From contig NZ_PDBX01000001.1 in NCBI RefSeq assembly GCF_002564105.1, forward strand, positions 4,836,001 to 4,900,000: a DNA stretch of 64,000 bases, given 5' to 3'. Made by a program: the position numbers and the translations under genes. Shown here piece after piece: positions 1 to 64,000 of this stretch (the first letter of the stretch is position 1; every line of letters starts with the position of its first letter). Under the pieces are notes generated by a model that saw nothing but the letters and a program-made list of their open reading frames with translations, made no database searches and was not told the DNA's origin. Source of the DNA: Collimonas sp. PA-H2. GTDB taxonomy: Bacteria; Pseudomonadota; Gammaproteobacteria; Burkholderiales; Burkholderiaceae_D.

Positions 1-765
1 GTTGAGAACGCGCTCAACCAATGCAGAAACGGAATTGCCTATTTCCTTGATTTTTGTCGTCTCATCCTGGGCGTAAGAAATATTCTTGATCGCATTTTCC
101 GCAGCTTTCATGCGCTCCACCAGGGGAGTGAGCCGATAGCGGTTCTTTACGGTTTCAAGCTCGCCCACGATGATGATCAAGTCTTTCACCTGCAGCCTGA
201 TACCGCTAAATTCTTTGATAATCTGGTTCGAGGAAAGATTTTCCTGCTGTGCCGCGGCGACCACTTTTTCTGCCTGGATATTCAGCGAGTCAATGCTGGT
301 CTTAACGGTGCTTATCGATTGCTCTATATTTATTAACGTGCCTTTAACGTTGCGCGCCTCGTCTCTGAATATTTCGGTATCCCTTAAACGGTCGCTGACC
401 GCAAAATTCATCTTGTTCTGCATGTCCTTATACAAGACAGGATTGATCTCCATGCCTTGCCTATCCAGTTTCTGGATGTCGCGCGTGATGGCCTCGATCG
501 ATTTGATATTGCCGTTGATTTCTGCAGAAGATTGCGCTTGTTGCTGACGATCTGTCGACATGCCGAGCTTAAAAAAATTGGCTGACGTTTTTTCGATTGT
601 GCGCTGCAGCTCGCTTGTCTTCAATTGCAATGGTATTGATTCATCGGTCAGCCTGTACACGCTTGAAGAAACACCGGTTAAAGCGACGAGACTTGTCACG
701 GAGATCGCCATCACTCCCAATAACAGCAATCCGGTGCTCGCCATCAGTTTCGTTTTGATTTTCAC
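1..765 (-). CDS. Chemoreceptor-like membrane protein, N-terminal part (cut by window edge)
   Basis: This frame is open from a GTG at 765 to the window edge, giving 255 residues without a stop. A GAGG ribosome-binding site lies about 7 bases before the GTG. The protein starts with two lysines and one hydrophobic segment (about residues 7-32). A long, charged, mostly helical region follows, of the kind seen in four-helix-bundle or HBM ligand-binding domains of methyl-accepting chemotaxis proteins. The HAMP and signalling domains would lie outside the window, so a histidine kinase or diguanylate cyclase with a similar sensor is not excluded. It follows the periplasmic binding protein gene by 55 bases on the same strand, which suggests that the binding protein could present a ligand to this receptor. 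Confidence 0.6.
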   Translation of the reverse strand, partial: MKIKTKLMASTGLLLLGVMAISVTSLVALTGVSSSVYRLTDESIPLQLKTSELQRTIEKTSANFFKLGMSTDRQQQAQSSAEINGNIKSIEAITRDIQKLDRQGMEINPVLYKDMQNKMNFAVSDRLRDTEIFRDEARNVKGTLINIEQSISTVKTSIDSLNIQAEKVVAAAQQENLSSNQIIKEFSGIRLQVKDLIIIVGELETVKNRYRLTPLVERMKAAENAIKNISYAQDETTKIKEIGNSVSALVERVLN

Positions 766-820
766 GAAAACCTCGTTTTTTTAACGCGTAACTTCTCTGT
801 CAGGTTGGACATCGCATGTG

Positions 821-1975
821 TTATTTCGGAATGGTCTCAACCGAGGTTATTTTTCCTTGCGATATTCTGGTCAAGAAAACCGAGTTCGAGGCTTGATGAT
901 TGTCCGGCCCGAGATTAAGTTGCATGCCGCCGATATCCAGCCCCTTGATCGATTCGAGAGCGTGGATCAGTCCCAAGCGCGTCAATCCAGAGCCGGTTCT
1001 TTCCAGGGCGATTGCCATGGCCCTGGCGGCAATGCATCCTTCGAAATTAACAAATCCGAGCTTTTCCCCTGGGGTATATTTTTCGATCAAGGTTGCGCAT
1101 TCTCTAGCGAGCGGCAAGCCGCGATTTTCTGGAAACGGGACTACTTGCGATATGACGACGCCGTCGCCGTCGACTCCCAATAGCTTCACCAGATTGTCTG
1201 TTCCGACGAAAGACACGGTCGCCAGATTGGCATTCAATCCCTCTCTCTTCGCATCTTTGATAAATGCCGACAGCGGCGTATAAGGACCAGCCATGATCAC
1301 GACGTCAGGCTTGCTATCGATTAAGGTGGCGAGCCCGGCCTGGATTGCGATCGTACCGCGCTGGAAAGTCGCTTTGGCGACAACTTCGATGTTGCGCCGT
1401 TTTAATGCCTGTTCTGTTCCGGCCAGCACCGCCAGGCCGAATCCGTCGTCCTGATAAAAGACTGCAAAGCGTTTGGCGCCTTTATCCTTGATGAAATGAT
1501 CGACCAGAATTTCCGTTTCGTCTCCGTAGCTGGCGCGCAGATTGAACACTTCCGGAATGACTGGCTTTCGTAAAAGCATCGCTCCGCTGAATATCCCCAC
1601 GAGAGGTATTTTCGTGTCCTTGATAATAGGCAGGACGGCGTTCGCGGTTGGCGTTCCTACATACCCGAACAAGGCAAAGACATTCATTTCCTCGGTCATT
1701 TTCAATGTTGCATCGATTGCCTTGTTGGGATCGTAGGCGTCGTCATCCACCAGCAAATTTATCTGCCGCCCGTGAATCCCGCCGTTGCTGTTGACATCGT
1801 TGAAAACCGCCATGGCGCCAACCCGCATGCCTTGGCCCAGCCCGGCGGCCGCCCCGGATTGCGCGTTAACCATGCCCAGGCGTATTTCAGTGTCGGAAAT
1901 TCCTGGATCCGCGGCATACAGCTGGCCGGTAAGCATCGTGCTAAATACGAAAGAGATAAGCGATTGCCTCACCAT
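821..1975 (-). CDS. Periplasmic branched-chain amino acid/amide-type binding protein (Peripla_BP_6)
   Basis: This is a 384-residue protein with a Sec signal peptide (MVRQSLISF... ending ...LYA-ADPG) and a mature start ISDTEIRLGMVNAQSG, typical of LivK/AmiC-like type 1 periplasmic binding proteins. An earlier in-frame ATG at 2020 would lie inside pilE. The ATG at 1975 has a perfect AGGAGG six bases upstream and places the signal peptide at the N terminus, so it was chosen. No ABC permease or ATPase lies nearby. The gene begins 10 bases after the pilE stop and is followed by a chemoreceptor-like gene, so a sensory role (ligand capture for a chemoreceptor) is at least as likely as transport. The ligand is unknown. 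Confidence 0.85.
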   Translation of the reverse strand: MVRQSLISFVFSTMLTGQLYAADPGISDTEIRLGMVNAQSGAAAGLGQGMRVGAMAVFNDVNSNGGIHGRQINLLVDDDAYDPNKAIDATLKMTEEMNVFALFGYVGTPTANAVLPIIKDTKIPLVGIFSGAMLLRKPVIPEVFNLRASYGDETEILVDHFIKDKGAKRFAVFYQDDGFGLAVLAGTEQALKRRNIEVVAKATFQRGTIAIQAGLATLIDSKPDVVIMAGPYTPLSAFIKDAKREGLNANLATVSFVGTDNLVKLLGVDGDGVVISQVVPFPENRGLPLARECATLIEKYTPGEKLGFVNFEGCIAARAMAIALERTGSGLTRLGLIHALESIKGLDIGGMQLNLGPDNHQASNSVFLTRISQGKITSVETIPK

Positions 1976-1985
1976 GGATTGCCTC

Positions 1986-2420
1986 CTAGGGGTTCCAGCA
2001 GACGGTCTGTGCATTGCCACTGCTATCTTGTGCGGATTTCTGGTTCGCCTGGTCGACGGTCAGGGAGGCACATTTGGTATCTTTAGTTTGTGATCCAATG
2101 GAGGTAGCGCTGAGCGTATAGGTCGTTGCCGTCAGGTTGGATAGGGCAACGGAATAAAAGCCCTGCGGAGAGGCTAGAGGAAACGTCGGGAGTGCTGCGC
2201 AAGCCTGGCTATAGGAAAAATTCTGGGCGTAGCAACGCTCGACGATCACCTGGTCTTGCGACAATGCCGTCAAGGCATCTGCTCGGCGAGAGTGCAGGAC
2301 GTAAGACTGGAACGACGGATAGGCGACGGCGGCAAGGATGCCTACGATCGCTACGACTATCATCAGTTCAATCAGCGTGAAACCGCCAGCAGGACGCGTA
2401 GTAAAGCGAAATGTTTGCAT
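1986..2420 (-). CDS. pilE: Type IV minor pilin PilE-like
   Basis: A 144-residue prepilin. The short basic leader ends in Gly13, followed by the class III cleavage motif [20 protein letters not shown], with the conserved glutamate at position 5 of the mature protein. The PilD peptidase would cleave and methylate here. The globular part has four cysteines (near [15 protein letters not shown] and ...KCASLT...TVCWNP), enough for two disulfides. The start lies 10 bases after the pilY1 stop. Its position at the end of the fimT-pilVWXY1 series marks it as the minor pilin PilE of the P. aeruginosa-type cluster and not the major pilin. Confidence 0.9.
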
Positions 2421-2430
2421 GGTATCGGCC

Positions 2431-5400
2431 TTATTGAAGTTGCCACCAGGTCAGGCGCCGTGGCGTGCTGTTAGGATCGATAATGGACACTTGCTGCCCG
2501 CCCGACTGGGTAATCAGTTTTACAATCTGATTTTGCTTGTTGGGGCCGATGGGCGTCGGCGCGCTGGAGAAGCCGGTTCCCAGTCCAACGCCGACAGGAT
2601 TGCTACCGTTCACAACGTCCTTGGCATTGATGACGCCATTGCCGTTGACGTCGAGTTGAGGCTGGATGAACGCGCCGCCGGTCTGGAAATTCAATTCAAG
2701 AAGCATTGAGGTGAAGCCGGCGTTGCAAGAGTTGGCAGCCGGCGGCGTATTCAAGGTCGCCAGGAATGCACCGTTGAGCAGCTGCGGCGCAGTGACGATG
2801 CGCTGTCCTGCGACAAGAAGATCATCGTACCAGCCGAACTGCTTGCTCCAGTCGATTGCATTGCTGGTATCGGTCAGCACGTCCTGCGGCAAGCCGGAGG
2901 ATGCGGCGGTAACCAAGGCGAGCGTTTGCGATTGCAAATTGCCGCGCGCCGGCACACTGGTATTCCCCGGTTTATCCCAAATGCCGTATACAGTCTGTTT
3001 TTGCTGGCTGCTCAGATCGGTCGAGGTCAACAGCTGGCCGGTGCCGAACATGACGATCTGCCCTTGCAGGCGCGGATAGTTTGGATGCAGCGTGACCAGC
3101 GGCGCTGTGGTGATAGCCTGGACATTGCCGCTGGCGTCGCGTGCCTGGAACAGAAGACGCACTACCCACTTGGTCGTATCGGCGTTGCCGACGTCGACCG
3201 CCCAGAGATTTCCTTGCAGGTCGCCGGCATAGATCTGCGTGATAGCCTGTCCCTGGAGGCCGTCCGAGTTGCCTATCGCCACAGTTGATAAGCCTTGCGG
3301 CAGGCTACTGTTGCAGGCGTTGGCCGAGGTGGTGTTGCTGACCGTCGCGCACAGGTCGATTTTGCTGACGGTCTGCCCGGTTTTCGGATTGAGTGCGTAC
3401 AGCACGGCCTTGTTATTGGGGCTGTTGTAGCCGTTGCCGAAGAAGACCGCAAAGCCGGTTCCGGTGGTGACGGGGGCAATCTGCGGCTCGCTGTAACCCA
3501 GGCCCATGTCAGCCTCGCTAAATTCCCACAGGGTTGCGCTGGCCAGCGCCGATTCGGACGTGAGAGATTGGGGATTGCTTACATCCATGGCGTAGACGGT
3601 TTTCCCGCCGGCGGCTTCGCCACCGACCAGCAGCGTGTGCCATGTGCCGTCGGCAAATTGAACGTCGCCGATTTGCGGCGATCCGTCTACAAAGAAAAGA
3701 TGGTTCTGGTTGTATAGCGGGTTGCTCAGTGCTTGCAGGTTGGCGAAGACACCGTTCGGCACGAAAGCAAACTGCTCGGCCCCGGTCGCTGCATTGAAGG
3801 CGTGCAGCATGCCGTCGTTGGCGCCGCCATACAGCATGGGCTGGCGGCTGACCTGGGCTTGCTTGAAAGTGAGATAACTCGCCGAAAAATAAGGAGCCGA
3901 GGGTGCGCCGACATAGGCCGGTTGGCTATCGACGATATCGCCGAGAATATGGGAACGGTTGCGGAAGCTGCCGCCGTTGTGCTGTTCCAACGCGCTATTG
4001 CCGCGCAAATAGGCGAGCCGGTTCTGGCCCTGTGTGTCGGCAGGCTGCAGCAAGCCTTGCTGCGCCGTGCTCAAGCTGGCCCATTGAAACGGCGCTCCGC
4101 CCCCGCTGCCATTATTGAGTGTCGGATTCCAGGTGGCGATGAGACGGCTGCTTGACCAGCCGCCGGCGGATGCCTTGGTATCCAGGAGCGATTGTGCCGA
4201 CCACAGCGCCGCGCCGGTGGGCACGCCGGTCGCCGGGTTAAGCGCTTTTTCGATCAGATTGCCGGTCCAGTCCTGGTATGGTGTGTCACTCGACGTGAAA
4301 TTTGATTGATATTCAACGCTGCCATTCTGTAAAGTGGTCGAATTCACGGCCGCCGCGGTCGTCGACAACGAGCCGCTCTGCACTGAAATAAGAATATTGT
4401 TGAGGTCGCTGACCAGCGCACTTGGGCTGCTGGCCGGGTAATAGCTGCCGGTGCCGCCGGCAATTGCCATTGCCTGCAAGGTAGCCGCGGCCTGCGGATT
4501 GACGGTCGGATCGACGCCCGCGCCGAGGCCGATGACGTAGGTATTGATGCCGGCGCTCTTTAGTTTGGCGAGATTGGCGATCGTATCCGTCAAGGCCTGG
4601 TCGTTGGTCGTACCTAAAGAGCCGTCGGCGTTGAAGGTGGCGGTCAAGCCATAGCCCAGGGCCGCGGCGCTGCCTAGCGGTGGCCAGGAGGCGCCGTTCA
4701 AGTCCTGGGTAGGAAGGCCGTCGGAAATCAGGACTACATATTGTTTTGGCGTACAGCCGCTGCCGGAGCTTGCCACCGACGCCAGATAACTCTGCGCCTT
4801 GGCCAGCAGCCCTGCGGTCGGCGCCTGCCCAGCCACGGCCTTGATTTCGCTGGTTTGCAGACTGTTGGTTTCCGGCGCCAGGTAGGGTACGAATTTATTG
4901 ACGGCGGTGCTGATGGAACTGGTAGTCGGCACCGTGCCGGCAGTCGTCATCGTCACCAGGACATTGCCATTGGTAGCCGACTGGCTGCCGCCGTAGCCGA
5001 ACCCCCGCTGCGCATACATCACCTGCGGCGAGTACGGCACGAATCCGGCGTTGGTCGGTCCGGTCGACTGGTTGGCGGACGGTACGCTGCTGGCATACGA
5101 GATATTGATGGTGCCGCTATTGTAGTTTGCCAGTGAATAATTAGGCGGGTAGGGCGTACTTGGCGTTACCTTGCCGTAGTTGATATAAATGCTTGCCTGG
5201 GAACCGGAATACAGGACGTCGTTGATGTTGGCATCGTCGCTCGATGCGCCTATCTGCATATACAGCGAGGTCGACACCGCGGTCGCCGTATACAAACCGG
5301 ATTTGGCAATCGCATTGCAATTGCTGTTGACGGTGGATGACGCTGTCAGGTAGCCCAGGCATGGATTGGCGACATATCGATTGCCGCTGCTCTGCGTACT

Positions 5401-5955
5401 CGTGAATGCAAAGCCGCTTGCGGCGGGAGACATGTAGTAGACCCAGGTCGTATAGAGACTGGTGCCGCTGGTGCTGTAGGTGGCAAGTGCAAAATCGGTA
5501 TTTTGCATGTAGGCTTGAATGATCGCCTGGATGCCTGCTTTGGCGATGTTCAGGCGGCTTGCGCCGTTGTCGGCAAGATTGCCGCTTTGCGTCACGGTAT
5601 AAGGCGCGTTTCCCAGGACGTCGGCAGCCTGCAGCGGCGGCGTAAATCCCGCAGGCACCGCATAGGTCGAGGGGGAACTGGAACCGGTGAGCGAGGTCAG
5701 GCCGCTGGCCAGGCTGCCCGAACCGATCATGATGGCGCCGCTCAGGGTGCCGTCCATCGATTCCGAGTTGCCCATGGCGATCAGTACCTGAGGATGTACC
5801 GGCGACGAAACGGTGAGCGGCACCTGGGAAATCGGCAGGATCACGCTCGAGCCGGCGTTAGCTGGGAGCAGAAAATGCGTCAATGCCGCCAGCAGCGCGG
5901 CAACTGCCGCCAGGCCGGCGAATCCGATTCCGGTTCTTCTTTGGCGCGTCATCAT
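2431..5955 (-). CDS. pilY1: Type IV pilus tip adhesin/biogenesis factor PilY1
   Basis: A 1174-residue exported protein. PilY1 sits at the pilus tip with the minor pilins, primes assembly and mediates adhesion and surface sensing. The N terminus is a signal peptide (about residues 1-35). Residues 55-535 resemble the von Willebrand A-like half: [14 protein letters not shown] occupies the MIDAS position but lacks the leading aspartate of the usual DxSxS. Residues 640-1090 contain the Neisseria PilC beta-propeller signature ([37 protein letters not shown]). A calcium-loop-like [12 protein letters not shown] lies at 1102-1113. The length is normal for the family. The gene starts 22 bases after pilX. 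Confidence 0.92.
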
Positions 5956-5977
5956 TCGGCCCCTGGCATCCTTGTGG

Positions 5978-6493
5978 CTACTGTTGAATCTGTACGGTGC
6001 TTTGCAACATCACCGGGGCGCCGCCACTGGGGCCGACCGCGCGCGCGGTGATGCGGAATACCCAGGTGGCTTTCTTCAAGCTTTGCCCGGGAAGAATGAC
6101 TGACGGCAGCAGCTCGATAATGTAGGCAGCCGGCGTCTTCGATCCGCCCTGGAAGCTCTGGATGACCGCACTGCTGCCGGCCCAGTTGACGCTATTCCAT
6201 AGAGCCACACCCGCAGGATTGAAAACATAAAGGCCGTTGTTGTTCGCCAGGAAGCTGTTGGCCGGATAATTGCCCGCCAGAATATTGCTCTGTGCCTGGT
6301 TGAGAGCGCCTTCCGCGGTCTGAAATGCAATCTGCACATCGCCGCTGTTGGTAGCAATCCTGGTCTGCGTGCTGTTCAGAGACACCAGGCCGAGCCCGAG
6401 CACAGTCAGCGTCAACATCAGCATGATCGTGATCAGCAGCACCGCGCCGCGCTGGGCGGGCGCCGGCAGGAGTGGCGATGGACGAGCGCTCAT
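5978..6493 (-). CDS. pilX: Type IV pilus assembly protein PilX
   Basis: A 171-residue minor pilin-like protein. After a 15-residue leader it has QRGAVLLITIMLMLTLTVLGLGLVSL, the PilX pattern in which a hydrophobic helix follows a short basic segment and the cleavage site is less canonical than in PilE. The start codon overlaps the pilW stop (ATGA), giving translational coupling. PilX helps form the priming complex at the pilus tip with PilV, PilW and PilY1. The assignment rests on the N-terminal helix, the size and the gene order. Confidence 0.85.
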   Translation of the reverse strand: MSARPSPLLPAPAQRGAVLLITIMLMLTLTVLGLGLVSLNSTQTRIATNSGDVQIAFQTAEGALNQAQSNILAGNYPANSFLANNNGLYVFNPAGVALWNSVNWAGSSAVIQSFQGGSKTPAAYIIELLPSVILPGQSLKKATWVFRITARAVGPSGGAPVMLQSTVQIQQ

Positions 6494-7572
6494 ACCGCAT
6501 TCCTCAAGTTGATGCTCAGTTCATAGACATGTCGCAAACGCCCGTCCGCGGGGACTGTGACGGTGGTGCCAAGCACTGAGAACTGCCTGGAGGCAGTATT
6601 GCTGGTGGTGCCCGACCCCAGCAGCCCCTGGACCAGGAAGCCGAGGCGGATAGCGTAAACCTTGGTCCAGTCGCTTACTGCGCCGGCGGCGACATATTGA
6701 GTGACGATGCCATTCGCGCCAATCCCGTAGAGTACTTGCATTGTTTCCACCCCAGGCACCAGCGGCTGTGCGGCCCATGCGCCGTTGCTATAGACTGCCC
6801 GCATCAGCGCGCTTTGGTCGCCCACTCCATGGGCAACATAAAATGCGGTTTGTTGAAGCGGGACAAATTGGGAACCAGCGGCATAATTAACCGCCAGCGC
6901 AGCACTGCTGTTGGTCATCGCGCCACTGCCGGTGGCATGCGTGATGGTGTTCGCGGAGACCGCTGTGATTTGAAAGATGCTCGCTTTCAGGCAGTCTGAA
7001 ATTATCCCGATCTGACCTGCACCAAGGCCCGCGGCACTTTGCAAGGTCATCGTGTTGCTGCCGACGGCGATCGCGGTCACGCCGATGGGGCCGGTGTCGG
7101 GCGCTGCGCCAAGTAAGACAAGCACGTCGCTGCCGGTTTCGACATTACCGGTCAGCGTGGAATCCAGTGCAGGTGACCAGTCGCCGGCACTGACATCGTT
7201 GGCGCTGTTGTCTTGTGCGATGCTCAATGCACTGCCGCTGCCTGCGGTTCCCGCAGCGTCATATCCGGACAGCAGACTGGCCTTGGTGGCGATCGTGCCC
7301 AATGGCGGCGGGCCTCCTGCGTTCAGATTCGATAAAGACTGTGTCACCGAGGAGCAGCCGTTAAAGCCGGCTGAGCGTATGACCGGCGTTACAAGTGCAG
7401 CAATGGCGTTTTCCGCATTTTGAATTGCGACCTGCGATGCGCTCGACTTGTACATCTGCGCTTGTACCAGATACACGCTGATCACCGCCCCGCTCACGAA
7501 CAAGCCGATAGCCATAGCCACCATCAGCTCTACCAATGAGAAGCCGCGGCAACGATGGTTCGCCCTGTTCAT
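6490..7572 (-). CDS. pilW: Type IV pilus assembly protein PilW
   Basis: A 360-residue prepilin. The start at 7572 (MNRANHRCRGFSLVELMVAMAIGLF) places the PilD site at Gly10/Phe11 and overlaps the pilV stop by four bases. An upstream extension of the same frame to 7824 runs antiparallel into pilV and carries no pilin sequence, so it was rejected. The C-terminal part is a large Ala/Gly/Thr/Ser-rich globular domain as in other PilW proteins. PilW bridges PilX/PilY1 and PilV in the minor pilin complex. Confidence 0.88.
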   Translation of the reverse strand: MNRANHRCRGFSLVELMVAMAIGLFVSGAVISVYLVQAQMYKSSASQVAIQNAENAIAALVTPVIRSAGFNGCSSVTQSLSNLNAGGPPPLGTIATKASLLSGYDAAGTAGSGSALSIAQDNSANDVSAGDWSPALDSTLTGNVETGSDVLVLLGAAPDTGPIGVTAIAVGSNTMTLQSAAGLGAGQIGIISDCLKASIFQITAVSANTITHATGSGAMTNSSAALAVNYAAGSQFVPLQQTAFYVAHGVGDQSALMRAVYSNGAWAAQPLVPGVETMQVLYGIGANGIVTQYVAAGAVSDWTKVYAIRLGFLVQGLLGSGTTSNTASRQFSVLGTTVTVPADGRLRHVYELSINLRNAV

Positions 7573-8108
7573 AGCAATGTCTGCACAGTGAATTGTGCAA
7601 GATTGGATTTGGATGCCTGTGTCTGGCTGGCGGCGCCGAGCTTGCCTTGTGCCGGACTGTCGTCCCACTGTACGACGATGGTCACCAGGGTGTTGTTGCC
7701 GGTCGGCGCCGCGCCGGTCACAATCGAACCGCTGCCGCTCGGCAGTTGCGCCAGGTCTTTGGCTAGCCAGTACCAGACGTCGTATGCGGCCAGCTGGGTG
7801 GCGCTGCACGCAGTCGTACTGCAATCCGGCGATGCCGCCGCCGGGATGACCGGTGTGCCGCCAGTCGTGATGTTGTTGACCGCATAGCCACCGTTGATAG
7901 CGGTCTGACTGTTGGCGCGGACACGATCGATGACGTCATAGGCGGACTGTACTGCCTGCTGCTTGATGTAGCTCGAGCTGTTGGCCTTATGCGCGGTTAG
8001 CAACAGTCCGGCGATGCCCAGCATGCCAAAAGCCAGTACTACCACCGCGATCAGAACTTCCAATAAGGCAAATCCGGAGTGCCTGCTAGATTTTCTTTTC
8101 AGATTCAT
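7569..8108 (-). CDS. pilV: Type IV pilus modification/minor pilin PilV
   Basis: A 179-residue prepilin beginning MNLKRKSSRHSGFALLEVLI, with the cleavage site after Gly12 and the conserved Glu5 of the mature protein. The ATG at 8108 was chosen because it gives a normal 12-residue basic leader; the frame extends to 8237 but would overlap fimT. The start lies 11 bases after the fimT stop, and its stop overlaps pilW. A tract SPDCSTTACSATQLA carries a likely disulfide. The role is in pilus priming with PilW, PilX and PilY1. Confidence 0.87.
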   Translation of the reverse strand: MNLKRKSSRHSGFALLEVLIAVVVLAFGMLGIAGLLLTAHKANSSSYIKQQAVQSAYDVIDRVRANSQTAINGGYAVNNITTGGTPVIPAAASPDCSTTACSATQLAAYDVWYWLAKDLAQLPSGSGSIVTGAAPTGNNTLVTIVVQWDDSPAQGKLGAASQTQASKSNLAQFTVQTLL

Positions 8109-8119
8109 CGCGGCTCGCT

Positions 8120-8833
8120 TTACGGGCACGCCAAGGCGCCGCCCCATATTGCTTGACCCGGGGTGGGGCCTTGCTGGATGGATCCTGTGGCAATCACCTG
8201 CAATGAACGCGCGAAGGTCGCGCCGCGACTGTCGCAAATCTTGAAATTCGATTGCGTAGCAGCCAGTCCGCGAGAATCAAAGACGATCGCGCTCACCGTC
8301 ACGCCATTGAAAGGGACTGCAGCCAGTATCGGATCGCGTGGTCCAATCTGATAACTTTGCAGAAGAGCGCCCGTTCCCGTAGCCGGCAGCGTGGTGACGA
8401 TCCAGCCGGCTCCCCAATTGGCTCCGCACGTCACGGACCCGACAGCGCCTAGCGGACAGACCTGCGCGTTGACATTCTGGGTGAGCGCATTGGATCTGGC
8501 GTAATTCAAGGCATTCACAAAGGCATTTGCCTGCGCCGACAAGCGATTGTTCATCAGCATGGAACTGAAGGATGGCATGGCAAGCGCCATCAGGATGGAG
8601 GCAATGACGATCGTGATCAACAGCTCAATCAAGGTGAATCCCAGCCGATGCGGAAAGATGGCCGCAAAGCGCTCTAAGAAAAATCGTTCGCCAAATTGCC
8701 TGTGTTGAAGAACCGACTGCAATGAATTGCCGCCATGTCGGGCGGATGCAGACCGTGCTGACCGGACGCAACTCGTCGCTAGTTCGGTCGACCTGGAAGA
8801 GCAAATTGACATCAAGGCTGTCGGTACAGTCAT
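8120..8833 (-). CDS. fimT: Type IV pilin-like FimT/GspH family protein
   Basis: The core is a FimT/GspH pseudopilin: RLGFTLIELLITIVIASILM followed by a GspH-like domain (RLSAQANAFVNALNYARSNA, then VCPLG and CDSRG). FimT heads minor pilin clusters and in some species binds DNA during uptake. The start is uncertain. The prepilin cleavage glycine lies far from any ATG: the ATG at 8833 gives a 65-residue leader, one at 8887 gives 83, and a TTG at about 8722 would give 28. Most prepilin leaders are under 30 residues. The 8833 ATG has only a weak AAGG upstream. The pilin part is secure, the N terminus is not. Confidence 0.78.
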   Translation of the reverse strand: MTVPTALMSICSSRSTELATSCVRSARSASARHGGNSLQSVLQHRQFGERFFLERFAAIFPHRLGFTLIELLITIVIASILMALAMPSFSSMLMNNRLSAQANAFVNALNYARSNALTQNVNAQVCPLGAVGSVTCGANWGAGWIVTTLPATGTGALLQSYQIGPRDPILAAVPFNGVTVSAIVFDSRGLAATQSNFKICDSRGATFARSLQVIATGSIQQGPTPGQAIWGGALACP

Positions 8834-9351
8834 GGCGATCTTTACCTTATGTCTACAGTCGGCCAGGAAGATAGGCAAATAGTTCATGACCGGCGTGCCG
8901 TGTGTGCACGTCTATGCCATAGCAATAGCCGTGGCTGGCTTTCCCTCTCCCAAGTGAGTGGCGGGTTGCGTCGGATGACAGCGCGGTTCAGAAATCGTTA
9001 ACCGCTTATTAACATTAATGCATTGGTCCTCAGAAAAACAGCTGTCAATAGTGATAGGTGGCAATATTTTCTTTTGGCATCAACAATGGACACCGAGAAT
9101 TGCCAACATCGGCGACCTGCTACGTTTTGTGCATTTAAATTGCATGGCGGCCGAGCGCTGTAGTGCCTGTCATCTTGGTTTTGACCGTTGTCGGAACGAA
9201 TCAAGTTGATTATTTGCTTTGCGATTTGTTAAGAGAGGGCTACACTTAATTTCCATGAGGCAATATTTTTCATGCATTAACGCCCGCGAGAATGTCCGAT
9301 GCGCATCGACGTACCGCAGCAATCTTCCCGCCATCAAGAGAGGGATTTGAT
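8834..9351. other. Divergent intergenic region, fimT / ThDP-enzyme operon
   Basis: About 520 bases between two divergent operons. The part at 8990-9250 is visibly richer in A and T than its surroundings, as expected for promoters. A TACACT box near 9240-9246 could be the -10 of the rightward operon, but no convincing -35 was found. No gene, tRNA or clear terminator was seen. An in-frame ATG at 9292 of the rightward frame lacks a good ribosome-binding site. Confidence 0.5.
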
Positions 9352-11211
9352 ATGGGTGCTGACAATTTTCCGGTGTATGGCGATATGCCGAGTAAGAGTT
9401 GGGAACGGCCTTCCGCGTCGCCCATGGTAGTAGCCGATCTGCTGGTGGCCTATCTGGATCAGATGGAAATCGAATGCGTCTTCGGTGTTCCTGGTGGCGC
9501 CATCGAGCCTTTTTTCAATGCCCTTGCCAGGAGCAGCCGCAGGGGCGGAGTGCGTCACGTCCTGGCGCGGCACGAAGCCGGGGCTGCCTACATGGCCGAC
9601 GGCTATGCCCGTGAAACCGGCAAAATCGGCGTCTGCTGCGCCACCTCCGGCCCTGGCTCAACCAATTTGATTACTGGGGTGGCTTGTGCCTACGATAACA
9701 ATATCCCCATGCTGGTGATCACAGCGCAACCAGCCTTGCCTACGTTTGGTAAACATCCTTTGCAAGAGTCAACTTGCACCGGCGTCGATACGCTGAGCAT
9801 GCTACAGCACTGCACACACTACAACTCTCTGGTATCCCATCCGCAGCAGTTCGAAAACAAGCTCATGACTGCTTTGCAGCGGTCCATCCGTACGCCTGTC
9901 GGACCGGTGCACTTAAGCATACCTGTCGATGTGTTTCGTAGTCCGAATACGCAATTAGCTCCTTCCTACGATTTGCAGGCGCTTTTGCAGCCATCATCGT
10001 CGGTTGACGATGAAGCGTTGGCAACGCTGCTTTTGATGCTTTCCAAAGCTGAAAATATCGTTTTACTGATAGGTGTGGGCTGCTGCGAAGCGATTGGCTC
10101 AATACTGGAATTTGCCGACCTGAGCGGTGCTGCGGTGATCACTACACCAGACGGCAAGGGCTTGGTGAATCCGCGTCATCCGCTTTTTCGCGGCGTATTT
10201 GGTTTCGCCGGCCACGCTTCTGCCGAGACGGCATTGCGCGACAAATCGGTGGACTTGATCATGGCGATCGGCACCGGCATGGGGGAGTGGAGCAGTGGCG
10301 GCTGGAGCGACGGCTTGCTCAATTCACGGCTGGTGCATATCGACGATACTGAGGAGCATCTCAGCCAGAGCCCGATGGCGCGTTTTCACATGCGGGGAAG
10401 GATCCTGTCGATCTTCAATCGGCTGATCAAACATATGCAGGATGTTCGTCGATCCGGCAATTTCGAGTATGAGCAGAGACGCTTCGCTCGCAAGCAGCAT
10501 AGCGACCATTGGGAGCCTGAGACGATGCTGATTGCCCCCAAAAAATACGAGAGCAGCGCCATGCCGATCTTGCCGCAACGGCTGATGCGCGAGCTAAGCC
10601 GGCTGTTTCCACCGACCACGCGTTTCCTTGCTGATACTGGAAATAGCGCGGCCTGGGCGATTCATTATTTGCAGCCCCGGGATAGACGGATATCCGAAAG
10701 ACGCCAAGGCGGGGGAGGGAGCACCCGTGCACCGGGAAGGCGCAAGACTTATGGCGGCTGGCTGCGCGTCATCATGAATTTTGCGCCAATGGGCTGGGCT
10801 ATCGGCGGCGCCATCGGCACCGCCATCGGCAATCCAAAAATGCCGGTGGTATGCATTACCGGAGACGGCAGTTTCCTGATGAACGGCCAGGAAATATCGG
10901 TAGCCGTCGCCGAAAAATTGTCCGTCATTTTCGTCGTCCTCAACGACCAGGCCTTGGGAATGGTCAAGCATGGCCAGCGGCTGGCAGAAGCAGAATCGAT
11001 CGGCTGCGATTTGCCGCCTACCGATTTCGCTGCCCTGGCGCGCGCCATGGGAGCTGCAGCCCATACCATTCGCGCGCCTGAAGACCTGGCCAAGTTGGAT
11101 ATCGCTGCAATGTGTACGCGGCCGGGGCCGACGCTGCTGGACGTGCTGATAGACCGCGACGAGGTGCCGCCAATAAATCTTCGCATGCGGGTTTTAGCCG
11201 GAAATCTATAA
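9352..11211 (+). CDS. Thiamine-diphosphate-dependent enzyme, acetolactate synthase-like
   Basis: A 619-residue protein with the three-domain fold of ThDP enzymes of the acetolactate synthase/pyruvate oxidase family. Residues 25-190 are the pyrimidine-binding domain, with the catalytic glutamate in RHEAGAAYMADGYAR (Glu75) and SGPGSTN. The middle domain is at about 205-350. The pyrophosphate domain begins near 415, with GDGSF (504-508) and N531-D532 of the metal-binding motif. Residues near 443-467 form an unusual basic, Gly-rich insertion (DRRISERRQGGGG...). The start at 9352 has an AGAGAGGGA site; an ATG at 9292 does not. It heads an operon with an SDR and two citrate-synthase-like genes, so it probably makes an acyloin or acetohydroxy acid for a specialised pathway. 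The substrate is unknown. A housekeeping IlvB role is unlikely because no small subunit follows. Confidence 0.82.
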   Translation: MGADNFPVYGDMPSKSWERPSASPMVVADLLVAYLDQMEIECVFGVPGGAIEPFFNALARSSRRGGVRHVLARHEAGAAYMADGYARETGKIGVCCATSGPGSTNLITGVACAYDNNIPMLVITAQPALPTFGKHPLQESTCTGVDTLSMLQHCTHYNSLVSHPQQFENKLMTALQRSIRTPVGPVHLSIPVDVFRSPNTQLAPSYDLQALLQPSSSVDDEALATLLLMLSKAENIVLLIGVGCCEAIGSILEFADLSGAAVITTPDGKGLVNPRHPLFRGVFGFAGHASAETALRDKSVDLIMAIGTGMGEWSSGGWSDGLLNSRLVHIDDTEEHLSQSPMARFHMRGRILSIFNRLIKHMQDVRRSGNFEYEQRRFARKQHSDHWEPETMLIAPKKYESSAMPILPQRLMRELSRLFPPTTRFLADTGNSAAWAIHYLQPRDRRISERRQGGGGSTRAPGRRKTYGGWLRVIMNFAPMGWAIGGAIGTAIGNPKMPVVCITGDGSFLMNGQEISVAVAEKLSVIFVVLNDQALGMVKHGQRLAEAESIGCDLPPTDFAALARAMGAAAHTIRAPEDLAKLDIAAMCTRPGPTLLDVLIDRDEVPPINLRMRVLAGNL

Positions 11212-11220
11212 GGAATAGAC

Positions 11221-11970
11221 ATGGGCAAACTGAACGGCAAGACAGTCCTGATTACAGGCGGTTCCAGCGGCATCGGTTTGGCAAGCGCCAAGCTTTTCCT
11301 GGAACACGGCGCCCGTCTGGCGATTACCGGGCGCGATCCGGATGGCTTGGCGCGCGCTCGGGATGAGTTAGGCGGCGACGTCCTGATGATCCGTAGCGAT
11401 ACCGGGAATCTGGCCGAAATCGAATCCTTGATGCAGCAGGTAGAACGCCACTTCACGCGCCTGGACGTGCTGTTCGTCAATGCCGCCGTCGCCGCAGCGG
11501 CGCCCATGGAGCTGGTCTCGGAAACCCTGTTTGACGACATCATGAGGACCAATTTCAAAGGAGCATTCTTCACTATCCAGAAAGCGTTGCCGCTGTTCAG
11601 CGCTGCGGCATCCATCATTGTCACCACCTCGATTGCCAACCAGCTGGGATCGCCGAATTTCAGCGTCTACGGCGCCAGCAAAGCCGCCTTGCGCTCCCTG
11701 GTGCAGTCACTGGGACTGGAACTTGTCAGTCGCGGGATCAGGATCAATGCGATCAGCCCTGGTCCCATCGCCACCCCGATCTTCGATCGTTTCGGCCTGC
11801 CGCCCGACGTTGCCGACGGCATAAAAGCCGAGATTGCGCAAAAGTCCCCGAGCAAACGTTTCGGCCATCCTTCAGAAGTAGCCAAGGTCGCCTTGTTTTT
11901 AGCTTCGGACGACGCTGCCTATGTGCTCGGCGAGGAAATCGTCGTCGATGGCGGCATGAGCCTGCTTTAG
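11221..11970 (+). CDS. Short-chain dehydrogenase/reductase (SDR)
   Basis: A 249-residue classical SDR. It has the nucleotide-binding TGGSSGIG (12-19), a VNAAVA in place of the common NNAG, the catalytic serine in TTSIANQLG, the YGASK motif (Tyr and Lys of the active site), a PGPIATP segment and a C-terminal GEEIVVDGG. The arginine in ITGRDPDG after the second strand suggests NADP(H). The start lies nine bases after the ThDP enzyme stop with an AAGGA site, so the two are co-translated. It probably reduces or oxidises a keto/hydroxy group on the product of the upstream ThDP enzyme; this is inference from context. Confidence 0.88.
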   Translation: MGKLNGKTVLITGGSSGIGLASAKLFLEHGARLAITGRDPDGLARARDELGGDVLMIRSDTGNLAEIESLMQQVERHFTRLDVLFVNAAVAAAAPMELVSETLFDDIMRTNFKGAFFTIQKALPLFSAAASIIVTTSIANQLGSPNFSVYGASKAALRSLVQSLGLELVSRGIRINAISPGPIATPIFDRFGLPPDVADGIKAEIAQKSPSKRFGHPSEVAKVALFLASDDAAYVLGEEIVVDGGMSLL

Positions 11971-11995
11971 CAGTTTCTTTCGACTAGGGGATCAG

Positions 11996-12817
11996 ATGAG
12001 CGATAAAGAAAGCCGGCACAGCATTCGCAGCAGCGTCTGGCAAGAAGAAGCTGAAGAGGACAATCCTTTTGCCGCCGCAGCCTGCTATTGCCGAGGTTAC
12101 GATGTCTATGGCGATTTGCTCGGCAAGATTGCTTATGTCGAATATCTGTACCTCCTGTTCAAAGGCGAACGTCCGGAACCGGCCGTGACCGCAGTCCTGG
12201 AAATACTGGCCGTAGCCTTGGCCAATCCCGGTCCACGCGATCCTTCTGTACACGCGGCGATGGCAGCCGGGGTCGGCGGCTCAACCGCTGCCTCCGTGCT
12301 CATGGCCGCGCTGGCGGTCGGCGCTGGCTCACACGGCGGTGCAAGAGAAATTTTCCTGGCGCTGGAGGCATGGAAGAATCATGGGACCGAACTTGCAAAC
12401 TGGCGCTCCGCTCTTGCCAGCCCAGCCGTGCCGACCCGCCTGCAAGTATGGCCGGAACCGGAGCACCCCCCCGGTTTCGATCCCTACGGAAAACGCTGCG
12501 CGAATCCGGTACGCCAGACCCTCTCGCATCTGGTTGCGATGATGCCCACGGGGCGCCTGGCTTGGTTGTCGCAAGAAAGAGAGGCGCTGGAACTGATGGC
12601 CGGCCATCCGCTGGCAATGACCGGCGTGGCCGCCGCTGCGCTTGCCGATATGGATTTTTCCGCCAGCGAAGGCGAGATGCTGACCTTGCTGCTGCGGCTT
12701 CCCGGAGCCGCCATCCACGCCCTGGAACAAGGCAGGCAGGGTTTTCGTCAATTTCCTTTCTTTGAACTGGATCTGGAAAACGATCCCGGTCCCGCTTTCC
12801 GTGAGGAGCAAGCATGA
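11996..12817 (+). CDS. Citrate synthase-fold protein A (citryl-CoA lyase-like, divergent)
   Basis: A 273-residue protein, much shorter than a full citrate synthase (about 370-430) and closer to compact citryl-CoA lyase/citrate-synthase-like proteins. Family landmarks are the N-terminal GYDVYGDLLGKIAYVEYLYL (34-53) and GSHGGAREIF (111-120), which keeps the first catalytic histidine (His113). The second histidine motif, normally GFGHP, appears as PGFDPYGKR without the histidine, and the usual catalytic aspartate region reads HPLAMTGVAAAALAD with no aspartate at the expected place. The start has an AGGGG site, and the stop overlaps the next gene (ATGA). It probably forms a heteromer with that gene product. 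The reaction is unknown; a C-C bond-forming or cleaving step with a CoA ester is a guess from the fold. Confidence 0.72.
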   Translation: MSDKESRHSIRSSVWQEEAEEDNPFAAAACYCRGYDVYGDLLGKIAYVEYLYLLFKGERPEPAVTAVLEILAVALANPGPRDPSVHAAMAAGVGGSTAASVLMAALAVGAGSHGGAREIFLALEAWKNHGTELANWRSALASPAVPTRLQVWPEPEHPPGFDPYGKRCANPVRQTLSHLVAMMPTGRLAWLSQEREALELMAGHPLAMTGVAAAALADMDFSASEGEMLTLLLRLPGAAIHALEQGRQGFRQFPFFELDLENDPGPAFREEQA

Positions 12818-13620
12818 GCAACGTCTTGCTGGACTATGAAGGTCCATTGCGCACCAGGATGGGCGCATGTTTTCCGGGAGAGCGAGCGGTGTTCCGCGGA
12901 CACGATCTGCATGCGGATCTGAAAGACATGGATTGGATCGCACTATATACCTTCGGCATTACCGGCCGTCGATACTCGCAGGAGCAAATAACCGTTCTGC
13001 ATGCTCTCTGGACCTATACCAGTTACCCGGATCCACGATTGTGGAACAACCGTGTTGCCGCCCTGGCGGGGAGTGCCCGCAGTACCGGCGCACTTGGCGT
13101 CGCTGCGGCCATCGCGGTTTCTGAGGCTTCCATTTATGGATGGCAACCGGAATTCGCCGCGGCAGATTTCCTGGTCCGGGCCCATGACCGCATAAAGGGG
13201 GGCGAGTCCCTGGAAGCAGTTCTGCAGCAAGAGTTGCTGCAGCACCGGCGCATCCTGGGATACGGCCGGCCGGTGGCGACATTGCAGGTGGACGAACGCA
13301 TTCCGGCGATTTTGGCGCGCATGGACGGCGAGAAAATAACGCAGGGTCCGTATCTTCGACTGGCCTTTGACATAGAACGGCAGCTGTTGCGGATGGGGCG
13401 GCAGTTACCGATTAACTATGCGGCCATAGTCGTGGCGATTCCGCTGGATATGGGCTTTTCTCCGCGCGAGTGCTACTTATTCCTGCTTCCCTCATTTATG
13501 GCTGGCATGCCTCCTTGTTATCTGGAAGCTAGCGAACGCCCCGCAGGAGCGACATTCCCGCTACGTTGTTCACAGCTGCGTTATGAAGGACCTGGGCGAC
13601 GGCTTTGGCAACAAGAATAA
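12814..13620 (+). CDS. Citrate synthase-fold protein B (divergent partner)
   Basis: A 268-residue protein translationally coupled to the preceding gene. It has the citrate synthase/citryl-CoA lyase features DPRLWNNRVAALAGSARST (73-91) and ILGYGRPVATLQVDERIP (147-164), where the family normally has GFGHP-DPR; the histidine is replaced by Arg152. The loop that carries HGGA in relatives reads AVSEASIYGWQP, so the first catalytic histidine is also missing, and the aspartate region reads PINYAAIVV. On these residues alone it should not be a canonical enzyme. It may be the non-catalytic or co-catalytic half of a heteromer with protein A. The product of the operon is not known. Confidence 0.7.
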   Translation: MSNVLLDYEGPLRTRMGACFPGERAVFRGHDLHADLKDMDWIALYTFGITGRRYSQEQITVLHALWTYTSYPDPRLWNNRVAALAGSARSTGALGVAAAIAVSEASIYGWQPEFAAADFLVRAHDRIKGGESLEAVLQQELLQHRRILGYGRPVATLQVDERIPAILARMDGEKITQGPYLRLAFDIERQLLRMGRQLPINYAAIVVAIPLDMGFSPRECYLFLLPSFMAGMPPCYLEASERPAGATFPLRCSQLRYEGPGRRLWQQE

Positions 13621-13698
13621 GGTAGTCGATAAGAGGGGATGAGGAATGGTAGCGCGACTTCTTCTGACGATATCTGAGTTGCATCAAATGGAGCAACA

Positions 13699-15810
13699 AT
13701 GAAAAACCGCTGGCAATCTCGACTTCCATGTGCCGTCATCCTGTTTCTGAGCGCCGCCGTGGCTGCGGCACAGCAAAATGCTGATGAAGACGATTTGGTG
13801 CTTTCTTACGGGAACAAGGCGTTCGTCAGCATAGCCACCGGTAGTCAGCAGGATATTTCCCGGGCGCCGGCGGTCGCTTCGGTGATAACCGCCCAGGATA
13901 TCCAGGCCATGGGGGCGACCAATATGAATCAGGCGCTGGAAAGCGTGCCGGGCTTGCATGTCTCTTACTCCGGCCTCTACAACGATCCGATCTACTCCTT
14001 CCGCGGCATCACTACGCAGTACAACCCGCAGACATTGATGCTGGTGAATGGCATCCCCATCAACGACGCTTTTCTCGGCAACCGCGACTTTGCCTGGGGC
14101 GGCGTGCCAGTCCAGAATATAGCCCGTATCGAGATTATCCGCGGCCCTGGATCGGCGCTGTATGGCGCCGATGCTTTCGCCGGGGTCATCAATGTCATTA
14201 CCAAGACTGCAGCCGATATCAATGGCACCGGGTATGGCGCCAGGGTCGGATCGTTCGATACGCATGAGGCCTGGTTTCAGCATGGCGGGAAAATGGGGCC
14301 GCTGGATGTGGCTTTCTACCTTGGCGCGGGCCACACCGGCGGCGCCAATAAAACGATAGACGCAGACGCGCAAAGCGGCCTCGACAAAATCTTCGGAACG
14401 CGGGCTTCACTAGCTCCAGGGCGCGAGCAACTCATGCGCAACAGTCTGGATATGCAGGTCGATATCGCCTATGAGCTATGGCGTTTGCGTGCCGGCTACC
14501 AGGATCAGGAAACCGGCACTGGTGTCGGATTGGCAAACAGCCTCGACCCCGATGCGCGGGTAAGAGCGCAACGCTGGAATGCTGACTTAACCTACTCCAA
14601 CCCCAATTTTTTCCGCAACTGGGATGTCACGGCGCAAGCGTCGGTGAAAGATGTCAACGAACTGCCGGCGTCGCCGCCAACGGTGCTGTTCCCGGCAGGA
14701 GCTTTCGCGGGAGCATTCCCGAGCGGGGTAATCGGTAATCCCGGGCATGCTGAACGCGACAGTCAATTCAGCCTGTCTGGTTTCTATACCGGGTTTGACA
14801 AGCATCGGATCCGGCTCGGCACCGGCTATCGGATTGAAAACTTGTACCAGACCAGCGAGAGCAAGAACTTCAAGATCCTGGCGGTTCCCGGGGTTGGGGT
14901 CGAATTCGTTCCGCTTGCGAGCGTCATTGATGTAAGCGGCACCAGCGACGTATACCTGACTCCCCACAAACGCACCATCAGCTATGTGTTCGCGCAGGAT
15001 GAATGGACTCTGGCAAAAGACTGGACGCTGACTTCCGGAGTACGAGAGGATCGCTATTCCGATTTCGGCAACACCGTTAATCCGCGCCTGGCATTGGTTT
15101 GGGACGCTGCTTATAATTTTTCAATCAAGGCCTTATACGGCAGCGCGTTCCGCGCACCGTCATTCACCGAGCAGTACAGCATCAACAATCCGGTCACCAT
15201 AGGCAATCCCAACCTCAAGCCGGAAACCATTGCCACGCGCGAACTGGCGTTCTCGTGGCAGCCTACTCAGACCCTTCAAACCAATCTGAGCCTGTTTTAC
15301 TACCGCATGCACAACATCATTCAGTTTGTGCCGAATCCTGACCCTTCGAGCGGCTCGACCGCACAAAATACGGGCGATCAAACCGGCCGCGGCCTGGAAA
15401 TGGAAGCAACCTGGGATGCAACGCGCAATCTGCGCTTATCCGGCAGTTATTCGTTGCAACATTCCACAGACCAGACCACCGGTCAGGATGCCGGTCTGGC
15501 GCCTCGTCAGCGTTGGTTCGGTCGCGCCGACTGGCGTTTCGCATCGCTATGGCAATTTGGCAGCACGATCAATCGCGTAACTGACCGCAAGCGACAGCCA
15601 GGCGATACCCGTCCCCAGCTTCCCGATTACACCACTCTGGATTTGAATGTGCGTAAGGAAAAATTGATTGGCAACTGGAGTGTCAGCGCATTGGTGCTGA
15701 ACGTGTTCAATCGAGATGCCAGGGAACCTAGCTTCGCCCCGGGCAACATCCCTTTCGATTTTCCGTTGCCAGGCCGTACTTTCTATGTACAGTTTCAGCA
15801 CAAACTGTGA
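13699..15810 (+). CDS. TonB-dependent outer membrane receptor
   Basis: A 703-residue precursor with a signal peptide (MKNRWQSRLPCAVILFLSAAVAAA). The plug domain (about 45-165) shows the family blocks RAPAVASVITAQDI, MNQALESVPGLHV, SFRGI, MLVNGIPIND and IEIIRGPGSALYGADAFAGV. The rest is the 22-strand barrel, with NPRLALVWD, YGSAFRAPSFTEQY, NPNLKPET and a C-terminal GRTFYVQFQHKL. A GGAG site precedes the ATG. It follows the citrate-synthase-like genes by 78 bases and precedes a binding protein and a c-di-GMP sensor, so it either imports the compound made by, or needed for, the upstream operon, or feeds a signal to the sensor. The substrate cannot be told from sequence, and no Fur box was recognised. 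Confidence 0.92.
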   Translation: MKNRWQSRLPCAVILFLSAAVAAAQQNADEDDLVLSYGNKAFVSIATGSQQDISRAPAVASVITAQDIQAMGATNMNQALESVPGLHVSYSGLYNDPIYSFRGITTQYNPQTLMLVNGIPINDAFLGNRDFAWGGVPVQNIARIEIIRGPGSALYGADAFAGVINVITKTAADINGTGYGARVGSFDTHEAWFQHGGKMGPLDVAFYLGAGHTGGANKTIDADAQSGLDKIFGTRASLAPGREQLMRNSLDMQVDIAYELWRLRAGYQDQETGTGVGLANSLDPDARVRAQRWNADLTYSNPNFFRNWDVTAQASVKDVNELPASPPTVLFPAGAFAGAFPSGVIGNPGHAERDSQFSLSGFYTGFDKHRIRLGTGYRIENLYQTSESKNFKILAVPGVGVEFVPLASVIDVSGTSDVYLTPHKRTISYVFAQDEWTLAKDWTLTSGVREDRYSDFGNTVNPRLALVWDAAYNFSIKALYGSAFRAPSFTEQYSINNPVTIGNPNLKPETIATRELAFSWQPTQTLQTNLSLFYYRMHNIIQFVPNPDPSSGSTAQNTGDQTGRGLEMEATWDATRNLRLSGSYSLQHSTDQTTGQDAGLAPRQRWFGRADWRFASLWQFGSTINRVTDRKRQPGDTRPQLPDYTTLDLNVRKEKLIGNWSVSALVLNVFNRDAREPSFAPGNIPFDFPLPGRTFYVQFQHKL

Positions 15811-15817
15811 GTCATCC

Positions 15818-16954
15818 GTGCTGATTCAGCCGCGCAGGATATCCTTTGCGGCTGTATTGCGGATCGCAGCCGGCCTGCTTCTTTTGCTGGCGTGTGCGTT
15901 CGGCTACGCCGCTCAGGGAAGCGCCGGCCACGATCCTGGCCGGCGCGCCGGCGCGGTCGTCAACCGTTTGCCTGACTGGCGTGAAAATACTGCCGAGGTG
16001 CGCGTGGTGCGCCGCGAACTCCAGCCGCTGATCATAGCCGCCATGGCCACGCTGGATGCGCCAAGGCGACAAGAGATATTGGATGGCAAAGGCGCGATCG
16101 CTGTGATTTATCCGGATATCGGCGAGCCTTATCGCAGCATCTTTTCCAAGATAATCGAAGGCATTCAAGAGCAAGCCAAGGTACAGATAAGCACTTACCC
16201 CGTCGGGCCAAACAGCAATGCTGGCGATCTCAGCGCGCAATTGGTACGCGGCGGTGTCAAGGTGGTGATCGCGCTAGGGCGGCAAGGATTGAAGGCTGTA
16301 TCCGGGCTGACGCCGGAGATAGCGGTAGTGGTTGGCGGTGTGCTGTCAGTGCCGGAAAGCGAAAGCCGCAATCTGACCGGCATCAGCCTGACGCCGGATC
16401 CGGCCCTGCTGTTCGCACTATTGAAAAGGCTGCTGCCCAGCATAAAAAGGGTGACCGTGGTCTACGACCCGCAGCATAACGACTGGCTGATAAAACTGGC
16501 GCGTGAGGCAGCCAAGGCTCAGGGGTTGGAACTGGTCACGCGCGAAGCGCATGACCTGGCTTCGGCGGCGCACCTCTACGACGCTGCCTTCGCCGTCGCC
16601 GATAGCCGGCAGGACGCAATCTGGCTGCCTCAGGATGCCACCACGGTAGATGATGAAACCATCCTGCCGCTGGTCCTGAAGGAATCCTGGAGCAGGGGCT
16701 TGCCTGTGTTTTCCAGCAGCTTCCTGCATGTCAAGAAAGGTGTCATGTTCGCCTTATATCCTAATAACCTGGGACTAGGGCGCGACCTGGCCAGTTCCGC
16801 CTTGGGTGTGCTTTCGGGAGAGTCGCGCAAGCGCGGCGTGTCGCCGTTGCGCGAGGTGCTGACGGCAGTCAATCTGCGCACCGCCAGTCACATCGGATTA
16901 AATCTCGATTATCAGCAGCAACGCAGTTTTGATTTTATCTTTCCAGAGCCTTAG
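15818..16954 (+). CDS. Periplasmic binding protein, ABC_sub_bind (TrpX-like) family
   Basis: About 378 residues from the GTG at 15818, which lies eight bases after the receptor stop and starts just before a membrane-export segment (FAAVLRIAAGLLLLLACAFGYAAQG). A longer frame back to 15716 would run inside the receptor gene. The domain (about 95-375) matches the DUF534/TrpX-type binding proteins: IAVIYPDIGEPYRSIF, VIALGRQGLKAV, GISLTPDPALLFALLKRL, VVYDPQHNDWLI, PVFSSSFLHVKKGVMFALYP. No ABC permease or ATPase follows. The gene downstream is a membrane sensor, so the protein may present a ligand to it. The start codon is less certain than the rest. Confidence 0.78.
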   Translation: MLIQPRRISFAAVLRIAAGLLLLLACAFGYAAQGSAGHDPGRRAGAVVNRLPDWRENTAEVRVVRRELQPLIIAAMATLDAPRRQEILDGKGAIAVIYPDIGEPYRSIFSKIIEGIQEQAKVQISTYPVGPNSNAGDLSAQLVRGGVKVVIALGRQGLKAVSGLTPEIAVVVGGVLSVPESESRNLTGISLTPDPALLFALLKRLLPSIKRVTVVYDPQHNDWLIKLAREAAKAQGLELVTREAHDLASAAHLYDAAFAVADSRQDAIWLPQDATTVDDETILPLVLKESWSRGLPVFSSSFLHVKKGVMFALYPNNLGLGRDLASSALGVLSGESRKRGVSPLREVLTAVNLRTASHIGLNLDYQQQRSFDFIFPEP

Positions 16955-17042
16955 TTGACGAAATCGTTCATGCAATACAGATGCAATCCGCGCGGCCAGC
17001 CAGTATGTGTTGCCTTTTTCCCCTAATTTTGACGAGTCCATC

Positions 17043-20000
17043 ATGTTGCAAGCCTATTTACGCCGCACCGGGTTTCGCCGTCAATTGATGGCGATAGTCA
17101 CCATCTCGATCTTGGGCCTGGCGTTGTTTTCCTCCTTGATGAATTCCTGGCAAACCAACCGCAGCGTGCGGGGCTATCTGATCGAGCAAGGGCTGCATAT
17201 TGCAGAGAATCTGGCGCGCCAGAGCACCCTGGCCTTGCTTTACCATTCCGCGGACAATGTCCGTGAAGAGGTCGCCACCACGCTTGCGTTTCCTGACGTG
17301 ATCCAGGTGGAAATTACTGACACTGCGCACAAAGTCTTGTTGTTGGAAACCAAGGCGGGGCAGGCAGTCAAGCCGACCGAAAACCTGCAGCCCGGTGTTG
17401 TCCTGACCAAGGCCACGCTGGAACAGGAAAATGATAAGGAATGGCGTTTCGGCGCACCGGTTTACCAAGGACACGAAGCAACATCGCCGTTCGAGCTGCA
17501 GGAGAACAAGCCGCAACTCCTTGGATATGTCTATATCGTGCTCGGCAAGGGAACCATGAATCAACTGGTGTTCTCCTTACTGATGGTTAATCTGGCCATT
17601 ACGCTTTCCTTCGCTCTCATCTTGCTCGGAGTCATGCGCCTTTTGGCGCGCAATCTGCTCCGGCCTTTGAATGCCTTGTCCGAGCTGATGGGACGCGCCG
17701 AGGCAGGCGAGTCCGGCATGCGTGCGGTGCGCGAGGGGCCGCGCGACATCATCGACATGGCCCAGGCATTCAATAAAATGATGGCGGTGCTGGAAGAGCG
17801 CGAGCTCGAATTGAAGCAGTCGCGCGACCAGGCATTGCATGCGGCAATGATGAAGGCGCAATTTGCGGCCACTGTCAGCCATGAAGTGCGCACACCCTTG
17901 AGCGGCGTGGTGGGAATGCTGGACATGCTCAGGGAAATGCGGCTTAGCAAGCCGCAAATGGAATGCGTCGAGGTGGCCTGGAGTTCGGCCCACACGCTCA
18001 TCGATCTGATCAACGACGTCCTCGATTTTTCCAAGATGGAGGCGAACAAGCTGGTTTTGGAAGAGATCGATTTCAACTTGCGCAAACTAGTGGAAGAAGT
18101 CCTCGAGCTGCTGGCCAGGCAGGCCCAGGAAAAAGGGCTGGATCTTGGTTATCTGCTGGCAGCCGATGTCGCGGACCGGATCAAAGGCGATTCTATGCGC
18201 TTGCGGCAGGTTCTGATCAACCTGGTCGGAAACGCTTTGAAATTCACCGGGAACGGCCAGGTGGCGGTCCGCATTTCCCGTAATCCGGATAGCGGCGAAC
18301 GCTTCGGCCTGAGGATCGAAGTGAGCGATACCGGTATCGGCATGGACAAGGAAGCGATTCGCCATGTATTCGATTCGTTTGCCCAGGCTGACAGCGCCAC
18401 CGCGCGCCAATACGGCGGCACCGGCCTCGGCCTGGCGATTTGCAAGCAGCTGGTGGAACTCATGGGAGGCGAGATCGGAGTGGTCAGTGCACCGGGCCAA
18501 GGCGCCACATTCTGGTTCACGATTGTCTGCCAGCCAGGCGAGAAGCAAGTCATGCTCGCGCCGGAGCCTGACTTGCATGGGATGCGGGTCCTGATTGCAG
18601 CCAAAAGCGAGATCGTACGCAGCTTCCTGGAGCAAAGCCTGGCCAGTCGCGGAATCCATTGCCGCATAGCCGGCAGTGCTGCGGAAGTCCGGGAAGAACT
18701 GGCGCGGGCGGCGCAAGCGCCATATACGCAGGTTATCGTTGAAGGCAGCCAGGCAGAAGACGAAGATGCGGACTTGCAAAGGTATATCCGCTCCATGCCG
18801 GCGCTGTCGGCGACACGCCTGCTGCTGTTGCAGCACCATGGCGCGCCGAAAGGCGCGCAGTTCAAGGAAGCCGATGCTTATCTGGACAAACCGTTGCGCC
18901 TGCAGCGTTTGTTGGAGGCGATCCGGCAGCCGCAAGCAGATCGACAGCCGGAAGTCGCCAGCGTCTTGAGCGCACATTTGCCGGACGCGCTACCTCCCAA
19001 GCCAAAAAAATACAGCGTGTTGGTGGTCGATGACAATCGCACCAATCAGGTGGTGGCTACCGGCATGCTAGTCATGAGCGATTGTCTCTGTGAATGTGTC
19101 GACAATGGCTGGGAGGCGATCGACACGGTTCAGCGCAACCGCTTTGATCTGATTCTCATGGATTGCAATATGCCTGAGATGGACGGCTATGAAGTCACCG
19201 CGCGAATTCGCAAGCTCGAAGAGCTTGAAGGACGGCATACGCCAATCGTCGCCATGACTGCCAATACCCAGAGCGGTGACGTGGAAAAATGCATGGCGGC
19301 AGGCATGGATGATTACCTGGCAAAACCAATCACCCTGATCGAGCTGCGGCGCAAGCTGGAGCGCTGGCTGATTCAAGCTGCCGGAAGCAAGGCCGGGGAA
19401 CCTGAAGCGGCATTGAGGGCTGCGAACCTGGTCGAGAGTGAAGGCCGTCCCTTGGACCGCTTGGTTTTCGACAAGCTGCGGGAGATATTGGGGCCAAGCT
19501 TGCAACATGCAATAACACCCTACCTGGAAGACACGCCGCTTAATCTTGAACAACTGAAGCAGGCGGTCGAACAGAGGGATGCGGAGGCCGTCCGGTCTTT
19601 GGCCCATACTATCAAGGGTAGCAGCGGCAACTTGGGGGCAATCAATATGACCCAGTTGGCCAAGAAAGTGGAGGAGCTGGAGCAGGCCGGACAGATCGAT
19701 GAAATCCCCCCTTTGCTGCCGCAATTGCGTTCAGCGTTCGATGATGTGGCAGCCCTGCTGTACAGCGAGGTGTCAAGCGAAAACTATTTCAGCACCAAGC
19801 CGACGGAAGGCAGCGCCCTGGTGTTGGTGGTCGATGATGACCGCAGCACCCGCAGCGCCCTGCGTTACACCTTGTTAAGAGACGGCTTCCGGGTGGCGGA
19901 GGCGGAAAATGGCGCCCAGGCATTACGTGTCCTTAAGCGTATCAAGCCGGATGTCATACTGATGGATGCCGTGATGCCGGTGATGGACGGCTTTACCGCC

Positions 20001-21530
20001 TGCGCTCGCATGCAAGAGCTGCCCGGCCGCCAGCATATCCCCGTGCTGATCATCACCGGCCTGGAAGACAACCTGTCGGTGGAGCGTGCGTTCGCAGCCG
20101 GAGCCAGCGACTATATCCCCAAGCCTATCCACTTCGCGGTCCTGCCGCAACGGGTGCGCCGGATTGTCGAAGCCAATCGTGCGGAGATGCGGGTGCGCAA
20201 CCTGGCCTTCAACGATTCGTTGACAGGCCTGCCGAACCGGGCCATGTTTTTCGATCAGTTAAAGCGCTGCATCGAGCAGGCACGGCAAAGCGGAAATGGC
20301 GCGGCGGTGCTGTTCCTTGATTTGGATCGCTTCAAGTACGTGAACGACACTCTTGGCCACGATGTCGGGGATCAATTGCTGATAGCCGTGGCACGTCGAA
20401 TCCAGCGCAGCGTGCGCGTCGTCGACTGCGTGGCCCGCTTGGGCGGGGATGAATTCACCGTCGTGCTGGCGGATGTGACGACATCGAATACAGCCACTAT
20501 CGTAGCCCAGAAAATTTGCCAATCCTTATCCAAGCCTTTTCTGATCGCAGGCCACGGTATCGTCGTCAGCGCCAGTATCGGTATTTCCCTCTATCCTCAG
20601 GATGGCGCCGATGTGGGAACCTTGCTGCAGCATGCGGATACCGCAATGTACCGCGCCAAGAAAGCAAGTTCCGGTTTCATGTTTTTCGAACCTTCCATGG
20701 AACATTCAATATCGGAACGTATGCGCTTGGAAAGCGACCTGCGCGAAGCATTGCATCGGAAGGAATTGGATGTGTTTTATCAGCCGCAAGTCCAATTCGA
20801 CACAGGTCGCATCGTTGGCATGGAAGCGCTGGTACGTTGGCGCCATCCGACTCGAGGCATGCTGGCGCCCAAGGAGTTCATCCCGCTTGCAGAAGAAACC
20901 GAGCTGATCAACATCATTGGCGCCTGGGTCATGCGTACCGCGTGTTTTCAATTACAGAGCTGGATCAAAGCAGGCATGCCGGCAATGAGGATGGCTGTGA
21001 ATTTTTCCGTAAGGCAACTAAGATCCGATTTCACTGCGGCTGTGGAGCAGGTCCTGGTAGAAACCGGTTTGCCGCCGCAGCTGCTGGAGCTGGAGATCAC
21101 TGAGAGCACTCTCATGGAAAACGCCGAAGATAATTTGCAGGCATTACATCGGCTGCATACTCTCGGAGTGCGCCTGACTATCGACGATTTCGGTACCGGT
21201 TATTCCTCACTTGCTTACCTCAAACGTTTTCCTGTCGATATCATCAAGATAGATCAGTCTTTCGTGCGCGACGTCCCTCATGATCTGGACGACGCCGCCA
21301 TCGTTAAAAGCATTATTGCGCTGGCGCATAGCTTGCGTCTCGAAGTGGTTGCCGAGGGAGTGGAAAATGAATCTCAACTTGATTTCTTGAGAGGCAATTC
21401 ATGTGATTTGATGCAAGGTTATTACTTTGGGAAGCCCATGCCGGCGGAACAGTTCATTCGTTTTGTCATGGAACAAGATAGTCTTCAACGGGCAGAGCTC
21501 CTCGACTCTCGAACAGGCCCTTACCAATGA
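17043..21530 (+). CDS. Hybrid sensor histidine kinase with three receivers, HPt, GGDEF and EAL domains
   Basis: A 1495-residue cytoplasmic-membrane signalling protein. In order: TM1 (about 15-35), a periplasmic sensor (40-170), TM2 (about 175-200), HAMP, HisKA with SHEVRTPL (His280), HATPase with GTGLGLAI, a first receiver that is degenerate (acidic pair lost, phospho-Asp replaced by Glu567), a second receiver (Asp707), HPt (AHTIKGSSG, His855), a third receiver (Asp975), GGDEF intact at 1134-1138, and EAL intact (Glu1261-Leu1263). It could relay phosphate internally and then make or break c-di-GMP. An in-frame GTG at 17007 lies upstream; the ATG at 17043 puts the basic N terminus directly before TM1. 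It is the last gene of the receptor/binding-protein array. Confidence 0.93.
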   Translation: MLQAYLRRTGFRRQLMAIVTISILGLALFSSLMNSWQTNRSVRGYLIEQGLHIAENLARQSTLALLYHSADNVREEVATTLAFPDVIQVEITDTAHKVLLLETKAGQAVKPTENLQPGVVLTKATLEQENDKEWRFGAPVYQGHEATSPFELQENKPQLLGYVYIVLGKGTMNQLVFSLLMVNLAITLSFALILLGVMRLLARNLLRPLNALSELMGRAEAGESGMRAVREGPRDIIDMAQAFNKMMAVLEERELELKQSRDQALHAAMMKAQFAATVSHEVRTPLSGVVGMLDMLREMRLSKPQMECVEVAWSSAHTLIDLINDVLDFSKMEANKLVLEEIDFNLRKLVEEVLELLARQAQEKGLDLGYLLAADVADRIKGDSMRLRQVLINLVGNALKFTGNGQVAVRISRNPDSGERFGLRIEVSDTGIGMDKEAIRHVFDSFAQADSATARQYGGTGLGLAICKQLVELMGGEIGVVSAPGQGATFWFTIVCQPGEKQVMLAPEPDLHGMRVLIAAKSEIVRSFLEQSLASRGIHCRIAGSAAEVREELARAAQAPYTQVIVEGSQAEDEDADLQRYIRSMPALSATRLLLLQHHGAPKGAQFKEADAYLDKPLRLQRLLEAIRQPQADRQPEVASVLSAHLPDALPPKPKKYSVLVVDDNRTNQVVATGMLVMSDCLCECVDNGWEAIDTVQRNRFDLILMDCNMPEMDGYEVTARIRKLEELEGRHTPIVAMTANTQSGDVEKCMAAGMDDYLAKPITLIELRRKLERWLIQAAGSKAGEPEAALRAANLVESEGRPLDRLVFDKLREILGPSLQHAITPYLEDTPLNLEQLKQAVEQRDAEAVRSLAHTIKGSSGNLGAINMTQLAKKVEELEQAGQIDEIPPLLPQLRSAFDDVAALLYSEVSSENYFSTKPTEGSALVLVVDDDRSTRSALRYTLLRDGFRVAEAENGAQALRVLKRIKPDVILMDAVMPVMDGFTACARMQELPGRQHIPVLIITGLEDNLSVERAFAAGASDYIPKPIHFAVLPQRVRRIVEANRAEMRVRNLAFNDSLTGLPNRAMFFDQLKRCIEQARQSGNGAAVLFLDLDRFKYVNDTLGHDVGDQLLIAVARRIQRSVRVVDCVARLGGDEFTVVLADVTTSNTATIVAQKICQSLSKPFLIAGHGIVVSASIGISLYPQDGADVGTLLQHADTAMYRAKKASSGFMFFEPSMEHSISERMRLESDLREALHRKELDVFYQPQVQFDTGRIVGMEALVRWRHPTRGMLAPKEFIPLAEETELINIIGAWVMRTACFQLQSWIKAGMPAMRMAVNFSVRQLRSDFTAAVEQVLVETGLPPQLLELEITESTLMENAEDNLQALHRLHTLGVRLTIDDFGTGYSSLAYLKRFPVDIIKIDQSFVRDVPHDLDDAAIVKSIIALAHSLRLEVVAEGVENESQLDFLRGNSCDLMQGYYFGKPMPAEQFIRFVMEQDSLQRAELLDSRTGPYQ

Positions 21531-21723
21531 AGTAATTTACCGTGTCGACCATCCGAGATCTTGAGTTTTCTGCCCGGCAGATATATTGATTGTGGTCACC
21601 GTTATCTGACGGGCCTATCCTTGGACGTACGGGCAACCGATGTAAGCGAGGATTTTTGCGGAAAAAATCCCGAATCGCGAAAATAATGGAGAAGGCCTTC
21701 ATCGCTGAAAGCTGGTTGGTAAT

Positions 21724-21809
21724 TGGTGCCCGAGGCCGGACTTGAGCCGGTATCCTTACTAACAAGAGACTTTACGTTTCTTGCGGACTTCAAGTGGTGC
21801 GTCAAGGGC
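21724..21809 (-). pseudogene. Degenerate tRNA-Leu(UAA) relic
   Basis: Read on the minus strand, the 3' part has the exact ending CGGCCTCGGGCACCA of tRNA-Leu, a T arm with a damaged loop (CTCAAGT), and an anticodon arm resembling that of tRNA-Leu(UAA) (CAAGAAACGTAAAGTCTCTTG, split here for description into stem CAAGA, a loop with TAA, and TCTTG). The span of 86 bases fits a tRNA-Leu with its long variable arm. The acceptor 5' strand keeps only GCCC, and no D arm can be recognised. It is almost surely non-functional. Confidence 0.6.
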
Positions 21810-21910
21810 GAAGGAGATTCCGGTTGATGAGTAAAAGATGGGGCTTTAGATGGATAAATTTGTGGGATATTTTGCGCGAGTCTCCTATTTTCTTCTCTGC
21901 ACGGCTCTGC

Positions 21911-21916
21911 TATAAT
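21911..21916 (+). promoter_or_regulatory. TATAAT -10 box ahead of the tRNA-Pro relic
   Basis: A perfect TATAAT lies about 55 bases before the surviving 3' half of the tRNA-Pro, close to where a tRNA promoter would be. The -35 region at the right spacing (TTTTCT) is poor. The distance suits a promoter whose tRNA 5' half has been replaced by other sequence. Confidence 0.4.
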
Positions 21917-21970
21917 CCTGCAACTGGCAATAGCCAAGCCTTTGATTTATAAGACGTTCCGATTTTATTG

Positions 21971-22020
21971 CCTGGTTTGGGACCAGGGGAGCCAAGGTTC
22001 GAACCCTTGTACTCCGACCG
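21971..22020 (+). pseudogene. 3' half of a tRNA-Pro(UGG) gene
   Basis: The anticodon arm is complete (stem CCTGG/CCAGG, loop TTTGGGA with anticodon TGG). A variable loop, a T arm (CAAGG-TTCGAAC-CCTTG) and the acceptor 3' strand TACTCCG-A follow, ending in CCG instead of CCA. The matching 5' acceptor strand (CGGAGTA) and the D arm are absent upstream, where an unrelated AT-rich stretch is found. Such 3' fragments from the anticodon loop to the end are typical left-overs of tRNA-targeted integration, or of deletion. Confidence 0.7.
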
Positions 22021-22026
22021 ATAAGT

Positions 22027-22060
22027 AAAAAAGGGGCTGTCGTCGGACAGCCCCTTTTTT
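22027..22060 (+). terminator. Rho-independent terminator after the tRNA-Pro relic
   Basis: A perfect stem AAAAAAGGGGCTGT / ACAGCCCCTTTTTT with a six-base loop and a run of T. It would end transcription from the promoter at the tRNA-Pro relic, and because it is A-flanked on the left it can work in both directions. Confidence 0.85.
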
Positions 22061-22135
22061 CGTTTCCGCTTGATAAAATCAAGCACTGCAATGAATCGAT
22101 CTGACGATCGGAATCAGGCATCAAAGCGTATAAAT

Positions 22136-22212
22136 CCGGCCGTAGCTCAACTGGATAGAGCATTCGGCTTCTACCCGAAATGTTGGGGGTTCGATTCCCT
22201 CCGGCCGGACCA
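22136..22212 (+). tRNA. tRNA-Arg (anticodon UCU)
   Basis: A complete 77-base cloverleaf. Acceptor CCGGCCG/CGGCCGG, D arm GCTC...GAGC with AACTGGATA loop, anticodon arm TTCGG-CTTCTAC-CCGAA with anticodon TCT, five-base variable loop, T arm GGGGG-TTCGATT-CCCTC (one G-U pair), discriminator A and an encoded CCA. All invariant positions are present, so it should be functional and reads AGA codons. Confidence 0.95.
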
Positions 22213-22246
22213 GTTTGTTGTTGTAAATCAATAACTTATACTTGTT

Positions 22247-22531
22247 TCATGCTTGCTGGGGATGGTTCAGGGATATTTCCCTGAATTTGAGCCTCGGTCT
22301 TGTCCAGTTCTGCAGCGCTTGCTTGCCATTAATCCTCGCTGCATAGTCCTTAAAAAACACCTCCACGCCATTGCCCGAGCTTCCCAGCGATATGCCGGCG
22401 GCTGGCACCTGGTATCCCGCCATTTGCCGTGTCGCTGCTGCGCATGCAGTATGCCCAAGATACCCGGTTGCCTGCAAAGTTGAGCCTGTCCAGCTGATCC
22501 AGTCGGTATCTACAACGCATAAGAATTTCAC
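22247..22531 (-). CDS. Doubtful small ORF, possibly a gene remnant
   Basis: A 94-codon frame starting with GTG (MKFLCVVDTDWISWTGSTLQ...). Codon use looks coding-like (GGC, GCC, CTG), and the sequence has a plausible protein texture (GISLGSSGNGVEVFFKDYAARING). There is no good ribosome-binding site and no family I recognise. The upstream sequence continues in another frame with similar composition, so this could be the 3' end of a decayed gene. The remaining stretch 22213-22804 holds nothing else that I can support. Confidence 0.25.
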   Translation of the reverse strand: MKFLCVVDTDWISWTGSTLQATGYLGHTACAAATRQMAGYQVPAAGISLGSSGNGVEVFFKDYAARINGKQALQNWTRPRLKFREISLNHPQQA

Positions 22532-22804
22532 TTATCAGTATTGCGGAAATCAACGGCCGCCAACATTGGCCTGGATTGCAGCGCGATCCTCTACTGCCGT
22601 TTGACAGGCTCATGTCTTGATAGCGCGCTGCTTGTTGCGCGATTGATTTTTCAGGTGTCAATATTGACAGGTGTCGAAACGGAGATTTGGGGATAGCCTC
22701 AAATAACCGCATCGGATATGTCACATCAATTCAGTTGTCGCCTCAAGGAGTTAGTCATTTACGGCGTGTCAGGAATTTTCGACTTTGAATGAAGGCATTT
22801 CAAA

Positions 22805-23104
22805 ATGGCTCGCAATAAAACACTTTATCTTTATAACGACACTAAGAGAGCTCAGGAATGGACTATCTACTCGGAAGGAATTATCAGAGAAGCCTACAAG
22901 ATGGGGCAAACTCGCAAGAGCTTGACCATTAGCCTCAGCAGCAACGCAACCATCAAATTCGAGGTAGACGGCGCGGTTTATCTGACAGCGACGTATGCGT
23001 ACATTACCGGCAGCTGGACTTCTCATACAGATACCCCTAAGGAAATAAGCTGTGCCGCCTCACAGAGCGCAGTGAATGTGACTTCAGGTTATGCGCCAGA
23101 ATAA
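22805..23104 (+). CDS. Small hypothetical protein
   Basis: A 99-residue protein (MARNKTLYLYNDTKRAQEWTIY...). It has no signal peptide or membrane segment. The alternating polar/hydrophobic pattern and many Thr, Ser, Tyr residues suggest a small beta-sheet protein. A GAAGG site lies nine bases before the ATG. The start lies in AT-richer DNA than the neighbours and uses codons such as AGA and ATA, suggesting recent acquisition; it stands beside a tRNA-rich relic region. I do not recognise a family. It may be coupled to the downstream lipoprotein gene, but 134 bases separate them. Confidence 0.55.
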   Translation: MARNKTLYLYNDTKRAQEWTIYSEGIIREAYKMGQTRKSLTISLSSNATIKFEVDGAVYLTATYAYITGSWTSHTDTPKEISCAASQSAVNVTSGYAPE

Positions 23105-23238
23105 TTCTAGCAATGGCTTCCCTGGTGCCTGGAAAATCATTGGGAAGTGACGCTTTTCGTACGGGGGCGAAGACCGCTTCAATTGATATGCAATTGTTCT
23201 TCACCGGGATCGGCAATCAACTTAACGGGAGCTCTCAA

Positions 23239-24963
23239 ATGCTTGAAAAAAAAATGACGTCACTGTTGGTTGTCGTTACTTTGATTTTTACAGCTTGCGG
23301 GGGTGGCAGCGACGGATCGGCGCCAGTAACACCTATAGCAACCACGACAGCGGCTGGGAAGGCGGTAGACGGTTATTTGAGCGGGGCATCGGTTCTCTGC
23401 GATGCCAATAACAATGTCGTAGCCGACGCAGGTGAAGCAGTTGTCCCTACTGACGGCCAAGGAAATTTTGCGTTTGCACCCGCATGCGCGAGCACGATAG
23501 TGGTGAGCGGCGGCACCAGCATCGACACCGGCTTGCCATTCGCCGGGACTCTGAAGGCGCCGGCCGGCAGCGTGGTAGCTACGCCGCTGACTACCCTGAT
23601 GGCGAATTCCGGCATGACCGCGTCCCAGATTGCCACCGCCTTGAACCTGCCGCCTGGTACTGACGTCAGTAAGATTGATCCGACGACCAATGCCGATCTT
23701 CATAAAAAGACTTTGGCAATGCAGCAAATTGTCCAGCAAATCACTAATACGCTTGGGGCTCTGGCGCAAGACTCCAGTCCTGCGACTATCCAGGCAATTT
23801 ACTCGCAAGTGGCCAAGGCCGTCGTGACAACGCTGACGGCAAATCCTGCCGCGGCGTTGGTTGGCAGCGACAACAGCGTCGATGCTTCGCTGGTGTCTGG
23901 CATGGTGCAGCAGTCGGTAAAAAATATTGCGGCTACCAATGACGCATCGCTGGCGGCAGCCAAGGCCGGCTTAGGGGGCTTTAGTGCGAGCAGCGTGGCG
24001 GTACTGATTTCAAGCGCCGTCGCCGGCCAGGCAGCGGCATTGACTACGGCCAGCGACGCCAATTTGCTGAGCCAAACGCAGTCGCTTCAATCCAACCCTA
24101 CGATTGCAAACGCGGCATATGGGGTCGCGAGCTTGTTGGGTAGCGCTGTCGCCGGCAGAGTGGATTTAACGGCGCTGGGGCGCGCGCTGTCACAGCTGGG
24201 CGACAACAATGCGGCGGCAAGTGCCGCGGTGTTGTCGGCTATTGCCGTGCAAGCGCAGCGTGCCGGCATCCCCGTCCCGGTAGTTGGCATCGGTGACTGG
24301 TCGCAGCCTTCCAACTACCTTGCGATTCAAAAAGACAGCATCGCAATCAACGGCAATCTCTACACCTTGGATCAGTTCTTGAGCGGTGTAACGCTGCCTG
24401 GCAAACCGACGTCTGCCGACACGCTCAGCTTGGCATATACGGTGGTGGGCAATCCGATTCCCAAGAATGCCGGCGGCGTCGTGACGACGCGAGTGAGTCT
24501 AGGTGCAGAGATGGCTGACACTGGCAGCAGCGGGCTGGTGCTGCAATTGCTTGTGGATCAAGCGGACCTGTCGCTGGACGGCAATCGTCAATTGTCTATT
24601 TCGGTGCCGGCAGGCGCCAGCATGTATGTTTTTATTAAAACGGGCAGCAGTGCTGGCGCCAATTTTACACTTACCAAAATTTCCGCCAGCCAGTTCTTCC
24701 AGATCGCCAACAATAATTTGACAGTCAATACGGGTACGGTACTGAAGCACATACTCAGTCAACTCGGTGGACAGTCAGGGGCGGTACTTGCCGGCCTGAA
24801 AAGTCTCAGTGGGACATTTAACATGAAATTTATTGTGTCCAACCTGAACGTCAGGAGCGAGACCAATAAATCTGCTGTGAAAGGCTTATCTGTTCTGGTC
24901 ACAGGATCCGGTCAGCCTGCAGTAAGTGGCCTTGGCATCCAGGGGATTTTCACCATCCCATAA
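23239..24963 (+). CDS. Predicted surface lipoprotein with Ca-binding-like N-terminal domain
   Basis: A 574-residue protein. The ATG at 23239 has a GGGAG site seven bases upstream and begins a lipoprotein signal (MLEKKMTSLLVVVTLIFTAC, Cys20), followed by the linker GGGSDGSAP. An earlier frame start at 23113 would put 42 residues before the signal and was rejected. Residues 38-85 (GKAVDGYLSGASVLCDANNN...DAGEAVVPTDGQGNF) resemble the repeats of secreted or surface proteins in which a D/N-rich loop binds calcium. The long Ala/Ser/Thr-rich middle is helical, and the C-terminal 200 residues look beta-rich. The function is unknown; exposure at the cell surface is inferred. It stands alone between an orphan gene and a pilin-like gene. 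Confidence 0.75.
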   Translation: MLEKKMTSLLVVVTLIFTACGGGSDGSAPVTPIATTTAAGKAVDGYLSGASVLCDANNNVVADAGEAVVPTDGQGNFAFAPACASTIVVSGGTSIDTGLPFAGTLKAPAGSVVATPLTTLMANSGMTASQIATALNLPPGTDVSKIDPTTNADLHKKTLAMQQIVQQITNTLGALAQDSSPATIQAIYSQVAKAVVTTLTANPAAALVGSDNSVDASLVSGMVQQSVKNIAATNDASLAAAKAGLGGFSASSVAVLISSAVAGQAAALTTASDANLLSQTQSLQSNPTIANAAYGVASLLGSAVAGRVDLTALGRALSQLGDNNAAASAAVLSAIAVQAQRAGIPVPVVGIGDWSQPSNYLAIQKDSIAINGNLYTLDQFLSGVTLPGKPTSADTLSLAYTVVGNPIPKNAGGVVTTRVSLGAEMADTGSSGLVLQLLVDQADLSLDGNRQLSISVPAGASMYVFIKTGSSAGANFTLTKISASQFFQIANNNLTVNTGTVLKHILSQLGGQSGAVLAGLKSLSGTFNMKFIVSNLNVRSETNKSAVKGLSVLVTGSGQPAVSGLGIQGIFTIP

Positions 24964-25124
24964 GTATTGGATCTAATGGCTAGCCGCATCGGACGGCTGT
25001 GTATTTCCAATAAGCCATCAAGCGGTACCTGCAACAAGGCGTCGCCGTGAAAAACGACATGCATGCCTATAATTTATAGAGCGAATGGATAGGACTCAGC
25101 AAAGTGTCAATCGGGAGATTTGCC

Positions 25125-25646
25125 ATGAAAAAATTCGTGCGGAACGGTATTTTCATCATCGCATCGGCAATTGTCTGTAGCGGTGCTTCAGCAGGTACTG
25201 GCACCGCTACCATGACCAACACGGTCACCGTTGCCAATAACTGCAGCATTTCCACCCTTGGCTTCACAACGAGCTATGACCCGATCGTTGCCAATGCCAC
25301 GGCCAACCAGACCGCCACCGCCAGCGTCACCACTACCTGCACCACGGGCGACAACCCTGTAATTACGCTTGGACAAGGCGCTAATGCCAATACCGGATCC
25401 ACTAATGCCGTGCCGTTGAGGCGACTCTCCAGCGGCGGAGGTACGCCGATATATATCAATTACGGCTTATTTTCAGACAGCGGTTATACCGTGACCTGGG
25501 GGAATACTGCGGGAACCTCGCCGGCCGCCGTCACTGCAAACGGCACCCCCACGGCAATCACCATTTACGCCAGCGTTCCGGCAGGCCAGATTGCCGCAAT
25601 TGCCGCCACTTACACTGATACTGTAGTCGCCACCGTCACTTTTTAA
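25125..25646 (+). CDS. Spore coat protein U (SCPU) domain / pilin-like secreted protein
   Basis: A 173-residue protein with a signal peptide (MKKFVRNGIFIIASAIVCSGASA). The mature part has the SCPU pattern: an N-terminal beta strand TNTVTVANNCSISTLGF with a cysteine paired to a later one (TTTCTTGD), YINYGLFSD, and a C-terminal beta strand TDTVVATVTF, as in chaperone-usher-assembled subunits of the Csu type. The ATG at 25125 has a GGGAG site; an ATG-like start at 25104 would put seven extra residues before the signal. Relatives normally sit in an operon with a chaperone and usher, but none is here, so assembly would depend on genes elsewhere. Confidence 0.82.
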   Translation: MKKFVRNGIFIIASAIVCSGASAGTGTATMTNTVTVANNCSISTLGFTTSYDPIVANATANQTATASVTTTCTTGDNPVITLGQGANANTGSTNAVPLRRLSSGGGTPIYINYGLFSDSGYTVTWGNTAGTSPAAVTANGTPTAITIYASVPAGQIAAIAATYTDTVVATVTF

Positions 25647-25652
25647 GACTAA

Positions 25653-25669
25653 TTAAGGCGGCGCCTTAA
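25653..25669 (+). terminator. Hairpin directly after the SCPU gene
   Basis: TTAAGGC-GGC-GCCTTAA, a seven-base-pair stem with a three-base loop, six bases after the stop codon. There is no T run, so it may be a weak terminator or an mRNA-stabilising end. Confidence 0.4.
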
Positions 25670-25697
25670 ATTGGTTCGAGTCCAATCGTGGGCATCG
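25670..25697 (+). pseudogene. tRNA 3'-end-like fragment (T arm plus acceptor strand)
   Basis: ATTGG-TTCGAGT-CCAAT forms a perfect T arm with the invariant TTCGA, followed by a seven-base CGTGGGC and an A, and then TCG where CCA would stand. No anticodon or D arm precedes it; the hairpin upstream has no U at position 33 and no variable loop. It may be a short tRNA relic or a chance match. Confidence 0.35.
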
Positions 25698-26039
25698 CGC
25701 GACCTGTGCTGGCCCAGTCCTGCGCGCCGTCCTTCTTGGCGTGCAGGTTCGAGCGTGCGCGGCACGGCGCTGGATCGTTTGCAGACAACAGCGACATTAA
25801 AACTCCTGAAAAAGAAATCGCATCAGCTGGCTGCCACATGCAGCAGCGAAAGGTGATGCGATGCGCCACGCGTCAACGCGCACGCAGGTAAATCTTCAAG
25901 CAAGTTAGGCGCACGCTTAGAGCGGTTCGCTTCTGGCCGACATTATGATTGTGTTATTGGCATCTCTCTGTTGCCAAATATCCGGCGCCGCATATCCGCC
26001 CCGGCGCCTTAATGGTCATCTGTCATCGAGGAGAATTGC
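25698..26039. other. Intergenic stretch without recognisable genes
   Basis: Between the tRNA-like fragment and the next gene I see no convincing coding frame, RNA gene or repeat. Short open frames here lack ribosome-binding sites and resemble nothing. Confidence 0.5.
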
Positions 26040-26606
26040 ATGCATGCTTTAACCAATCCGTTCACAGCCACAAAATCGGAAGCCTTGCGCCGTGCCGGGA
26101 ATGATTATAAGAACGCCCTGCGCGACAGTTTTTTTCCTGCGGCCTTGCCCGTGATCGTTTTCGCCCTGAGTCTTGGCGCTTCACCTGCCATGGCAACGTC
26201 CGAATATGTCGATGCGGTCAATTATCCTGGCCCGGAACAGGGCTGGGATGCATTCCATGGCCTTGAGCAGCGCCTGGTGAGGGATTTCGACGACGTCTGC
26301 GGCGACACCTTCTGCGAAGGCGAATTCAGCAACCTGCAGGCTCTGCGCTACCGCTGTTCGGTACGGCAGGCCGACAGCCTCATCGGCGAATGCATCTGGA
26401 CTTTCGCTGGCAGCAATGCGGAGATCGATGACGCTACCGGCAAGGTGACGATAGATGCGCGGACTTGGGCCTGCCGTACGCCGCTGGCGCCGCAAACCCC
26501 GATAGCGACGTTCTACAGTGCGTTGTCGGTTGCAAGGCCGATGCAGGCGACGCTGCCGGCGACGACAACCACTATCCACGAGGGGTTGTTTAATTGCTTG
26601 AACTAA
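26040..26606 (+). CDS. Secreted hypothetical protein
   Basis: A 188-residue protein with GAGGAG six bases before its ATG. After a 27-residue polar N terminus there is a hydrophobic stretch (FFPAALPVIVFALSLGASPAMA) ending in an AxA signal-peptidase site, so the mature protein begins near TSEYVDAV. An unusually long n-region is noted. Five cysteines in the mature part (CGDTFCEGEF, YRCSVRQ, GECIWTF, WACRTP) plus the near-terminal NCLN suggest disulfides in the periplasm. I do not recognise the family. It is monocistronic, ending before a hairpin at 26759. Confidence 0.65.
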   Translation: MHALTNPFTATKSEALRRAGNDYKNALRDSFFPAALPVIVFALSLGASPAMATSEYVDAVNYPGPEQGWDAFHGLEQRLVRDFDDVCGDTFCEGEFSNLQALRYRCSVRQADSLIGECIWTFAGSNAEIDDATGKVTIDARTWACRTPLAPQTPIATFYSALSVARPMQATLPATTTTIHEGLFNCLN

Positions 26607-26758
26607 TGGGGGATGTTATGACAGTGCCAGATCCGTGGCGGATGGCGCTCAAGACAGGGCAGCGTAACGCTGCATGGCCGGCTTGGCCGGAAGCAGGTTT
26701 GATCCGGCCGCAACTGCTGGTCGGGCCCGATTGTCACATGTCATCTTGTTGGGTGTTT

Positions 26759-26786
26759 CCGGCGGCGCCGAATCTGGCGCCGCCGG
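26759..26786. terminator. Bidirectional hairpin between the secreted hypothetical and rhlE
   Basis: CCGGCGGCGCC-GAATCT-GGCGCCGCCGG, an 11-base-pair GC-only stem with a six-base loop between two convergent genes. It lacks a clear T run on either side, so termination would be weak or assisted. Confidence 0.5.
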
Positions 26787-26807
26787 CTTGCCTGGATTTA
26801 ACCCGGT

Positions 26808-28154
26808 TTAACGGCCGCGTCCGCCGGAGCGACGTGGCGCCGCCGGGCGTGCCTGCGAACCGTTGCCGCCGCCGTGGCCACGCGATGGTCCCTGGGCGGG
26901 CTTGGCGCCGCCTGGCGCGCCACCGGGCGAACGGCCGCGTCCACCACCGCCACCGGCACGTTGGCCGCCACCGCCGCCGCTACGCAGCTGGATAGGCTGG
27001 GCGCGGGCGTTAGGATCCGGCTCGAAGCCTGCAATCACTTCTTTCGGCAGTTCGCGCTTGATCAGCTTCTCGATGTCTTTCAACATCTGGTGTTCGTCCA
27101 CGCATACCAGCGACACAGCTTCGCCGGTAGCGCCGGCACGGCCGGTACGGCCGATCCGGTGCACGTAGTCTTCCGGCACGTTAGGCAGGTCGTAATTGAC
27201 CACGTGCGGCAACTGGTCGATATCGATGCCGCGGGCGGCGATGTCGGTCGCTACCAGCACTTGCAGGCTGCCGTCCTTGAACTCTGCCAGCGCGCGGGTG
27301 CGCGCAGACTGGCTCTTGTTGCCGTGGATCGCCATGCCGCTGATGCCGTCTTTTTCCAGCTGCTCGACCAGTTTGTTGGCGCCGTGCTTGGTGCGGGTAA
27401 ACACCAGCACCTGCGACCATTGATGGGTCTTGATCAGATGCGCCAGCAACGGGTGCTTGCGGTCGCGGTCCACCGGATGGATCTTTTGCTGGATCACTTC
27501 CACGGTCGAATTGCGGCGCGCCACTTCGATCATGGCCGGTGAATTCAGCAGATTGTCGGCGAGGATCTTGATTTCGTCGGAGAAGGTGGCGGAGAACAGC
27601 AGGTTCTGGCGCTTCTTCGGCAGTACCGCGAGAATCTTCTTGATGTCGCGGATGAAGCCCATGTCCAGCATGCGGTCGGCTTCGTCGAGGATCAGGATTT
27701 CAACGTGGTTCAGGTTGACGGTGCCTTGCTGCATGTGGTCCAGCAGGCGGCCCGGGGTACACACCAGGATATCGACGCCGTGCTTGAGCAGCTTGATTTG
27801 CGGATTGATGCCGACGCCGCCGAAAATCACGGCCGAGGTCAGCTTCAGGTATTTGCCGTACAGGCGCACGCTTTCCTCGACCTGGGCTGCCAGCTCGCGG
27901 GTCGGCGTCAGCACCAGCGCGCGGATCGGGCGCTGGCTGCCGGTCGGATTGGTGGCCGAGGTCGACAGGCGGTGCAGTACAGGCAAGGTGAAGCCGGCGG
28001 TCTTGCCGGTGCCGGTCTGGGCGCCTGCCAGCAAATCGCCTCCTGCCAGCACGGCAGGAATCGCCTGCGTCTGGATCGGGGTAGGGGTAGTGTATCCGTG
28101 TTCGGTTACGGCACGAACGATGGCTTCGGACAAGCCGAGTTCAGAAAAAGACAT
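26808..28154 (-). CDS. rhlE: DEAD-box ATP-dependent RNA helicase RhlE
   Basis: A 448-residue helicase. The RecA-like core shows the Q motif ([13 protein letters not shown], 21-33), Walker A AQTGTGKT (45-52), [20 protein letters not shown] and [10 protein letters not shown]. After residue 390 comes a low-complexity Gly/Arg/Pro-rich tail ([15 protein letters not shown]...) typical of RhlE and used for RNA binding. RhlE remodels rRNA precursors and takes part in mRNA decay, especially in the cold. It is monocistronic, with its own upstream region (28155-28442). Confidence 0.95.
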
Positions 28155-28442
28155 GACAACTCAATAGAATAATATCGGCCTGTCGCCTTTTGTGAGGCGC
28201 CAGTCGCAGGCAAACGGGATTAGAGGAGATTGGAGCCACCCTGACCGAGGAATACGCTCCCGGGTCCGATAACATCCTTGACAGCAGTATTTGACTGGAG
28301 AATTTGCTGTGTCGCCGCAGAGTATAACAACGGCGCGCTACAGGCAAGCGTTTCCGCTGTATTCAGCGGGCGGCGGAGCAAAATGACCGCCGGCGCGCCG
28401 CTTGCAGAGCAAGGCCGGGCGCGCCTGGCAGTCGGCAGGAGC
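28155..28442. other. Intergenic region upstream of rhlE
   Basis: About 290 bases between rhlE and the VOC gene, both on the minus strand. It probably carries the rhlE promoter and a long leader, as cold-regulated helicase genes often do, but no specific element was recognised. Confidence 0.4.
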
Positions 28443-28901
28443 TTACTTCATTGCGGCAGCGGCACGTTCACGCAACTCTTCTTCGGAGTAGTCAGCGATA
28501 TGGGTGCTGACGGTCCAGACGTGGCCGAACGGGTCCCTGAGGGTAGCGGAGCGGTCGCCATAGAACTGATCTTGCAGCGCCCTGATTTCTATCCCGCCGG
28601 CAGCAATTGCCTGGGGATAGGTGACATCGACATTGTCGACGTAAAGCATGATGCTCATGCCCGCTGCGCCTAGCGACTTGGGGCTGCGGATCAGCATTTC
28701 CGGACATTCATCCGCCAGCATGATGCGCGCGTTGCCGATCTGTATTTCCGCGTGGCCGATTTTTTTGTCGGGGCCTTCCATGCGCAGTATTTCTACTGCA
28801 TTGAATGCTTTTTTATAGAATTCGAGTGCTGCGGCTGCGCCGTCGATGGCGAGATAGGGGGTGACGCTGGTGTAGCCGTCGGGGATAGCTTTGACTGCCA
28901 T
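28443..28901 (-). CDS. VOC/glyoxalase family protein, PhnB-like
   Basis: A 152-residue protein of the vicinal oxygen chelate fold: YTSVTPYLAIDGAAAALEFYKKAF at the start, GHAEIQIGNARIMLAD in the middle, and the C-terminal FYGDRSATLRDPFGHVWTVSTH of PhnB-like (YcgJ/DUF1428-neighbour) proteins. The conserved His/Glu metal ligands of real glyoxalases are only partly present. The function of this subfamily is not established. A CTCTCCTGCGG on the plus strand (GCAGGAGAG on the coding strand) gives a good ribosome-binding site before the ATG. Confidence 0.85.
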   Translation of the reverse strand: MAVKAIPDGYTSVTPYLAIDGAAAALEFYKKAFNAVEILRMEGPDKKIGHAEIQIGNARIMLADECPEMLIRSPKSLGAAGMSIMLYVDNVDVTYPQAIAAGGIEIRALQDQFYGDRSATLRDPFGHVWTVSTHIADYSEEELRERAAAAMK

Positions 28902-29058
28902 GTTGCTCTCCTGCGGGTTGAGAGATGGTCGTTAAGAGTGTCCAATGAGGTTGTTGCGCATGCATTGTAATCTGTCGGCCGCGCAGTTGAACTGACAAAA
29001 GTACCAGTTTCCAGAATGACAGCAAGAACCGGCGTTGCTTGCTGTCATCGGCAAGTTC

Positions 29059-29862
29059 TTATTTTGTTGCGTATGGCGACAGCAGGCTGACCATTTGTGC
29101 GAACACCTTAGGGCTGCCGGCCAGCACGTCGCCCTTGTACAGGTAATCGGACTCGCCGCTGAAGTCGCCGATGATGCCGCCCGATTCGCTGATCAGCAGG
29201 GAGCCGGCAGCGATATCCCAAGGTTTCAGGCCTTTTTCAAAGAAGCCGTCCAGGCGGCCGGCCGCCAGATAGGCCAGGTCGAGTGCAGCGGAGCCGGGAC
29301 GGCGCAGGCCGGCACAGCTTTGGGTCATCACGCGGAACATCTTGATGTACTCGTCCATGACCGGGCCGTCGGTTACGCGGAACGGAAAGCCGGTGCCGAT
29401 CAGGGCGTCAGCGATCTTGTCGCGCTTGCCGACGCGGATCCGCTTGTCGTTCAGGTAGGCGCCGGAGCCTTTGGTGGCGGTGAACAGGTCGTTGCGGGTT
29501 GGATCGTAGACCACGGCCTGGGTGATCTGGCCGCGATGCTGCAAGGCGATAGAGACGCAATACTGCGGGAAGCCGTGGATGAAGTTGGTGGTGCCGTCGA
29601 GCGGATCGATGATCCACACGTTTTCGTTGTCGTCGTGCAAGTTGGCGGAAGCACCCGATTCTTCGGCCAGGATGGCGTGGTCGGGGTAGGCATTCTTCAA
29701 TACGTCAATAATCGCGGCTTCGGCAGCCTGGTCGACTTCGGTGACGAAATCGTTGTGCTGCTTTTTGGTGACTTTCAGCAAATCGAGGTCGAAAGAGGCG
29801 CGCGAGATAACCGCGGCGCCGCGACGTGCGGCCTTGATGGCCGTATTGAGCATTGGATGCAT
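29059..29862 (-). CDS. suhB: Inositol-1-monophosphatase / SuhB
   Basis: A 267-residue protein with the IMPase signatures: AEESG (66-70), the magnesium-binding [10 protein letters not shown] (85-94) and [15 protein letters not shown] near the C terminus. In proteobacteria SuhB is both a phosphatase on inositol/glycerol phosphates and a component of the rRNA antitermination complex with Nus factors. It is divergent from trmJ, an arrangement often seen with RNA-related genes. Length is normal. Nothing unusual was seen. Confidence 0.93.
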
Positions 29863-30125
29863 GATCGGGTTCCGTTAAAATGGCGGCACTGTGCCAACCG
29901 GGAACAGAACCGCCTATTGATTGATAATAATGAACGATGCGGACTTTCCGGCGCCTATCCGATACTTATTTTGATAAATAAGCAGCTTTTAGTCGCAGAA
30001 ATCTGCGTTATGGCGCTATTTTAAACCTAGATTGCTTAATTGAACGCTTACTTTTACCCGAAAGGCCAGATGAACACAGATTTTCTTTCGTTTGATAGCG
30101 CTCGTCGCTTGAGTGGAGGGCACAA

Positions 30126-30902
30126 ATGAATTCGGCGAAAATCGATACGTCTCTTTTTCAGCGGCTGCGCTTCGTGCTGGTCGAAACCAGCAGTCCCGGC
30201 AATGTCGGCGCTGCCGCCCGCGCGATCAAAACCATGGGGTTTTCCGAGCTGGTCCTGGTCAATCCGCGTTTTCCTGACGTCCTGCAGCGCGAAGAAGCCG
30301 TGGCGTTCGCCAGCGGCGCACAGGATATCCTGGCTTCGGCGCGAATCGTCGACAGCGTTGAGCAGGCCTTGGAGGGGTGCAATTTCGCCGCCGCCCTGAG
30401 CGCCCGCTTGCGCGAATTCTCGCCGCCCTTGACTGCGCCGCGCGCGTTGGCGGCGCAGCTTGCAGGCGATGTCAGCCTCAATGCCGCGGTATTGTTTGGC
30501 AGCGAGCGTTACGGCTTGCCCAACGAAGTAGTGGAGAAGTGCAATGTCTTGCTGAATATTCCTGCCAATCCAGAATACTCGTCGCTGAATCTGGCGCAAG
30601 CGGTGCAAGTGCTGGCCTATGAATGCCGGGTTGCCGCCGGCGAGGATTTGTCACCCGCAGGGGCCGGCGAGATCGGTTTCCAGGGCAATGCCGCCAGCCT
30701 GACCGACATCGACGGCATGTTTGCGCATCTGGAGCAGGCTTTGATCGAAATTGAATTCCTCGATCCCGCCAGCCCGAAAAAATTGATGCCGCGCCTGAAA
30801 CGGCTGTTTTCACGGGCTCAGCTGGAAACCGAAGAGGTCAATATCCTACGCGGCATCGCCAGTCAGATACTGACCAAGCGGCGCCGGCTCGACCGCTCCT
30901 GA
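30126..30902 (+). CDS. trmJ: tRNA (cytidine/uridine-32-2'-O-)-methyltransferase TrmJ
   Basis: A 258-residue SPOUT-class methyltransferase. It has the N-terminal [24 protein letters not shown], the cofactor-knot motifs [14 protein letters not shown] and [19 protein letters not shown], and the TrmJ C-terminal extension (about 165-258). It methylates the 2'-OH of position 32 in several tRNAs using S-adenosylmethionine. It is the plus-strand partner of the divergent pair suhB/trmJ. The stop lies 55 bases from the lexA stop, convergent. Confidence 0.93.
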
Positions 30903-30957
30903 CGCCGGACTGGGGCCTGCCGCTGCGGCAGGTCCGGCCGTGTTTTTTTGTTGCTCC

Positions 30958-31605
30958 TTAGTTCCAGCTACGCAGCAGGCCGACCGCAAGGCCTTCCAGG
31001 GCGAAGTCTTCCTGGGCGTTGACAACAATAGGTTCAAAATCCGGGTTTTCGGGAAGCAGCTGGATTACCGAGCCGGTTTTCTGATAGCGCTTGACGGTGA
31101 CATCGTCGCCGAGCCGGGCCACGACGATCTGGCCATTTCTTGCGCTGTCGGCTTTCTTTACCGCCAGCAAGTCGCCATCCAGGATGCCGGCGTCGCGCAT
31201 CGACATGCCGCGAACCTTCAGCAGATAGTCCGGCTTGGCGCTGAACAGGGCAGGGTCGACGTTGTAGCTGGCCTGGATGTGCTCCTGCGCCAGGATAGGC
31301 GAGCCGGCGGCGACGCGGCCGACCAGCGGCAGGCTGAGCTGCATCAGGGCCGGGTGGGGCAGCGCCAGTTGCGTGCCCTGGCTGCGCAGCGTGGTTTCCG
31401 TCAGGCGGATGCCGCGCGAGGTGCCGGGGGCGATCACGATGGCGCCCTTGCGCGCCAGCGCCTGCAAATGTTCTTCTGCCGCATTCGCCGAACGGAAGCC
31501 GAGTTCGGTCGCGATTTCCGCGCGCGTCGGCGGGAAGCCGGTGTTTTCGATGGCGTCCCTGATCAGGTCGAGGATTTGCTGTTGGCGGGCGGTCAGTTTA
31601 ATCAT
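30958..31605 (-). CDS. lexA: SOS repressor LexA
   Basis: A 215-residue repressor. The start at 31605 ([20 protein letters not shown]) gives the family's normal N terminus; the frame is open further upstream but that part overlaps the operator region and is not LexA-like. Winged-helix DNA-binding domain at 1-70 ([25 protein letters not shown]), self-cleavage site Ala100-Gly101 in VAAGSP, catalytic Ser135 (RGMSM) and Lys172 (VTVKRY). Two CTGT-N8-ACAG boxes lie about 100-130 bases upstream, so it is autoregulated. Confidence 0.96.
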
Positions 31606-31702
31606 AAGTGTTTGAAGGCAAGGTTTGACAGCCGAGGCTATCCAATTCAGATAGAAGCACAAAGCGACAAGAAGGGCATAAGCGCGTTGCGCTGCATTTG
31701 TG

Positions 31703-31735
31703 CTGTGTATATCAACAGTCTGTATTTTTGTACAG
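31703..31735. promoter_or_regulatory. Tandem LexA (SOS) boxes
   Basis: Two operators match CTGT-N8-ACAG exactly: 31703-31718 (CTGTGTATATCAACAG) and 31720-31735 (CTGTATTTTTGTACAG), one base apart. They lie upstream of lexA on the minus strand and 180-215 bases before rpsF on the plus strand. Autoregulation of lexA is the natural reading. Two adjacent boxes would allow cooperative or graded repression. Confidence 0.92.
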
Positions 31736-31917
31736 TATTTGTGCAAATGCAAGATAAATTGATGCGATTTAGCCACTTACTTATGCTTAGGTGGCCGCAG
31801 GCGCCTGAAAGCATTGAGTTTTGTTGCAATTGCGCGTACTATTGCTGGTTTTCCTCTTCCCACACTCGTCTTGACGCCGAGGTGGGCGATTCTTCAATCA
31901 GTCCAAAAGGAGCTTAC

Positions 31918-32286
31918 ATGCGTCATTATGAAATCGTATTTATCGTCCATCCAGATCAAAGCGAGCAAGTGCCTGCAATGATCGAACGCTACAAAGGTAT
32001 CGTCACTACACGTGGCGGCACTGTACATCGCGTGGAAGACTGGGGCCGCCGTCAACTGGCATACCTGATCCAGAAACTGGCAAAAGCGCATTACGTCTGC
32101 CTGAACATCGAGTGCGACAGCGAAACTCTGGCTGAAATCGAAACCGGCTTCAAGTTCAATGATGCGGTATTGCGTCATCTGACCGTCAAGCTGAAGAAGG
32201 CCGAAACAGGTCCTTCGCCAATGATGAAGGCTGTGCAGAAGGAAGATGCTGCCAAGAGCCATCGCACTGAAGCGCCGGCAGCCTGA
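31918..32286 (+). CDS. rpsF: 30S ribosomal protein S6
   Basis: A 122-residue protein, [25 protein letters not shown]..., with the S6 signature [11 protein letters not shown] and the region [11 protein letters not shown] that binds S18. The ATG at 31918 has AAGGAG upstream. The frame is open far upstream of the ATG, but that part is antisense to lexA. The C-terminal tail is rich in Lys/Ala/Glu as in other beta-proteobacteria. First gene of the rpsF-priB-rpsR-rplI operon. Confidence 0.97.
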
Positions 32287-32332
32287 TTTATCTTCCCCGC
32301 CAGCATTCTTATAGCCATCGAGTCCATCAGGA

Positions 32333-32650
32333 GTGAGCCAAGCCAATAACGTGTTTCAGCTGGTTGCCGAAATTGCCGAACGTGAAGTCATACGTTATAC
32401 ACCGGCAGGCATTCCGATCGTATCTGCAAACCTGCAGCACCGTTCGGAGCCGATTGAAGCAGGAATAAAGCGTTTGATCGAATTTGAAATCGCCGCGCTA
32501 GCCGTCGGCGAGATTTCAGGAAGATTCAGTCAGGCGCCATTGGGAGGCACCTTCTGGTTTACCGGTTTTATGGCGCGCAAGAGTCGCAACGGCAGGAGTC
32601 TGGTATTTCACATCACGGATTTCGCTGCAATGGAAGCAGATGGTTCCTAG
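32333..32650 (+). CDS. priB: Primosomal replication protein N (PriB)
   Basis: A 105-residue single-stranded-DNA-binding OB-fold protein between rpsF and rpsR, the standard place of priB. Landmarks are LVAEIAEREVIRYTPAGIPI, ANLQHRSE, IEFEIAALAVGEI, GFMARKSRNGRSLVFHITDF. The only start after the in-frame TAG at 32312 that keeps the N terminus is the GTG at 32333; its AGGAG overlaps the start codon, so initiation may be weak, coupled to rpsF, or at the later GTG at 32351. PriB works in PriA-dependent replication restart. Confidence 0.85.
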   Translation: MSQANNVFQLVAEIAEREVIRYTPAGIPIVSANLQHRSEPIEAGIKRLIEFEIAALAVGEISGRFSQAPLGGTFWFTGFMARKSRNGRSLVFHITDFAAMEADGS

Positions 32651-32700
32651 AGAACATAGCGGAAATTGCAGATTAATTATTTTAGATACAGGAGCCAAAA

Positions 32701-32985
32701 ATGGCATTCGGTAAAAAGTTCGATAAAAGCAAACTGAAAAACAAGCGTCAACAACAAAACCCGCTGTTCAAGCGCAAGAAATTCTGCCGTTTCACCGCTG
32801 CACACGTTGCCAGCGTTGATTACAAGGATGTCGACACGCTCAAGGATTTTGTTCAGGAAAACGGCAAGATCATGCCAGCACGTCTGACCGGCACCAAGGC
32901 AATCTATCAACGTCAAGTGGACACTGCGATCAAGCGCGCACGTTTCCTGGCGCTGCTGCCATACACCGATCTGCACAACGCTTAA
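32701..32985 (+). CDS. rpsR: 30S ribosomal protein S18
   Basis: A 94-residue S18 protein with [22 protein letters not shown] and the basic [14 protein letters not shown] at the end. AGGAG lies seven bases before the ATG. It forms a heterodimer with S6, whose gene starts the operon. The N terminus is a little longer and more basic than in E. coli, as is common in beta-proteobacteria. Confidence 0.97.
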
Positions 32986-33011
32986 TTGACGACTTGAAAT
33001 AGGAGAAAAAT

Positions 33012-33464
33012 ATGCAAGTTATTCTGTTGGAAAAAGTCGTTAATCTCGGCAATCTGGGCGAAGTTGTTCGCGTCAAGGACGGTTACGCGCGTAACTTCCT
33101 GATCCCGCAACGTATGGCACGTCGTGCTACCACAACTGCTATCGCTGAATTCGAAGCGAAGCGCGCTGACCTGGAAACAGCGGCAGCAGCCAAGCTGGCT
33201 GTGGCTCAAGGCCAGGGCGAAAAACTGAGCGGCCTGACTGTTCAGATCTCGCAAAAATCGGGCGTTGACGGCCGTCTGTTCGGTTCCGTGACCAACTTCG
33301 ACATCGCTGAAGCGCTGACCAAGCAAGGTTTCGCAGTTGAAAAAGCACAAGTTCGCCTGCCGAACGGCCCGCTGAAGACGACTGGCGAACATCCTGTTGC
33401 AGTTGCTCTGCACACTGACGTCGTTGTTGACATCGTCATCGCAGTGATCGGCGAACACGTTTAA
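33012..33464 (+). CDS. rplI: 50S ribosomal protein L9
   Basis: A 150-residue L9: N-terminal [33 protein letters not shown], a long connecting helix rich in Glu/Ala (about 45-75), and a C-terminal domain ([19 protein letters not shown]). It ends the ribosomal operon and is followed by a terminator at 33493. Confidence 0.97.
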
Positions 33465-33492
33465 TACGTTGTTGGCAAAAAAATCATTGCAG

Positions 33493-33523
33493 TAAAAAAA
33501 GCCGGTTTTTCCCGGCTTTTTTT
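33493..33523 (+). terminator. Rho-independent terminator of the rpsF-rplI operon
   Basis: AAAAAAAGCCGG-TTTTT-CCCGGCTTTTTTT, 28 bases after the rplI stop, with a GC-rich stem and runs of A and T that allow use in both directions. Confidence 0.9.
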
Positions 33524-33581
33524 ACGTCCTTTTTCTGGCAGTGCAGCAAGACGCTTATAAGAAGCAGGTATAATTCGCGCC

Positions 33582-34982
33582 ATGAAAGCACCTTCTAAAG
33601 CACCGTCCGATCCGCAGTTAGATTCCCTCCGCGTACCACCCCATTCGATCGAAGCAGAACAGTCCGTTTTAGGCGGATTGCTGCTGGATAATGCGGCGTG
33701 GGACAAGATCGCGGACTTCGTCAATGCCGACGATTTCTACCGCTACGATCACCGGATCATCTTCCAGCATATGGTCAAGCTGATCAACGGCAGCAAGCCG
33801 GCTGACGTGATCACGGTCTTTGAATCGCTGAGCGGCACCGGCAAGGCGGAAGAAGTCGGCGGCCTGAGCTACCTGAATGCGCTGGCGCAAAACACGCCAT
33901 CGGCGGCCAATATCCGGCGCTACGCCGAGATCGTGCGCGATCGCGGCGTTTTGCGCAAACTGATTACCGTGGCCGATGAAATTTCCGGCCAGGCTTTCAG
34001 CCCGCAGGGCAAGGAAGTCAAGCAGATGCTGGACGAGGCGGAATCGAAGATTTTCGCGATCGCCGAAGAAGGCGCGCGCGGCGCCCAGGGCTTCCAGGAA
34101 ATCCAGCCGCTGCTGACGCAGGTGGTGGAGCGTATCGACGAGCTCTACAATCGCGACAATCAGAGCGATATCACCGGTGTTTCGACCGGCTTCATCGATC
34201 TCGACAAGATGACTTCCGGCCTGCAAAAGGGCGACCTGGTGATCGTGGCGGGACGGCCGTCCATGGGTAAGACCGCGTTCTCGGTCAACATCGGCGAGAA
34301 CGTGGCGATCGACAGCGGCTTGCCGGTGGCGATCTTTTCAATGGAAATGGGCGGCACCCAGCTCGCCATGCGTATGCTGGGTTCGGTCGGCAAGCTCGAC
34401 CAGCACCGTTTGCGTACCGGCCGCCTCAATGACGAGGACTGGCCACGCCTGACCCATGCGATCCAGAAGATGAATGACGCCCAGCTATTCATCGACGAAA
34501 CGCCGGCGCTCAGCTCGATCGAACTGCGCGCCCGCGCGCGCCGCCTGTCGCGCCAGTGCGGCACGCTGGGACTGATCATCATCGACTATTTGCAGCTGAT
34601 GTCGGCCAATAACGCCGGTGAAAACCGCGCCACCGAAATTTCTGAAATCTCGCGTAACCTGAAGGGCCTGGCCAAAGAGCTGCAGTGCCCGGTGATCGCG
34701 CTGTCGCAGCTGAACCGTTCGCTGGAACAACGCCCCAACAAACGTCCGGTCATGTCCGACTTGCGCGAATCCGGCGCTATCGAGCAGGATGCCGACGTTA
34801 TCTTGTTCATTTACCGCGACGAGGTGTACAACCCCGATTCGCAGGAAAAGGGCACCGCGGAAATCATTATCGGCAAGCAACGTAACGGCCCGATCGGCAG
34901 CGTGCGCCTCAGCTTCCTCGGGCAATACACGAAATTCGACAACTATGTCGGCAATCTGGACGCGCCTTACGGCGGCGATTGA
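33582..34982 (+). CDS. dnaB: Replicative DNA helicase DnaB
   Basis: A 466-residue hexameric helicase. The N-terminal DnaG-interacting domain (19-120) has PPHSIEAEQSVLGGLLLDN. The RecA-like domain begins near 200, with Walker A GRPSMGKTAF (Lys230), the DnaB blocks FSMEMGGTQLAMRMLG, IIIDYLQLMS and the arginine-finger region RNGPIGSVRLSFLGQYTKF. No intein or insertion is present. It has its own promoter region after the rplI terminator. Confidence 0.97.
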   Translation: MKAPSKAPSDPQLDSLRVPPHSIEAEQSVLGGLLLDNAAWDKIADFVNADDFYRYDHRIIFQHMVKLINGSKPADVITVFESLSGTGKAEEVGGLSYLNALAQNTPSAANIRRYAEIVRDRGVLRKLITVADEISGQAFSPQGKEVKQMLDEAESKIFAIAEEGARGAQGFQEIQPLLTQVVERIDELYNRDNQSDITGVSTGFIDLDKMTSGLQKGDLVIVAGRPSMGKTAFSVNIGENVAIDSGLPVAIFSMEMGGTQLAMRMLGSVGKLDQHRLRTGRLNDEDWPRLTHAIQKMNDAQLFIDETPALSSIELRARARRLSRQCGTLGLIIIDYLQLMSANNAGENRATEISEISRNLKGLAKELQCPVIALSQLNRSLEQRPNKRPVMSDLRESGAIEQDADVILFIYRDEVYNPDSQEKGTAEIIIGKQRNGPIGSVRLSFLGQYTKFDNYVGNLDAPYGGD

Positions 34983-35164
34983 TTGCCGTTGCTGATTTTG
35001 TTGCATTAACGAAAAATTTACAAAAACCTGCTAAGCGCTGGTCGAGCGAGCCTGATATATTTCAGTTTCGTGACATTGTTTGCTTTAAATTAATATCCTT
35101 GGTTTAAATGTAAGCGTAGTTGTAGTTTCAGATTTAGCTTAACCCTCAACAGAGAGAATAAAAC

Positions 35165-35791
35165 ATGTTTGGACGATTGATGCCCACCGAGGGCAAATTC
35201 TTTGAGCTCTTTAATCAGCATGCGGAGCTATGCGTCAAGGGCGCCAAAGAAATGGTGGCGTTGATGACTAATTTCGACGATCTGGAAATCCGCGTGCACG
35301 CGATCGAAGGCATTGAAAAGCAGGCCGACCAGGTCACGCATCATGCCATCGACATGCTGCACAAGACCTTCATTACGCCTATCGACCGCGACGACATCCA
35401 CCAGCTGATCACCCGCATGGACGACATTCTCGATTTGCTGGAAGATGCGGCGCAGACCATCTCGCTGTACGACATCAAGGCCATCACGCCTGAAGCCAAG
35501 CGCCTGGCCGAGCTGTGCCTGGGCTGCGCCGAGAAGGTCAAGGCCGCCGTAGGCCTGCTGCACAATATGGACAACTCGCGCGAGATCCTGGCTATCTGCG
35601 TCGAGATCGACCGCCTGGAATCGGATGCCGATCACGTGATGCGCGCCGCCATGTCGAAGCTGTTCCGCGACGAGCCTGATGTACGCACGCTGATCAAGCT
35701 CAAGGCAATCTACGAACTCCTGGAAACAGTCACCGACCGCTGTGAAGATGTGGCCAACATCATCGAAGGCATCATCGTCGAAAATGCCTGA
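35165..35791 (+). CDS. PhoU-like DUF47 protein, partner of the Pit transporter
   Basis: A 208-residue protein of the DUF47 (TIGR00153-like) family, an all-helical PhoU-like fold: MFGRLMPTEGKFFELFNQHAE, HHAIDMLHKTFITPIDRDDI, RMDDILDLLEDAAQTI, and the C-terminal TDRCEDVANIIEGIIVENA. The acidic clusters are the metal-binding ones of PhoU proteins. It lies 73 bases before the phosphate transporter gene and is thought to regulate that transporter. Good AGAGAGAA-type purine tract precedes the ATG. Confidence 0.9.
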   Translation: MFGRLMPTEGKFFELFNQHAELCVKGAKEMVALMTNFDDLEIRVHAIEGIEKQADQVTHHAIDMLHKTFITPIDRDDIHQLITRMDDILDLLEDAAQTISLYDIKAITPEAKRLAELCLGCAEKVKAAVGLLHNMDNSREILAICVEIDRLESDADHVMRAAMSKLFRDEPDVRTLIKLKAIYELLETVTDRCEDVANIIEGIIVENA

Positions 35792-35864
35792 TGCAGAGTA
35801 GGGCGGCAGCGGCCGAACGCCGCTGCCGCATCGATGTAATCCTAAAAAACCACTCTGGCTACTC

Positions 35865-36875
35865 ATGCACACTCTTCAAATCAGTATTTACGTTCTCGTC
35901 TTCCTCATTGCACTGGCGCTGGTGTTCGACTTCATGAACGGCTTCCATGATGCCGCCAATGCGATCGCTACCGTGGTTTCCACCGGCGTCCTCAAGCCGC
36001 AGCAGGCGGTGGCCATGGCTGCGCTGTTCAACTTCATCGCGATTGCGGTATTCCAGCTGCATGTCGCCGCTACCGTCGGCAAGGGCACCATCGATCCCAA
36101 TGTGGTCGACCATTACGTCGTCTTCGGCGCGCTGGTCGGGGCAATCTGCTGGAACATCCTGACCTGGTACTACGGCATTCCATCGTCTTCCTCGCATGCC
36201 TTGATCGGCGGCCTGGTCGGCGCCGCGGTGGCCAAGGCCGGCACCGGATCGCTGATTTCGGCCGGCCTCATCAAGACGATAGCCTTCATCGTGCTGTCGC
36301 CGCTGCTGGGCTTCGTGTTCGGCTCCATCATGATGGTCCTGGTGTCGTGGATTTTCGTGCGTTCGACGCCGCGCAAGGTCGATAAATGGTTCCGCCGCCT
36401 GCAGCTGGTGTCAGCTTCCATGTATAGCTTGGGACACGGCGGCAACGATGCGCAAAAGACCATCGGCATCATCTGGATGCTGTTGATCGCCACCGGATTT
36501 TCGCAAGCCAGCGATGCTCTGCCGCCATGGTGGGTGATTATTTCCTGCTATAGCGCGATCAGCCTCGGCACCTTGTTCGGCGGCTGGCGCATCGTTAAGA
36601 CCATGGGCCAGAAAATCACCAAGCTGAAACCGGTGGGTGGCTTCTGCGCCGAGACCGGCGGCGCCATCACGCTGTTCCTGGCGACCATGCTCGGCGTTCC
36701 GGTTTCGACTACCCACACCATCACCGGCGCCATCGTCGGCGTTGGCGCCGCGCGCCGTGTTTCTGCGGTGCGCTGGGGTGTTGCCGGCAATATCGTCTGG
36801 GCCTGGGTGCTGACGATTCCAGCTTCGGCTTTCATGGCAGCGATAGCCTGGTGGATCGGCAAGCATATCTTGTAA
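35865..36875 (+). CDS. pit: Inorganic phosphate transporter, PiT family
   Basis: A 336-residue membrane protein with about ten transmembrane helices and the twice-occurring family motif: FDFMNGFHDAANAIATVVSTGVL near the N terminus and SMYSLGHGGNDAQKTIGII in the middle. The C-terminal GVPVSTTHTITGAIVGVGAARR is also typical. It imports phosphate (as metal phosphate) with protons at low affinity. It forms an operon with the DUF47 gene and ends in a strong terminator. Confidence 0.95.
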   Translation: MHTLQISIYVLVFLIALALVFDFMNGFHDAANAIATVVSTGVLKPQQAVAMAALFNFIAIAVFQLHVAATVGKGTIDPNVVDHYVVFGALVGAICWNILTWYYGIPSSSSHALIGGLVGAAVAKAGTGSLISAGLIKTIAFIVLSPLLGFVFGSIMMVLVSWIFVRSTPRKVDKWFRRLQLVSASMYSLGHGGNDAQKTIGIIWMLLIATGFSQASDALPPWWVIISCYSAISLGTLFGGWRIVKTMGQKITKLKPVGGFCAETGGAITLFLATMLGVPVSTTHTITGAIVGVGAARRVSAVRWGVAGNIVWAWVLTIPASAFMAAIAWWIGKHIL

Positions 36876-36920
36876 TTGATGCCGCTCGGGTTGCGCTGCG
36901 CTAACCCGGCTTCCAAAGAC

Positions 36921-36964
36921 AAAACGGGCGGTGCATAGTCAAACTATGCACCGCCCGTTTTTTA
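36921..36964. terminator. Strong terminator after pit
   Basis: An 18-base-pair perfect stem, AAAACGGGCGGTGCATAG / CTATGCACCGCCCGTTTT, with a five-base loop and T run. It lies between convergent genes (pit and emrB) and can serve both. Confidence 0.93.
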
Positions 36965-37023
36965 TAGGCCCCGTTGCCGGAGCTAATGTCTTTACGCCTG
37001 CTTGCTGTTTTGCCTTATGGCTC

Positions 37024-38601
37024 TTAGTGTGCGCCGCCGGCATCCACCGGTAAGCTGGAACGCTGCGGTTTGGTCAGCCACACCAGTGCAATCAGCATCA
37101 GGAACAATACCGCCGAGATCCAGAAGATGTCGGTCGCCCCCTGGGTGGCTGCCTTGACCGAAATCAGGCGGTCGACGGTGGCCCAGGCTGCCGGTTCGGG
37201 CATTCCCTGTGCCGTCAGGTTACGCACTGCGTCGATGAATGCCGGGCTGTGCGGGCCGGTGAACTCCGTCAGCTGCGAGTGGTGCAAGGAAGTGCGGCGA
37301 TCCCACAAGGTGCTGGTAATCGAGGTGCCCATGCCGCCGAACATGATCCGCACGAAGTTGGACAGGCCCGCGGCCGAAGGAATCTTGTCGGGCGGCTGGC
37401 CGGACAGGATGATCGAAGTCAGCGGGATAAAGAACATGGCCATCGCCGCACCCTGGATGATGGTCGGGATCATCAGCGTGAAGGTGTCGACGTTCTCGGT
37501 GAACTGTGAACGCAGGTAGAACACTATCGCAAAGATGAAGAAGGCGGTGCTGGCGACCCAGCGCGCGTCGATCTTGGGCAGCAGCTTGCCGATGAAGGGC
37601 GACAGGATGATCGCAAAGATCCCCACCGGCGCCATCACTTCGCCGGCCAGCGTCGCGGTATAGCCGAGCGTGGTCTGCAGCCACAAGGGCAGGATCACCA
37701 GGCCACCGAACATCAGGCCGTAGCCGACCGAGATGGCGATCACGCCGCCGCTGAAGTTGCGGCCCTTGAATAACCTGAGATCGACCACGGGGTGGTCGTC
37801 ACCGAGTTCCCAGATGATGAAGTAGATGAACGCTACCAGCGCCACCGCGCCCAGGATCACGATGGTAGAGGAATTGAACCAGTCGAGTTCCTTACCCTTG
37901 TCCAGCATGATCTGCAGCGAGCCGACCCAGACCACCAGCAAGGCCAGACCGACCTTGTCAATCGGCAGCTTGTAGGTGGCGGATTCGCGCTTGTGGTAGA
38001 TCGACCAGGTGGCCCAGGCGGCAAACACGCCGACCGGGATGTTGATGTAAAAAATCCATGGCCAGGTGTAGTTGTCCGAGATCCAGCCGCCCAGCAGCGG
38101 CCCCATGACCGGCGCCACCAGCGTGGTCATGCCCCAGAAGGCTAGCGCCATCCCGCTCTTGGAGGGGGTGTAACTGGACAGCAGCAGCGACTGCGACAAG
38201 GGAATCATTGGTCCGGCGACGGCGCCTTGCAGTACGCGGGCGGCGATCAGTACTTCCATGCTGGGCGCCAGGCCGCACAGGATCGAGGACAGCACGAACA
38301 GGATGATCGAGGTGACGAACAGGCGTACCTGGCCGAAGCGCTGCGTAAGCCAGCCAGTCAGCGGCACCGAGATGGCATTGGCCACTGCGAACGAGGTGAT
38401 GACCCAGGTGCCTTGTTGCGGCGAGACGCCAAGGTCGCCGGAAATGGCTGGAATGGAAACGTTGGCAATCGACGAATCGAGGACGTTCATGAACACGGCG
38501 AGCGACAACGCTACCGTACCCATGACAAGCTTGCCGCCGGTCAGCGGCGGCAGTGGTTGCGAAGGCGGCCGCGGTGGCGGCGCTGGTTTTGGGGAACTCA
38601 T
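37024..38601 (-). CDS. emrB: Multidrug efflux MFS permease EmrB/QacA (DHA2) family
   Basis: A 525-residue inner-membrane permease with 14 predicted helices. DHA2 signatures include NVLDSSIANVSIPAISGDLGVS (motif D1 region), GWLTQRFGQVRLF (motif A) and RVLQGAVAGPMIPLSQSLLL, GMTTLVAPVMGPLLGGWISD (motif C). A Pro-rich N-terminal tail (PKPAPPPRPPSQPLPP) is unusual for the family. It is the last gene of a marR-outer membrane factor-emrA-emrB unit and would pump hydrophobic drugs or phenolics through EmrA and the outer membrane factor. Confidence 0.92.
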   Translation of the reverse strand: MSSPKPAPPPRPPSQPLPPLTGGKLVMGTVALSLAVFMNVLDSSIANVSIPAISGDLGVSPQQGTWVITSFAVANAISVPLTGWLTQRFGQVRLFVTSIILFVLSSILCGLAPSMEVLIAARVLQGAVAGPMIPLSQSLLLSSYTPSKSGMALAFWGMTTLVAPVMGPLLGGWISDNYTWPWIFYINIPVGVFAAWATWSIYHKRESATYKLPIDKVGLALLVVWVGSLQIMLDKGKELDWFNSSTIVILGAVALVAFIYFIIWELGDDHPVVDLRLFKGRNFSGGVIAISVGYGLMFGGLVILPLWLQTTLGYTATLAGEVMAPVGIFAIILSPFIGKLLPKIDARWVASTAFFIFAIVFYLRSQFTENVDTFTLMIPTIIQGAAMAMFFIPLTSIILSGQPPDKIPSAAGLSNFVRIMFGGMGTSITSTLWDRRTSLHHSQLTEFTGPHSPAFIDAVRNLTAQGMPEPAAWATVDRLISVKAATQGATDIFWISAVLFLMLIALVWLTKPQRSSLPVDAGGAH

Positions 38602-38700
38602 GAAGGCATTCCGGTAAGGGTTATTGCATGTCCGCCGCCGTCAGCGCAGCCGCCAGGACGGCGGTTTGCGCTGCGGCATTCGCCGGCAAGCTGCTGGGTA

Positions 38701-39903
38701 TCAGTGCGCTGCCGCTGCATTGTTGTTGGCAGCGATGATGCTGGCGATACGTGCATCGGCCTCCTGGCCGCTCTTGTCGAACACGTCGGTGGTATAGGCC
38801 GGCGCGGTGCGCGCCGTGCCCGCAGTCAGCGAAGTGCCTTCGGTCTTGGCGACATCGACGCTGACGTTCATCGAGACGCCGATACGCAGCGGATGGCTTT
38901 CCAGGTCCTTTGGATCCAGCGAAATCCGCACCGGAATACGCTGCACGATCTTGATCCAGTTGCCGCTGGCGTTTTGCGCTGGCAGCAACGCGAAGGCGGA
39001 GCCGGAGCCGGCCGACAGGCCGACCACTGTGCCGTGGTATTCAATTTTGGAACCGTAGACATCGGAATCCAAGGTAACCGGCTGGCCGATGCGCATGTTC
39101 TTGATCTGCACTTCCTTGAAGTTGGCGTCCACCCACAAGGCGTTCAGCGGCACGATCGATAACAGCGGGGTACCGGCGGCGACGCGCTGGCCGACCTGCA
39201 CCGAGCGCTTGGCGACATAACCGGTGGTCGGCGCCAGCAGGCTGGTGCGGGCCAGGTTGATATAGGCGTTGCGGACCTGGGCGGCGGCGTTCAGCACATT
39301 CGGGTGCAGCTCAACCGTGGTGCGGTCGGTCAGCACCTTGTTCGACGACAATTGCTCGCGCGCTGATTGCAAGGCCGCTTCCGCACCTTGTACCGCAACC
39401 TTGGCGTGATCCAGTTCTTCCTTGGAGACGGCGCCGGTGCTGATCAGCTGCTGGCGGCGCGCGAGGTCGGCGCGAGCGCGTTCCAGTTCGGCGCTGCGGG
39501 CAGTGACGGCGGAAGTGAGGGTGTTATTGTTGACGAACAGCGTGCGCACCTGGCGCACGGTCTGGGCCAGTTGAGCCTCGGCTTGGTCCAGCGCGACCTT
39601 GGCGTCGGCCTTGTCCAGTTCCACCAGCTGCTTGCCGGCCTGCACCAGTTCGGTATCGTCGGCATTGATCGCCAGCACCGTGCCGCCGACCTGCGGCGTC
39701 ACTTGCACCACATTGCCGCCGACGTATGCATCGTCGGTGCTCTCGTAGTGGCGGGCGTAGATGAACCACCAGATGCCGTAGGCGATCAGGATAATGATCA
39801 GGGCAATGGTGACGCCGATCAGCAAGCCGCGGCGCTTGCCGTTGCTGGCAGCGGCAGCCGGCTGCGCTGTTGCTTCTTGTGGGTTTTGATTTGATGTTGT
39901 CAT
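38701..39903 (-). CDS. emrA: Membrane fusion protein EmrA (HlyD family)
   Basis: A 400-residue periplasmic adaptor with one N-terminal membrane helix (about residues 27-48, GLLIGVTIALIIILIAYGIWWF). Then follow the half-lipoyl ESTDDAYVGGNVVQVTPQVGG, a coiled-coil hairpin rich in Ala, Gln, Arg (about 95-205), the second lipoyl half (LLAPTTGYVAKRSVQVGQRVAAGTPLLSIV) and the beta-barrel domain. It joins EmrB to the outer membrane factor encoded just upstream. Confidence 0.93.
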   Translation of the reverse strand: MTTSNQNPQEATAQPAAAASNGKRRGLLIGVTIALIIILIAYGIWWFIYARHYESTDDAYVGGNVVQVTPQVGGTVLAINADDTELVQAGKQLVELDKADAKVALDQAEAQLAQTVRQVRTLFVNNNTLTSAVTARSAELERARADLARRQQLISTGAVSKEELDHAKVAVQGAEAALQSAREQLSSNKVLTDRTTVELHPNVLNAAAQVRNAYINLARTSLLAPTTGYVAKRSVQVGQRVAAGTPLLSIVPLNALWVDANFKEVQIKNMRIGQPVTLDSDVYGSKIEYHGTVVGLSAGSGSAFALLPAQNASGNWIKIVQRIPVRISLDPKDLESHPLRIGVSMNVSVDVAKTEGTSLTAGTARTAPAYTTDVFDKSGQEADARIASIIAANNNAAAAH

Positions 39904-39943
39904 GGCGCGGATTTCGCAATAAGTGAACGGTTGTTTTAGTTAA

Positions 39944-41458
39944 TCAGTTAGCAGCGCTGGCTTGCGGATTGCTGGCGGCATCCGCCGCGGCAGGGCCGAG
40001 GCCGGCGGCGTCTGCGTCAAAGCCGCCACCCAGCGACTTGATCAGGTTGACGCGCAGATCGGCCCGGCGCGCGCGCGTATCCAGCTCAAGCTTGCGCTGC
40101 GCCAGCCAGCTGATCTGGCTGCTCACCACCTGCAGCATGTTGGCGGTGCCGACCTGTTGCCGCTGCTCGGCCAGCTTCATGCCGCGCTCGGCTGCATCTA
40201 CCGCGGTCTGCTGATTCTTGCCTTGCTCTTCAGCCGCACGCAGCGACTGCACGCTGTCCGCCACTTCGTGGAAGGCGTCGTTCAGCGCCTGGTTGTAGGT
40301 TGCCACCGCGCCGTCATAGGCGGCGACACGGCCCTTGAGCTGGGCGCGCAGGGCGCCGCCTTCAAAGATCGGCAGATGGATGGCAGGTCCGCCGCCAACA
40401 ACCTTGCTGCTGTGGTTCAGGAACTGCGAAAAGCTCAGGCTGGAAAAGCCGATCATCGCCGACAGGTTGATGTCTGGATAGAACTCGGTCTTGGCCACCT
40501 TGATATCGCTTTGCGCCGCTTCTACCTGCCAGCGCGCCGCCAGCACATCCGGCCGCCGTCCCATCAGGCCCAGCGGCAGCTGGTCGGGCAGGGCGATGGC
40601 GCTGTCGGCCGGCAGCGTCGGCTGGTCAATCTTCAGGCCGCGGTCCGGGCCTTGGCCCATCAATGCCGCGATCTGGTTGCGGGTCAGGCCGATCGCTTCC
40701 TGCCATTGCGAGCGTTCGGCGCGCAGGCCGGCGACCTGTTGGCGGCTCTGCTGGTTGTCGCTCTGGGTGTCGAGGCCGGCGGCAAAACGCTGCTGGGTCA
40801 GCTTGTCCAGCTTGTCGCGCAATGCCAGCTGCTGATTGGTCAGGTCCAGCTGGGCATACTGGCGTCCCAATTGCAGCCATGCTTTCGAGATGGCGGCGGT
40901 CAGCACCAGCCGCGCGGCGTAATGTTCCGCTTGCGCGGCTTTGCTTTGCGAGATGGCGGAGCGCAGCTGCTCGCTGTGCTTGCCCCAGAAATCCAGGTCG
41001 TAGCTAAAGTTCAGCGCTGTTTCATAATCGGTCACGTACATGCCGCCGAATGGCGGTGGGTAAATACTGTTCTCGGAAAAGCGTTCCCGCGTAGCCGACA
41101 AGCTGGCGCCGACTTGCGGCTTGCTGGTGGCGCCGGCCGCTTCCACCATCGCGCGCGAGGCGGCGATGCGTGCGGATGCCGCCTGCAGGTTCGGATTGGT
41201 GGCCAGCGCTTCATCGACCAGTTGCTGCAGCTGGCTGCCGCCGATCGCGCTTACCCAGGAGCTGCTCGGCCACACACCGCCCTGGCCCGGCAGGGAGGAA
41301 GCGGATGCGTAGTCATCGGCGCTGTTCGAATGGGCGCTGCTGTGAATGCCGCTGAAGTTGGCGCAAGCCGCCAGCAGCAACACGGCCGCGCTGATGGCAA
41401 GGCGTTGCGTTGCGAGTTTCGGCAGGCTGCATCTGGATGAAGATGAAAGAGAGTTCAT
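39944..41458 (-). CDS. Outer membrane efflux lipoprotein, NodT/OprM family
   Basis: A 504-residue TolC-like channel protein. The ATG at 41458 was chosen over a GTG at 41533 because it puts a lipoprotein signal (RLAISAAVLLLAACANFSG, lipobox LAAC) near the N terminus. Two repeated coiled-coil halves are visible (around 85-270 and 300-480), with conserved VDEALATNPNLQAASARIAA and LGLMGRRPDVLAARWQVEAA. The C terminus is Ala-rich. It completes the tripartite pump with EmrA and EmrB, and its gene precedes theirs in the operon. Confidence 0.92.
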   Translation of the reverse strand: MNSLSSSSRCSLPKLATQRLAISAAVLLLAACANFSGIHSSAHSNSADDYASASSLPGQGGVWPSSSWVSAIGGSQLQQLVDEALATNPNLQAASARIAASRAMVEAAGATSKPQVGASLSATRERFSENSIYPPPFGGMYVTDYETALNFSYDLDFWGKHSEQLRSAISQSKAAQAEHYAARLVLTAAISKAWLQLGRQYAQLDLTNQQLALRDKLDKLTQQRFAAGLDTQSDNQQSRQQVAGLRAERSQWQEAIGLTRNQIAALMGQGPDRGLKIDQPTLPADSAIALPDQLPLGLMGRRPDVLAARWQVEAAQSDIKVAKTEFYPDINLSAMIGFSSLSFSQFLNHSSKVVGGGPAIHLPIFEGGALRAQLKGRVAAYDGAVATYNQALNDAFHEVADSVQSLRAAEEQGKNQQTAVDAAERGMKLAEQRQQVGTANMLQVVSSQISWLAQRKLELDTRARRADLRVNLIKSLGGGFDADAAGLGPAAADAASNPQASAAN

Positions 41459-41585
41459 GTCGGTGTTGATTTGACGAGTTGATTTAGCGGCCACGGATAA
41501 ATGACTATAAGGAATAACAACAGGGAATGACACAGGCGCTTGCTGCTTGCTTAAAAATAATACTGTATGGATAGTTCTTGCATAG

Positions 41586-42086
41586 TCAATGTGTTTTCTC
41601 CGCCGGCGCGTTACTTGCCAGCAGACGTCGCAGCATTGATTTCAAAAAGCCGATTTCTTCCGGGCTGAAATCCGAAAAGTGCTTGTTCAGTACGCCGCAA
41701 AATGCTTTTGGCATTTTTTTCGACAGCTCCAGGCCGTCAGCGGTCAGGTGCAGTTTCATCAGGCGCCTGTCGTGCGCGCACGGTTCGCGCGTGATCAAAT
41801 CGCGCGCCGCCAGACGATCGATCATACGCTTGGTCGATGCCGCATCGGTATACGTCTCACGCGCCAGGTCGGCGGCAGTGGAGTATTTGCCGGTTGACAG
41901 CATCAGCAGAATTGCGCCCTGGGCATGGGTAATGCCATATTCCGCCAGCGATTCATCCGAACTCTTGACCAGCATGGCGCGCGAGCGCGCCAGCAGATAG
42001 CCGATGCTTTCTTCTATCTGGTAGTTTTCCACAGTGAATACGGCTGCTCGCTTGCTCACGGATTGTTTGCTTTTCTTTGCTGACAC
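41586..42086 (-). CDS. MarR-family transcriptional regulator
   Basis: A 166-residue winged-helix regulator: IEESIGYLLARSRAMLVKSSDESLAEYGITHAQGAILLML, the recognition region TAADLARETYTDAASTKRMIDRLAARDLITRE and the wing CAHDRRLMKLHLTADG. It is the first gene of the efflux unit, 127 bases before the outer membrane factor. By analogy with EmrR/MarR it would repress the pump and be released by phenolic or drug ligands. No palindromic operator was identified with confidence. Confidence 0.9.
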   Translation of the reverse strand: MSAKKSKQSVSKRAAVFTVENYQIEESIGYLLARSRAMLVKSSDESLAEYGITHAQGAILLMLSTGKYSTAADLARETYTDAASTKRMIDRLAARDLITREPCAHDRRLMKLHLTADGLELSKKMPKAFCGVLNKHFSDFSPEEIGFLKSMLRRLLASNAPAEKTH

Positions 42087-42207
42087 ATTGACTATTTATT
42101 ATTTATTCACCGCTTGTTCGGGTAAATACTTGCATGAATATTCGTTGCCTAGGCAATAATGTACTGCAAAACAAACTTCTCTGCTGGCGATGTCCTAGAA
42201 CTGTTGC

Positions 42208-43608
42208 TCAAGTTTTGTTTGGATTGCCGGACTCTGCGCAAGCTGGCAGATGTACCAGCACGGTCAGGCCGCCTTGCTGGCCGGAGGCCGCCAGCGTCAC
42301 CGAGCCTTGCGCGGCGATCACGATTTCCTTGACGATGGCAAGGCCCAAGCCGGTGCCTTCCTGGCCTGGCGCAGCGTTGCGGAAGAAGCGTTCGAACACG
42401 CGGTCGCGCACTTCGGCCGGAATGCCGGGGCCGTTGTCGTTGACGCGGATGGCGACCTGCTCGGGGCTGGCGGCAATGCTCACGGTGACCTTGCCATGCG
42501 CCGGGGTGTAGCGGATGGCGTTGTCGACCAGGTTCATCATCATGGCGTTGAACAAGGCCTCGTTACCCATGACCCAGGCGTGCTCGAGCGCGGTGTCGAG
42601 GCCGAGGTCGATATTCTTGCGTTGCGCCAGGTCGACAATCTCTTCCAATACCGTGGCGGCCACCGCAATCAGGTTTACCGGATGGCGCAGGAAAGCGGTG
42701 GTGTTGGATGCTTCCGCCTGCGACAGCAGCAGCAGCTTGTTGGTCAGCTCGGTCATGTTGTGGCTGCTTTCCTGCAGCGCCTGCAGTACTTCGCCGCGCC
42801 GCTGCTCGTCGGTCAGGCGGCGGGCAAACTGGATTTGCGAATCGATCAAGGTCAACGGCGTACGCAGCTGATGGGCGGCGTCGGCGATAAAGCGCTTTTG
42901 CGCGGCTACCTGGGTATTGAGGCGCTGGATGGTCTGGTTGATGGCTTCGACGATAGGCCGCAGCTCCAGCTGCAGCTGGCCGGCTTTGATCGGCGACAGC
43001 GAGGTGGCGTCGCGCAAGGCCAGCTGGTCCTTCAGATGCATCAGCGGCCGCAGCTCCATGCTCAGGCCGATCACCACCAGGGCGATGGCCAGCAACAGCA
43101 TGGCGATCTGACCATGCAGGGCAGGGCGCCACAGATCGGCCAGCATCTGGTCGTGGGCGCGCGTGGTCTGTCCTACCAGCACGGCGATCTTGCGCAGCTG
43201 GCCGGCGTTGTACAGGGTCCGCACCTGGCTCACCACGCGCAGCGCCTGGCCGTGATAATCGATGCTGTTGAATGCCGGCGCCGTTACCGGAAAGCGCAAG
43301 GCCGGCGGGAAATCGGGGCGTCCGGCCAGCAGGCTGTCGTGATCGGTGACGACCTGGTAAAACACCTGGTCCTGTTCGGGCGAGACCAGCAGCTCCAGTG
43401 CCGCCGGCGGCACGCTGGCGTGCGGCACGCCGTCCAGCCACTGGATCTCACCGGCGATCACCTGGGCCGCGGCCAGCAAGGCGCGGTCCTGGATCAGGTC
43501 CGCGGTCTGGCGCGCGCTGCGATACGACAGCGTGGCGCTGATGGCGACGAATAATGTCAGCGGAATCAGCAACCACAACAGTAAGCGCAGGCGCAGGCTG
43601 ATGATCAA
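42208..43608 (-). CDS. Sensor histidine kinase, TctE/QseC-like
   Basis: A 466-residue membrane kinase from a TTG at 43608 that overlaps the response regulator stop (TTGA); the frame is open to 43896 but that part lies inside the regulator. TM1 at about 5-27 (LLLWLLIPLTLFVAISATL), a periplasmic 2CSK_N-like domain (DRALLAAAQVIAGEIQWLDG...), TM2 near 155-178, HAMP, HisKA with DAAHQLRTPL (His246), and HATPase with NLVDNAIRYTP and GTGLGLAIVKEIV. The order regulator-kinase and the divergent ABC importer suggest that it senses a carboxylate or sulfonate-type substrate; TctE itself responds to tricarboxylates. Confidence 0.88.
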   Translation of the reverse strand: MIISLRLRLLLWLLIPLTLFVAISATLSYRSARQTADLIQDRALLAAAQVIAGEIQWLDGVPHASVPPAALELLVSPEQDQVFYQVVTDHDSLLAGRPDFPPALRFPVTAPAFNSIDYHGQALRVVSQVRTLYNAGQLRKIAVLVGQTTRAHDQMLADLWRPALHGQIAMLLLAIALVVIGLSMELRPLMHLKDQLALRDATSLSPIKAGQLQLELRPIVEAINQTIQRLNTQVAAQKRFIADAAHQLRTPLTLIDSQIQFARRLTDEQRRGEVLQALQESSHNMTELTNKLLLLSQAEASNTTAFLRHPVNLIAVAATVLEEIVDLAQRKNIDLGLDTALEHAWVMGNEALFNAMMMNLVDNAIRYTPAHGKVTVSIAASPEQVAIRVNDNGPGIPAEVRDRVFERFFRNAAPGQEGTGLGLAIVKEIVIAAQGSVTLAASGQQGGLTVLVHLPACAESGNPNKT

Positions 43609-44279
43609 GTGAGGTCTTTCTGTTTGAGCAGGTAGCCGAGCCCGCGCAAGGTCATGATGGCGGCCTGGCAGTGTTCCATTTTCTTGCGCAAGCGATGGAT
43701 ATAGATCTCGATGGCGTCCGCGCTGGGTTCGTCGTCCAGCCCGAACACGCCATCCATCAGAGCCGTCTTCGATACGGTCTTGCCTTGCTTCAGCATCAGG
43801 ATTTCCAGCACGTCGTGCTCGCGGGAGGGCAGCGCCAGCAGCTGGCCAGCGATCGAGAATTGCCGGGTATTGCTGTCGTAGTGCAGGTCGGCGCAATGCA
43901 TTTCCGCCGTCTTGTCGGACGTCTGGCGGCGGATCAGGGCCTTGATCCTGGCTACCAGTTCGCGTACTTCAAACGGCTTGACCAGGTAATCGTCGGCGCC
44001 GGCGCCCAGGCAATCGACCTTCTCGTCGATCGAACCGCTGGCGGTCAGGATCATCACCGGCACGTTGTTGTGGCGCTGGCGCAGCCGCCGCAAGACGCTT
44101 TTGCCGTTCATTTTCGGCAGTTGCAGGTCAAGCAGGACGACATCGTAGCTTTCGCTTTGCAGCAGGCTGTCGGCCATTTCGCCATCGGTGGCGAGGTCGA
44201 TGGTGAATTTGTCCTCCTTGAGTATCTTGCTGAGCCATAGTGCAAGCGGCGGATTGTCTTCGATCAGGAGTAATTTCAT
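43605..44279 (-). CDS. Response regulator, OmpR/TctD-like
   Basis: A 224-residue regulator: receiver domain (1-120) with phospho-acceptor Asp51 (VVLLDLQLPKMNG) and KPFEVREL, then an OmpR-type winged helix (130-222) with LPSREHDVLEILMLKQGK and the recognition helix IEIYIHRLRKKM. It overlaps the kinase gene by four bases. It is transcribed away from the ABC-transporter operon starting at 44438, and the 158 bases between them probably contain the regulator's binding sites. Confidence 0.92.
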   Translation of the reverse strand: MKLLLIEDNPPLALWLSKILKEDKFTIDLATDGEMADSLLQSESYDVVLLDLQLPKMNGKSVLRRLRQRHNNVPVMILTASGSIDEKVDCLGAGADDYLVKPFEVRELVARIKALIRRQTSDKTAEMHCADLHYDSNTRQFSIAGQLLALPSREHDVLEILMLKQGKTVSKTALMDGVFGLDDEPSADAIEIYIHRLRKKMEHCQAAIMTLRGLGYLLKQKDLT

Positions 44280-44437
44280 GGATGCTGGCTAGGTTATGTT
44301 GCACTGCAATCTAAATTGTACCGATTTGGAAAGCTGGATGAAAGTTATCGCATCCTAGAATACGCTCAAGATTGGAACAATGGCAGCCTGTCATATGTAT
44401 CCAGCGATTATCCCAAAAAACAAATGGAGACAACGCA

Positions 44438-45454
44438 ATGCACACCCTCATCCGCGGTTCATTGATTTCTGCTGTGCTGCTGTCCGGCGCGGTGCTTGGC
44501 GCCAGCCAGGCCGTCGCGGCAGATTCAGGAAAAATCACCATCATGGTCGGCGGCATCACCAAGATGATCTATCTGCCGGCCAAGCTGACTGAACAGCTCG
44601 GCTATTTCAAGGAAGAAGGACTGGACGTCGAGCTGCAATCGCAACCGGCCGGCGTCGATGCGGAAAACGAATTGCTGGCCGGCGCGGTACAAGCGGTGGT
44701 CGGCTTCTACGATCACTCCATCGATCTGCAAAGCAAGGGTAAGGAAGTCACCGCGATCACGATCTTCGGCCAGGTTCCCGGCGAAGTCGAAATGGTCTCG
44801 ACCAAGGCTGCCGCCACCATCAAGAGCATGGCCGACGTCAAGGGCAAGACCCTGGGCGTGACCGGGCTCGGTTCTTCCACCAACTTCCTGACCCAGTACC
44901 TGGCGGCCAAGCACGGCATCACCTCCAACCAGTATTCGGTGCTGCCGGTCGGCGCCGACAATACCTTCATCGTGGCGATCAAGCAGGGCCGCATCGATGC
45001 CGGCATGACCACCGAACCGACTGTCTCGCAGCTGTTGAAAACCGGCGAAGCTTCGGTGCTGGTCGACATGCGCACCGTCGAAGGTACGGTCAAAGCGCTG
45101 GGCGGCCTGTATCCGGCCTCCAGCCTGTATGTGCAGCGGCCATGGCTGAACACGCACAAGGTGGAAGCGGCCAAGCTGGCGCGCGCCTTTGTCAAGACAC
45201 TGAAATTCATCAACACCCACACCGCTGCCGAGATCGCCGACAAGATGCCGAAGGACTACTACGGCAATAACAAGCCGATGTACGTGCAGGCGCTGCAAAA
45301 TTCCCTGCCGATGTTTTCCGCCGACGGAACAATGCCGCCAGGCGGTCCGGAAACCGTATTGCAGGTTCTGTCCGGATTTAATCCGAACGTCAAGGGCAAG
45401 CACATCGACCTGGCTAAAACCTATACCAACGAGTTCGTCAGCCCAGCCAAATAA
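44438..45454 (+). CDS. ABC transporter substrate-binding protein, SsuA/NMT1-like
   Basis: A 338-residue precursor. The ATG at 44438 has a GGAG site and starts a signal peptide (MHTLIRGSLISAVLLSGAVL...AVAA). The mature domain is of the SsuA/TauA/NMT1 kind: KITIMVGGITKMIYLPAKLTEQLGYFKEEGLDVELQ, ELLAGAVQAVVGFYDHSIDL, VKGKTLGVTGLGSST. Substrates of the family are nitrate, sulfonates, taurine or pyrimidine precursors; this sequence does not tell which. It heads the operon with an ATPase and a permease. Confidence 0.9.
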   Translation: MHTLIRGSLISAVLLSGAVLGASQAVAADSGKITIMVGGITKMIYLPAKLTEQLGYFKEEGLDVELQSQPAGVDAENELLAGAVQAVVGFYDHSIDLQSKGKEVTAITIFGQVPGEVEMVSTKAAATIKSMADVKGKTLGVTGLGSSTNFLTQYLAAKHGITSNQYSVLPVGADNTFIVAIKQGRIDAGMTTEPTVSQLLKTGEASVLVDMRTVEGTVKALGGLYPASSLYVQRPWLNTHKVEAAKLARAFVKTLKFINTHTAAEIADKMPKDYYGNNKPMYVQALQNSLPMFSADGTMPPGGPETVLQVLSGFNPNVKGKHIDLAKTYTNEFVSPAK

Positions 45455-45484
45455 ACGCGACGCTGAGTGTGAAGGCCGGCATCT

Positions 45485-45502
45485 CCTGCGCTTAGGCGCA
45501 GG
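45485..45502 (+). promoter_or_regulatory. Intercistronic hairpin after the binding-protein gene
   Basis: CCTGCGC-TTAG-GCGCAGG, a seven-base-pair stem between the binding-protein gene and the ATPase gene, without a T run. Such hairpins often stabilise the binding-protein mRNA or reduce downstream expression, giving excess binding protein. Confidence 0.45.
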
Positions 45503-45587
45503 GCGGCCGGCAAACGGATGGCCCTGGCCGGCGCGATGTTCGCGTGCGGCGGGAGTCCTGCCGTCCAGAATTAACAAGGAAACTGAA

Positions 45588-46436
45588 ATGACCCAAACAG
45601 CATACGCCTCGGCTGCGCCAGCCTCGCCCGCCAAGCTGGTGACGCCGGAACCGTCGCGTGATACGCCAGCCATCGAACTGCGCAATGTCTCGTGCCGCTT
45701 CATCTCGCCGGATGGCAAGGCCACCGTGGCTTTGCGCGACTTCACCATGAGCGTGGCGCGCGGTGAATTCGTGGCGGTGGTCGGTCCCACCGGCTGCGGC
45801 AAATCGACCACCCTGAGCATGATCACCGGTCTGCTCAAACCAACGGTAGGCGAGGTGCGCATCATGGGCGAGCCGGTCAACGGCATCGATCCGCGCATCG
45901 GCTTTGTATTCCAGAACGACGCGGTATTCCCGTGGCGCAGCGTGCTGCATAACGTTGCGGCGGGGCCGCTGTTCCGCGGCAAGCCGAAGGATGCTGCGTA
46001 TGCCTTGGCGGAAGAATGGATACGCCGCGTCGGCCTCGACAAGTTCAGCAATCATTACCCACACCAGCTATCGGGCGGCATGCGCAAGCGCGTGGCGCTG
46101 GCCCAGACTTTCATCAACAGCCCTGAAATCCTGCTGATGGACGAGCCGTTCAGCGCGCTCGACATGCAGACCCGCACCCTGATGCAGGATGAGCTGCTGC
46201 AGCTGTGGTCGTCGCAAGCCGGCTCGGTGGTGTTCGTCACCCACGATCTGGAAGAAGCGATTGCGCTGGCCGACAAGGTCTATGTGCTGACCGCGCGTCC
46301 GGCCACCTTGAAGAGCGTGTATGAAATCGATCTGCCGCGGCCGCGCGTGATGTCCGAGGTGCGCTATGAACAGCGCTTCATCGATATCTCGCGCAAGATC
46401 TGGGCCGATCTGCGCGAAGAAGTGCACATCAGCTGA
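45588..46436 (+). CDS. ABC transporter ATP-binding protein, SsuB/NrtD-like
   Basis: A 282-residue ATPase. Walker A GPTGCGKSTT, Q-loop GFVFQNDAVFPW, signature LSGGMRKRVALAQTF, Walker B ILLMDEPFSALD and the H-loop FVTHDLEEA are all present. An N-terminal extension of about 25 residues (rich in Ala/Pro/Ser) precedes the fold. It energises the importer with the flanking genes. Confidence 0.94.
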   Translation: MTQTAYASAAPASPAKLVTPEPSRDTPAIELRNVSCRFISPDGKATVALRDFTMSVARGEFVAVVGPTGCGKSTTLSMITGLLKPTVGEVRIMGEPVNGIDPRIGFVFQNDAVFPWRSVLHNVAAGPLFRGKPKDAAYALAEEWIRRVGLDKFSNHYPHQLSGGMRKRVALAQTFINSPEILLMDEPFSALDMQTRTLMQDELLQLWSSQAGSVVFVTHDLEEAIALADKVYVLTARPATLKSVYEIDLPRPRVMSEVRYEQRFIDISRKIWADLREEVHIS

Positions 46437-46509
46437 ATCGTTTTATCCCATTTTACAGTGTCGCCTGCCGCTCTGGATTCCAGGGCAGGCGGCAGCAAAG
46501 AGGCAAACC

Positions 46510-47364
46510 ATGAATCAAGCACAAACCGTCGACAAGCTCAGCGCCGCCAGCCTGGCTACCGTCGAACAAGAAGCACAACGAAAAATCAAGCAGCGCTACT
46601 GGCTGGTGATATCTTTGCGCGTCGCCATCCTGATCCTGACCCTGGGCGGCTGGGAGCTGGCGGCAAGGCTGCAATGGATAGACCCATTTTTCTTTTCGCA
46701 ACCTTCGCTGATCGTGATCCAGATCTACGACTGGATCAAGGACGGTACGTCGCAAGGGCCGCTCTGGACCCAGGTGCTGGTGACGCTGGAAGAAACCGTG
46801 CTGGGCTTCCTGATCGGCTCGGTGGCCGGCGTGGTGTGCGGTATCCTGCTGGGCCGCAACAAGCTGCTGTCGGATGTCTTCAGCATCTATATCCAGGTCG
46901 CCAATTCGATTCCACGGGTAGTGCTGGGTTCGATTTTCGTGATCGCTCTGGGCCTGGGCATGGCTTCCAAAGTGGCGCTGGCGGTGGTGATGGTGTTCTT
47001 CGTGGTGTTCGGCAATGCCTTCCAGGGCGTGCGTGAAGCCGACCGTTACATGATTGCAAATGCACAAATCCTTGGCGCATCGCCGCGCCAGGTCACCATG
47101 TCGGTCGTGATTCCGTCGGCGCTGAGCTGGATCCTGGCGAGCCTGCATGTCAGCTTCGGTTTTGCGCTGGTTGGCGCCGTGGTGGGCGAATTCCTTGGCT
47201 CCAAGCAGGGCATCGGCTTGCTGATTTCGACCGCGCAGGGCGCTTTCAACGCCAGCGGCGTGTTCGCCGCCATGATCGTGCTGGCTGTGGTGGCCCTGGC
47301 GGCAGATTATTTGCTGACTACGCTAGAAAAACGTTTGCTGAAATGGCGTCCTGTGGCATTCTAG
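46510..47364 (+). CDS. ABC transporter permease, SsuC/TauC-like
   Basis: A 284-residue permease from the ATG at 46510; the frame is open from 46366, but that part lies inside the ATPase gene. Six membrane helices and the ATPase-contact EAA loop (READRYMIANAQILGASPRQVTMSVVIPSAL) are visible, as in BPD_transp_1 permeases of the sulfonate/nitrate class. It ends the operon and is followed by a terminator. Confidence 0.93.
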   Translation: MNQAQTVDKLSAASLATVEQEAQRKIKQRYWLVISLRVAILILTLGGWELAARLQWIDPFFFSQPSLIVIQIYDWIKDGTSQGPLWTQVLVTLEETVLGFLIGSVAGVVCGILLGRNKLLSDVFSIYIQVANSIPRVVLGSIFVIALGLGMASKVALAVVMVFFVVFGNAFQGVREADRYMIANAQILGASPRQVTMSVVIPSALSWILASLHVSFGFALVGAVVGEFLGSKQGIGLLISTAQGAFNASGVFAAMIVLAVVALAADYLLTTLEKRLLKWRPVAF

Positions 47365-47395
47365 TTTCCAAGTGCAATTTAGTGGCTTAAGGTTG

Positions 47396-47426
47396 CGGCG
47401 CATCGTAAGATGCGCCGTTTTTTTTT
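47396..47426 (+). terminator. Rho-independent terminator of the ABC importer operon
   Basis: CGGCGCATC-GTAA-GATGCGCCG followed by nine T, 31 bases after the permease stop. Confidence 0.92.
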
Positions 47427-47430
47427 GTAG

Positions 47431-47718
47431 CTATGGCTTGCCGCCGCTGCGGTCGTCATGCGAGTCAATCCCATTCGCCTTTTCGTTCTTGGGATGCACG
47501 GCGGCCTTATGGCTTTGCTGGTTCCGCTTGATTGTTTCCCGCGACGGCGGATAGTCCGCGTTCCTGGCAGGAATTTCCCCGTCGTGCTGCGCCCGCGCCA
47601 GCTCTTGCTTGACCTCTTGCCGCGTCTTGCCCTTGGCGTTCGATGTACTTTCCGCGGCAACCGCGCCCAATGAAAAAGACGCCGCGGTCAGCCCCAGCAT
47701 CAGTTGATTGAATTTCAT
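47431..47718 (-). CDS. DUF4148-family periplasmic protein
   Basis: A 95-residue protein. The ATG at 47718 has AAGGAG upstream and begins a signal peptide (MKFNQLMLGLTAASFSLGAVAA). The mature part has the DUF4148 pattern KTRQEVKQELARAQHDGEIPARNADYPPS, a family almost limited to Burkholderiales, then a polar, Lys/Asn/Asp-rich tail. The frame is open to 47859 but has no start with a ribosome-binding site there. The function of the family is not known. Confidence 0.85.
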   Translation of the reverse strand: MKFNQLMLGLTAASFSLGAVAAESTSNAKGKTRQEVKQELARAQHDGEIPARNADYPPSRETIKRNQQSHKAAVHPKNEKANGIDSHDDRSGGKP

Positions 47719-48024
47719 TGCAGACTCCTTTGTATTGAGAGATTGGACTACGCAAACGACACCGTTTTTTCCGGCATGCTTTCCTGTTCTGAAAGCTGCT
47801 GGCGGGAGCCGTTTCAATAAAGTCAACGGCGGCGTCAGCCGCTGTGACTTTGATGCCAAGTATGAAAAGGATGTGGCTGCGGGAAGGTGACCGCGGGATT
47901 ACATTTTCGCAATCTGCGGTTTTGTCCTGGAAGGCAGGTAACAATTAATCGCGAGGGCGTCAGCCGGCTGGAGACAAGCGAAATCCAGCTGCGCAGCGCC
48001 AGCGCCCCTGAATGGCCTGGCAGC
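47719..48024. other. Intergenic region, DUF4148 / metallophosphoesterase
   Basis: About 300 bases upstream of the DUF4148 gene and downstream of the metallophosphoesterase. It should carry the DUF4148 promoter. I saw no gene, repeat or clear structure. Confidence 0.4.
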
Positions 48025-48765
48025 TCAGGACGCGGCTCTTCCCGTCAGCAGCCAGCGGGCCCAGTCGTCCCGGCCGTTCCTTGCGGCCTCGGCTGCGGCT
48101 TTGTGATGGTCGTAGCCGACACAATGGTGGCCGACGCGCCAGCCATGCATGTCTTTTTCGCAAATCGCATAACGCGCATGCGGGCTGCCGTTTTCGACGA
48201 CATGAAACCAAGGCTGGTCGTCGTCATAAGCTTGCAGGCCTACGCTGCCTGGATTCACCACCAGCCGTCCGCCGGAAACGGCACAGCTGCGCGGCTTGTG
48301 GCTATGGCCGCAGATAATCAGCTGCTGGCTGACGCCGGCGGCGTACGCTTCAATCTGCGCCGCCGGGGCCATGTGGCAGCCATGCGGGTCGACTTCTTCC
48401 AGGAAATAAATCAGATCGCTGGCCGGCGTGCCGTGACACATGTAGACGTCGTCGGCGACAGCCAGCGTGCCAGGCAATCCCTTGATCCAGTCGCGCTGCG
48501 CCTGGGTCGTGTTTTCAAAGGCGAACTGGTCGGTCGGATGTCCGGCTTTGGTCGCGCAGGACAGCAGCTGGCGCTCGTGGTTGCCAGCGATGGTGGGCAA
48601 ACCCAGCGACATCAGCAGATCGGCCGTGGCGGCCGGCGCTAGAGGGCCGGAGAGGATGTCGCCGGCGTTGACGACGAGGTCCGCGCCTTGCAACCTGATA
48701 TCTGCCAGGACGGCCTCCAGCGCCCAGATATTGGCGTGGATGTCGGAAAGGATGGCGATTCTCAT
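48025..48765 (-). CDS. Metallophosphoesterase, YfcE/MJ0936-like
   Basis: A 246-residue calcineurin-like phosphoesterase with the metal ligands in order: SDIHANIWAL (7-16), VNAGDILSGPL, AGNHERQL, CHGTP and GHSHKPR. It is of the small YfcE-like class that includes phosphodiesterases and diadenosine-tetraphosphatase-like enzymes. The substrate is unknown. C-terminal 50 residues (HHKAAAEAARNGRDDWARWLL) are an extension beyond the core. Confidence 0.9.
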   Translation of the reverse strand: MRIAILSDIHANIWALEAVLADIRLQGADLVVNAGDILSGPLAPAATADLLMSLGLPTIAGNHERQLLSCATKAGHPTDQFAFENTTQAQRDWIKGLPGTLAVADDVYMCHGTPASDLIYFLEEVDPHGCHMAPAAQIEAYAAGVSQQLIICGHSHKPRSCAVSGGRLVVNPGSVGLQAYDDDQPWFHVVENGSPHARYAICEKDMHGWRVGHHCVGYDHHKAAAEAARNGRDDWARWLLTGRAAS

Positions 48766-48807
48766 TGGCGTACTCCTTGGCTGATGAAGCGAGTATCACA
48801 TCATCAA

Positions 48808-48864
48808 ATAAAAACGGGTGTAATTCAATCAGAGCGCTCATCGCGCACCTCGAATTACACCCGT
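48808..48864 (-). terminator. Terminator after phoH
   Basis: A 12-base-pair perfect inverted repeat (CGGGTGTAATTC ... GAATTACACCCG) with a 25-base loop; on the minus strand it is followed by TTTTTATTTG. It lies 45 bases beyond the phoH stop. Confidence 0.75.
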
Positions 48865-48908
48865 TTGGCTATCCTGGCAACGCATTGCTGCGCTGCTTTC
48901 AAGCGTGA

Positions 48909-50618
48909 TTACAGCACGTCGCTGGCGTGGTCGGCCAGGCGTGAACGCTCGCCGCGCGCCAAGGTGACATGGCCGCTATGCGACCAACCCTTGAAGCGAT
49001 CGACCACATAAGTCAGGCCGCTGGAGCCTTCGGTCAGGTACGGTGTATCGATCTGCGCGATATTGCCCAGGCAGATGATCTTGGTGCCTGGACCGGCACG
49101 CGTCACCAGCGTCTTCATCTGCTTCGGCGTCAGGTTTTGCGCTTCGTCGATGATCAGGAACTTGTTGACGAAGGTGCGGCCGCGCATGAAGTTGAGCGAT
49201 TTGATCTTGATGCGCGAACGTATCAGATCCTGGGTGGCGGCGCGACCCCATTCGCCGGCATCGGAATCGGACTTGTTGAGTACTTCCAGATTGTCGTCGA
49301 AGGCGCCCATCCACGGCCCCATCTTCTCTTCTTCTGTGCCAGGCAAGAAACCGATGTCTTCACCGACCGGCACCGTGACGCGGGTCACGATGATTTCGTT
49401 GTAGGTCTTGGTTTCCAGCACCTGCGCCAAGCCGGCCGCCAGCGCCAGCAGGGTTTTTCCGGTGCCGGCCTGGCCCAGCAGGGTGACGAAATCGCAGTCC
49501 GGATTCATCAGCAAGTTGAGCGCAAAATTCTGCTCGCGGTTGCGGGCGGTAATGCCCCACACGCTGTTCTTGGCGTGACCGTAGTCGCGCAAGGTTTGCA
49601 GCACCGCGGTCTTGCCGTTGATCTGCGTGACCTGGCCGTAGAACGCCGGTTCGCCGTTTTTCGGTTCGATGAAAACGAACTGGTTGACCAGCAGGGTCGG
49701 CACCAGCGGTCCGCTCAGGCGGTAGTAGGTATAGCCGGTGCCGTGCTTGTTTTCTTGCCAGGATTCGATGCCCTTGCCGTGCTTGATCCAGAAATCGTCC
49801 GGCAATTGCTGGATGCCCGAGTACAGCAGGTCGGTATCTTCCAGCACGTGGTCATTGAAGTAGTCTTCCGCCGGCAAGCCCATGGCGCGCGCCTTGATGC
49901 GCATGTTGATGTCTTTCGACACCAGTACTACCGGACGGCCCGGTGTTTCCGCTTCCAGTCCGCGCACCACGCCGAGGATCTGGTTGTCGGCTTTCCCGAC
50001 CGGCAAACCTTCCGGCAGGTCGGCGTTTTGCAGCTTGGTCTGGAAGAACAGACGGCCCTTGGCATCCTTGTTGCCAAGTTTGGACAGGGGGATGCCGTGG
50101 TCGATCTGGTCGTCGCCGATATCGCCGACCAGCGCGTCCAGCGAACGCGATACCTGGCGGGCGTTGCGGGCGACTTCCGACATGCCCTTCTTGTGGTTGT
50201 CCAGTTCTTCCAGGGTCACCATCGGCAGATAAATGTCATGCTCTTCAAAACGGAACAGCGAGCTTGGATCATGCATCAGCACATTGGTGTCCAGCACGAA
50301 CAGCTTGGTCACGCCGGATTTGTCGGCGGCGCGGCTGGTGCTCGATTTCGGGCGGCTATGGCCTTCGGCAGGCTTGGCCGGCTTATCGGCGACGGCACGG
50401 ACATTTTCCGCCGGCGTCTTGGTCTTGCGGCTTTCCACCGGTTTGACAGCCGGTTTGGCGACCGACTTGTCGCGTGCCTGTGGTGCTATTTCTTTGTTAC
50501 GGGTAATCGGTTCAACAACGGCGATACGTGGTTTGACGGCTTTGCCGGCTTCCGCTTTCGGATAATCTTGAACGGACAGTAAAGCAGCGGGTTTGGTCGG
50601 TAATTTTGGTAAGGGCAT
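48909..50618 (-). CDS. PIN-domain PhoH family ATPase (YlaK-like)
   Basis: A 569-residue protein. The first 100 residues are a low-complexity, basic Pro/Lys/Ala-rich segment, probably disordered. A PIN nuclease-like domain follows (LFVLDTNVLMHDPSSLFRF, LEELDNHKKGMSEVARNARQ), then the PhoH ATPase domain with Walker A GQAGTGKTLLA (Lys388), GEDIGFLPGTEEEKMGPWMGA and the Walker B LIIDEAQNLTPKQMK. PIN-PhoH proteins have RNA helicase/nuclease activity in some species. The long N-terminal segment is the unusual part. Confidence 0.92.
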   Translation of the reverse strand: MPLPKLPTKPAALLSVQDYPKAEAGKAVKPRIAVVEPITRNKEIAPQARDKSVAKPAVKPVESRKTKTPAENVRAVADKPAKPAEGHSRPKSSTSRAADKSGVTKLFVLDTNVLMHDPSSLFRFEEHDIYLPMVTLEELDNHKKGMSEVARNARQVSRSLDALVGDIGDDQIDHGIPLSKLGNKDAKGRLFFQTKLQNADLPEGLPVGKADNQILGVVRGLEAETPGRPVVLVSKDINMRIKARAMGLPAEDYFNDHVLEDTDLLYSGIQQLPDDFWIKHGKGIESWQENKHGTGYTYYRLSGPLVPTLLVNQFVFIEPKNGEPAFYGQVTQINGKTAVLQTLRDYGHAKNSVWGITARNREQNFALNLLMNPDCDFVTLLGQAGTGKTLLALAAGLAQVLETKTYNEIIVTRVTVPVGEDIGFLPGTEEEKMGPWMGAFDDNLEVLNKSDSDAGEWGRAATQDLIRSRIKIKSLNFMRGRTFVNKFLIIDEAQNLTPKQMKTLVTRAGPGTKIICLGNIAQIDTPYLTEGSSGLTYVVDRFKGWSHSGHVTLARGERSRLADHASDVL

Positions 50619-50790
50619 CAGAACCTCGCTTTAAAGATGAAAAAATGTTCGCTTGGGTGGCAACGCGAACTGGACCAAACAGATGAAGCTACGGCTGGAA
50701 CAACAATATTGGTAAGGAACATCAAGGATCACTCACGATAAACAAGCCCATAACACGCCATGAGGGCAGGCCTGGCCGGTTAAACACAAA

Positions 50791-50846
50791 TTAAAAAGTA
50801 AAAAAGCCGTTTGGGAAGGCCCTCGGGCCTTTTCCTCAAACGGCTT
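50791..50846 (-). terminator. Terminator of the bcp gene
   Basis: Nested perfect stems AAGCCGTTTG / CAAACGGCTT and AAGGCCC / GGGCCTT. On the minus strand the hairpin runs into TTTTTTACTTTTTAA. It lies 22 bases after the bcp stop. Confidence 0.88.
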
Positions 50847-50868
50847 AACAAAGTAATTTTTTGTGAAT

Positions 50869-51339
50869 TCAATGACTTAAAAACTCCAGTACTTCCTCAA
50901 CATGCGCAGGCACCTTCACTCCACGCCATTCTTTCACCAATGTGCCGGCGGCGTCAATCACAAACGTGCTGCGCTCGATGCCGCGTACTTGCTTGCCGTA
51001 CATGTTTTTCATTTTCATGACGTTGAACATGGCGCATAGCGTTTCATCCGGATCGGCGATCAGCTCGAAGGGGAGATCCAGCTTGGCTTTGAAACCTTCG
51101 TGCGAGCGAATGCTGTCGCGGCTGACGCCGAATATGACGGTGTTGTGACCCTGGAATTCCTGGTACAGGTCGCGGAACTGGATGGCTTCGGTAGTGCAGC
51201 CTGGCGTGTTGTCTTTAGGGTAAAAATACAACACTATTTTCTTGCCATGATAGTCCGACAACTTGAATGTCTGTGCACCTGTCATGGCTGCAGAGAAGTC
51301 GGGCACCGTCATGTTGATGATGGAAGGATGGTCTGCCAC
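50869..51339 (-). CDS. bcp: Peroxiredoxin of the Bcp/PrxQ family
   Basis: A 156-residue thiol peroxidase with the active-site DNTPGCTTEA (peroxidatic Cys48), VIFGVSRDSIRSHEGFK and RSTFVIDAAGTL. The resolving cysteine that many PrxQ proteins have five residues later is missing; the only other cysteine is in DETLCAMFNV. It may act as a 1-Cys peroxiredoxin or use the distant cysteine. It reduces hydrogen and organic peroxides. It is monocistronic. Confidence 0.92.
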   Translation of the reverse strand: MADHPSIINMTVPDFSAAMTGAQTFKLSDYHGKKIVLYFYPKDNTPGCTTEAIQFRDLYQEFQGHNTVIFGVSRDSIRSHEGFKAKLDLPFELIADPDETLCAMFNVMKMKNMYGKQVRGIERSTFVIDAAGTLVKEWRGVKVPAHVEEVLEFLSH

Positions 51340-51378
51340 TGTCTTGTCCTGTTCACTAGATTATTTTATATACATTGT

Positions 51379-51453
51379 GGGACAGAGCTGCCCGGGTAGG
51401 GTTTAAGAGCCACCGTAGCGTGGTGAATTACACTACCCGCGCAGCTCTGTCCC
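51379..51453. repeat. 75-bp inverted-repeat element (MITE/REP-like)
   Basis: Two 21-base arms, GGGACAGAGCTGCCCGGGTAG and its inverse with one mismatch, flank a 33-base centre. The arms begin GGGACAGAGC, a pattern that I associate with small dispersed repeats of this bacterial group. It is intergenic between bcp and the arn cluster and could fold as one long hairpin. Confidence 0.6.
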
Positions 51454-51525
51454 CAACTGACTAGAAAAGACGTTCCAAGCAAAAGATGCCTTTGCAGAAC
51501 AGGGAGTGATCAGCAGAGGCCTCTT

Positions 51526-52521
51526 CTATATCGTTGCCTGCATGATCATTTCGCCTGAACGTCCGGGTAATTCCGCCCACGTGAGCGGCGCAACGGGTAA
51601 CACTTGGTCTTTGACCTGCTGATAATAATCCCCCATCGAGACCAGATCGTAGCCTTGCGCCTGCCAGCCCTGCAGCAACCGCTCGAATATGGGGGCGAGT
51701 TTTTGCCCTTCAAGCTCTGCGTGCAGAGTAAATACATGATCGCGTGGGGTCGCTGTCAATGCCAGGATGTGATCGGCGATATTCGCCGGCGTCAGTTCAA
51801 CGCCGTTGAAGCTGCGGCCCAGCAGTTCGTCCAGCGTCGGCAGGGTGGTCGGCAGCTGGATGCATGCCAGCGTCTTGCCGTCGACCTGCAGGCGATGCGG
51901 CCCGGCTGCCTGGTCGGCCAGCGCGCCGTCGTCGTTCAGCATGGCGCGGCCATCGGAGGCATAGGCCATGCCGAATTTTTCCAGCTGCTCGAAGGCGTAG
52001 GGATTCATCTGCCAGCCGGCGGCGCCATGGGTCTGCGGCGGCCGGCCGAAAATCTGGCTGAAACGGTCGAACGAACGCTGCATCTGCTGGCCGGTCCAGT
52101 CGGCGCCGCGCTGCCGCACATGGTCTTGCCAGACGCGGTGGTCCCAGGTGTGGATGCCGCACTCGAAACCAGCGGCGTCCACCGCCTGCATGTAGCTGGC
52201 GCAGGTCTTGCCGATATCCGGCGCCGGCAGCAGCACGCCGTACATCAGGGTCTTGAGGCCGTAATACTCAACCACCGAGGTGCGCGATACTTTCTGGAAG
52301 AAACCAGGACGGAACACCTGCTTCAAGGCCCAGCCGGTATGGTCGTAGCCGAGCGAGAACAGGAAGGTGGCGCGCGCCTGGTATTTGCTCAGCAGGCGCA
52401 CCAGGTTAGGTACCCCTTCACGGGTGCCGCGATAAGTGTCGGCGTCGATTTTTAGGGTGAGGAGGGGCAAGTTGTCTGGTCTGGCTGTAGTAAGGAAAAA
52501 CAGTGTCCGCGAAAAACACAA
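51526..52521 (-). CDS. arnD: 4-deoxy-4-formamido-L-arabinose-phosphoundecaprenol deformylase ArnD
   Basis: Up to 331 residues. A polysaccharide deacetylase-fold protein closely matching ArnD: LPLLTLKIDADTYRGTREGVPNLVRLL, ARATFLFSLGYDHTGWAL, FECGIHTWDHRVWQDHV, THGAAGWQMNPYAFEQLEKFGMAYASDG. The metal/catalytic residues (DADTYRG, HTWDH) are present. It removes the formyl group from the lipid-linked sugar at the membrane. No ATG is available at the start: candidates are a TTG at 52521 (36 bases after the preceding stop) and a TTG at 52470 directly before the domain. The N terminus is uncertain. Confidence 0.88.
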   Translation of the reverse strand: MCFSRTLFFLTTARPDNLPLLTLKIDADTYRGTREGVPNLVRLLSKYQARATFLFSLGYDHTGWALKQVFRPGFFQKVSRTSVVEYYGLKTLMYGVLLPAPDIGKTCASYMQAVDAAGFECGIHTWDHRVWQDHVRQRGADWTGQQMQRSFDRFSQIFGRPPQTHGAAGWQMNPYAFEQLEKFGMAYASDGRAMLNDDGALADQAAGPHRLQVDGKTLACIQLPTTLPTLDELLGRSFNGVELTPANIADHILALTATPRDHVFTLHAELEGQKLAPIFERLLQGWQAQGYDLVSMGDYYQQVKDQVLPVAPLTWAELPGRSGEMIMQATI

Positions 52522-52557
52522 GGCGTCTTGTGTCTCGCGCGGACCGTGGTGTAAAAC

Positions 52558-53613
52558 TTAGTCCATCAAGGCGCGCGCTTCGGCCACCTGGCCGCGGTAG
52601 GCGTCGAAAATATTGCGCAGGGTGTCGGCCATGGTGGTGGTCGGCTGCCAGCTCAGTTCGTCGCAAGTGTTGGTGATTTTCGGCACGCGGTTCTGCACGT
52701 CCTGGTAGCCCTTGCCGTAGTAGGCGGCGGAAGTCGTCTCGACCAGTTTGACCTTCTTGGCGGAGTCGGCGTACTCGGGATATTCCGCAGCCAGCTTCAG
52801 CATCATGTCGGCCAGGTCGCGGATCGAATAGTTGTTGACCGGATTGCCGATGTTGTAGATCTTGCCGCTGGCGATGCCGTCCTTGTTGGCGATGATCTTG
52901 ATCAAGGCGTCGATGCCATCGTCGATATAAGTGAAGGCGCGCTTTTGCTGGCCGCCGTCGACCAGCGAGATGTTCTCGCCGCGCACGATGTGGCCGAAGA
53001 ATTGCGTTACAACGCGCGAGCTGCCTTCCTTCGGCGTATGGATAGAGTCGAGGCCGGCGCCGATCCAGTTGAACGGACGGAACAGGGTAAAGTTCAAGCC
53101 TTCTTCCATGCCGTAGCCCCAGATCACTCGGTCCATCAGCTGCTTGGCGCAGGAGTAGATCCAGCGTGGCTTGTTGATCGGGCCGCAGATCAGTTCGGAC
53201 TGCTCAGGATCGAATTCTTCGTCGTGGCACATACCGTACACTTCCGAAGTCGACGGGAACACCAGGTGCTTGCCGTACTTGGCGGCGGAACGCACGATCG
53301 GCAGGTTGGCTTCGAAGTCCAGTTCGAATACGCGCAGCGGCTGCTTGACGTAAGTGGACGGCGTGGCGATCGCCACCAGCGGCAGGATCACATCGCACTT
53401 CTTGACGTGGTACTCGACCCATTCCTTGTTGATGGTGATGTCGCCTTCGAAGAAGTGCATGCGCGACTTGTATTCTTCGTTGTCCAGCAGGTCGCGGATG
53501 CGGTCGGTCATCATGTCCATGCCGTAGACGTGCCAGTCGGTGGTTTCCAGGATGCGCTTGGAGAGGTGATGGCCGATAAAACCGTTAACGCCGAGGATGA
53601 GGACTTTTTTCAT
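52558..53613 (-). CDS. UDP-glucuronic acid oxidative decarboxylase (ArnA C-terminal-type)
   Basis: A 351-residue NAD-dependent extended SDR: KKVLILGVNGFIGHHLSKRI (NAD motif GVNGFIG), the YxxxK in RWIYSCAKQLMDRV, and TLFRPFNWIGAGLD, all as in the dehydrogenase half of E. coli ArnA. It makes UDP-4-keto-pentose from UDP-glucuronate, the first step toward L-Ara4N. In E. coli it is fused to the formyltransferase; here the two activities are on separate genes, 124 bases apart. Confidence 0.93.
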   Translation of the reverse strand: MKKVLILGVNGFIGHHLSKRILETTDWHVYGMDMMTDRIRDLLDNEEYKSRMHFFEGDITINKEWVEYHVKKCDVILPLVAIATPSTYVKQPLRVFELDFEANLPIVRSAAKYGKHLVFPSTSEVYGMCHDEEFDPEQSELICGPINKPRWIYSCAKQLMDRVIWGYGMEEGLNFTLFRPFNWIGAGLDSIHTPKEGSSRVVTQFFGHIVRGENISLVDGGQQKRAFTYIDDGIDALIKIIANKDGIASGKIYNIGNPVNNYSIRDLADMMLKLAAEYPEYADSAKKVKLVETTSAAYYGKGYQDVQNRVPKITNTCDELSWQPTTTMADTLRNIFDAYRGQVAEARALMD

Positions 53614-53737
53614 AATATTCTATTGTTGTTAGAGTAGCATTCCGCGCGGCGGAACCGCGGCAGAACATGAAGCGCTGCGATTCCCGAAGAGCAGAGCGGC
53701 GGCAAAGGCCGTCTTGCCCGCGAAACCACGCAGCCGT

Positions 53738-54646
53738 TTATAAAAGGATGTTTTTCAGTGCTTCCGGCGTGACCGCCTTGTCATTCGCCAGCAATTGGTT
53801 AATCAACAACGCCCGGCCATCGCCGCAGACGCCAACAATGTGATTATCCACTACCGCCAAGCCTTGAGGCAAATTTACCAGCGTATCGGCAGCGAAGTTG
53901 GCAGGAAAGCTTGCTTTCCCAACAATGAAGGTGTGGCCTTTGGCAATGCTCCAGGCGCCGGGATAGGGCGGCGCCACCGCACGGTACAGGTTGTATACCT
54001 GCTGCGCCGGCTGGCTCCAGTCGATTTCGCCATCGGCCGGCTTGCGTCCGCCGTAGTAACTGCCCTGCGCCAGGTTATTCGGCAGCTTCGGGGTGTTACC
54101 AGCCAGCATGGACGGCAATGCCATCCATAGCGTCTGTTCTGCCGCCACCACCACTTTGCCGAATACTTCATAAGCCGTATCGTCGGGCAGGATGGGCACC
54201 GAAGTTTGCGCCACGATACAGCCGGCGTCGGGCTTGGCGGCCATTTCATGCAAGGTGGCGCCGGTTTCGGTCTCGCCATGCAGGACTGCCCAGTTGATCG
54301 GCACGCGGCCGCGATACTTCGGCAGTAAGGAGCCGTGCATATTGAAGGCGCCGTGCCTGGCCAGCGCTAGCAGGGCGACCGGCAGCATGTGGCGGTAATA
54401 GAAGCTGAAAATGAAATCAGGAGCCAGGGCAGCGACCTGGGCCAGTAATTCCGGTGCAGCCGGATTGTCCGGCGCAATCGTCGGGATGCCGTGCTGCTTG
54501 CACAGCGACGCTACCGATTCGAACCAGATGGTTTCCTGCGGATTGTCTTCGTGGGTGACTACCAGCGCCACTTCGACGCCGCGCGCCAGCAGGACCTTCA
54601 GACAGCGTACGCCGACATTATGATAGGCAAAGACGACGGCTTTCAT
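53738..54646 (-). CDS. UDP-L-Ara4N formyltransferase (ArnA N-terminal-type)
   Basis: A 302-residue protein matching the N-terminal formyltransferase half of ArnA: MKAVVFAYHNVGVRCLKVLLA, the catalytic Asn/His in FNMHGSLLPKYRGR, and the Asp in AAKPDAGCIV. It transfers a formyl group from 10-formyl-tetrahydrofolate to UDP-L-Ara4N. The start overlaps the arnC stop by four bases. The stand-alone arrangement contrasts with enterobacterial ArnA. Confidence 0.92.
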   Translation of the reverse strand: MKAVVFAYHNVGVRCLKVLLARGVEVALVVTHEDNPQETIWFESVASLCKQHGIPTIAPDNPAAPELLAQVAALAPDFIFSFYYRHMLPVALLALARHGAFNMHGSLLPKYRGRVPINWAVLHGETETGATLHEMAAKPDAGCIVAQTSVPILPDDTAYEVFGKVVVAAEQTLWMALPSMLAGNTPKLPNNLAQGSYYGGRKPADGEIDWSQPAQQVYNLYRAVAPPYPGAWSIAKGHTFIVGKASFPANFAADTLVNLPQGLAVVDNHIVGVCGDGRALLINQLLANDKAVTPEALKNILL

Positions 54647-55602
54647 GAGGCTTGCTTATCCTCTGAAGAAGACTGCTCCAGCATGGCTTGCACCACGTAG
54701 CGCGGACGCGCACGGACCTGCTGGTAGATGCGGCCTACATATTCGCCGACCAGGCCGATGCCGAACAGGATCATGCCCATCAGGAAGAAGGCAAAAGCGA
54801 ACAGGGTGAACAAACCCTGTACTTCGGCGCCGAACAGGAAGCGGCGCACCACCAGCACCACGAACAGCGCGGCGGACGCAAAGGACAGCACAATCCCTAT
54901 CAGCGAAAACAGCTGCAGCGGCACGATGGAAAAGCCGGTCACCAGGTCGAAGTTCAGACGGATCAGGCTGTACAGCGAGTATTTCGATTCGCCGGCCGAG
55001 CGTTCTTCATGCTCGACCACGATTTCCGCCTGCTTGCGGGCGAAGGTGTAAGCCAGCGCCGGCACGAAAGTATTGACTTCCTTGCACTGGTTGATCAGGT
55101 CCACCACGTTGCGGCCGTAGGCGCGCAGCATATTGCCCTGGTCGGTCATCTTGATGCCGGTGATTTTCTCGCGCAGCAGGTTCATGGCCTTGGAAGCGAC
55201 GGTGCGCCAGGCCGAATCCTGCCGCTTGCGGCGGATCGAGCCGACATAATCGTAGCCTTCGCGCATCTTGGCGACCAGGTTGCCGATTTCTTCCGGCGGG
55301 TTCTGCAGGTCGGCGTCGAGGGTCACGACGATGTCGCCGCGGGTCGCTTCAAAGCCGGCCAGGATCGCCATGTGCTGGCCGAAATTGCCGTTGAACAGGA
55401 CCACGCGGGTGACGTCCGGCCGCAAGCGGAACTGTTCCGCCAGGATGGCCGCCGACTTGTCGCGGCTGCCGTCGTTGACGTACAGGATTTCATAGCTGAT
55501 GCCAAGTGCATCGAGCGCCGGGTAGAGGCGTTCGAACAGTTTGGCGAGGCCCGATTCCTCGTTGTATACCGGGATGACGACGGAAAGTTCTGGTTTCATC
55601 AA
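54643..55602 (-). CDS. arnC: Undecaprenyl-phosphate L-Ara4FN transferase ArnC
   Basis: A 319-residue family 2 glycosyltransferase: VVIPVYNEESGLAKLFERLY, the metal-binding DADLQNPPEEI, and two C-terminal membrane helices (about 230-255 and 265-290). It loads the formylated sugar onto undecaprenyl phosphate on the cytoplasmic face. Its stop overlaps the formyltransferase start. The C-terminal tail (QVRARPRYVVQAMLEQSSS) is a typical ArnC end. Confidence 0.94.
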   Translation of the reverse strand: MMKPELSVVIPVYNEESGLAKLFERLYPALDALGISYEILYVNDGSRDKSAAILAEQFRLRPDVTRVVLFNGNFGQHMAILAGFEATRGDIVVTLDADLQNPPEEIGNLVAKMREGYDYVGSIRRKRQDSAWRTVASKAMNLLREKITGIKMTDQGNMLRAYGRNVVDLINQCKEVNTFVPALAYTFARKQAEIVVEHEERSAGESKYSLYSLIRLNFDLVTGFSIVPLQLFSLIGIVLSFASAALFVVLVVRRFLFGAEVQGLFTLFAFAFFLMGMILFGIGLVGEYVGRIYQQVRARPRYVVQAMLEQSSSEDKQAS

Positions 55603-55614
55603 GCGATAGTCAAT

Positions 55615-56751
55615 TTATTGAAGCACGGATTTTACCGCGGACACAGCGCGTTCGACATCGTTCTTGGTCATTGCATTGAACATAGGCAGCGAGACGATCA
55701 GGCGGCCGACCTTTTCGGCGACCGGGAACATGCCGTCCTTGAAGCCGCGCGCGCGGTACATGCTCAGCAGATGGATGGCCGGATAGTGATAGCCGATGCC
55801 GATGCCGAGCGCCTGCATCTGCTCCATGAAGGTGGCGCGCGCCGGCTTGCCGTCCTGACGTTCCGGCAGCACCAGCTGGAACATGTGCCAGTTGCTGCTC
55901 TCGAAATCCGGTACCGGCAGCTGGGCGCCGTATTTGGCTTCAAAGTCGCTGCCGAAGCAGCTGAAATAATATTGCGCCAGCTCGCGCCTGTGGGCGGTGA
56001 TGGCTTCAATGTGAGCAAACTGGCCGAGGCCGATGGCGGCCGCGACATCGGTCATGTTGAACTTGCCGCCGAGGACGTCGACGTCGAGGCCGTCGAAGCC
56101 GCTGCGGGTCACGCCCTGCAGGCGGTATTTTTCCGCCAGCCGTGCTTCCTCGGCGTTGTTCAGCACCAGGCAGCCGCCTTCGGAGGAGGTGATGTTCTTG
56201 TTGGCCTGGAAGCTGAACGAGGCAAAGTCGCCAAAGGCGCCGATGCGCTGGCCGTTCCAGGTCGACCCCAGTGCCTGTGCTGCATCTTCCACCACGCGCA
56301 GATTATGTTTCTTGGCCAGCGCATACAAGCGGTCCATGTCGACCGGCAGGCCGGACAGGTAGACCGGGATGATGGCCTTGGTGCGCGGCGTGATGGCGGC
56401 TTCGACCTGGGCCAGGTCGATATTGCGCGTGACCGGGTCGATGTCGGCGAACACCGGCGTAGCGCCGGTTTCGATGATCACATTGGCGGTGGCGACCCAG
56501 GAAATCGGCGTGGTGATGACTTCGTCGCCGGCGCCGATGCCGGCGATGCGCAGCGCGATTTCCATGGTGCAGGTGCCGGAATTGAAGGTGCGCACCGGAC
56601 GGCCGCCGAAATATTCAGACAGCTGCGCTTCGAATGCCTGCACCTTGGGACCGCTGGTGATCCAGCCGGAGCGCAGCACATCGCCGACTGCGGCGATGGT
56701 GGCTTCATCGATGGTGGGCTTGGCGAACGGGAGGAATGGTTGTTGGCTCAT
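55615..56751 (-). CDS. arnB: UDP-4-amino-4-deoxy-L-arabinose aminotransferase ArnB
   Basis: A 378-residue PLP enzyme of the DegT/DnrJ/EryC1 class. The cofactor lysine is Lys185 in SFQANKNITSSEGG; the N-terminal QPFLPFAKPTIDEATI and GEV-like TPISWVATANVIIETGATPVF are ArnB-like. It aminates UDP-4-keto-pentose to UDP-L-Ara4N. The gene stands 12 bases before arnC in the same operon. Confidence 0.94.
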   Translation of the reverse strand: MSQQPFLPFAKPTIDEATIAAVGDVLRSGWITSGPKVQAFEAQLSEYFGGRPVRTFNSGTCTMEIALRIAGIGAGDEVITTPISWVATANVIIETGATPVFADIDPVTRNIDLAQVEAAITPRTKAIIPVYLSGLPVDMDRLYALAKKHNLRVVEDAAQALGSTWNGQRIGAFGDFASFSFQANKNITSSEGGCLVLNNAEEARLAEKYRLQGVTRSGFDGLDVDVLGGKFNMTDVAAAIGLGQFAHIEAITAHRRELAQYYFSCFGSDFEAKYGAQLPVPDFESSNWHMFQLVLPERQDGKPARATFMEQMQALGIGIGYHYPAIHLLSMYRARGFKDGMFPVAEKVGRLIVSLPMFNAMTKNDVERAVSAVKSVLQ

Positions 56752-56803
56752 ATTGTCTTATAAGTATGATCTTGAAATGAGAAGGTAGATTAGCTGGAGC
56801 GGC

Positions 56804-57175
56804 TTAGCTGCGGGTTAGCAATACTACGCCGACAATGATGACGCCGATAGCCACCAGGCGCTGGGCGGATACCGCCTCGCCCAGGAAGTACCAGGCGCCG
56901 ACGGCGCTGATGACGTAGCCGAGCGACAGCATCGGGTAGGCAATCGTGACATCGACCCGCGACAGGCCGATGATCCAGACGATCAGCGAAATCACGTAGC
57001 AGGTCAGGCCGCCGAGGATAGGCAGCTGGGTGGCCAGCTTGATGCCGGTGGCGAACCAGTTTTGCGGCGTCAGGCTGATGATGCCGACCGCGTTGGTGCC
57101 GGCTTTCAGCAAGAGCTGCGCCACGGCGTTGAGGCAGACGCCGGTGATGATAAAAGCAAATGTAGTGAGGTTCAT
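56804..57175 (-). CDS. Small multidrug-resistance-like protein, ArnE-type flippase subunit
   Basis: A 123-residue membrane protein with four helices of the EamA/SMR type (LTTFAFIITGVCLNAVAQLLLKAG, YVISLIVWIIGLSRVDVTIAYPML, GYVISAVGAWYFLGEAV, LVAIGVIIVGVVLL). Between arnT and arnB in the operon it is probably the ArnE-like subunit that helps move undecaprenyl-phosphate-L-Ara4N to the periplasm. No separate ArnF partner was seen here. Confidence 0.82.
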   Translation of the reverse strand: MNLTTFAFIITGVCLNAVAQLLLKAGTNAVGIISLTPQNWFATGIKLATQLPILGGLTCYVISLIVWIIGLSRVDVTIAYPMLSLGYVISAVGAWYFLGEAVSAQRLVAIGVIIVGVVLLTRS

Positions 57176-57190
57176 GTCGGTGCAGGGTTA

Positions 57191-58948
57191 TTAGGGGGCG
57201 CTGGAAGTTGCCGGTGCAGACGATTCCGTCGACGCTTCGGGATTTGCCACAGGAGCAGGCGGGGTCGGAGCAGATGCGGCGGCGGGAATGCCTTGGTTGG
57301 TCACTACCACGCGGCGCGGATCCTGGCCGATGACGCGCATCGGCACGCCTTGCTCAGCCATTTCCTTGTATTTTTCCGGGCGGATGATGGCAATGTCCTT
57401 CTTGCCGGAAGCAGCGTCGGCATTCCATTTGACGACAAAGGCTTCGATCGTCGGGATCCACAGCTGCGGTTCCTGCCCCAGGCCGAACTCCAGTTCATCC
57501 ATGTGCTTGACCATGGTCATGGTGCGGCGCAGGTAGAACGGCAGCGACTGCTCATACTTGTCGACCACGTACAGCGTGGTTTGCGGCGTCATCTCGGCGT
57601 TGATCGCTGGCACCAGGTCGATGCCGGCCGAGTAGCGGCCCTGCGGATCGTGGCCGTACATCAGCAGCTGGCCGCCGACGAAGCCGGCGGCGGCGAGGGC
57701 GACGATGGCCCATTCCTTCTGGCGGCGCGCCAGCATCAGCGCCGCGACGGCGCCGGCAAAGGCAACCGCGGAAGCGGCGAATACCCAAGGCACGTGCGCT
57801 TGCAGCAGCGGCAGCGAGTAGGCATCCTTGGCCAGCGCAGGGATTTTCCAGGACAAGGCCAGGCCGGCCACCGCCGGCAACAGCAGCAACACGGCGGAAG
57901 CTGTGATCGCCTTGCTAGACGCCTTGTCCAGATGGCAGGCAATCAGCAGCGCCAACGCAGGGAAGATCGGCAGGATGTACGAAGGCAGCTTGGAATCGGA
58001 AATACTGAAGAACACGAAAATGAAGATGCTCCAGATCAACAGCATTTTCTTCGGCTGGAAGCCGGACACGGTATGGCTTTCGCGCGCGGCGTTCCACAAG
58101 CTCTGGAACATCACGCCCAGCCACGGCACGATGCCGAGGATCAGGATAGGCACGAAATAGTAGGGCGGGCCATAGCGGTTGTGGATCTTGCTGGTGAAGC
58201 GCTGGAACTGTTCGTGGATAAAGAAGAATTGCGGGAATTCAGGATTCTTCAGCGAAATCAGCACGAACCACGGCGTGGTGATCAGGAAGAAGAGGATCAG
58301 GCCGAGCACCAGGTGCAAGCGCTTCCAGATCGACCAGTCGCGCGAGAACAAGGTGTACAGCACCAGCACCGCACCGGGTATCAGCAAGCCGATCAAGCCC
58401 TTCGACAGGACCGACAAAGCCATGCCAGCCCAGCACAGCAGCATCCAGTTGCGTTGTTCGCTGTTGCTGATGTCGCTGCGCTGCGCCAGCAGCAGCGCGC
58501 ACAGCGCAATCGTCATCATGCCGGACAAGCCCATGTCGAGCGTGTTGATGTGGCCCAGGCCAGCCCAGAGGAAGCTGGAGCCGAGCACCAGCGCGGCAAA
58601 AAAGCCGATGCGCGGCGAGAACACGCGGGCGCCGGTAAAGGCAACCAGCACCACGCCTAGCAAACCGCAGAGGCCGGTCCACAAACGGGCTTGCCATTCG
58701 CCCAACCCGAACAGCTCGAAGGTCAGGGCATTCATCCAGGTTTGCAGCGGCGGCTTTTCAAAATACTTGATGCCGTTCAGGCGCAAGGTGATCCAGTCGC
58801 CGGTGGCGACCATTTCGCGCGCCATCTCGGCATAGCGTCCCTCATCGGTAGGCACCAGCGTGCGCGCGCCCAGCATATAGCACCAGACGATGCAGAACAG
58901 CAGGAACAGCAGCCAGACGAAAGTTTTTGATTTATGCAGTTCACGCAT
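57191..58948 (-). CDS. arnT: L-Ara4N lipid A transferase ArnT
   Basis: A 585-residue membrane glycosyltransferase of the PMT_2 (GT83) class, with about 12 helices in the first 420 residues and a periplasmic C-terminal domain. The catalytic loop VPTDEGRYAEMAREMV and FEKPPLQTWMNAL is typical of ArnT. The last 35 residues are low-complexity (PTPPAPVANPEASTESSAPATSSAP). It transfers L-Ara4N from undecaprenyl phosphate to lipid A phosphates, which lowers the negative charge and gives polymyxin resistance. Its start overlaps the stop of the next upstream gene by eight bases. Confidence 0.93.
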   Translation of the reverse strand: MRELHKSKTFVWLLFLLFCIVWCYMLGARTLVPTDEGRYAEMAREMVATGDWITLRLNGIKYFEKPPLQTWMNALTFELFGLGEWQARLWTGLCGLLGVVLVAFTGARVFSPRIGFFAALVLGSSFLWAGLGHINTLDMGLSGMMTIALCALLLAQRSDISNSEQRNWMLLCWAGMALSVLSKGLIGLLIPGAVLVLYTLFSRDWSIWKRLHLVLGLILFFLITTPWFVLISLKNPEFPQFFFIHEQFQRFTSKIHNRYGPPYYFVPILILGIVPWLGVMFQSLWNAARESHTVSGFQPKKMLLIWSIFIFVFFSISDSKLPSYILPIFPALALLIACHLDKASSKAITASAVLLLLPAVAGLALSWKIPALAKDAYSLPLLQAHVPWVFAASAVAFAGAVAALMLARRQKEWAIVALAAAGFVGGQLLMYGHDPQGRYSAGIDLVPAINAEMTPQTTLYVVDKYEQSLPFYLRRTMTMVKHMDELEFGLGQEPQLWIPTIEAFVVKWNADAASGKKDIAIIRPEKYKEMAEQGVPMRVIGQDPRRVVVTNQGIPAAASAPTPPAPVANPEASTESSAPATSSAP

Positions 58949-59339
58949 CTTGGGCGGTTTCCTTGTTGGTGTCGAAAATCAGGGCGAGGACGACTTTACG
59001 TCCTTCAGCCATCAAAATATTATAAGTGCGACAAGCAGCCTGGTTATCCATACATTCGACGCCGATGCGGCGCGCGGTCAGCACAGTGGTCAGTTTCGGG
59101 TGCACAAAACGTTGCCGCAGGCCGGTGCCGAGGATCACGACATCAGGCCGGGTGCTGTCTATATGGGCAAAGTGTTCTGGGGTAAGGGCGTCGAAACTGC
59201 TGACCGGCCAGATTGCCGGCGCCGATTCCGGCAGCACCAGCAGGCTGTGCTCATATCGGAGCGCGTTGATTTCCACGCCCTTGTCATCGTAGGCAGTGAC
59301 TGTCTGGTACTGCTGGGTAGAGGTGGTATGTAGCTTCAT
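58941..59339 (-). CDS. Mth938-domain protein (DUF498)
   Basis: A 132-residue protein of the Mth938/NDUFAF3-like fold. The ATG at 59339 begins MKLHTTSTQQYQTVTAYDDKG; VDVVILGTG-like PDVVILGTGLRQRFVHPKLT and GVECMDNQAACRTYNILMAEGRKVV are the family blocks. It overlaps arnT and probably begins the arn operon, although its function there is unknown. A 9-base-pair hairpin (59364-59386) lies just upstream of its ATG. Confidence 0.85.
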   Translation of the reverse strand: MKLHTTSTQQYQTVTAYDDKGVEINALRYEHSLLVLPESAPAIWPVSSFDALTPEHFAHIDSTRPDVVILGTGLRQRFVHPKLTTVLTARRIGVECMDNQAACRTYNILMAEGRKVVLALIFDTNKETAQDA

Positions 59340-59363
59340 AGCTTTGTCTTTAAATAGCTGCGA

Positions 59364-59386
59364 GGACCGGGCGCAATGCCCGGTCC
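59364..59386 (-). promoter_or_regulatory. Hairpin in the leader of the arn operon
   Basis: GGACCGGGC-GCAAT-GCCCGGTCC, a nine-base-pair perfect stem about 25 bases before the start of the Mth938 gene, without a T run. It could regulate translation or mark the promoter-proximal leader of the operon. Confidence 0.4.
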
Positions 59387-59589
59387 CGCACACGTAAACA
59401 CGTCATGACCGGCGGGGTGACAATGGGAAAAACCAAAGGATAGACCGCAGACGGCGTGCAAATTCCCGAAAAATGGAAAATAAAGTGCTGCATTGTAGCG
59501 TTTTCCGTCGATAAGCTTGCGTTATTGATTGATAAAACCCCACGCTTTCGGCAGAATGGATAGTTCTGGCAGTGTTTTGTGCACCGCCG

Positions 59590-59722
59590 AAAAGCTGTCT
59601 GAAAAGTCGTGAAATGCTGGGGCGCATAGCTCCGGGGCACCCTTACAAGGGGTAGCCGCAAGCATTTATTGCGGCGCACCTACTCCCGTGTGACGATACC
59701 CCAATTTTCCAGACAGCTTTTT
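59590..59722 (+). ncRNA. Candidate structured RNA or leader upstream of the aminotransferase gene
   Basis: A 133-base segment is closed by a near-perfect stem (AAAAGCTGTCTG with CAGACAGCTTTT). Inside lie two clear hairpins: ACCCTT-ACA-AGGGGT and GCCGCAA-GCATTTA-TTGCGGC. The 3' arm ends in a T run. A possible promoter (TTGATT/TTGATA followed by CAGAAT) precedes it near 59525-59560. It may be a small RNA, an attenuator or a riboswitch-type leader of the following gene. No known class was recognised, and the identity is open. Confidence 0.4.
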
Positions 59723-59762
59723 AAAGCTGGATAATGTTGCGTAAAATACAAGGAATTGTGCT

Positions 59763-60992
59763 GTGCGACCGATTCAAAAATCGAAAAAACTGGACGACGT
59801 TTGTTATGACATTCGCGGCCCCGTGCTGGAAAAAGCACGACAGATGGAGGAAGAGGGCCATAAGATCATCAAGCTGAACATCGGCAACCTGGCCGTGTTC
59901 GGTTTCGAGCCGCCCGATGAAATCGTGCAGGACATGATCCTGAACATGGGCAATGCCTCCGGCTATACCGATTCCAAAGGCATGTTTGCGCCGCGCAAGT
60001 CGGTCATGCATTATTGCCAGCAGAAGCGGATCCAGGGCGTCACGATCGACGACATCTATCTGGGCAACGGCGCTTCCGAACTGATCGTGATGAGCATGAA
60101 CGCGCTGCTCAACACCGGCGACGAGGTGCTGGTGCCGGCGCCGGACTATCCGCTCTGGACTGCCGCGGTCAGCCTGTCGGGCGGCACGCCGCGCCACTAC
60201 GTCTGCGACGAGCAGGCCGGCTGGTTTCCCGATATCGAAGACATCAAGAAGAAGATCAACAGCAACACGCGGGCGATTGTCGTCATCAACCCGAACAATC
60301 CGACCGGCGCCCTCTATCCGGTGGAACTGCTGCAGCAGATCGTCGATCTGGCGCGCCAGCACCAGCTGATCATCTTTGCCGACGAGATCTACGACAAGGT
60401 CTTGTACGACGGTGAAACCCACACTTCGCTGGCCTCGCTGGCGGACGATGTGCTGTTCATCACCTTCAACGGCTTGTCTAAAAACTATCGTTCCTGCGGC
60501 TACCGCGCCGGCTGGATGGTGGTGTCGGGCGAGAAAAAACATGCCAAGGGCTATATTGAAGGCTTGAACATGCTGGCCTCGATGCGTCTGTGCGCCAATG
60601 CGCCGGGACAGTATGCGATCCAGACTGCGCTGGGCGGCTATCAAAGCATCAACGACCTGGTCGGACCGCATGGCCGCCTGACGCGCCAGCGCGATATGGC
60701 GTACAAGCTGCTGACCGATATTCCGGGGGTGACCTGCGTCAAGCCGAAGGCCGCGCTGTACATGTTCCCGCGTCTCGATCCGAAGATGTATCCGATCGCC
60801 GACGACCAGGATTTCGCCTACGAATTGCTGGCCGAGCAGCGCGTGTTGATCGTGCAGGGCACAGGCTTCAATTGCCCGACGCCGGACCACTTCCGCGTGG
60901 TGTTCTTGCCGAATACCGATGACCTGGCGGAGTCGATGGGGCGTATCGCCAGTTTCCTGGAAGGTTATCGCCGGCGTCACGGCAAGGTTTAA
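59763..60992 (+). CDS. Alanine/glutamate-pyruvate-type aminotransferase (AlaA/AlaC family)
   Basis: A 409-residue class I PLP aminotransferase starting at a GTG with AAGGA eight bases upstream. Landmarks are KSKKLDDVCYDIRGPVLEKARQMEEEGHKIIKLNIGNL, the cofactor lysine in SKNYRS (Lys240), and the arginine RVVFLPN near the C terminus that binds the substrate carboxylate. It is closest to E. coli AlaA (YfbQ). It makes alanine from pyruvate and glutamate. It is followed on the same strand by homoserine dehydrogenase, a gene pair known from beta-proteobacteria. Confidence 0.92.
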   Translation: MRPIQKSKKLDDVCYDIRGPVLEKARQMEEEGHKIIKLNIGNLAVFGFEPPDEIVQDMILNMGNASGYTDSKGMFAPRKSVMHYCQQKRIQGVTIDDIYLGNGASELIVMSMNALLNTGDEVLVPAPDYPLWTAAVSLSGGTPRHYVCDEQAGWFPDIEDIKKKINSNTRAIVVINPNNPTGALYPVELLQQIVDLARQHQLIIFADEIYDKVLYDGETHTSLASLADDVLFITFNGLSKNYRSCGYRAGWMVVSGEKKHAKGYIEGLNMLASMRLCANAPGQYAIQTALGGYQSINDLVGPHGRLTRQRDMAYKLLTDIPGVTCVKPKAALYMFPRLDPKMYPIADDQDFAYELLAEQRVLIVQGTGFNCPTPDHFRVVFLPNTDDLAESMGRIASFLEGYRRRHGKV

Positions 60993-61011
60993 GAGTGCGC
61001 GCCTCGTCGGC

Positions 61012-61082
61012 CACGTCATTGCCGCGAACGCGGGAATCCATTTTGCGCCGTAATTTGGGTCCCCGCGTTCGCGGGGACGACG
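61012..61082. repeat. REP-like palindromic repeat pair
   Basis: Two palindromic units, CCGCGAACGCGG (61022-61033) and CCCCGCGTTCGCGGGG (61061-61076), flanked by GTCATT and GACGAC in inverted order. This is the common CGTCATTCCCGCGAACGCGGGAA-type dispersed repeat of proteobacteria, present once between two genes. Confidence 0.75.
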
Positions 61083-61136
61083 CGACTGTAAGGTTCAGTT
61101 AGATTTTTATTCAATTTTTCACAGACAGCAGAGATC

Positions 61137-62447
61137 ATGAAATCCATCAAGGTAGGTTTGCTTGGCATAGGTACGGTCGGTTCCGGCACGTTCAACGTAT
61201 TGAAGCGCAATCAGCAAGAGATTGCAGCGCGCGCAGGGAGAGCTATCGAGATTACCATGGTGGCCGATCTCGACACCGAGCGCGCCAAGCTGTTGACCAA
61301 CGGCGAAGTCACCGTAGTCAACGACGCCAGGCTGGTGGTCAACAATCCCGACATCGATATCGTCATCGAACTGATCGGCGGCTATGGCATCGCCAAGGAC
61401 CTGGTGCTGCAGGCGATCGCCAACGGCAAGCACGTGGTGACCGCCAACAAGGCGCTGATCGCCAGCCATGGCAACGAGATCTTCAAGGCTGCGCAAGAGC
61501 AGGGCGTGATCGTGGCGTTCGAAGCGGCGGTGGCCGGCGGCATCCCGATCATCAAGGCGCTGCGTGAGGGCCTGACCGCCAACAGCATCCAGTGGATCGC
61601 CGGCATCATCAACGGCACCACCAATTTCATCCTGTCTGAAATGCGCGACAAGGGCCTGGACTTCGACGTCGTGCTGAAGGAAGCGCAGCGTTTGGGCTAT
61701 GCCGAAGCTGACCCGACCTTTGATATCGAAGGCGTCGACGCCGCCCACAAACTGACCATCATGGCCTCGATCGCATTCGGCATCCCGGTGCAATTCGACA
61801 AGGCGCACGTGGAAGGCATCACCAAGCTGCAAGCCACCGACATCCGCTATGCCGAACAGCTGGGCTATCGCATCAAGCTGCTCGGCATCACCAAGCGCAC
61901 TGCCGGCGGCATCGAGCTGCGCGTGCATCCGACCCTGATCCCGAGCAAGCGCCTGATCGCCAATGTCGAAGGCGCCATGAATGCGGTGCTGGTGCGCGGC
62001 GACGCCGTCGGCGACACGCTGTACTACGGCAAGGGCGCCGGCGCCGAGCCGACTGCTTCGGCCGTGATTGCCGACCTGGTCGACATCACCCGTCTGGCCA
62101 CCGCCGATCCTGAGCACCGGGTGCCGCACCTGGCGTTCCAGCCGAACGCCATGGCCGACACGCCGATCCTGCCGATGGCGGAAATCACCACCAGCTACTA
62201 TCTGCGCATGCATGTCGCCGACCAGCCGGGCGTGCTGGCCGACGTTACGCGGATCCTGGCCGACTCCTCGATCTCGATCGATGCCATGCTGCAAAAAGAG
62301 CCTGCCGCAGACGAGACCCGTACTGATATCATCATGCTTACGCACCAGACCCAGGAAAAGAATGTGGAAGCGGCGATTGCCAAGATCGAAGCATTGAGCA
62401 CCGTGGTTGGCAGCGTCACCAAGATTCGCCTGGAAGAGCTGGGTTGA
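61137..62447 (+). CDS. hom: Homoserine dehydrogenase
   Basis: A 436-residue monofunctional homoserine dehydrogenase (no aspartokinase domain). N-terminal NAD(P)-binding VGLLGIGTVGSGTFNVL, catalytic-domain motifs FEAAVAGGIPIIKALREGL and GYAEADPTFDIEGVDAAHKL, and a C-terminal ACT domain (LRMHVADQPGVLADVTRILADSSISID) for threonine feedback. It reduces aspartate semialdehyde to homoserine for Thr, Met and Ile. Threonine synthase, which often follows, is not present in this window. Confidence 0.95.
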   Translation: MKSIKVGLLGIGTVGSGTFNVLKRNQQEIAARAGRAIEITMVADLDTERAKLLTNGEVTVVNDARLVVNNPDIDIVIELIGGYGIAKDLVLQAIANGKHVVTANKALIASHGNEIFKAAQEQGVIVAFEAAVAGGIPIIKALREGLTANSIQWIAGIINGTTNFILSEMRDKGLDFDVVLKEAQRLGYAEADPTFDIEGVDAAHKLTIMASIAFGIPVQFDKAHVEGITKLQATDIRYAEQLGYRIKLLGITKRTAGGIELRVHPTLIPSKRLIANVEGAMNAVLVRGDAVGDTLYYGKGAGAEPTASAVIADLVDITRLATADPEHRVPHLAFQPNAMADTPILPMAEITTSYYLRMHVADQPGVLADVTRILADSSISIDAMLQKEPAADETRTDIIMLTHQTQEKNVEAAIAKIEALSTVVGSVTKIRLEELG

Positions 62448-62518
62448 TCGATGTACCGCTTCGCCTGTCTGCCGGCCGTCATGCGCCGGGCAGAGCGAAG
62501 CGACTCCAAGGAGAGTGT

Positions 62519-62908
62519 ATGCGTAAGATGTTGATGGCATTTTGCCTGGTGGTGCCTGCGGCAGCGTTTGCCCAGGTTGATCCATGTCTGTCGCAGAGCA
62601 ATACCGTCGAAATGAATACCTGCGCCAAGACCGCTTTCGACAAGGATGAAAAAACCTTGAACGAAACCTATCAGCAGCTGGTCAAGCAGATCACCAAACC
62701 CGACCAGGATGGCGTGCGCTACGGCGAGGTCAAGAAAAAGCTGATCGAAGCGCAGCGCGCCTGGGTCGGTTTCCGCAAGAAGGATTGCGACGCCGTGTAT
62801 ACCTACAACGAAAGCGGGACCATTCGCGATATCGAATTCCTCGGATGCATGCGCGCCCACACGGAGCAACGCACCAAGGAACTCAAGAACTTCATCGTCG
62901 AGAAATAA
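62519..62908 (+). CDS. LprI-like secreted protein (DUF1311)
   Basis: A 129-residue protein from the ATG at 62519 (AAGGAG five bases upstream); the frame is open to 62444 but without a site. Signal peptide MRKMLMAFCLVVPAAAFA, then the DUF1311/LprI pattern: CAKTAFDKDEKTLNETYQQLVKQI, LIEAQRAWVGFRKKDCD and DIEFLGCMRAHTEQRTKEL. Four mature cysteines fit two disulfides. Members bind or inhibit lysozyme in some bacteria; a role here is not shown. Confidence 0.87.
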   Translation: MRKMLMAFCLVVPAAAFAQVDPCLSQSNTVEMNTCAKTAFDKDEKTLNETYQQLVKQITKPDQDGVRYGEVKKKLIEAQRAWVGFRKKDCDAVYTYNESGTIRDIEFLGCMRAHTEQRTKELKNFIVEK

Positions 62909-62935
62909 TATGCCCGCCTTGGGTCGATGACCTGA

Positions 62936-62991
62936 GCGGGCGATAAAAAGCCGCGGCAGATTGCATTCTGCCGCGGCTTTTTATCGCCCGC
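62936..62991. terminator. Very long bidirectional terminator
   Basis: A 25-base-pair perfect stem (GCGGGCGATAAAAAGCCGCGGCAGA and its complement) with a six-base loop, between convergent genes. The A and T runs within the stem act as U tracts in both directions. Confidence 0.93.
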
Positions 62992-63007
62992 ACTTTTGTC
63001 CTGGACT

Positions 63008-64000
63008 TTAAAAAATATTCATCGGCATGTTCAGGGCCAGCCGGTAGATGGTATTACCGGCGTCCGAGTACTGTGCATTGGCAAGATGATGCATCAAGGT
63101 CAGGTTGACGCTGCTGCCCTTCAGTTTGCCGCTCTGTATCACATAGGTGGGGATCATGCCGACCTCCCAGTGCTTGCCGCGCACCGGCGCGCCGTTCTTC
63201 CAGTACAGCCGATAAAGACTGCCGGCCGGATCGGCATTGGCGGCTGCGCTGGCCGAGGCGTCCGCGCCCCAACCCTGTACGCCCCAGGTCATGATTTTCA
63301 AGCCGGGCAAGCCATAGCTGCCGAGGTCGACCGTATGCCGCAATTGCAGCGACTGTTCGCCGGGCGCGTTGTAATCGACGTTCATCGAATTGCTCAAGAA
63401 ATCACCGGCGCCTTCGCCGACATAGTCGAAGAACTGCTTGCCCTGGATTTTCTGGTAGGCCAGCAGCACCGTATGCGCCTTGTGCTGGGCGCTCAGGGCC
63501 ACGCTGTAGGCATTGGTGTTGACGGCTCCTTGCCGGCTGCTGCCCTGGTTGCGCGTCGCATAGTAATTCAGCTGGCCGGTCCAGCGCAGGGTATTGGCAT
63601 CGCCGATGCTGTGCGAGAAGGCTGAATAGTATTGATTCCAGACGTTTTCGGCGCGGCTGGCGTATAGCGAGATTTTGGTGTCTGGGCTGTAGTTGTAGTC
63701 GCCGCCAAGATAGCTGAAGCGATTGAGCTGGATGCCGCCGTAGGCCGTGCGCAAGGGTTGCGAGCGGGTTTGTCCGCGCGGCTGGCTCTTGGTAAAGCTG
63801 CCGGCTGCCAGGCTGAGGCCGGCAATTTCAGTGCTGATGAAGGAGGCGCCGAGGAAAGTCGGCGGCAGGGCGCGGTTGTCATGCGGCTCCAGGAAAGGGT
63901 TATGGACGATTTGCGCGCCATATTTCAGCACTGTGTTCGAAATCCGTGCTTTCAGATCGTACAGCCCGAAGTAGCTCCATGCCAATTGATTGCTGCCGCC
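63008..64000 (-). CDS. OprD-family outer membrane porin, C-terminal part (cut by window edge)
   Basis: About 330 residues of a beta-barrel porin; the reading frame stays open to the right edge, so the signal peptide and first strands are missing. Landmarks are YYSAFSHSIGD, LRWTGQLNYYATRNQG, HTVLLAYQKIQGKQFFDYVGEGAGDFLSNSMNVDYN, GLKIMTWGVQGWGAD, HWEVGMIPTYVIQSGKLKGSSVNL and the terminal NMPMNIF with aromatic end, as in OprD/OccD channels for amino acids or aromatic acids. Substrate unknown. It faces the LprI gene across the terminator. Confidence 0.88.
   Translation of the reverse strand, partial: GGSNQLAWSYFGLYDLKARISNTVLKYGAQIVHNPFLEPHDNRALPPTFLGASFISTEIAGLSLAAGSFTKSQPRGQTRSQPLRTAYGGIQLNRFSYLGGDYNYSPDTKISLYASRAENVWNQYYSAFSHSIGDANTLRWTGQLNYYATRNQGSSRQGAVNTNAYSVALSAQHKAHTVLLAYQKIQGKQFFDYVGEGAGDFLSNSMNVDYNAPGEQSLQLRHTVDLGSYGLPGLKIMTWGVQGWGADASASAAANADPAGSLYRLYWKNGAPVRGKHWEVGMIPTYVIQSGKLKGSSVNLTLMHHLANAQYSDAGNTIYRLALNMPMNIF

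What the first reader, a model, noticed from the sequence alone, without database searches (positions are those of the whole stretch)
9352..13620. Four-gene operon joining a ThDP enzyme, an SDR and two small citrate-synthase-fold proteins
Seen: the genes are on one strand with spacings of 9 and 25 bases and a 4-base overlap, so they are translated together. Known: ThDP enzymes of this family make acyloins or acetohydroxy acids, SDRs change keto/alcohol state, and citrate-synthase-fold enzymes join or cleave C-C bonds with CoA esters. Inference: together they could build or degrade a branched hydroxy acid not belonging to central metabolism. I do not know a named pathway with this set. It lies next to a receptor and sensor array that might take up or detect the product.
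Basis: partly seen in the sequence, partly recalled or inferred. Interest (0 to 1): 0.72.

Follow-up and report, generated by a model that had tools for sequence, protein, structure and literature searches.

The report
Make-and-sense chemical signalling gene module
The four genes look like the enzyme half of a larger gene module, found in many distantly related bacteria, that seems to build a small molecule and to carry a matching surface receptor and sensor; it may be an undescribed way for bacteria to make and perceive a chemical signal.

The parts
9352..11211 (+). ThDP-dependent enzyme, acetolactate-synthase superfamily, closest solved relatives BbmA and CsmA
   Evidence: PF02776, PF00205, PF02775; PDB 8x3x E 4.7e-81; catalytic Glu75 in 73 of the 73 sequences with a letter there, GDG in 75 of 75, Asn531 in 74 of 75
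11221..11970 (+). SDR oxidoreductase, optional tailoring enzyme
   Evidence: PF13561 E 1.3e-60; 29 of 80 stretches, 2 of 14 test stretches
11996..12817 (+). CSL1: citryl-CoA-lyase-fold protein without the full catalytic triad
12814..13620 (+). CSL2: second citryl-CoA-lyase-fold protein, catalytic His replaced by invariant Arg152, D-E-R motif
13699..15810 (+). TonB-dependent outer-membrane receptor, no N-terminal signalling domain found
   Evidence: PF00593 and PF07715; 66 of 80 stretches; 14 of 14 test and 0 of 33 control stretches; next best match in the own genome 54.5 bits
15716..16954 (+). PF04392 substrate-binding protein, probable signal peptide by eye; true start uncertain (the ORF overlaps the receptor gene)
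   Evidence: PF04392 E 1.4e-13; 58 of 80 stretches; 14 of 14 test and 0 of 33 control stretches
17007..21530 (+). Hybrid sensor kinase: sCache_4, HAMP (below cut-off), HisKA, HATPase, receivers, Hpt, GGDEF, EAL
   Evidence: Pfam; kinase match in 63 of 80 stretches, but also in 4 of 33 controls; GGDEF and/or EAL motif in the gene following the binding protein in 40 of 58

Best explanation
A mobile make-and-sense module. The ThDP enzyme (inferred) decarboxylates one 2-oxo acid and joins the acyl anion to a second 2-oxo acid, giving a 2-hydroxy-3-oxo acid. The CSL1-CSL2 pair, probably a heteromer, binds this acid in a remodelled citryl-CoA-lyase pocket and carries out or controls the next step by non-canonical chemistry; an SDR or a sulfotransferase tailors the product in some lineages. 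The product leaves the cell by an unknown route, is bound again by the dedicated TonB-dependent receptor, is passed to the periplasmic PF04392 protein, and this instructs the sensor kinase, whose usual output is c-di-GMP turnover. Shown here: gene conservation, fold, lack of the full triad, no ABC ATPase neighbour. Inferred: the reaction, the product, that product and ligand are one compound, and the signalling role.
For: Core genes stay together across classes. Whole genomes: the 18 CSL1 genomes among 399 of the order all carry the module-type ThDP (20 genomes at 870 bits or more; Fisher p 2.7e-29), and so do all 28 among 360 of the class (48 ThDP genomes; p 4.0e-29); the window genome is in both samples. 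The receptor at 640 bits or more is in 17 of the 18. Distances of five core proteins (kinase not included) correlate: 0.40-0.78 over 49 loci, 0 of 500 permutations as high. The ThDP enzyme resembles the synthases BbmA and CsmA (276 and 238 bits; best acetolactate synthase chain 195) and shares their G-F-x-G-H stretch. No ABC ATPase motif within 2.5 kb of the binding protein in 58 of 58, while the other PF04392 gene of the genome has one next to it. G037, G071 and G120 have the receptor, with binding protein and sensor gene in three of their four loci, and no CSL1 match (E 0.001) or ThDP match (E 1e-120): receiver-only. G062 and G281 have a sulfotransferase gene beside receptor and ThDP where no CSL is found, which speaks for synthesis of product variants.
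Against: No exporter was recognised among the recurrent neighbours, read by eye. Nothing shows that receptor ligand and enzyme product are the same compound. The distance correlation is partly shared ancestry, and both profiles were built from linked loci. Receiver-only genomes are also expected if the ligand comes from the environment, and only the top 2 to 7 first-look candidates per genome were scored, so absences are not final. 14 of 80 stretches show no receptor, and 12 of 20 ThDP stretches without a close CSL1 show none; some end at a contig edge, not all. L065 (7.2 kb upstream in view) has the CSL pair and no ThDP hit. 2-hydroxyacyl-CoA lyases are also among the solved relatives of the ThDP enzyme (157 bits).
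Confidence: 0.5

Rival explanations
1. Catabolic module: receptor, binding protein and kinase detect an environmental compound, and the ThDP and CSL proteins degrade it.
For: Receiver-only genomes fit sensing of an external compound; the PDB list contains 2-hydroxyacyl-CoA lyases (157 bits) and benzaldehyde lyase (99 bits), at lower scores than BbmA and CsmA.
Against: No ABC ATPase motif beside the binding protein (0 of 58) and no transporter recognised by eye among the 18 neighbour clusters found in four or more loci (one of them is an unidentified membrane protein in four loci), so no route to the cytoplasmic enzymes is seen; nearest solved enzymes are synthases; a sulfotransferase is usually a biosynthetic enzyme (general knowledge).
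Confidence: 0.22
2. Metal acquisition: the product is a small hydroxy-acid metallophore recovered by the TonB-dependent receptor, with the kinase as a metal-status sensor.
For: The receptor belongs to the broad heme, siderophore and B12 receptor group; hydroxy-keto acids can chelate metals (general knowledge).
Against: Best matches to a recalled Fur-box consensus upstream of 73 ThDP and 66 receptor genes are no better than in shuffles; no ABC ATPase for uptake; no siderophore gene recognised by eye among recurrent neighbours.
Confidence: 0.12
3. The enzymes make a compound unrelated to the sensor, and the genes travel together for another reason, for example shared control of a surface lifestyle.
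For: Order and strand of receptor, binding protein and kinase vary, and they are sometimes divergent from the ThDP-CSL block (L042, L049, L064, L080).
Against: 14 of 14 test stretches hold all six genes, while none of 33 controls holds more than a kinase match; receptor distances follow the ThDP and CSL distances.
Confidence: 0.13

Closest known systems
LuxS/LuxP/LuxQ (autoinducer-2) signalling
   Same: A synthase, a periplasmic binding protein and a hybrid sensor kinase (recalled description)
   Different: The binding protein is PF04392; the synthase would be a ThDP enzyme; a TonB-dependent receptor is included; the gene after the binding protein carries GGDEF and/or EAL motifs in 40 of 58 loci
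Alpha-hydroxy-beta-keto acid synthases CybE, BbmA, CsmA (furanolide and related pathways)
   Same: BbmA and CsmA are the best solved sequence relatives and share a G-F-x-G-H stretch; CybE condenses two 2-oxo acids (PMC12395478, abstract, introduction and one passage read)
   Different: In furanolide clusters the partner is CybF, called a 3-oxoacyl-ACP synthase (PMC8777810, passages); here it is the CSL pair. The window enzyme has an extra Arg-rich stretch near residues 443-468
Citryl-CoA lyase (6hxp; NCBIfam PRK06224 group)
   Different: No Asp at the catalytic position, His replaced by Arg in CSL2, and two unlike genes side by side
PQS-iron uptake through the TonB-dependent receptor FptA in Pseudomonas aeruginosa
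   Same: A signal molecule entering through a TonB-dependent receptor (PMC10846271, start of abstract in a listing)
   Different: There the receptor is that of a siderophore and serves iron uptake; here the receptor gene is linked to a ThDP enzyme and a c-di-GMP sensor
FecA-type cell-surface signalling
   Same: A TonB-dependent receptor linked to a regulator (recalled description)
   Different: No N-terminal signalling domain in the window receptor in Pfam at E up to 1; the regulator is a kinase or c-di-GMP protein

Membership tests
Citryl-CoA lyase / citrate synthase | Fold | tested here: met
Citryl-CoA lyase / citrate synthase | Catalytic His-His-Asp triad (motifs recalled, placed on five reference lyases by alignment) | tested here: not met
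   CSL1: first His H in 5 of 80, Asp 0 of 80, second His kept at H157 by profile alignment (78 of 80) or deleted by multiple alignment. CSL2: Tyr108 or Ile107 for the first His, Arg152 in 78 of 78, Asp 0 of 78
Citryl-CoA lyase / citrate synthase | Curated family score | tested here: not met
   CSL1 63.6 bits against cut-off 245, CSL2 39.5 against 193; Pfam CSL1 15.3 against 27
Biosynthetic acetolactate synthase | Curated score TIGR00118 | tested here: not met
   285 bits against 538.35
ThDP enzyme | Catalytic Glu and GDG...N cofactor motif | tested here: met
Alpha-hydroxy-beta-keto acid synthase (CybE/BbmA/CsmA) | Closest sequence relatives among solved structures | tested here: met
Alpha-hydroxy-beta-keto acid synthase (CybE/BbmA/CsmA) | Condenses two 2-oxo acids | not testable with these tools
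   Needs an assay
ABC importer with PF04392 binding protein | ATPase gene next to the binding protein | tested here: not met
   0 of 58 within 2.5 kb by motif search; one positive control, in the own genome, has one
FecA-type transducer | N-terminal signalling domain on the receptor | tested here: not met
   Only plug and barrel models in the window receptor
Quorum sensing | Receptor responds to the product of the linked synthase | not testable with these tools
   Needs mutants and spent medium
Quorum sensing | Synthase and receptor genes linked and co-inherited | tested here: met

The most novel reading that the evidence does not exclude
A new class of bacterial chemical communication: a ThDP-made, TonB-gated autoinducer, processed by a pair of unlike proteins of the citryl-CoA lyase fold that lack the ancestral catalytic triad, perceived through an outer-membrane receptor, a periplasmic binding protein and a c-di-GMP sensor, with tailoring variants (SDR, sulfotransferase) giving chemical dialects and receiver-only species listening in.
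Probability: 0.38. Interest if true: 0.9.

Novelty: new variant of a known kind. Interest (0 to 1): 0.72.

Why it matters
If the product is the ligand, this is a signalling system whose signal must cross the outer membrane by energised transport, in many environmental Proteobacteria. The CSL pair would be a testable case of a metabolic enzyme fold that no longer shows its catalytic triad and is kept as an obligate pair.

Tried and rejected
Four-gene unit as the boundary: rejected. Ordinary citrate synthase or lyase activity for the pair: judged unlikely, with the caveat that six PRK06224-like relatives from weakly matching loci also lack the first His (6 of 6) and mostly the Asp (5 of 6) while keeping the second His, so loss of the triad is not peculiar to this pair. 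Placement of the second His in CSL1 is unsettled: profile alignments put it on H157, three multiple alignments show a deletion there, and the models are of low confidence in residues 107-112 and 149-165. Iron regulation: Fur-like matches no better than shuffles. ABC import: not supported by motif search. Sigma-70 promoter and terminator scan of 8900-23200: counts at chance level. My first ORF-based table missed genes hidden by longer antisense ORFs and was replaced by tblastn. The first distance correlations included the divergent Geobacter group and made CSL1 look weakly linked (0.36 with ThDP); without that group it is 0.57. Of 20 class genomes that have the ThDP enzyme but no CSL1 at E 1e-60, 6 carry a divergent CSL pair in the stretch fetched. 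In five of these CSL1 the second His is Ser, the first is His in 3, and the Asp is absent. Literature: searches returned no paper, and the papers listed do not describe this module by title and start of abstract (open-licence papers only, so publication elsewhere is possible).

Dropped rows: L085-L101 (about 3.8 kb each) were left out, which counts the window and the 79 loci (the best 80 of 209 related stretches). Control stretch L132 (221 bases) was dropped, 33 of 34 used.
Full report
Observation. The window lies in a 5.95 Mb genome in two contigs; the closest named proteins are from Collimonas. The four ORFs and their spacings are as described. The next gene starts 78 bases after CSL2, with a GGAG stretch before its ATG, and codes for a TonB-dependent receptor; a PF04392 binding protein and a 1507-residue hybrid kinase with GGDEF and EAL domains follow on the same strand.

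Conservation. With the window (80 stretches, up to 9 kb each side), tblastn at fixed bit thresholds finds CSL2 in 80, ThDP in 77, receptor in 66, kinase in 63, binding protein in 58, SDR in 29. CSL2 is within 300 bases of CSL1 on the same strand in 79; in L014 the best hit is a second copy, and another copy lies beside CSL1. ThDP is within 2 kb of CSL1 in 76. Record titles include Collimonas, Pseudoduganella, Dechloromonas, Gallionella, Aquabacterium, Roseateles, Porticoccaceae, Cognaticolwellia, Geobacter, Pelotalea and a MAG labelled Fibrobacteres. In the Geobacter group the ThDP, receptor, binding protein and kinase matches are divergent (about 22-37% identity). Of the three loci without ThDP, L054 starts near a contig end, L010 shows 2.5 kb upstream and L065 7.2 kb upstream without it.

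Controls. In 14 stretches around CSL1 in order genomes all six core genes are found in 14 (SDR 2 of 14); in 33 control stretches (611 kb; 13 from the same genomes, 18 from the window's own genome, 2 more from G219 and G249) none has ThDP, CSL, SDR, receptor or binding protein, and 4 have a kinase match. Kinase matches alone are therefore weak evidence. In the window's genome the receptor's next best relative scores 54.5 bits, the ThDP enzyme's 127 bits, and two PF04392 genes were found.

Whole-genome co-occurrence. Of 399 order genomes, 18 have a strong CSL1 (E 1e-109 or better); 14 others score only 4e-9 to 4e-4, and the 12 of these whose loci I read look like lyases or PRK06224-like relatives. 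The ThDP profile scores at least 870 bits in 20 genomes, including all 18; one more scores 444 bits. The receptor profile scores at least 640 bits in 22 genomes: 17 of the 18 (not G159), the two ThDP genomes without CSL1 (G062, G281), and three with neither (G037, G071, G120); five more score 474-616 bits. Of 360 class genomes, CSL1 is found in 28 at E 1e-60 or better and the ThDP enzyme in 48 at E 1e-120 or better, including all 28. These searches score only a few first-look candidates per genome. A one-contig genome of the same genus (G007) shows none of the three, so the module is patchy even within the genus.

Variants. In G062 and G281 a PF13469-type sulfotransferase gene sits next to the receptor gene and near the ThDP gene, and no CSL is found in the stretch (Pfam scan of the G281 copy; the G062 copy read and 69% identical to it). 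Relatives of it lie beside the CSL pair in L014, L033, L057 and L082 (L082 scanned). G037, G071 and one of two G120 loci have receptor, binding protein and sensor gene with no ThDP or CSL in the stretch; in G037 the sensor gene reads HAMP-PAS-GGDEF-EAL. Among 20 class stretches with ThDP but no close CSL1, 6 have a divergent CSL pair, 8 a receptor and 6 a binding protein; the rest show the ThDP gene without these partners in view, some in cut contigs.

The ThDP enzyme. Its best solved relatives are BbmA (276 bits) and CsmA (238 bits), ahead of acetolactate synthase (195 bits), 2-hydroxyacyl-CoA lyase (157 bits) and glyoxylate carboligase (155 bits). The G-F-x-G-H stretch is shared with both and kept in most module enzymes (F285 70, G287 75, H288 70 of 75). 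PMC12395478 (first of five parts of the text and one passage read) says that CybE joins two 2-oxo acids by acyloin condensation, and names CsmA and 'BpmA' as two new CybE homologues; PMC8777810 (passages read) calls CybF a 3-oxoacyl-ACP synthase. I take BpmA and the PDB name BbmA to be the same protein, which I did not verify.

The sensing half. The binding protein has no ABC ATPase motif within 2.5 kb in 58 of 58 loci, while the other PF04392 gene of the genome has a neighbouring ATPase and, by eye, a permease-like gene. The gene following it carries GGDEF and/or EAL motifs in 40 of 58 loci and a HisKA motif alone in 10; 7 show none and one is cut. Together with a receptor lacking a FecA-type signalling domain, this fits a relay across the periplasm to a membrane sensor.

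Judgement. That the genes form a conserved unit of biosynthetic and perception genes is well supported. That it is a self-made signal is the most economical reading but rests on linkage, co-inheritance, absence of an importer gene, tailoring variants and receiver-only genomes; none of these shows that product and ligand are one compound.

Noticed in passing
window 2431-8887: By sequence look (not scanned), a type IV pilus minor-pilin block on the - strand (PilY1-like protein and PilX/W/V/FimT-like prepilins) directly upstream of the module; pili are a common c-di-GMP target (general knowledge).
   Followed up: no
window 37027-41533: MFS, HlyD-type and outer-membrane efflux genes on the - strand, a tripartite-exporter-like set, about 15 kb downstream of the module.
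   Followed up: no
window 23113-25646: 616-residue ORF with no Pfam match at 1e-5 (23113-24963), followed by a spore-coat-U-domain protein at 25104-25646.
   Followed up: no
L014: Pseudoduganella namucuonensis: a second ThDP (13433-15244) and CSL2 (16086-16880) lie after the first set, with several sulfotransferase-like genes, suggesting a tandem duplicated module.
   Followed up: partly
L032, L048, L053, L058: By eye, a leucine-dehydrogenase-like gene and branched-chain 2-oxo acid dehydrogenase-like genes lie upstream of the module in four gammaproteobacterial loci; may hint at branched 2-oxo acids as substrates.
   Followed up: no
L017, L021, L030, L035, L037, L038, L059: By eye, an aconitase-B-like gene lies upstream of the module on the other strand in seven loci; may be plain local synteny.
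   Followed up: no
G115:C4:25379-26182 (L100) and G442:C1:1019922-1020728 (L259): CSL1 matches with one in-frame TGA each; could be a sequencing error or a decayed copy.
   Followed up: no
window 10670-10760 (ThDP residues about 443-468): Arg-rich stretch in the window enzyme that is not aligned with BbmA or CsmA and varies among module enzymes.
   Followed up: partly
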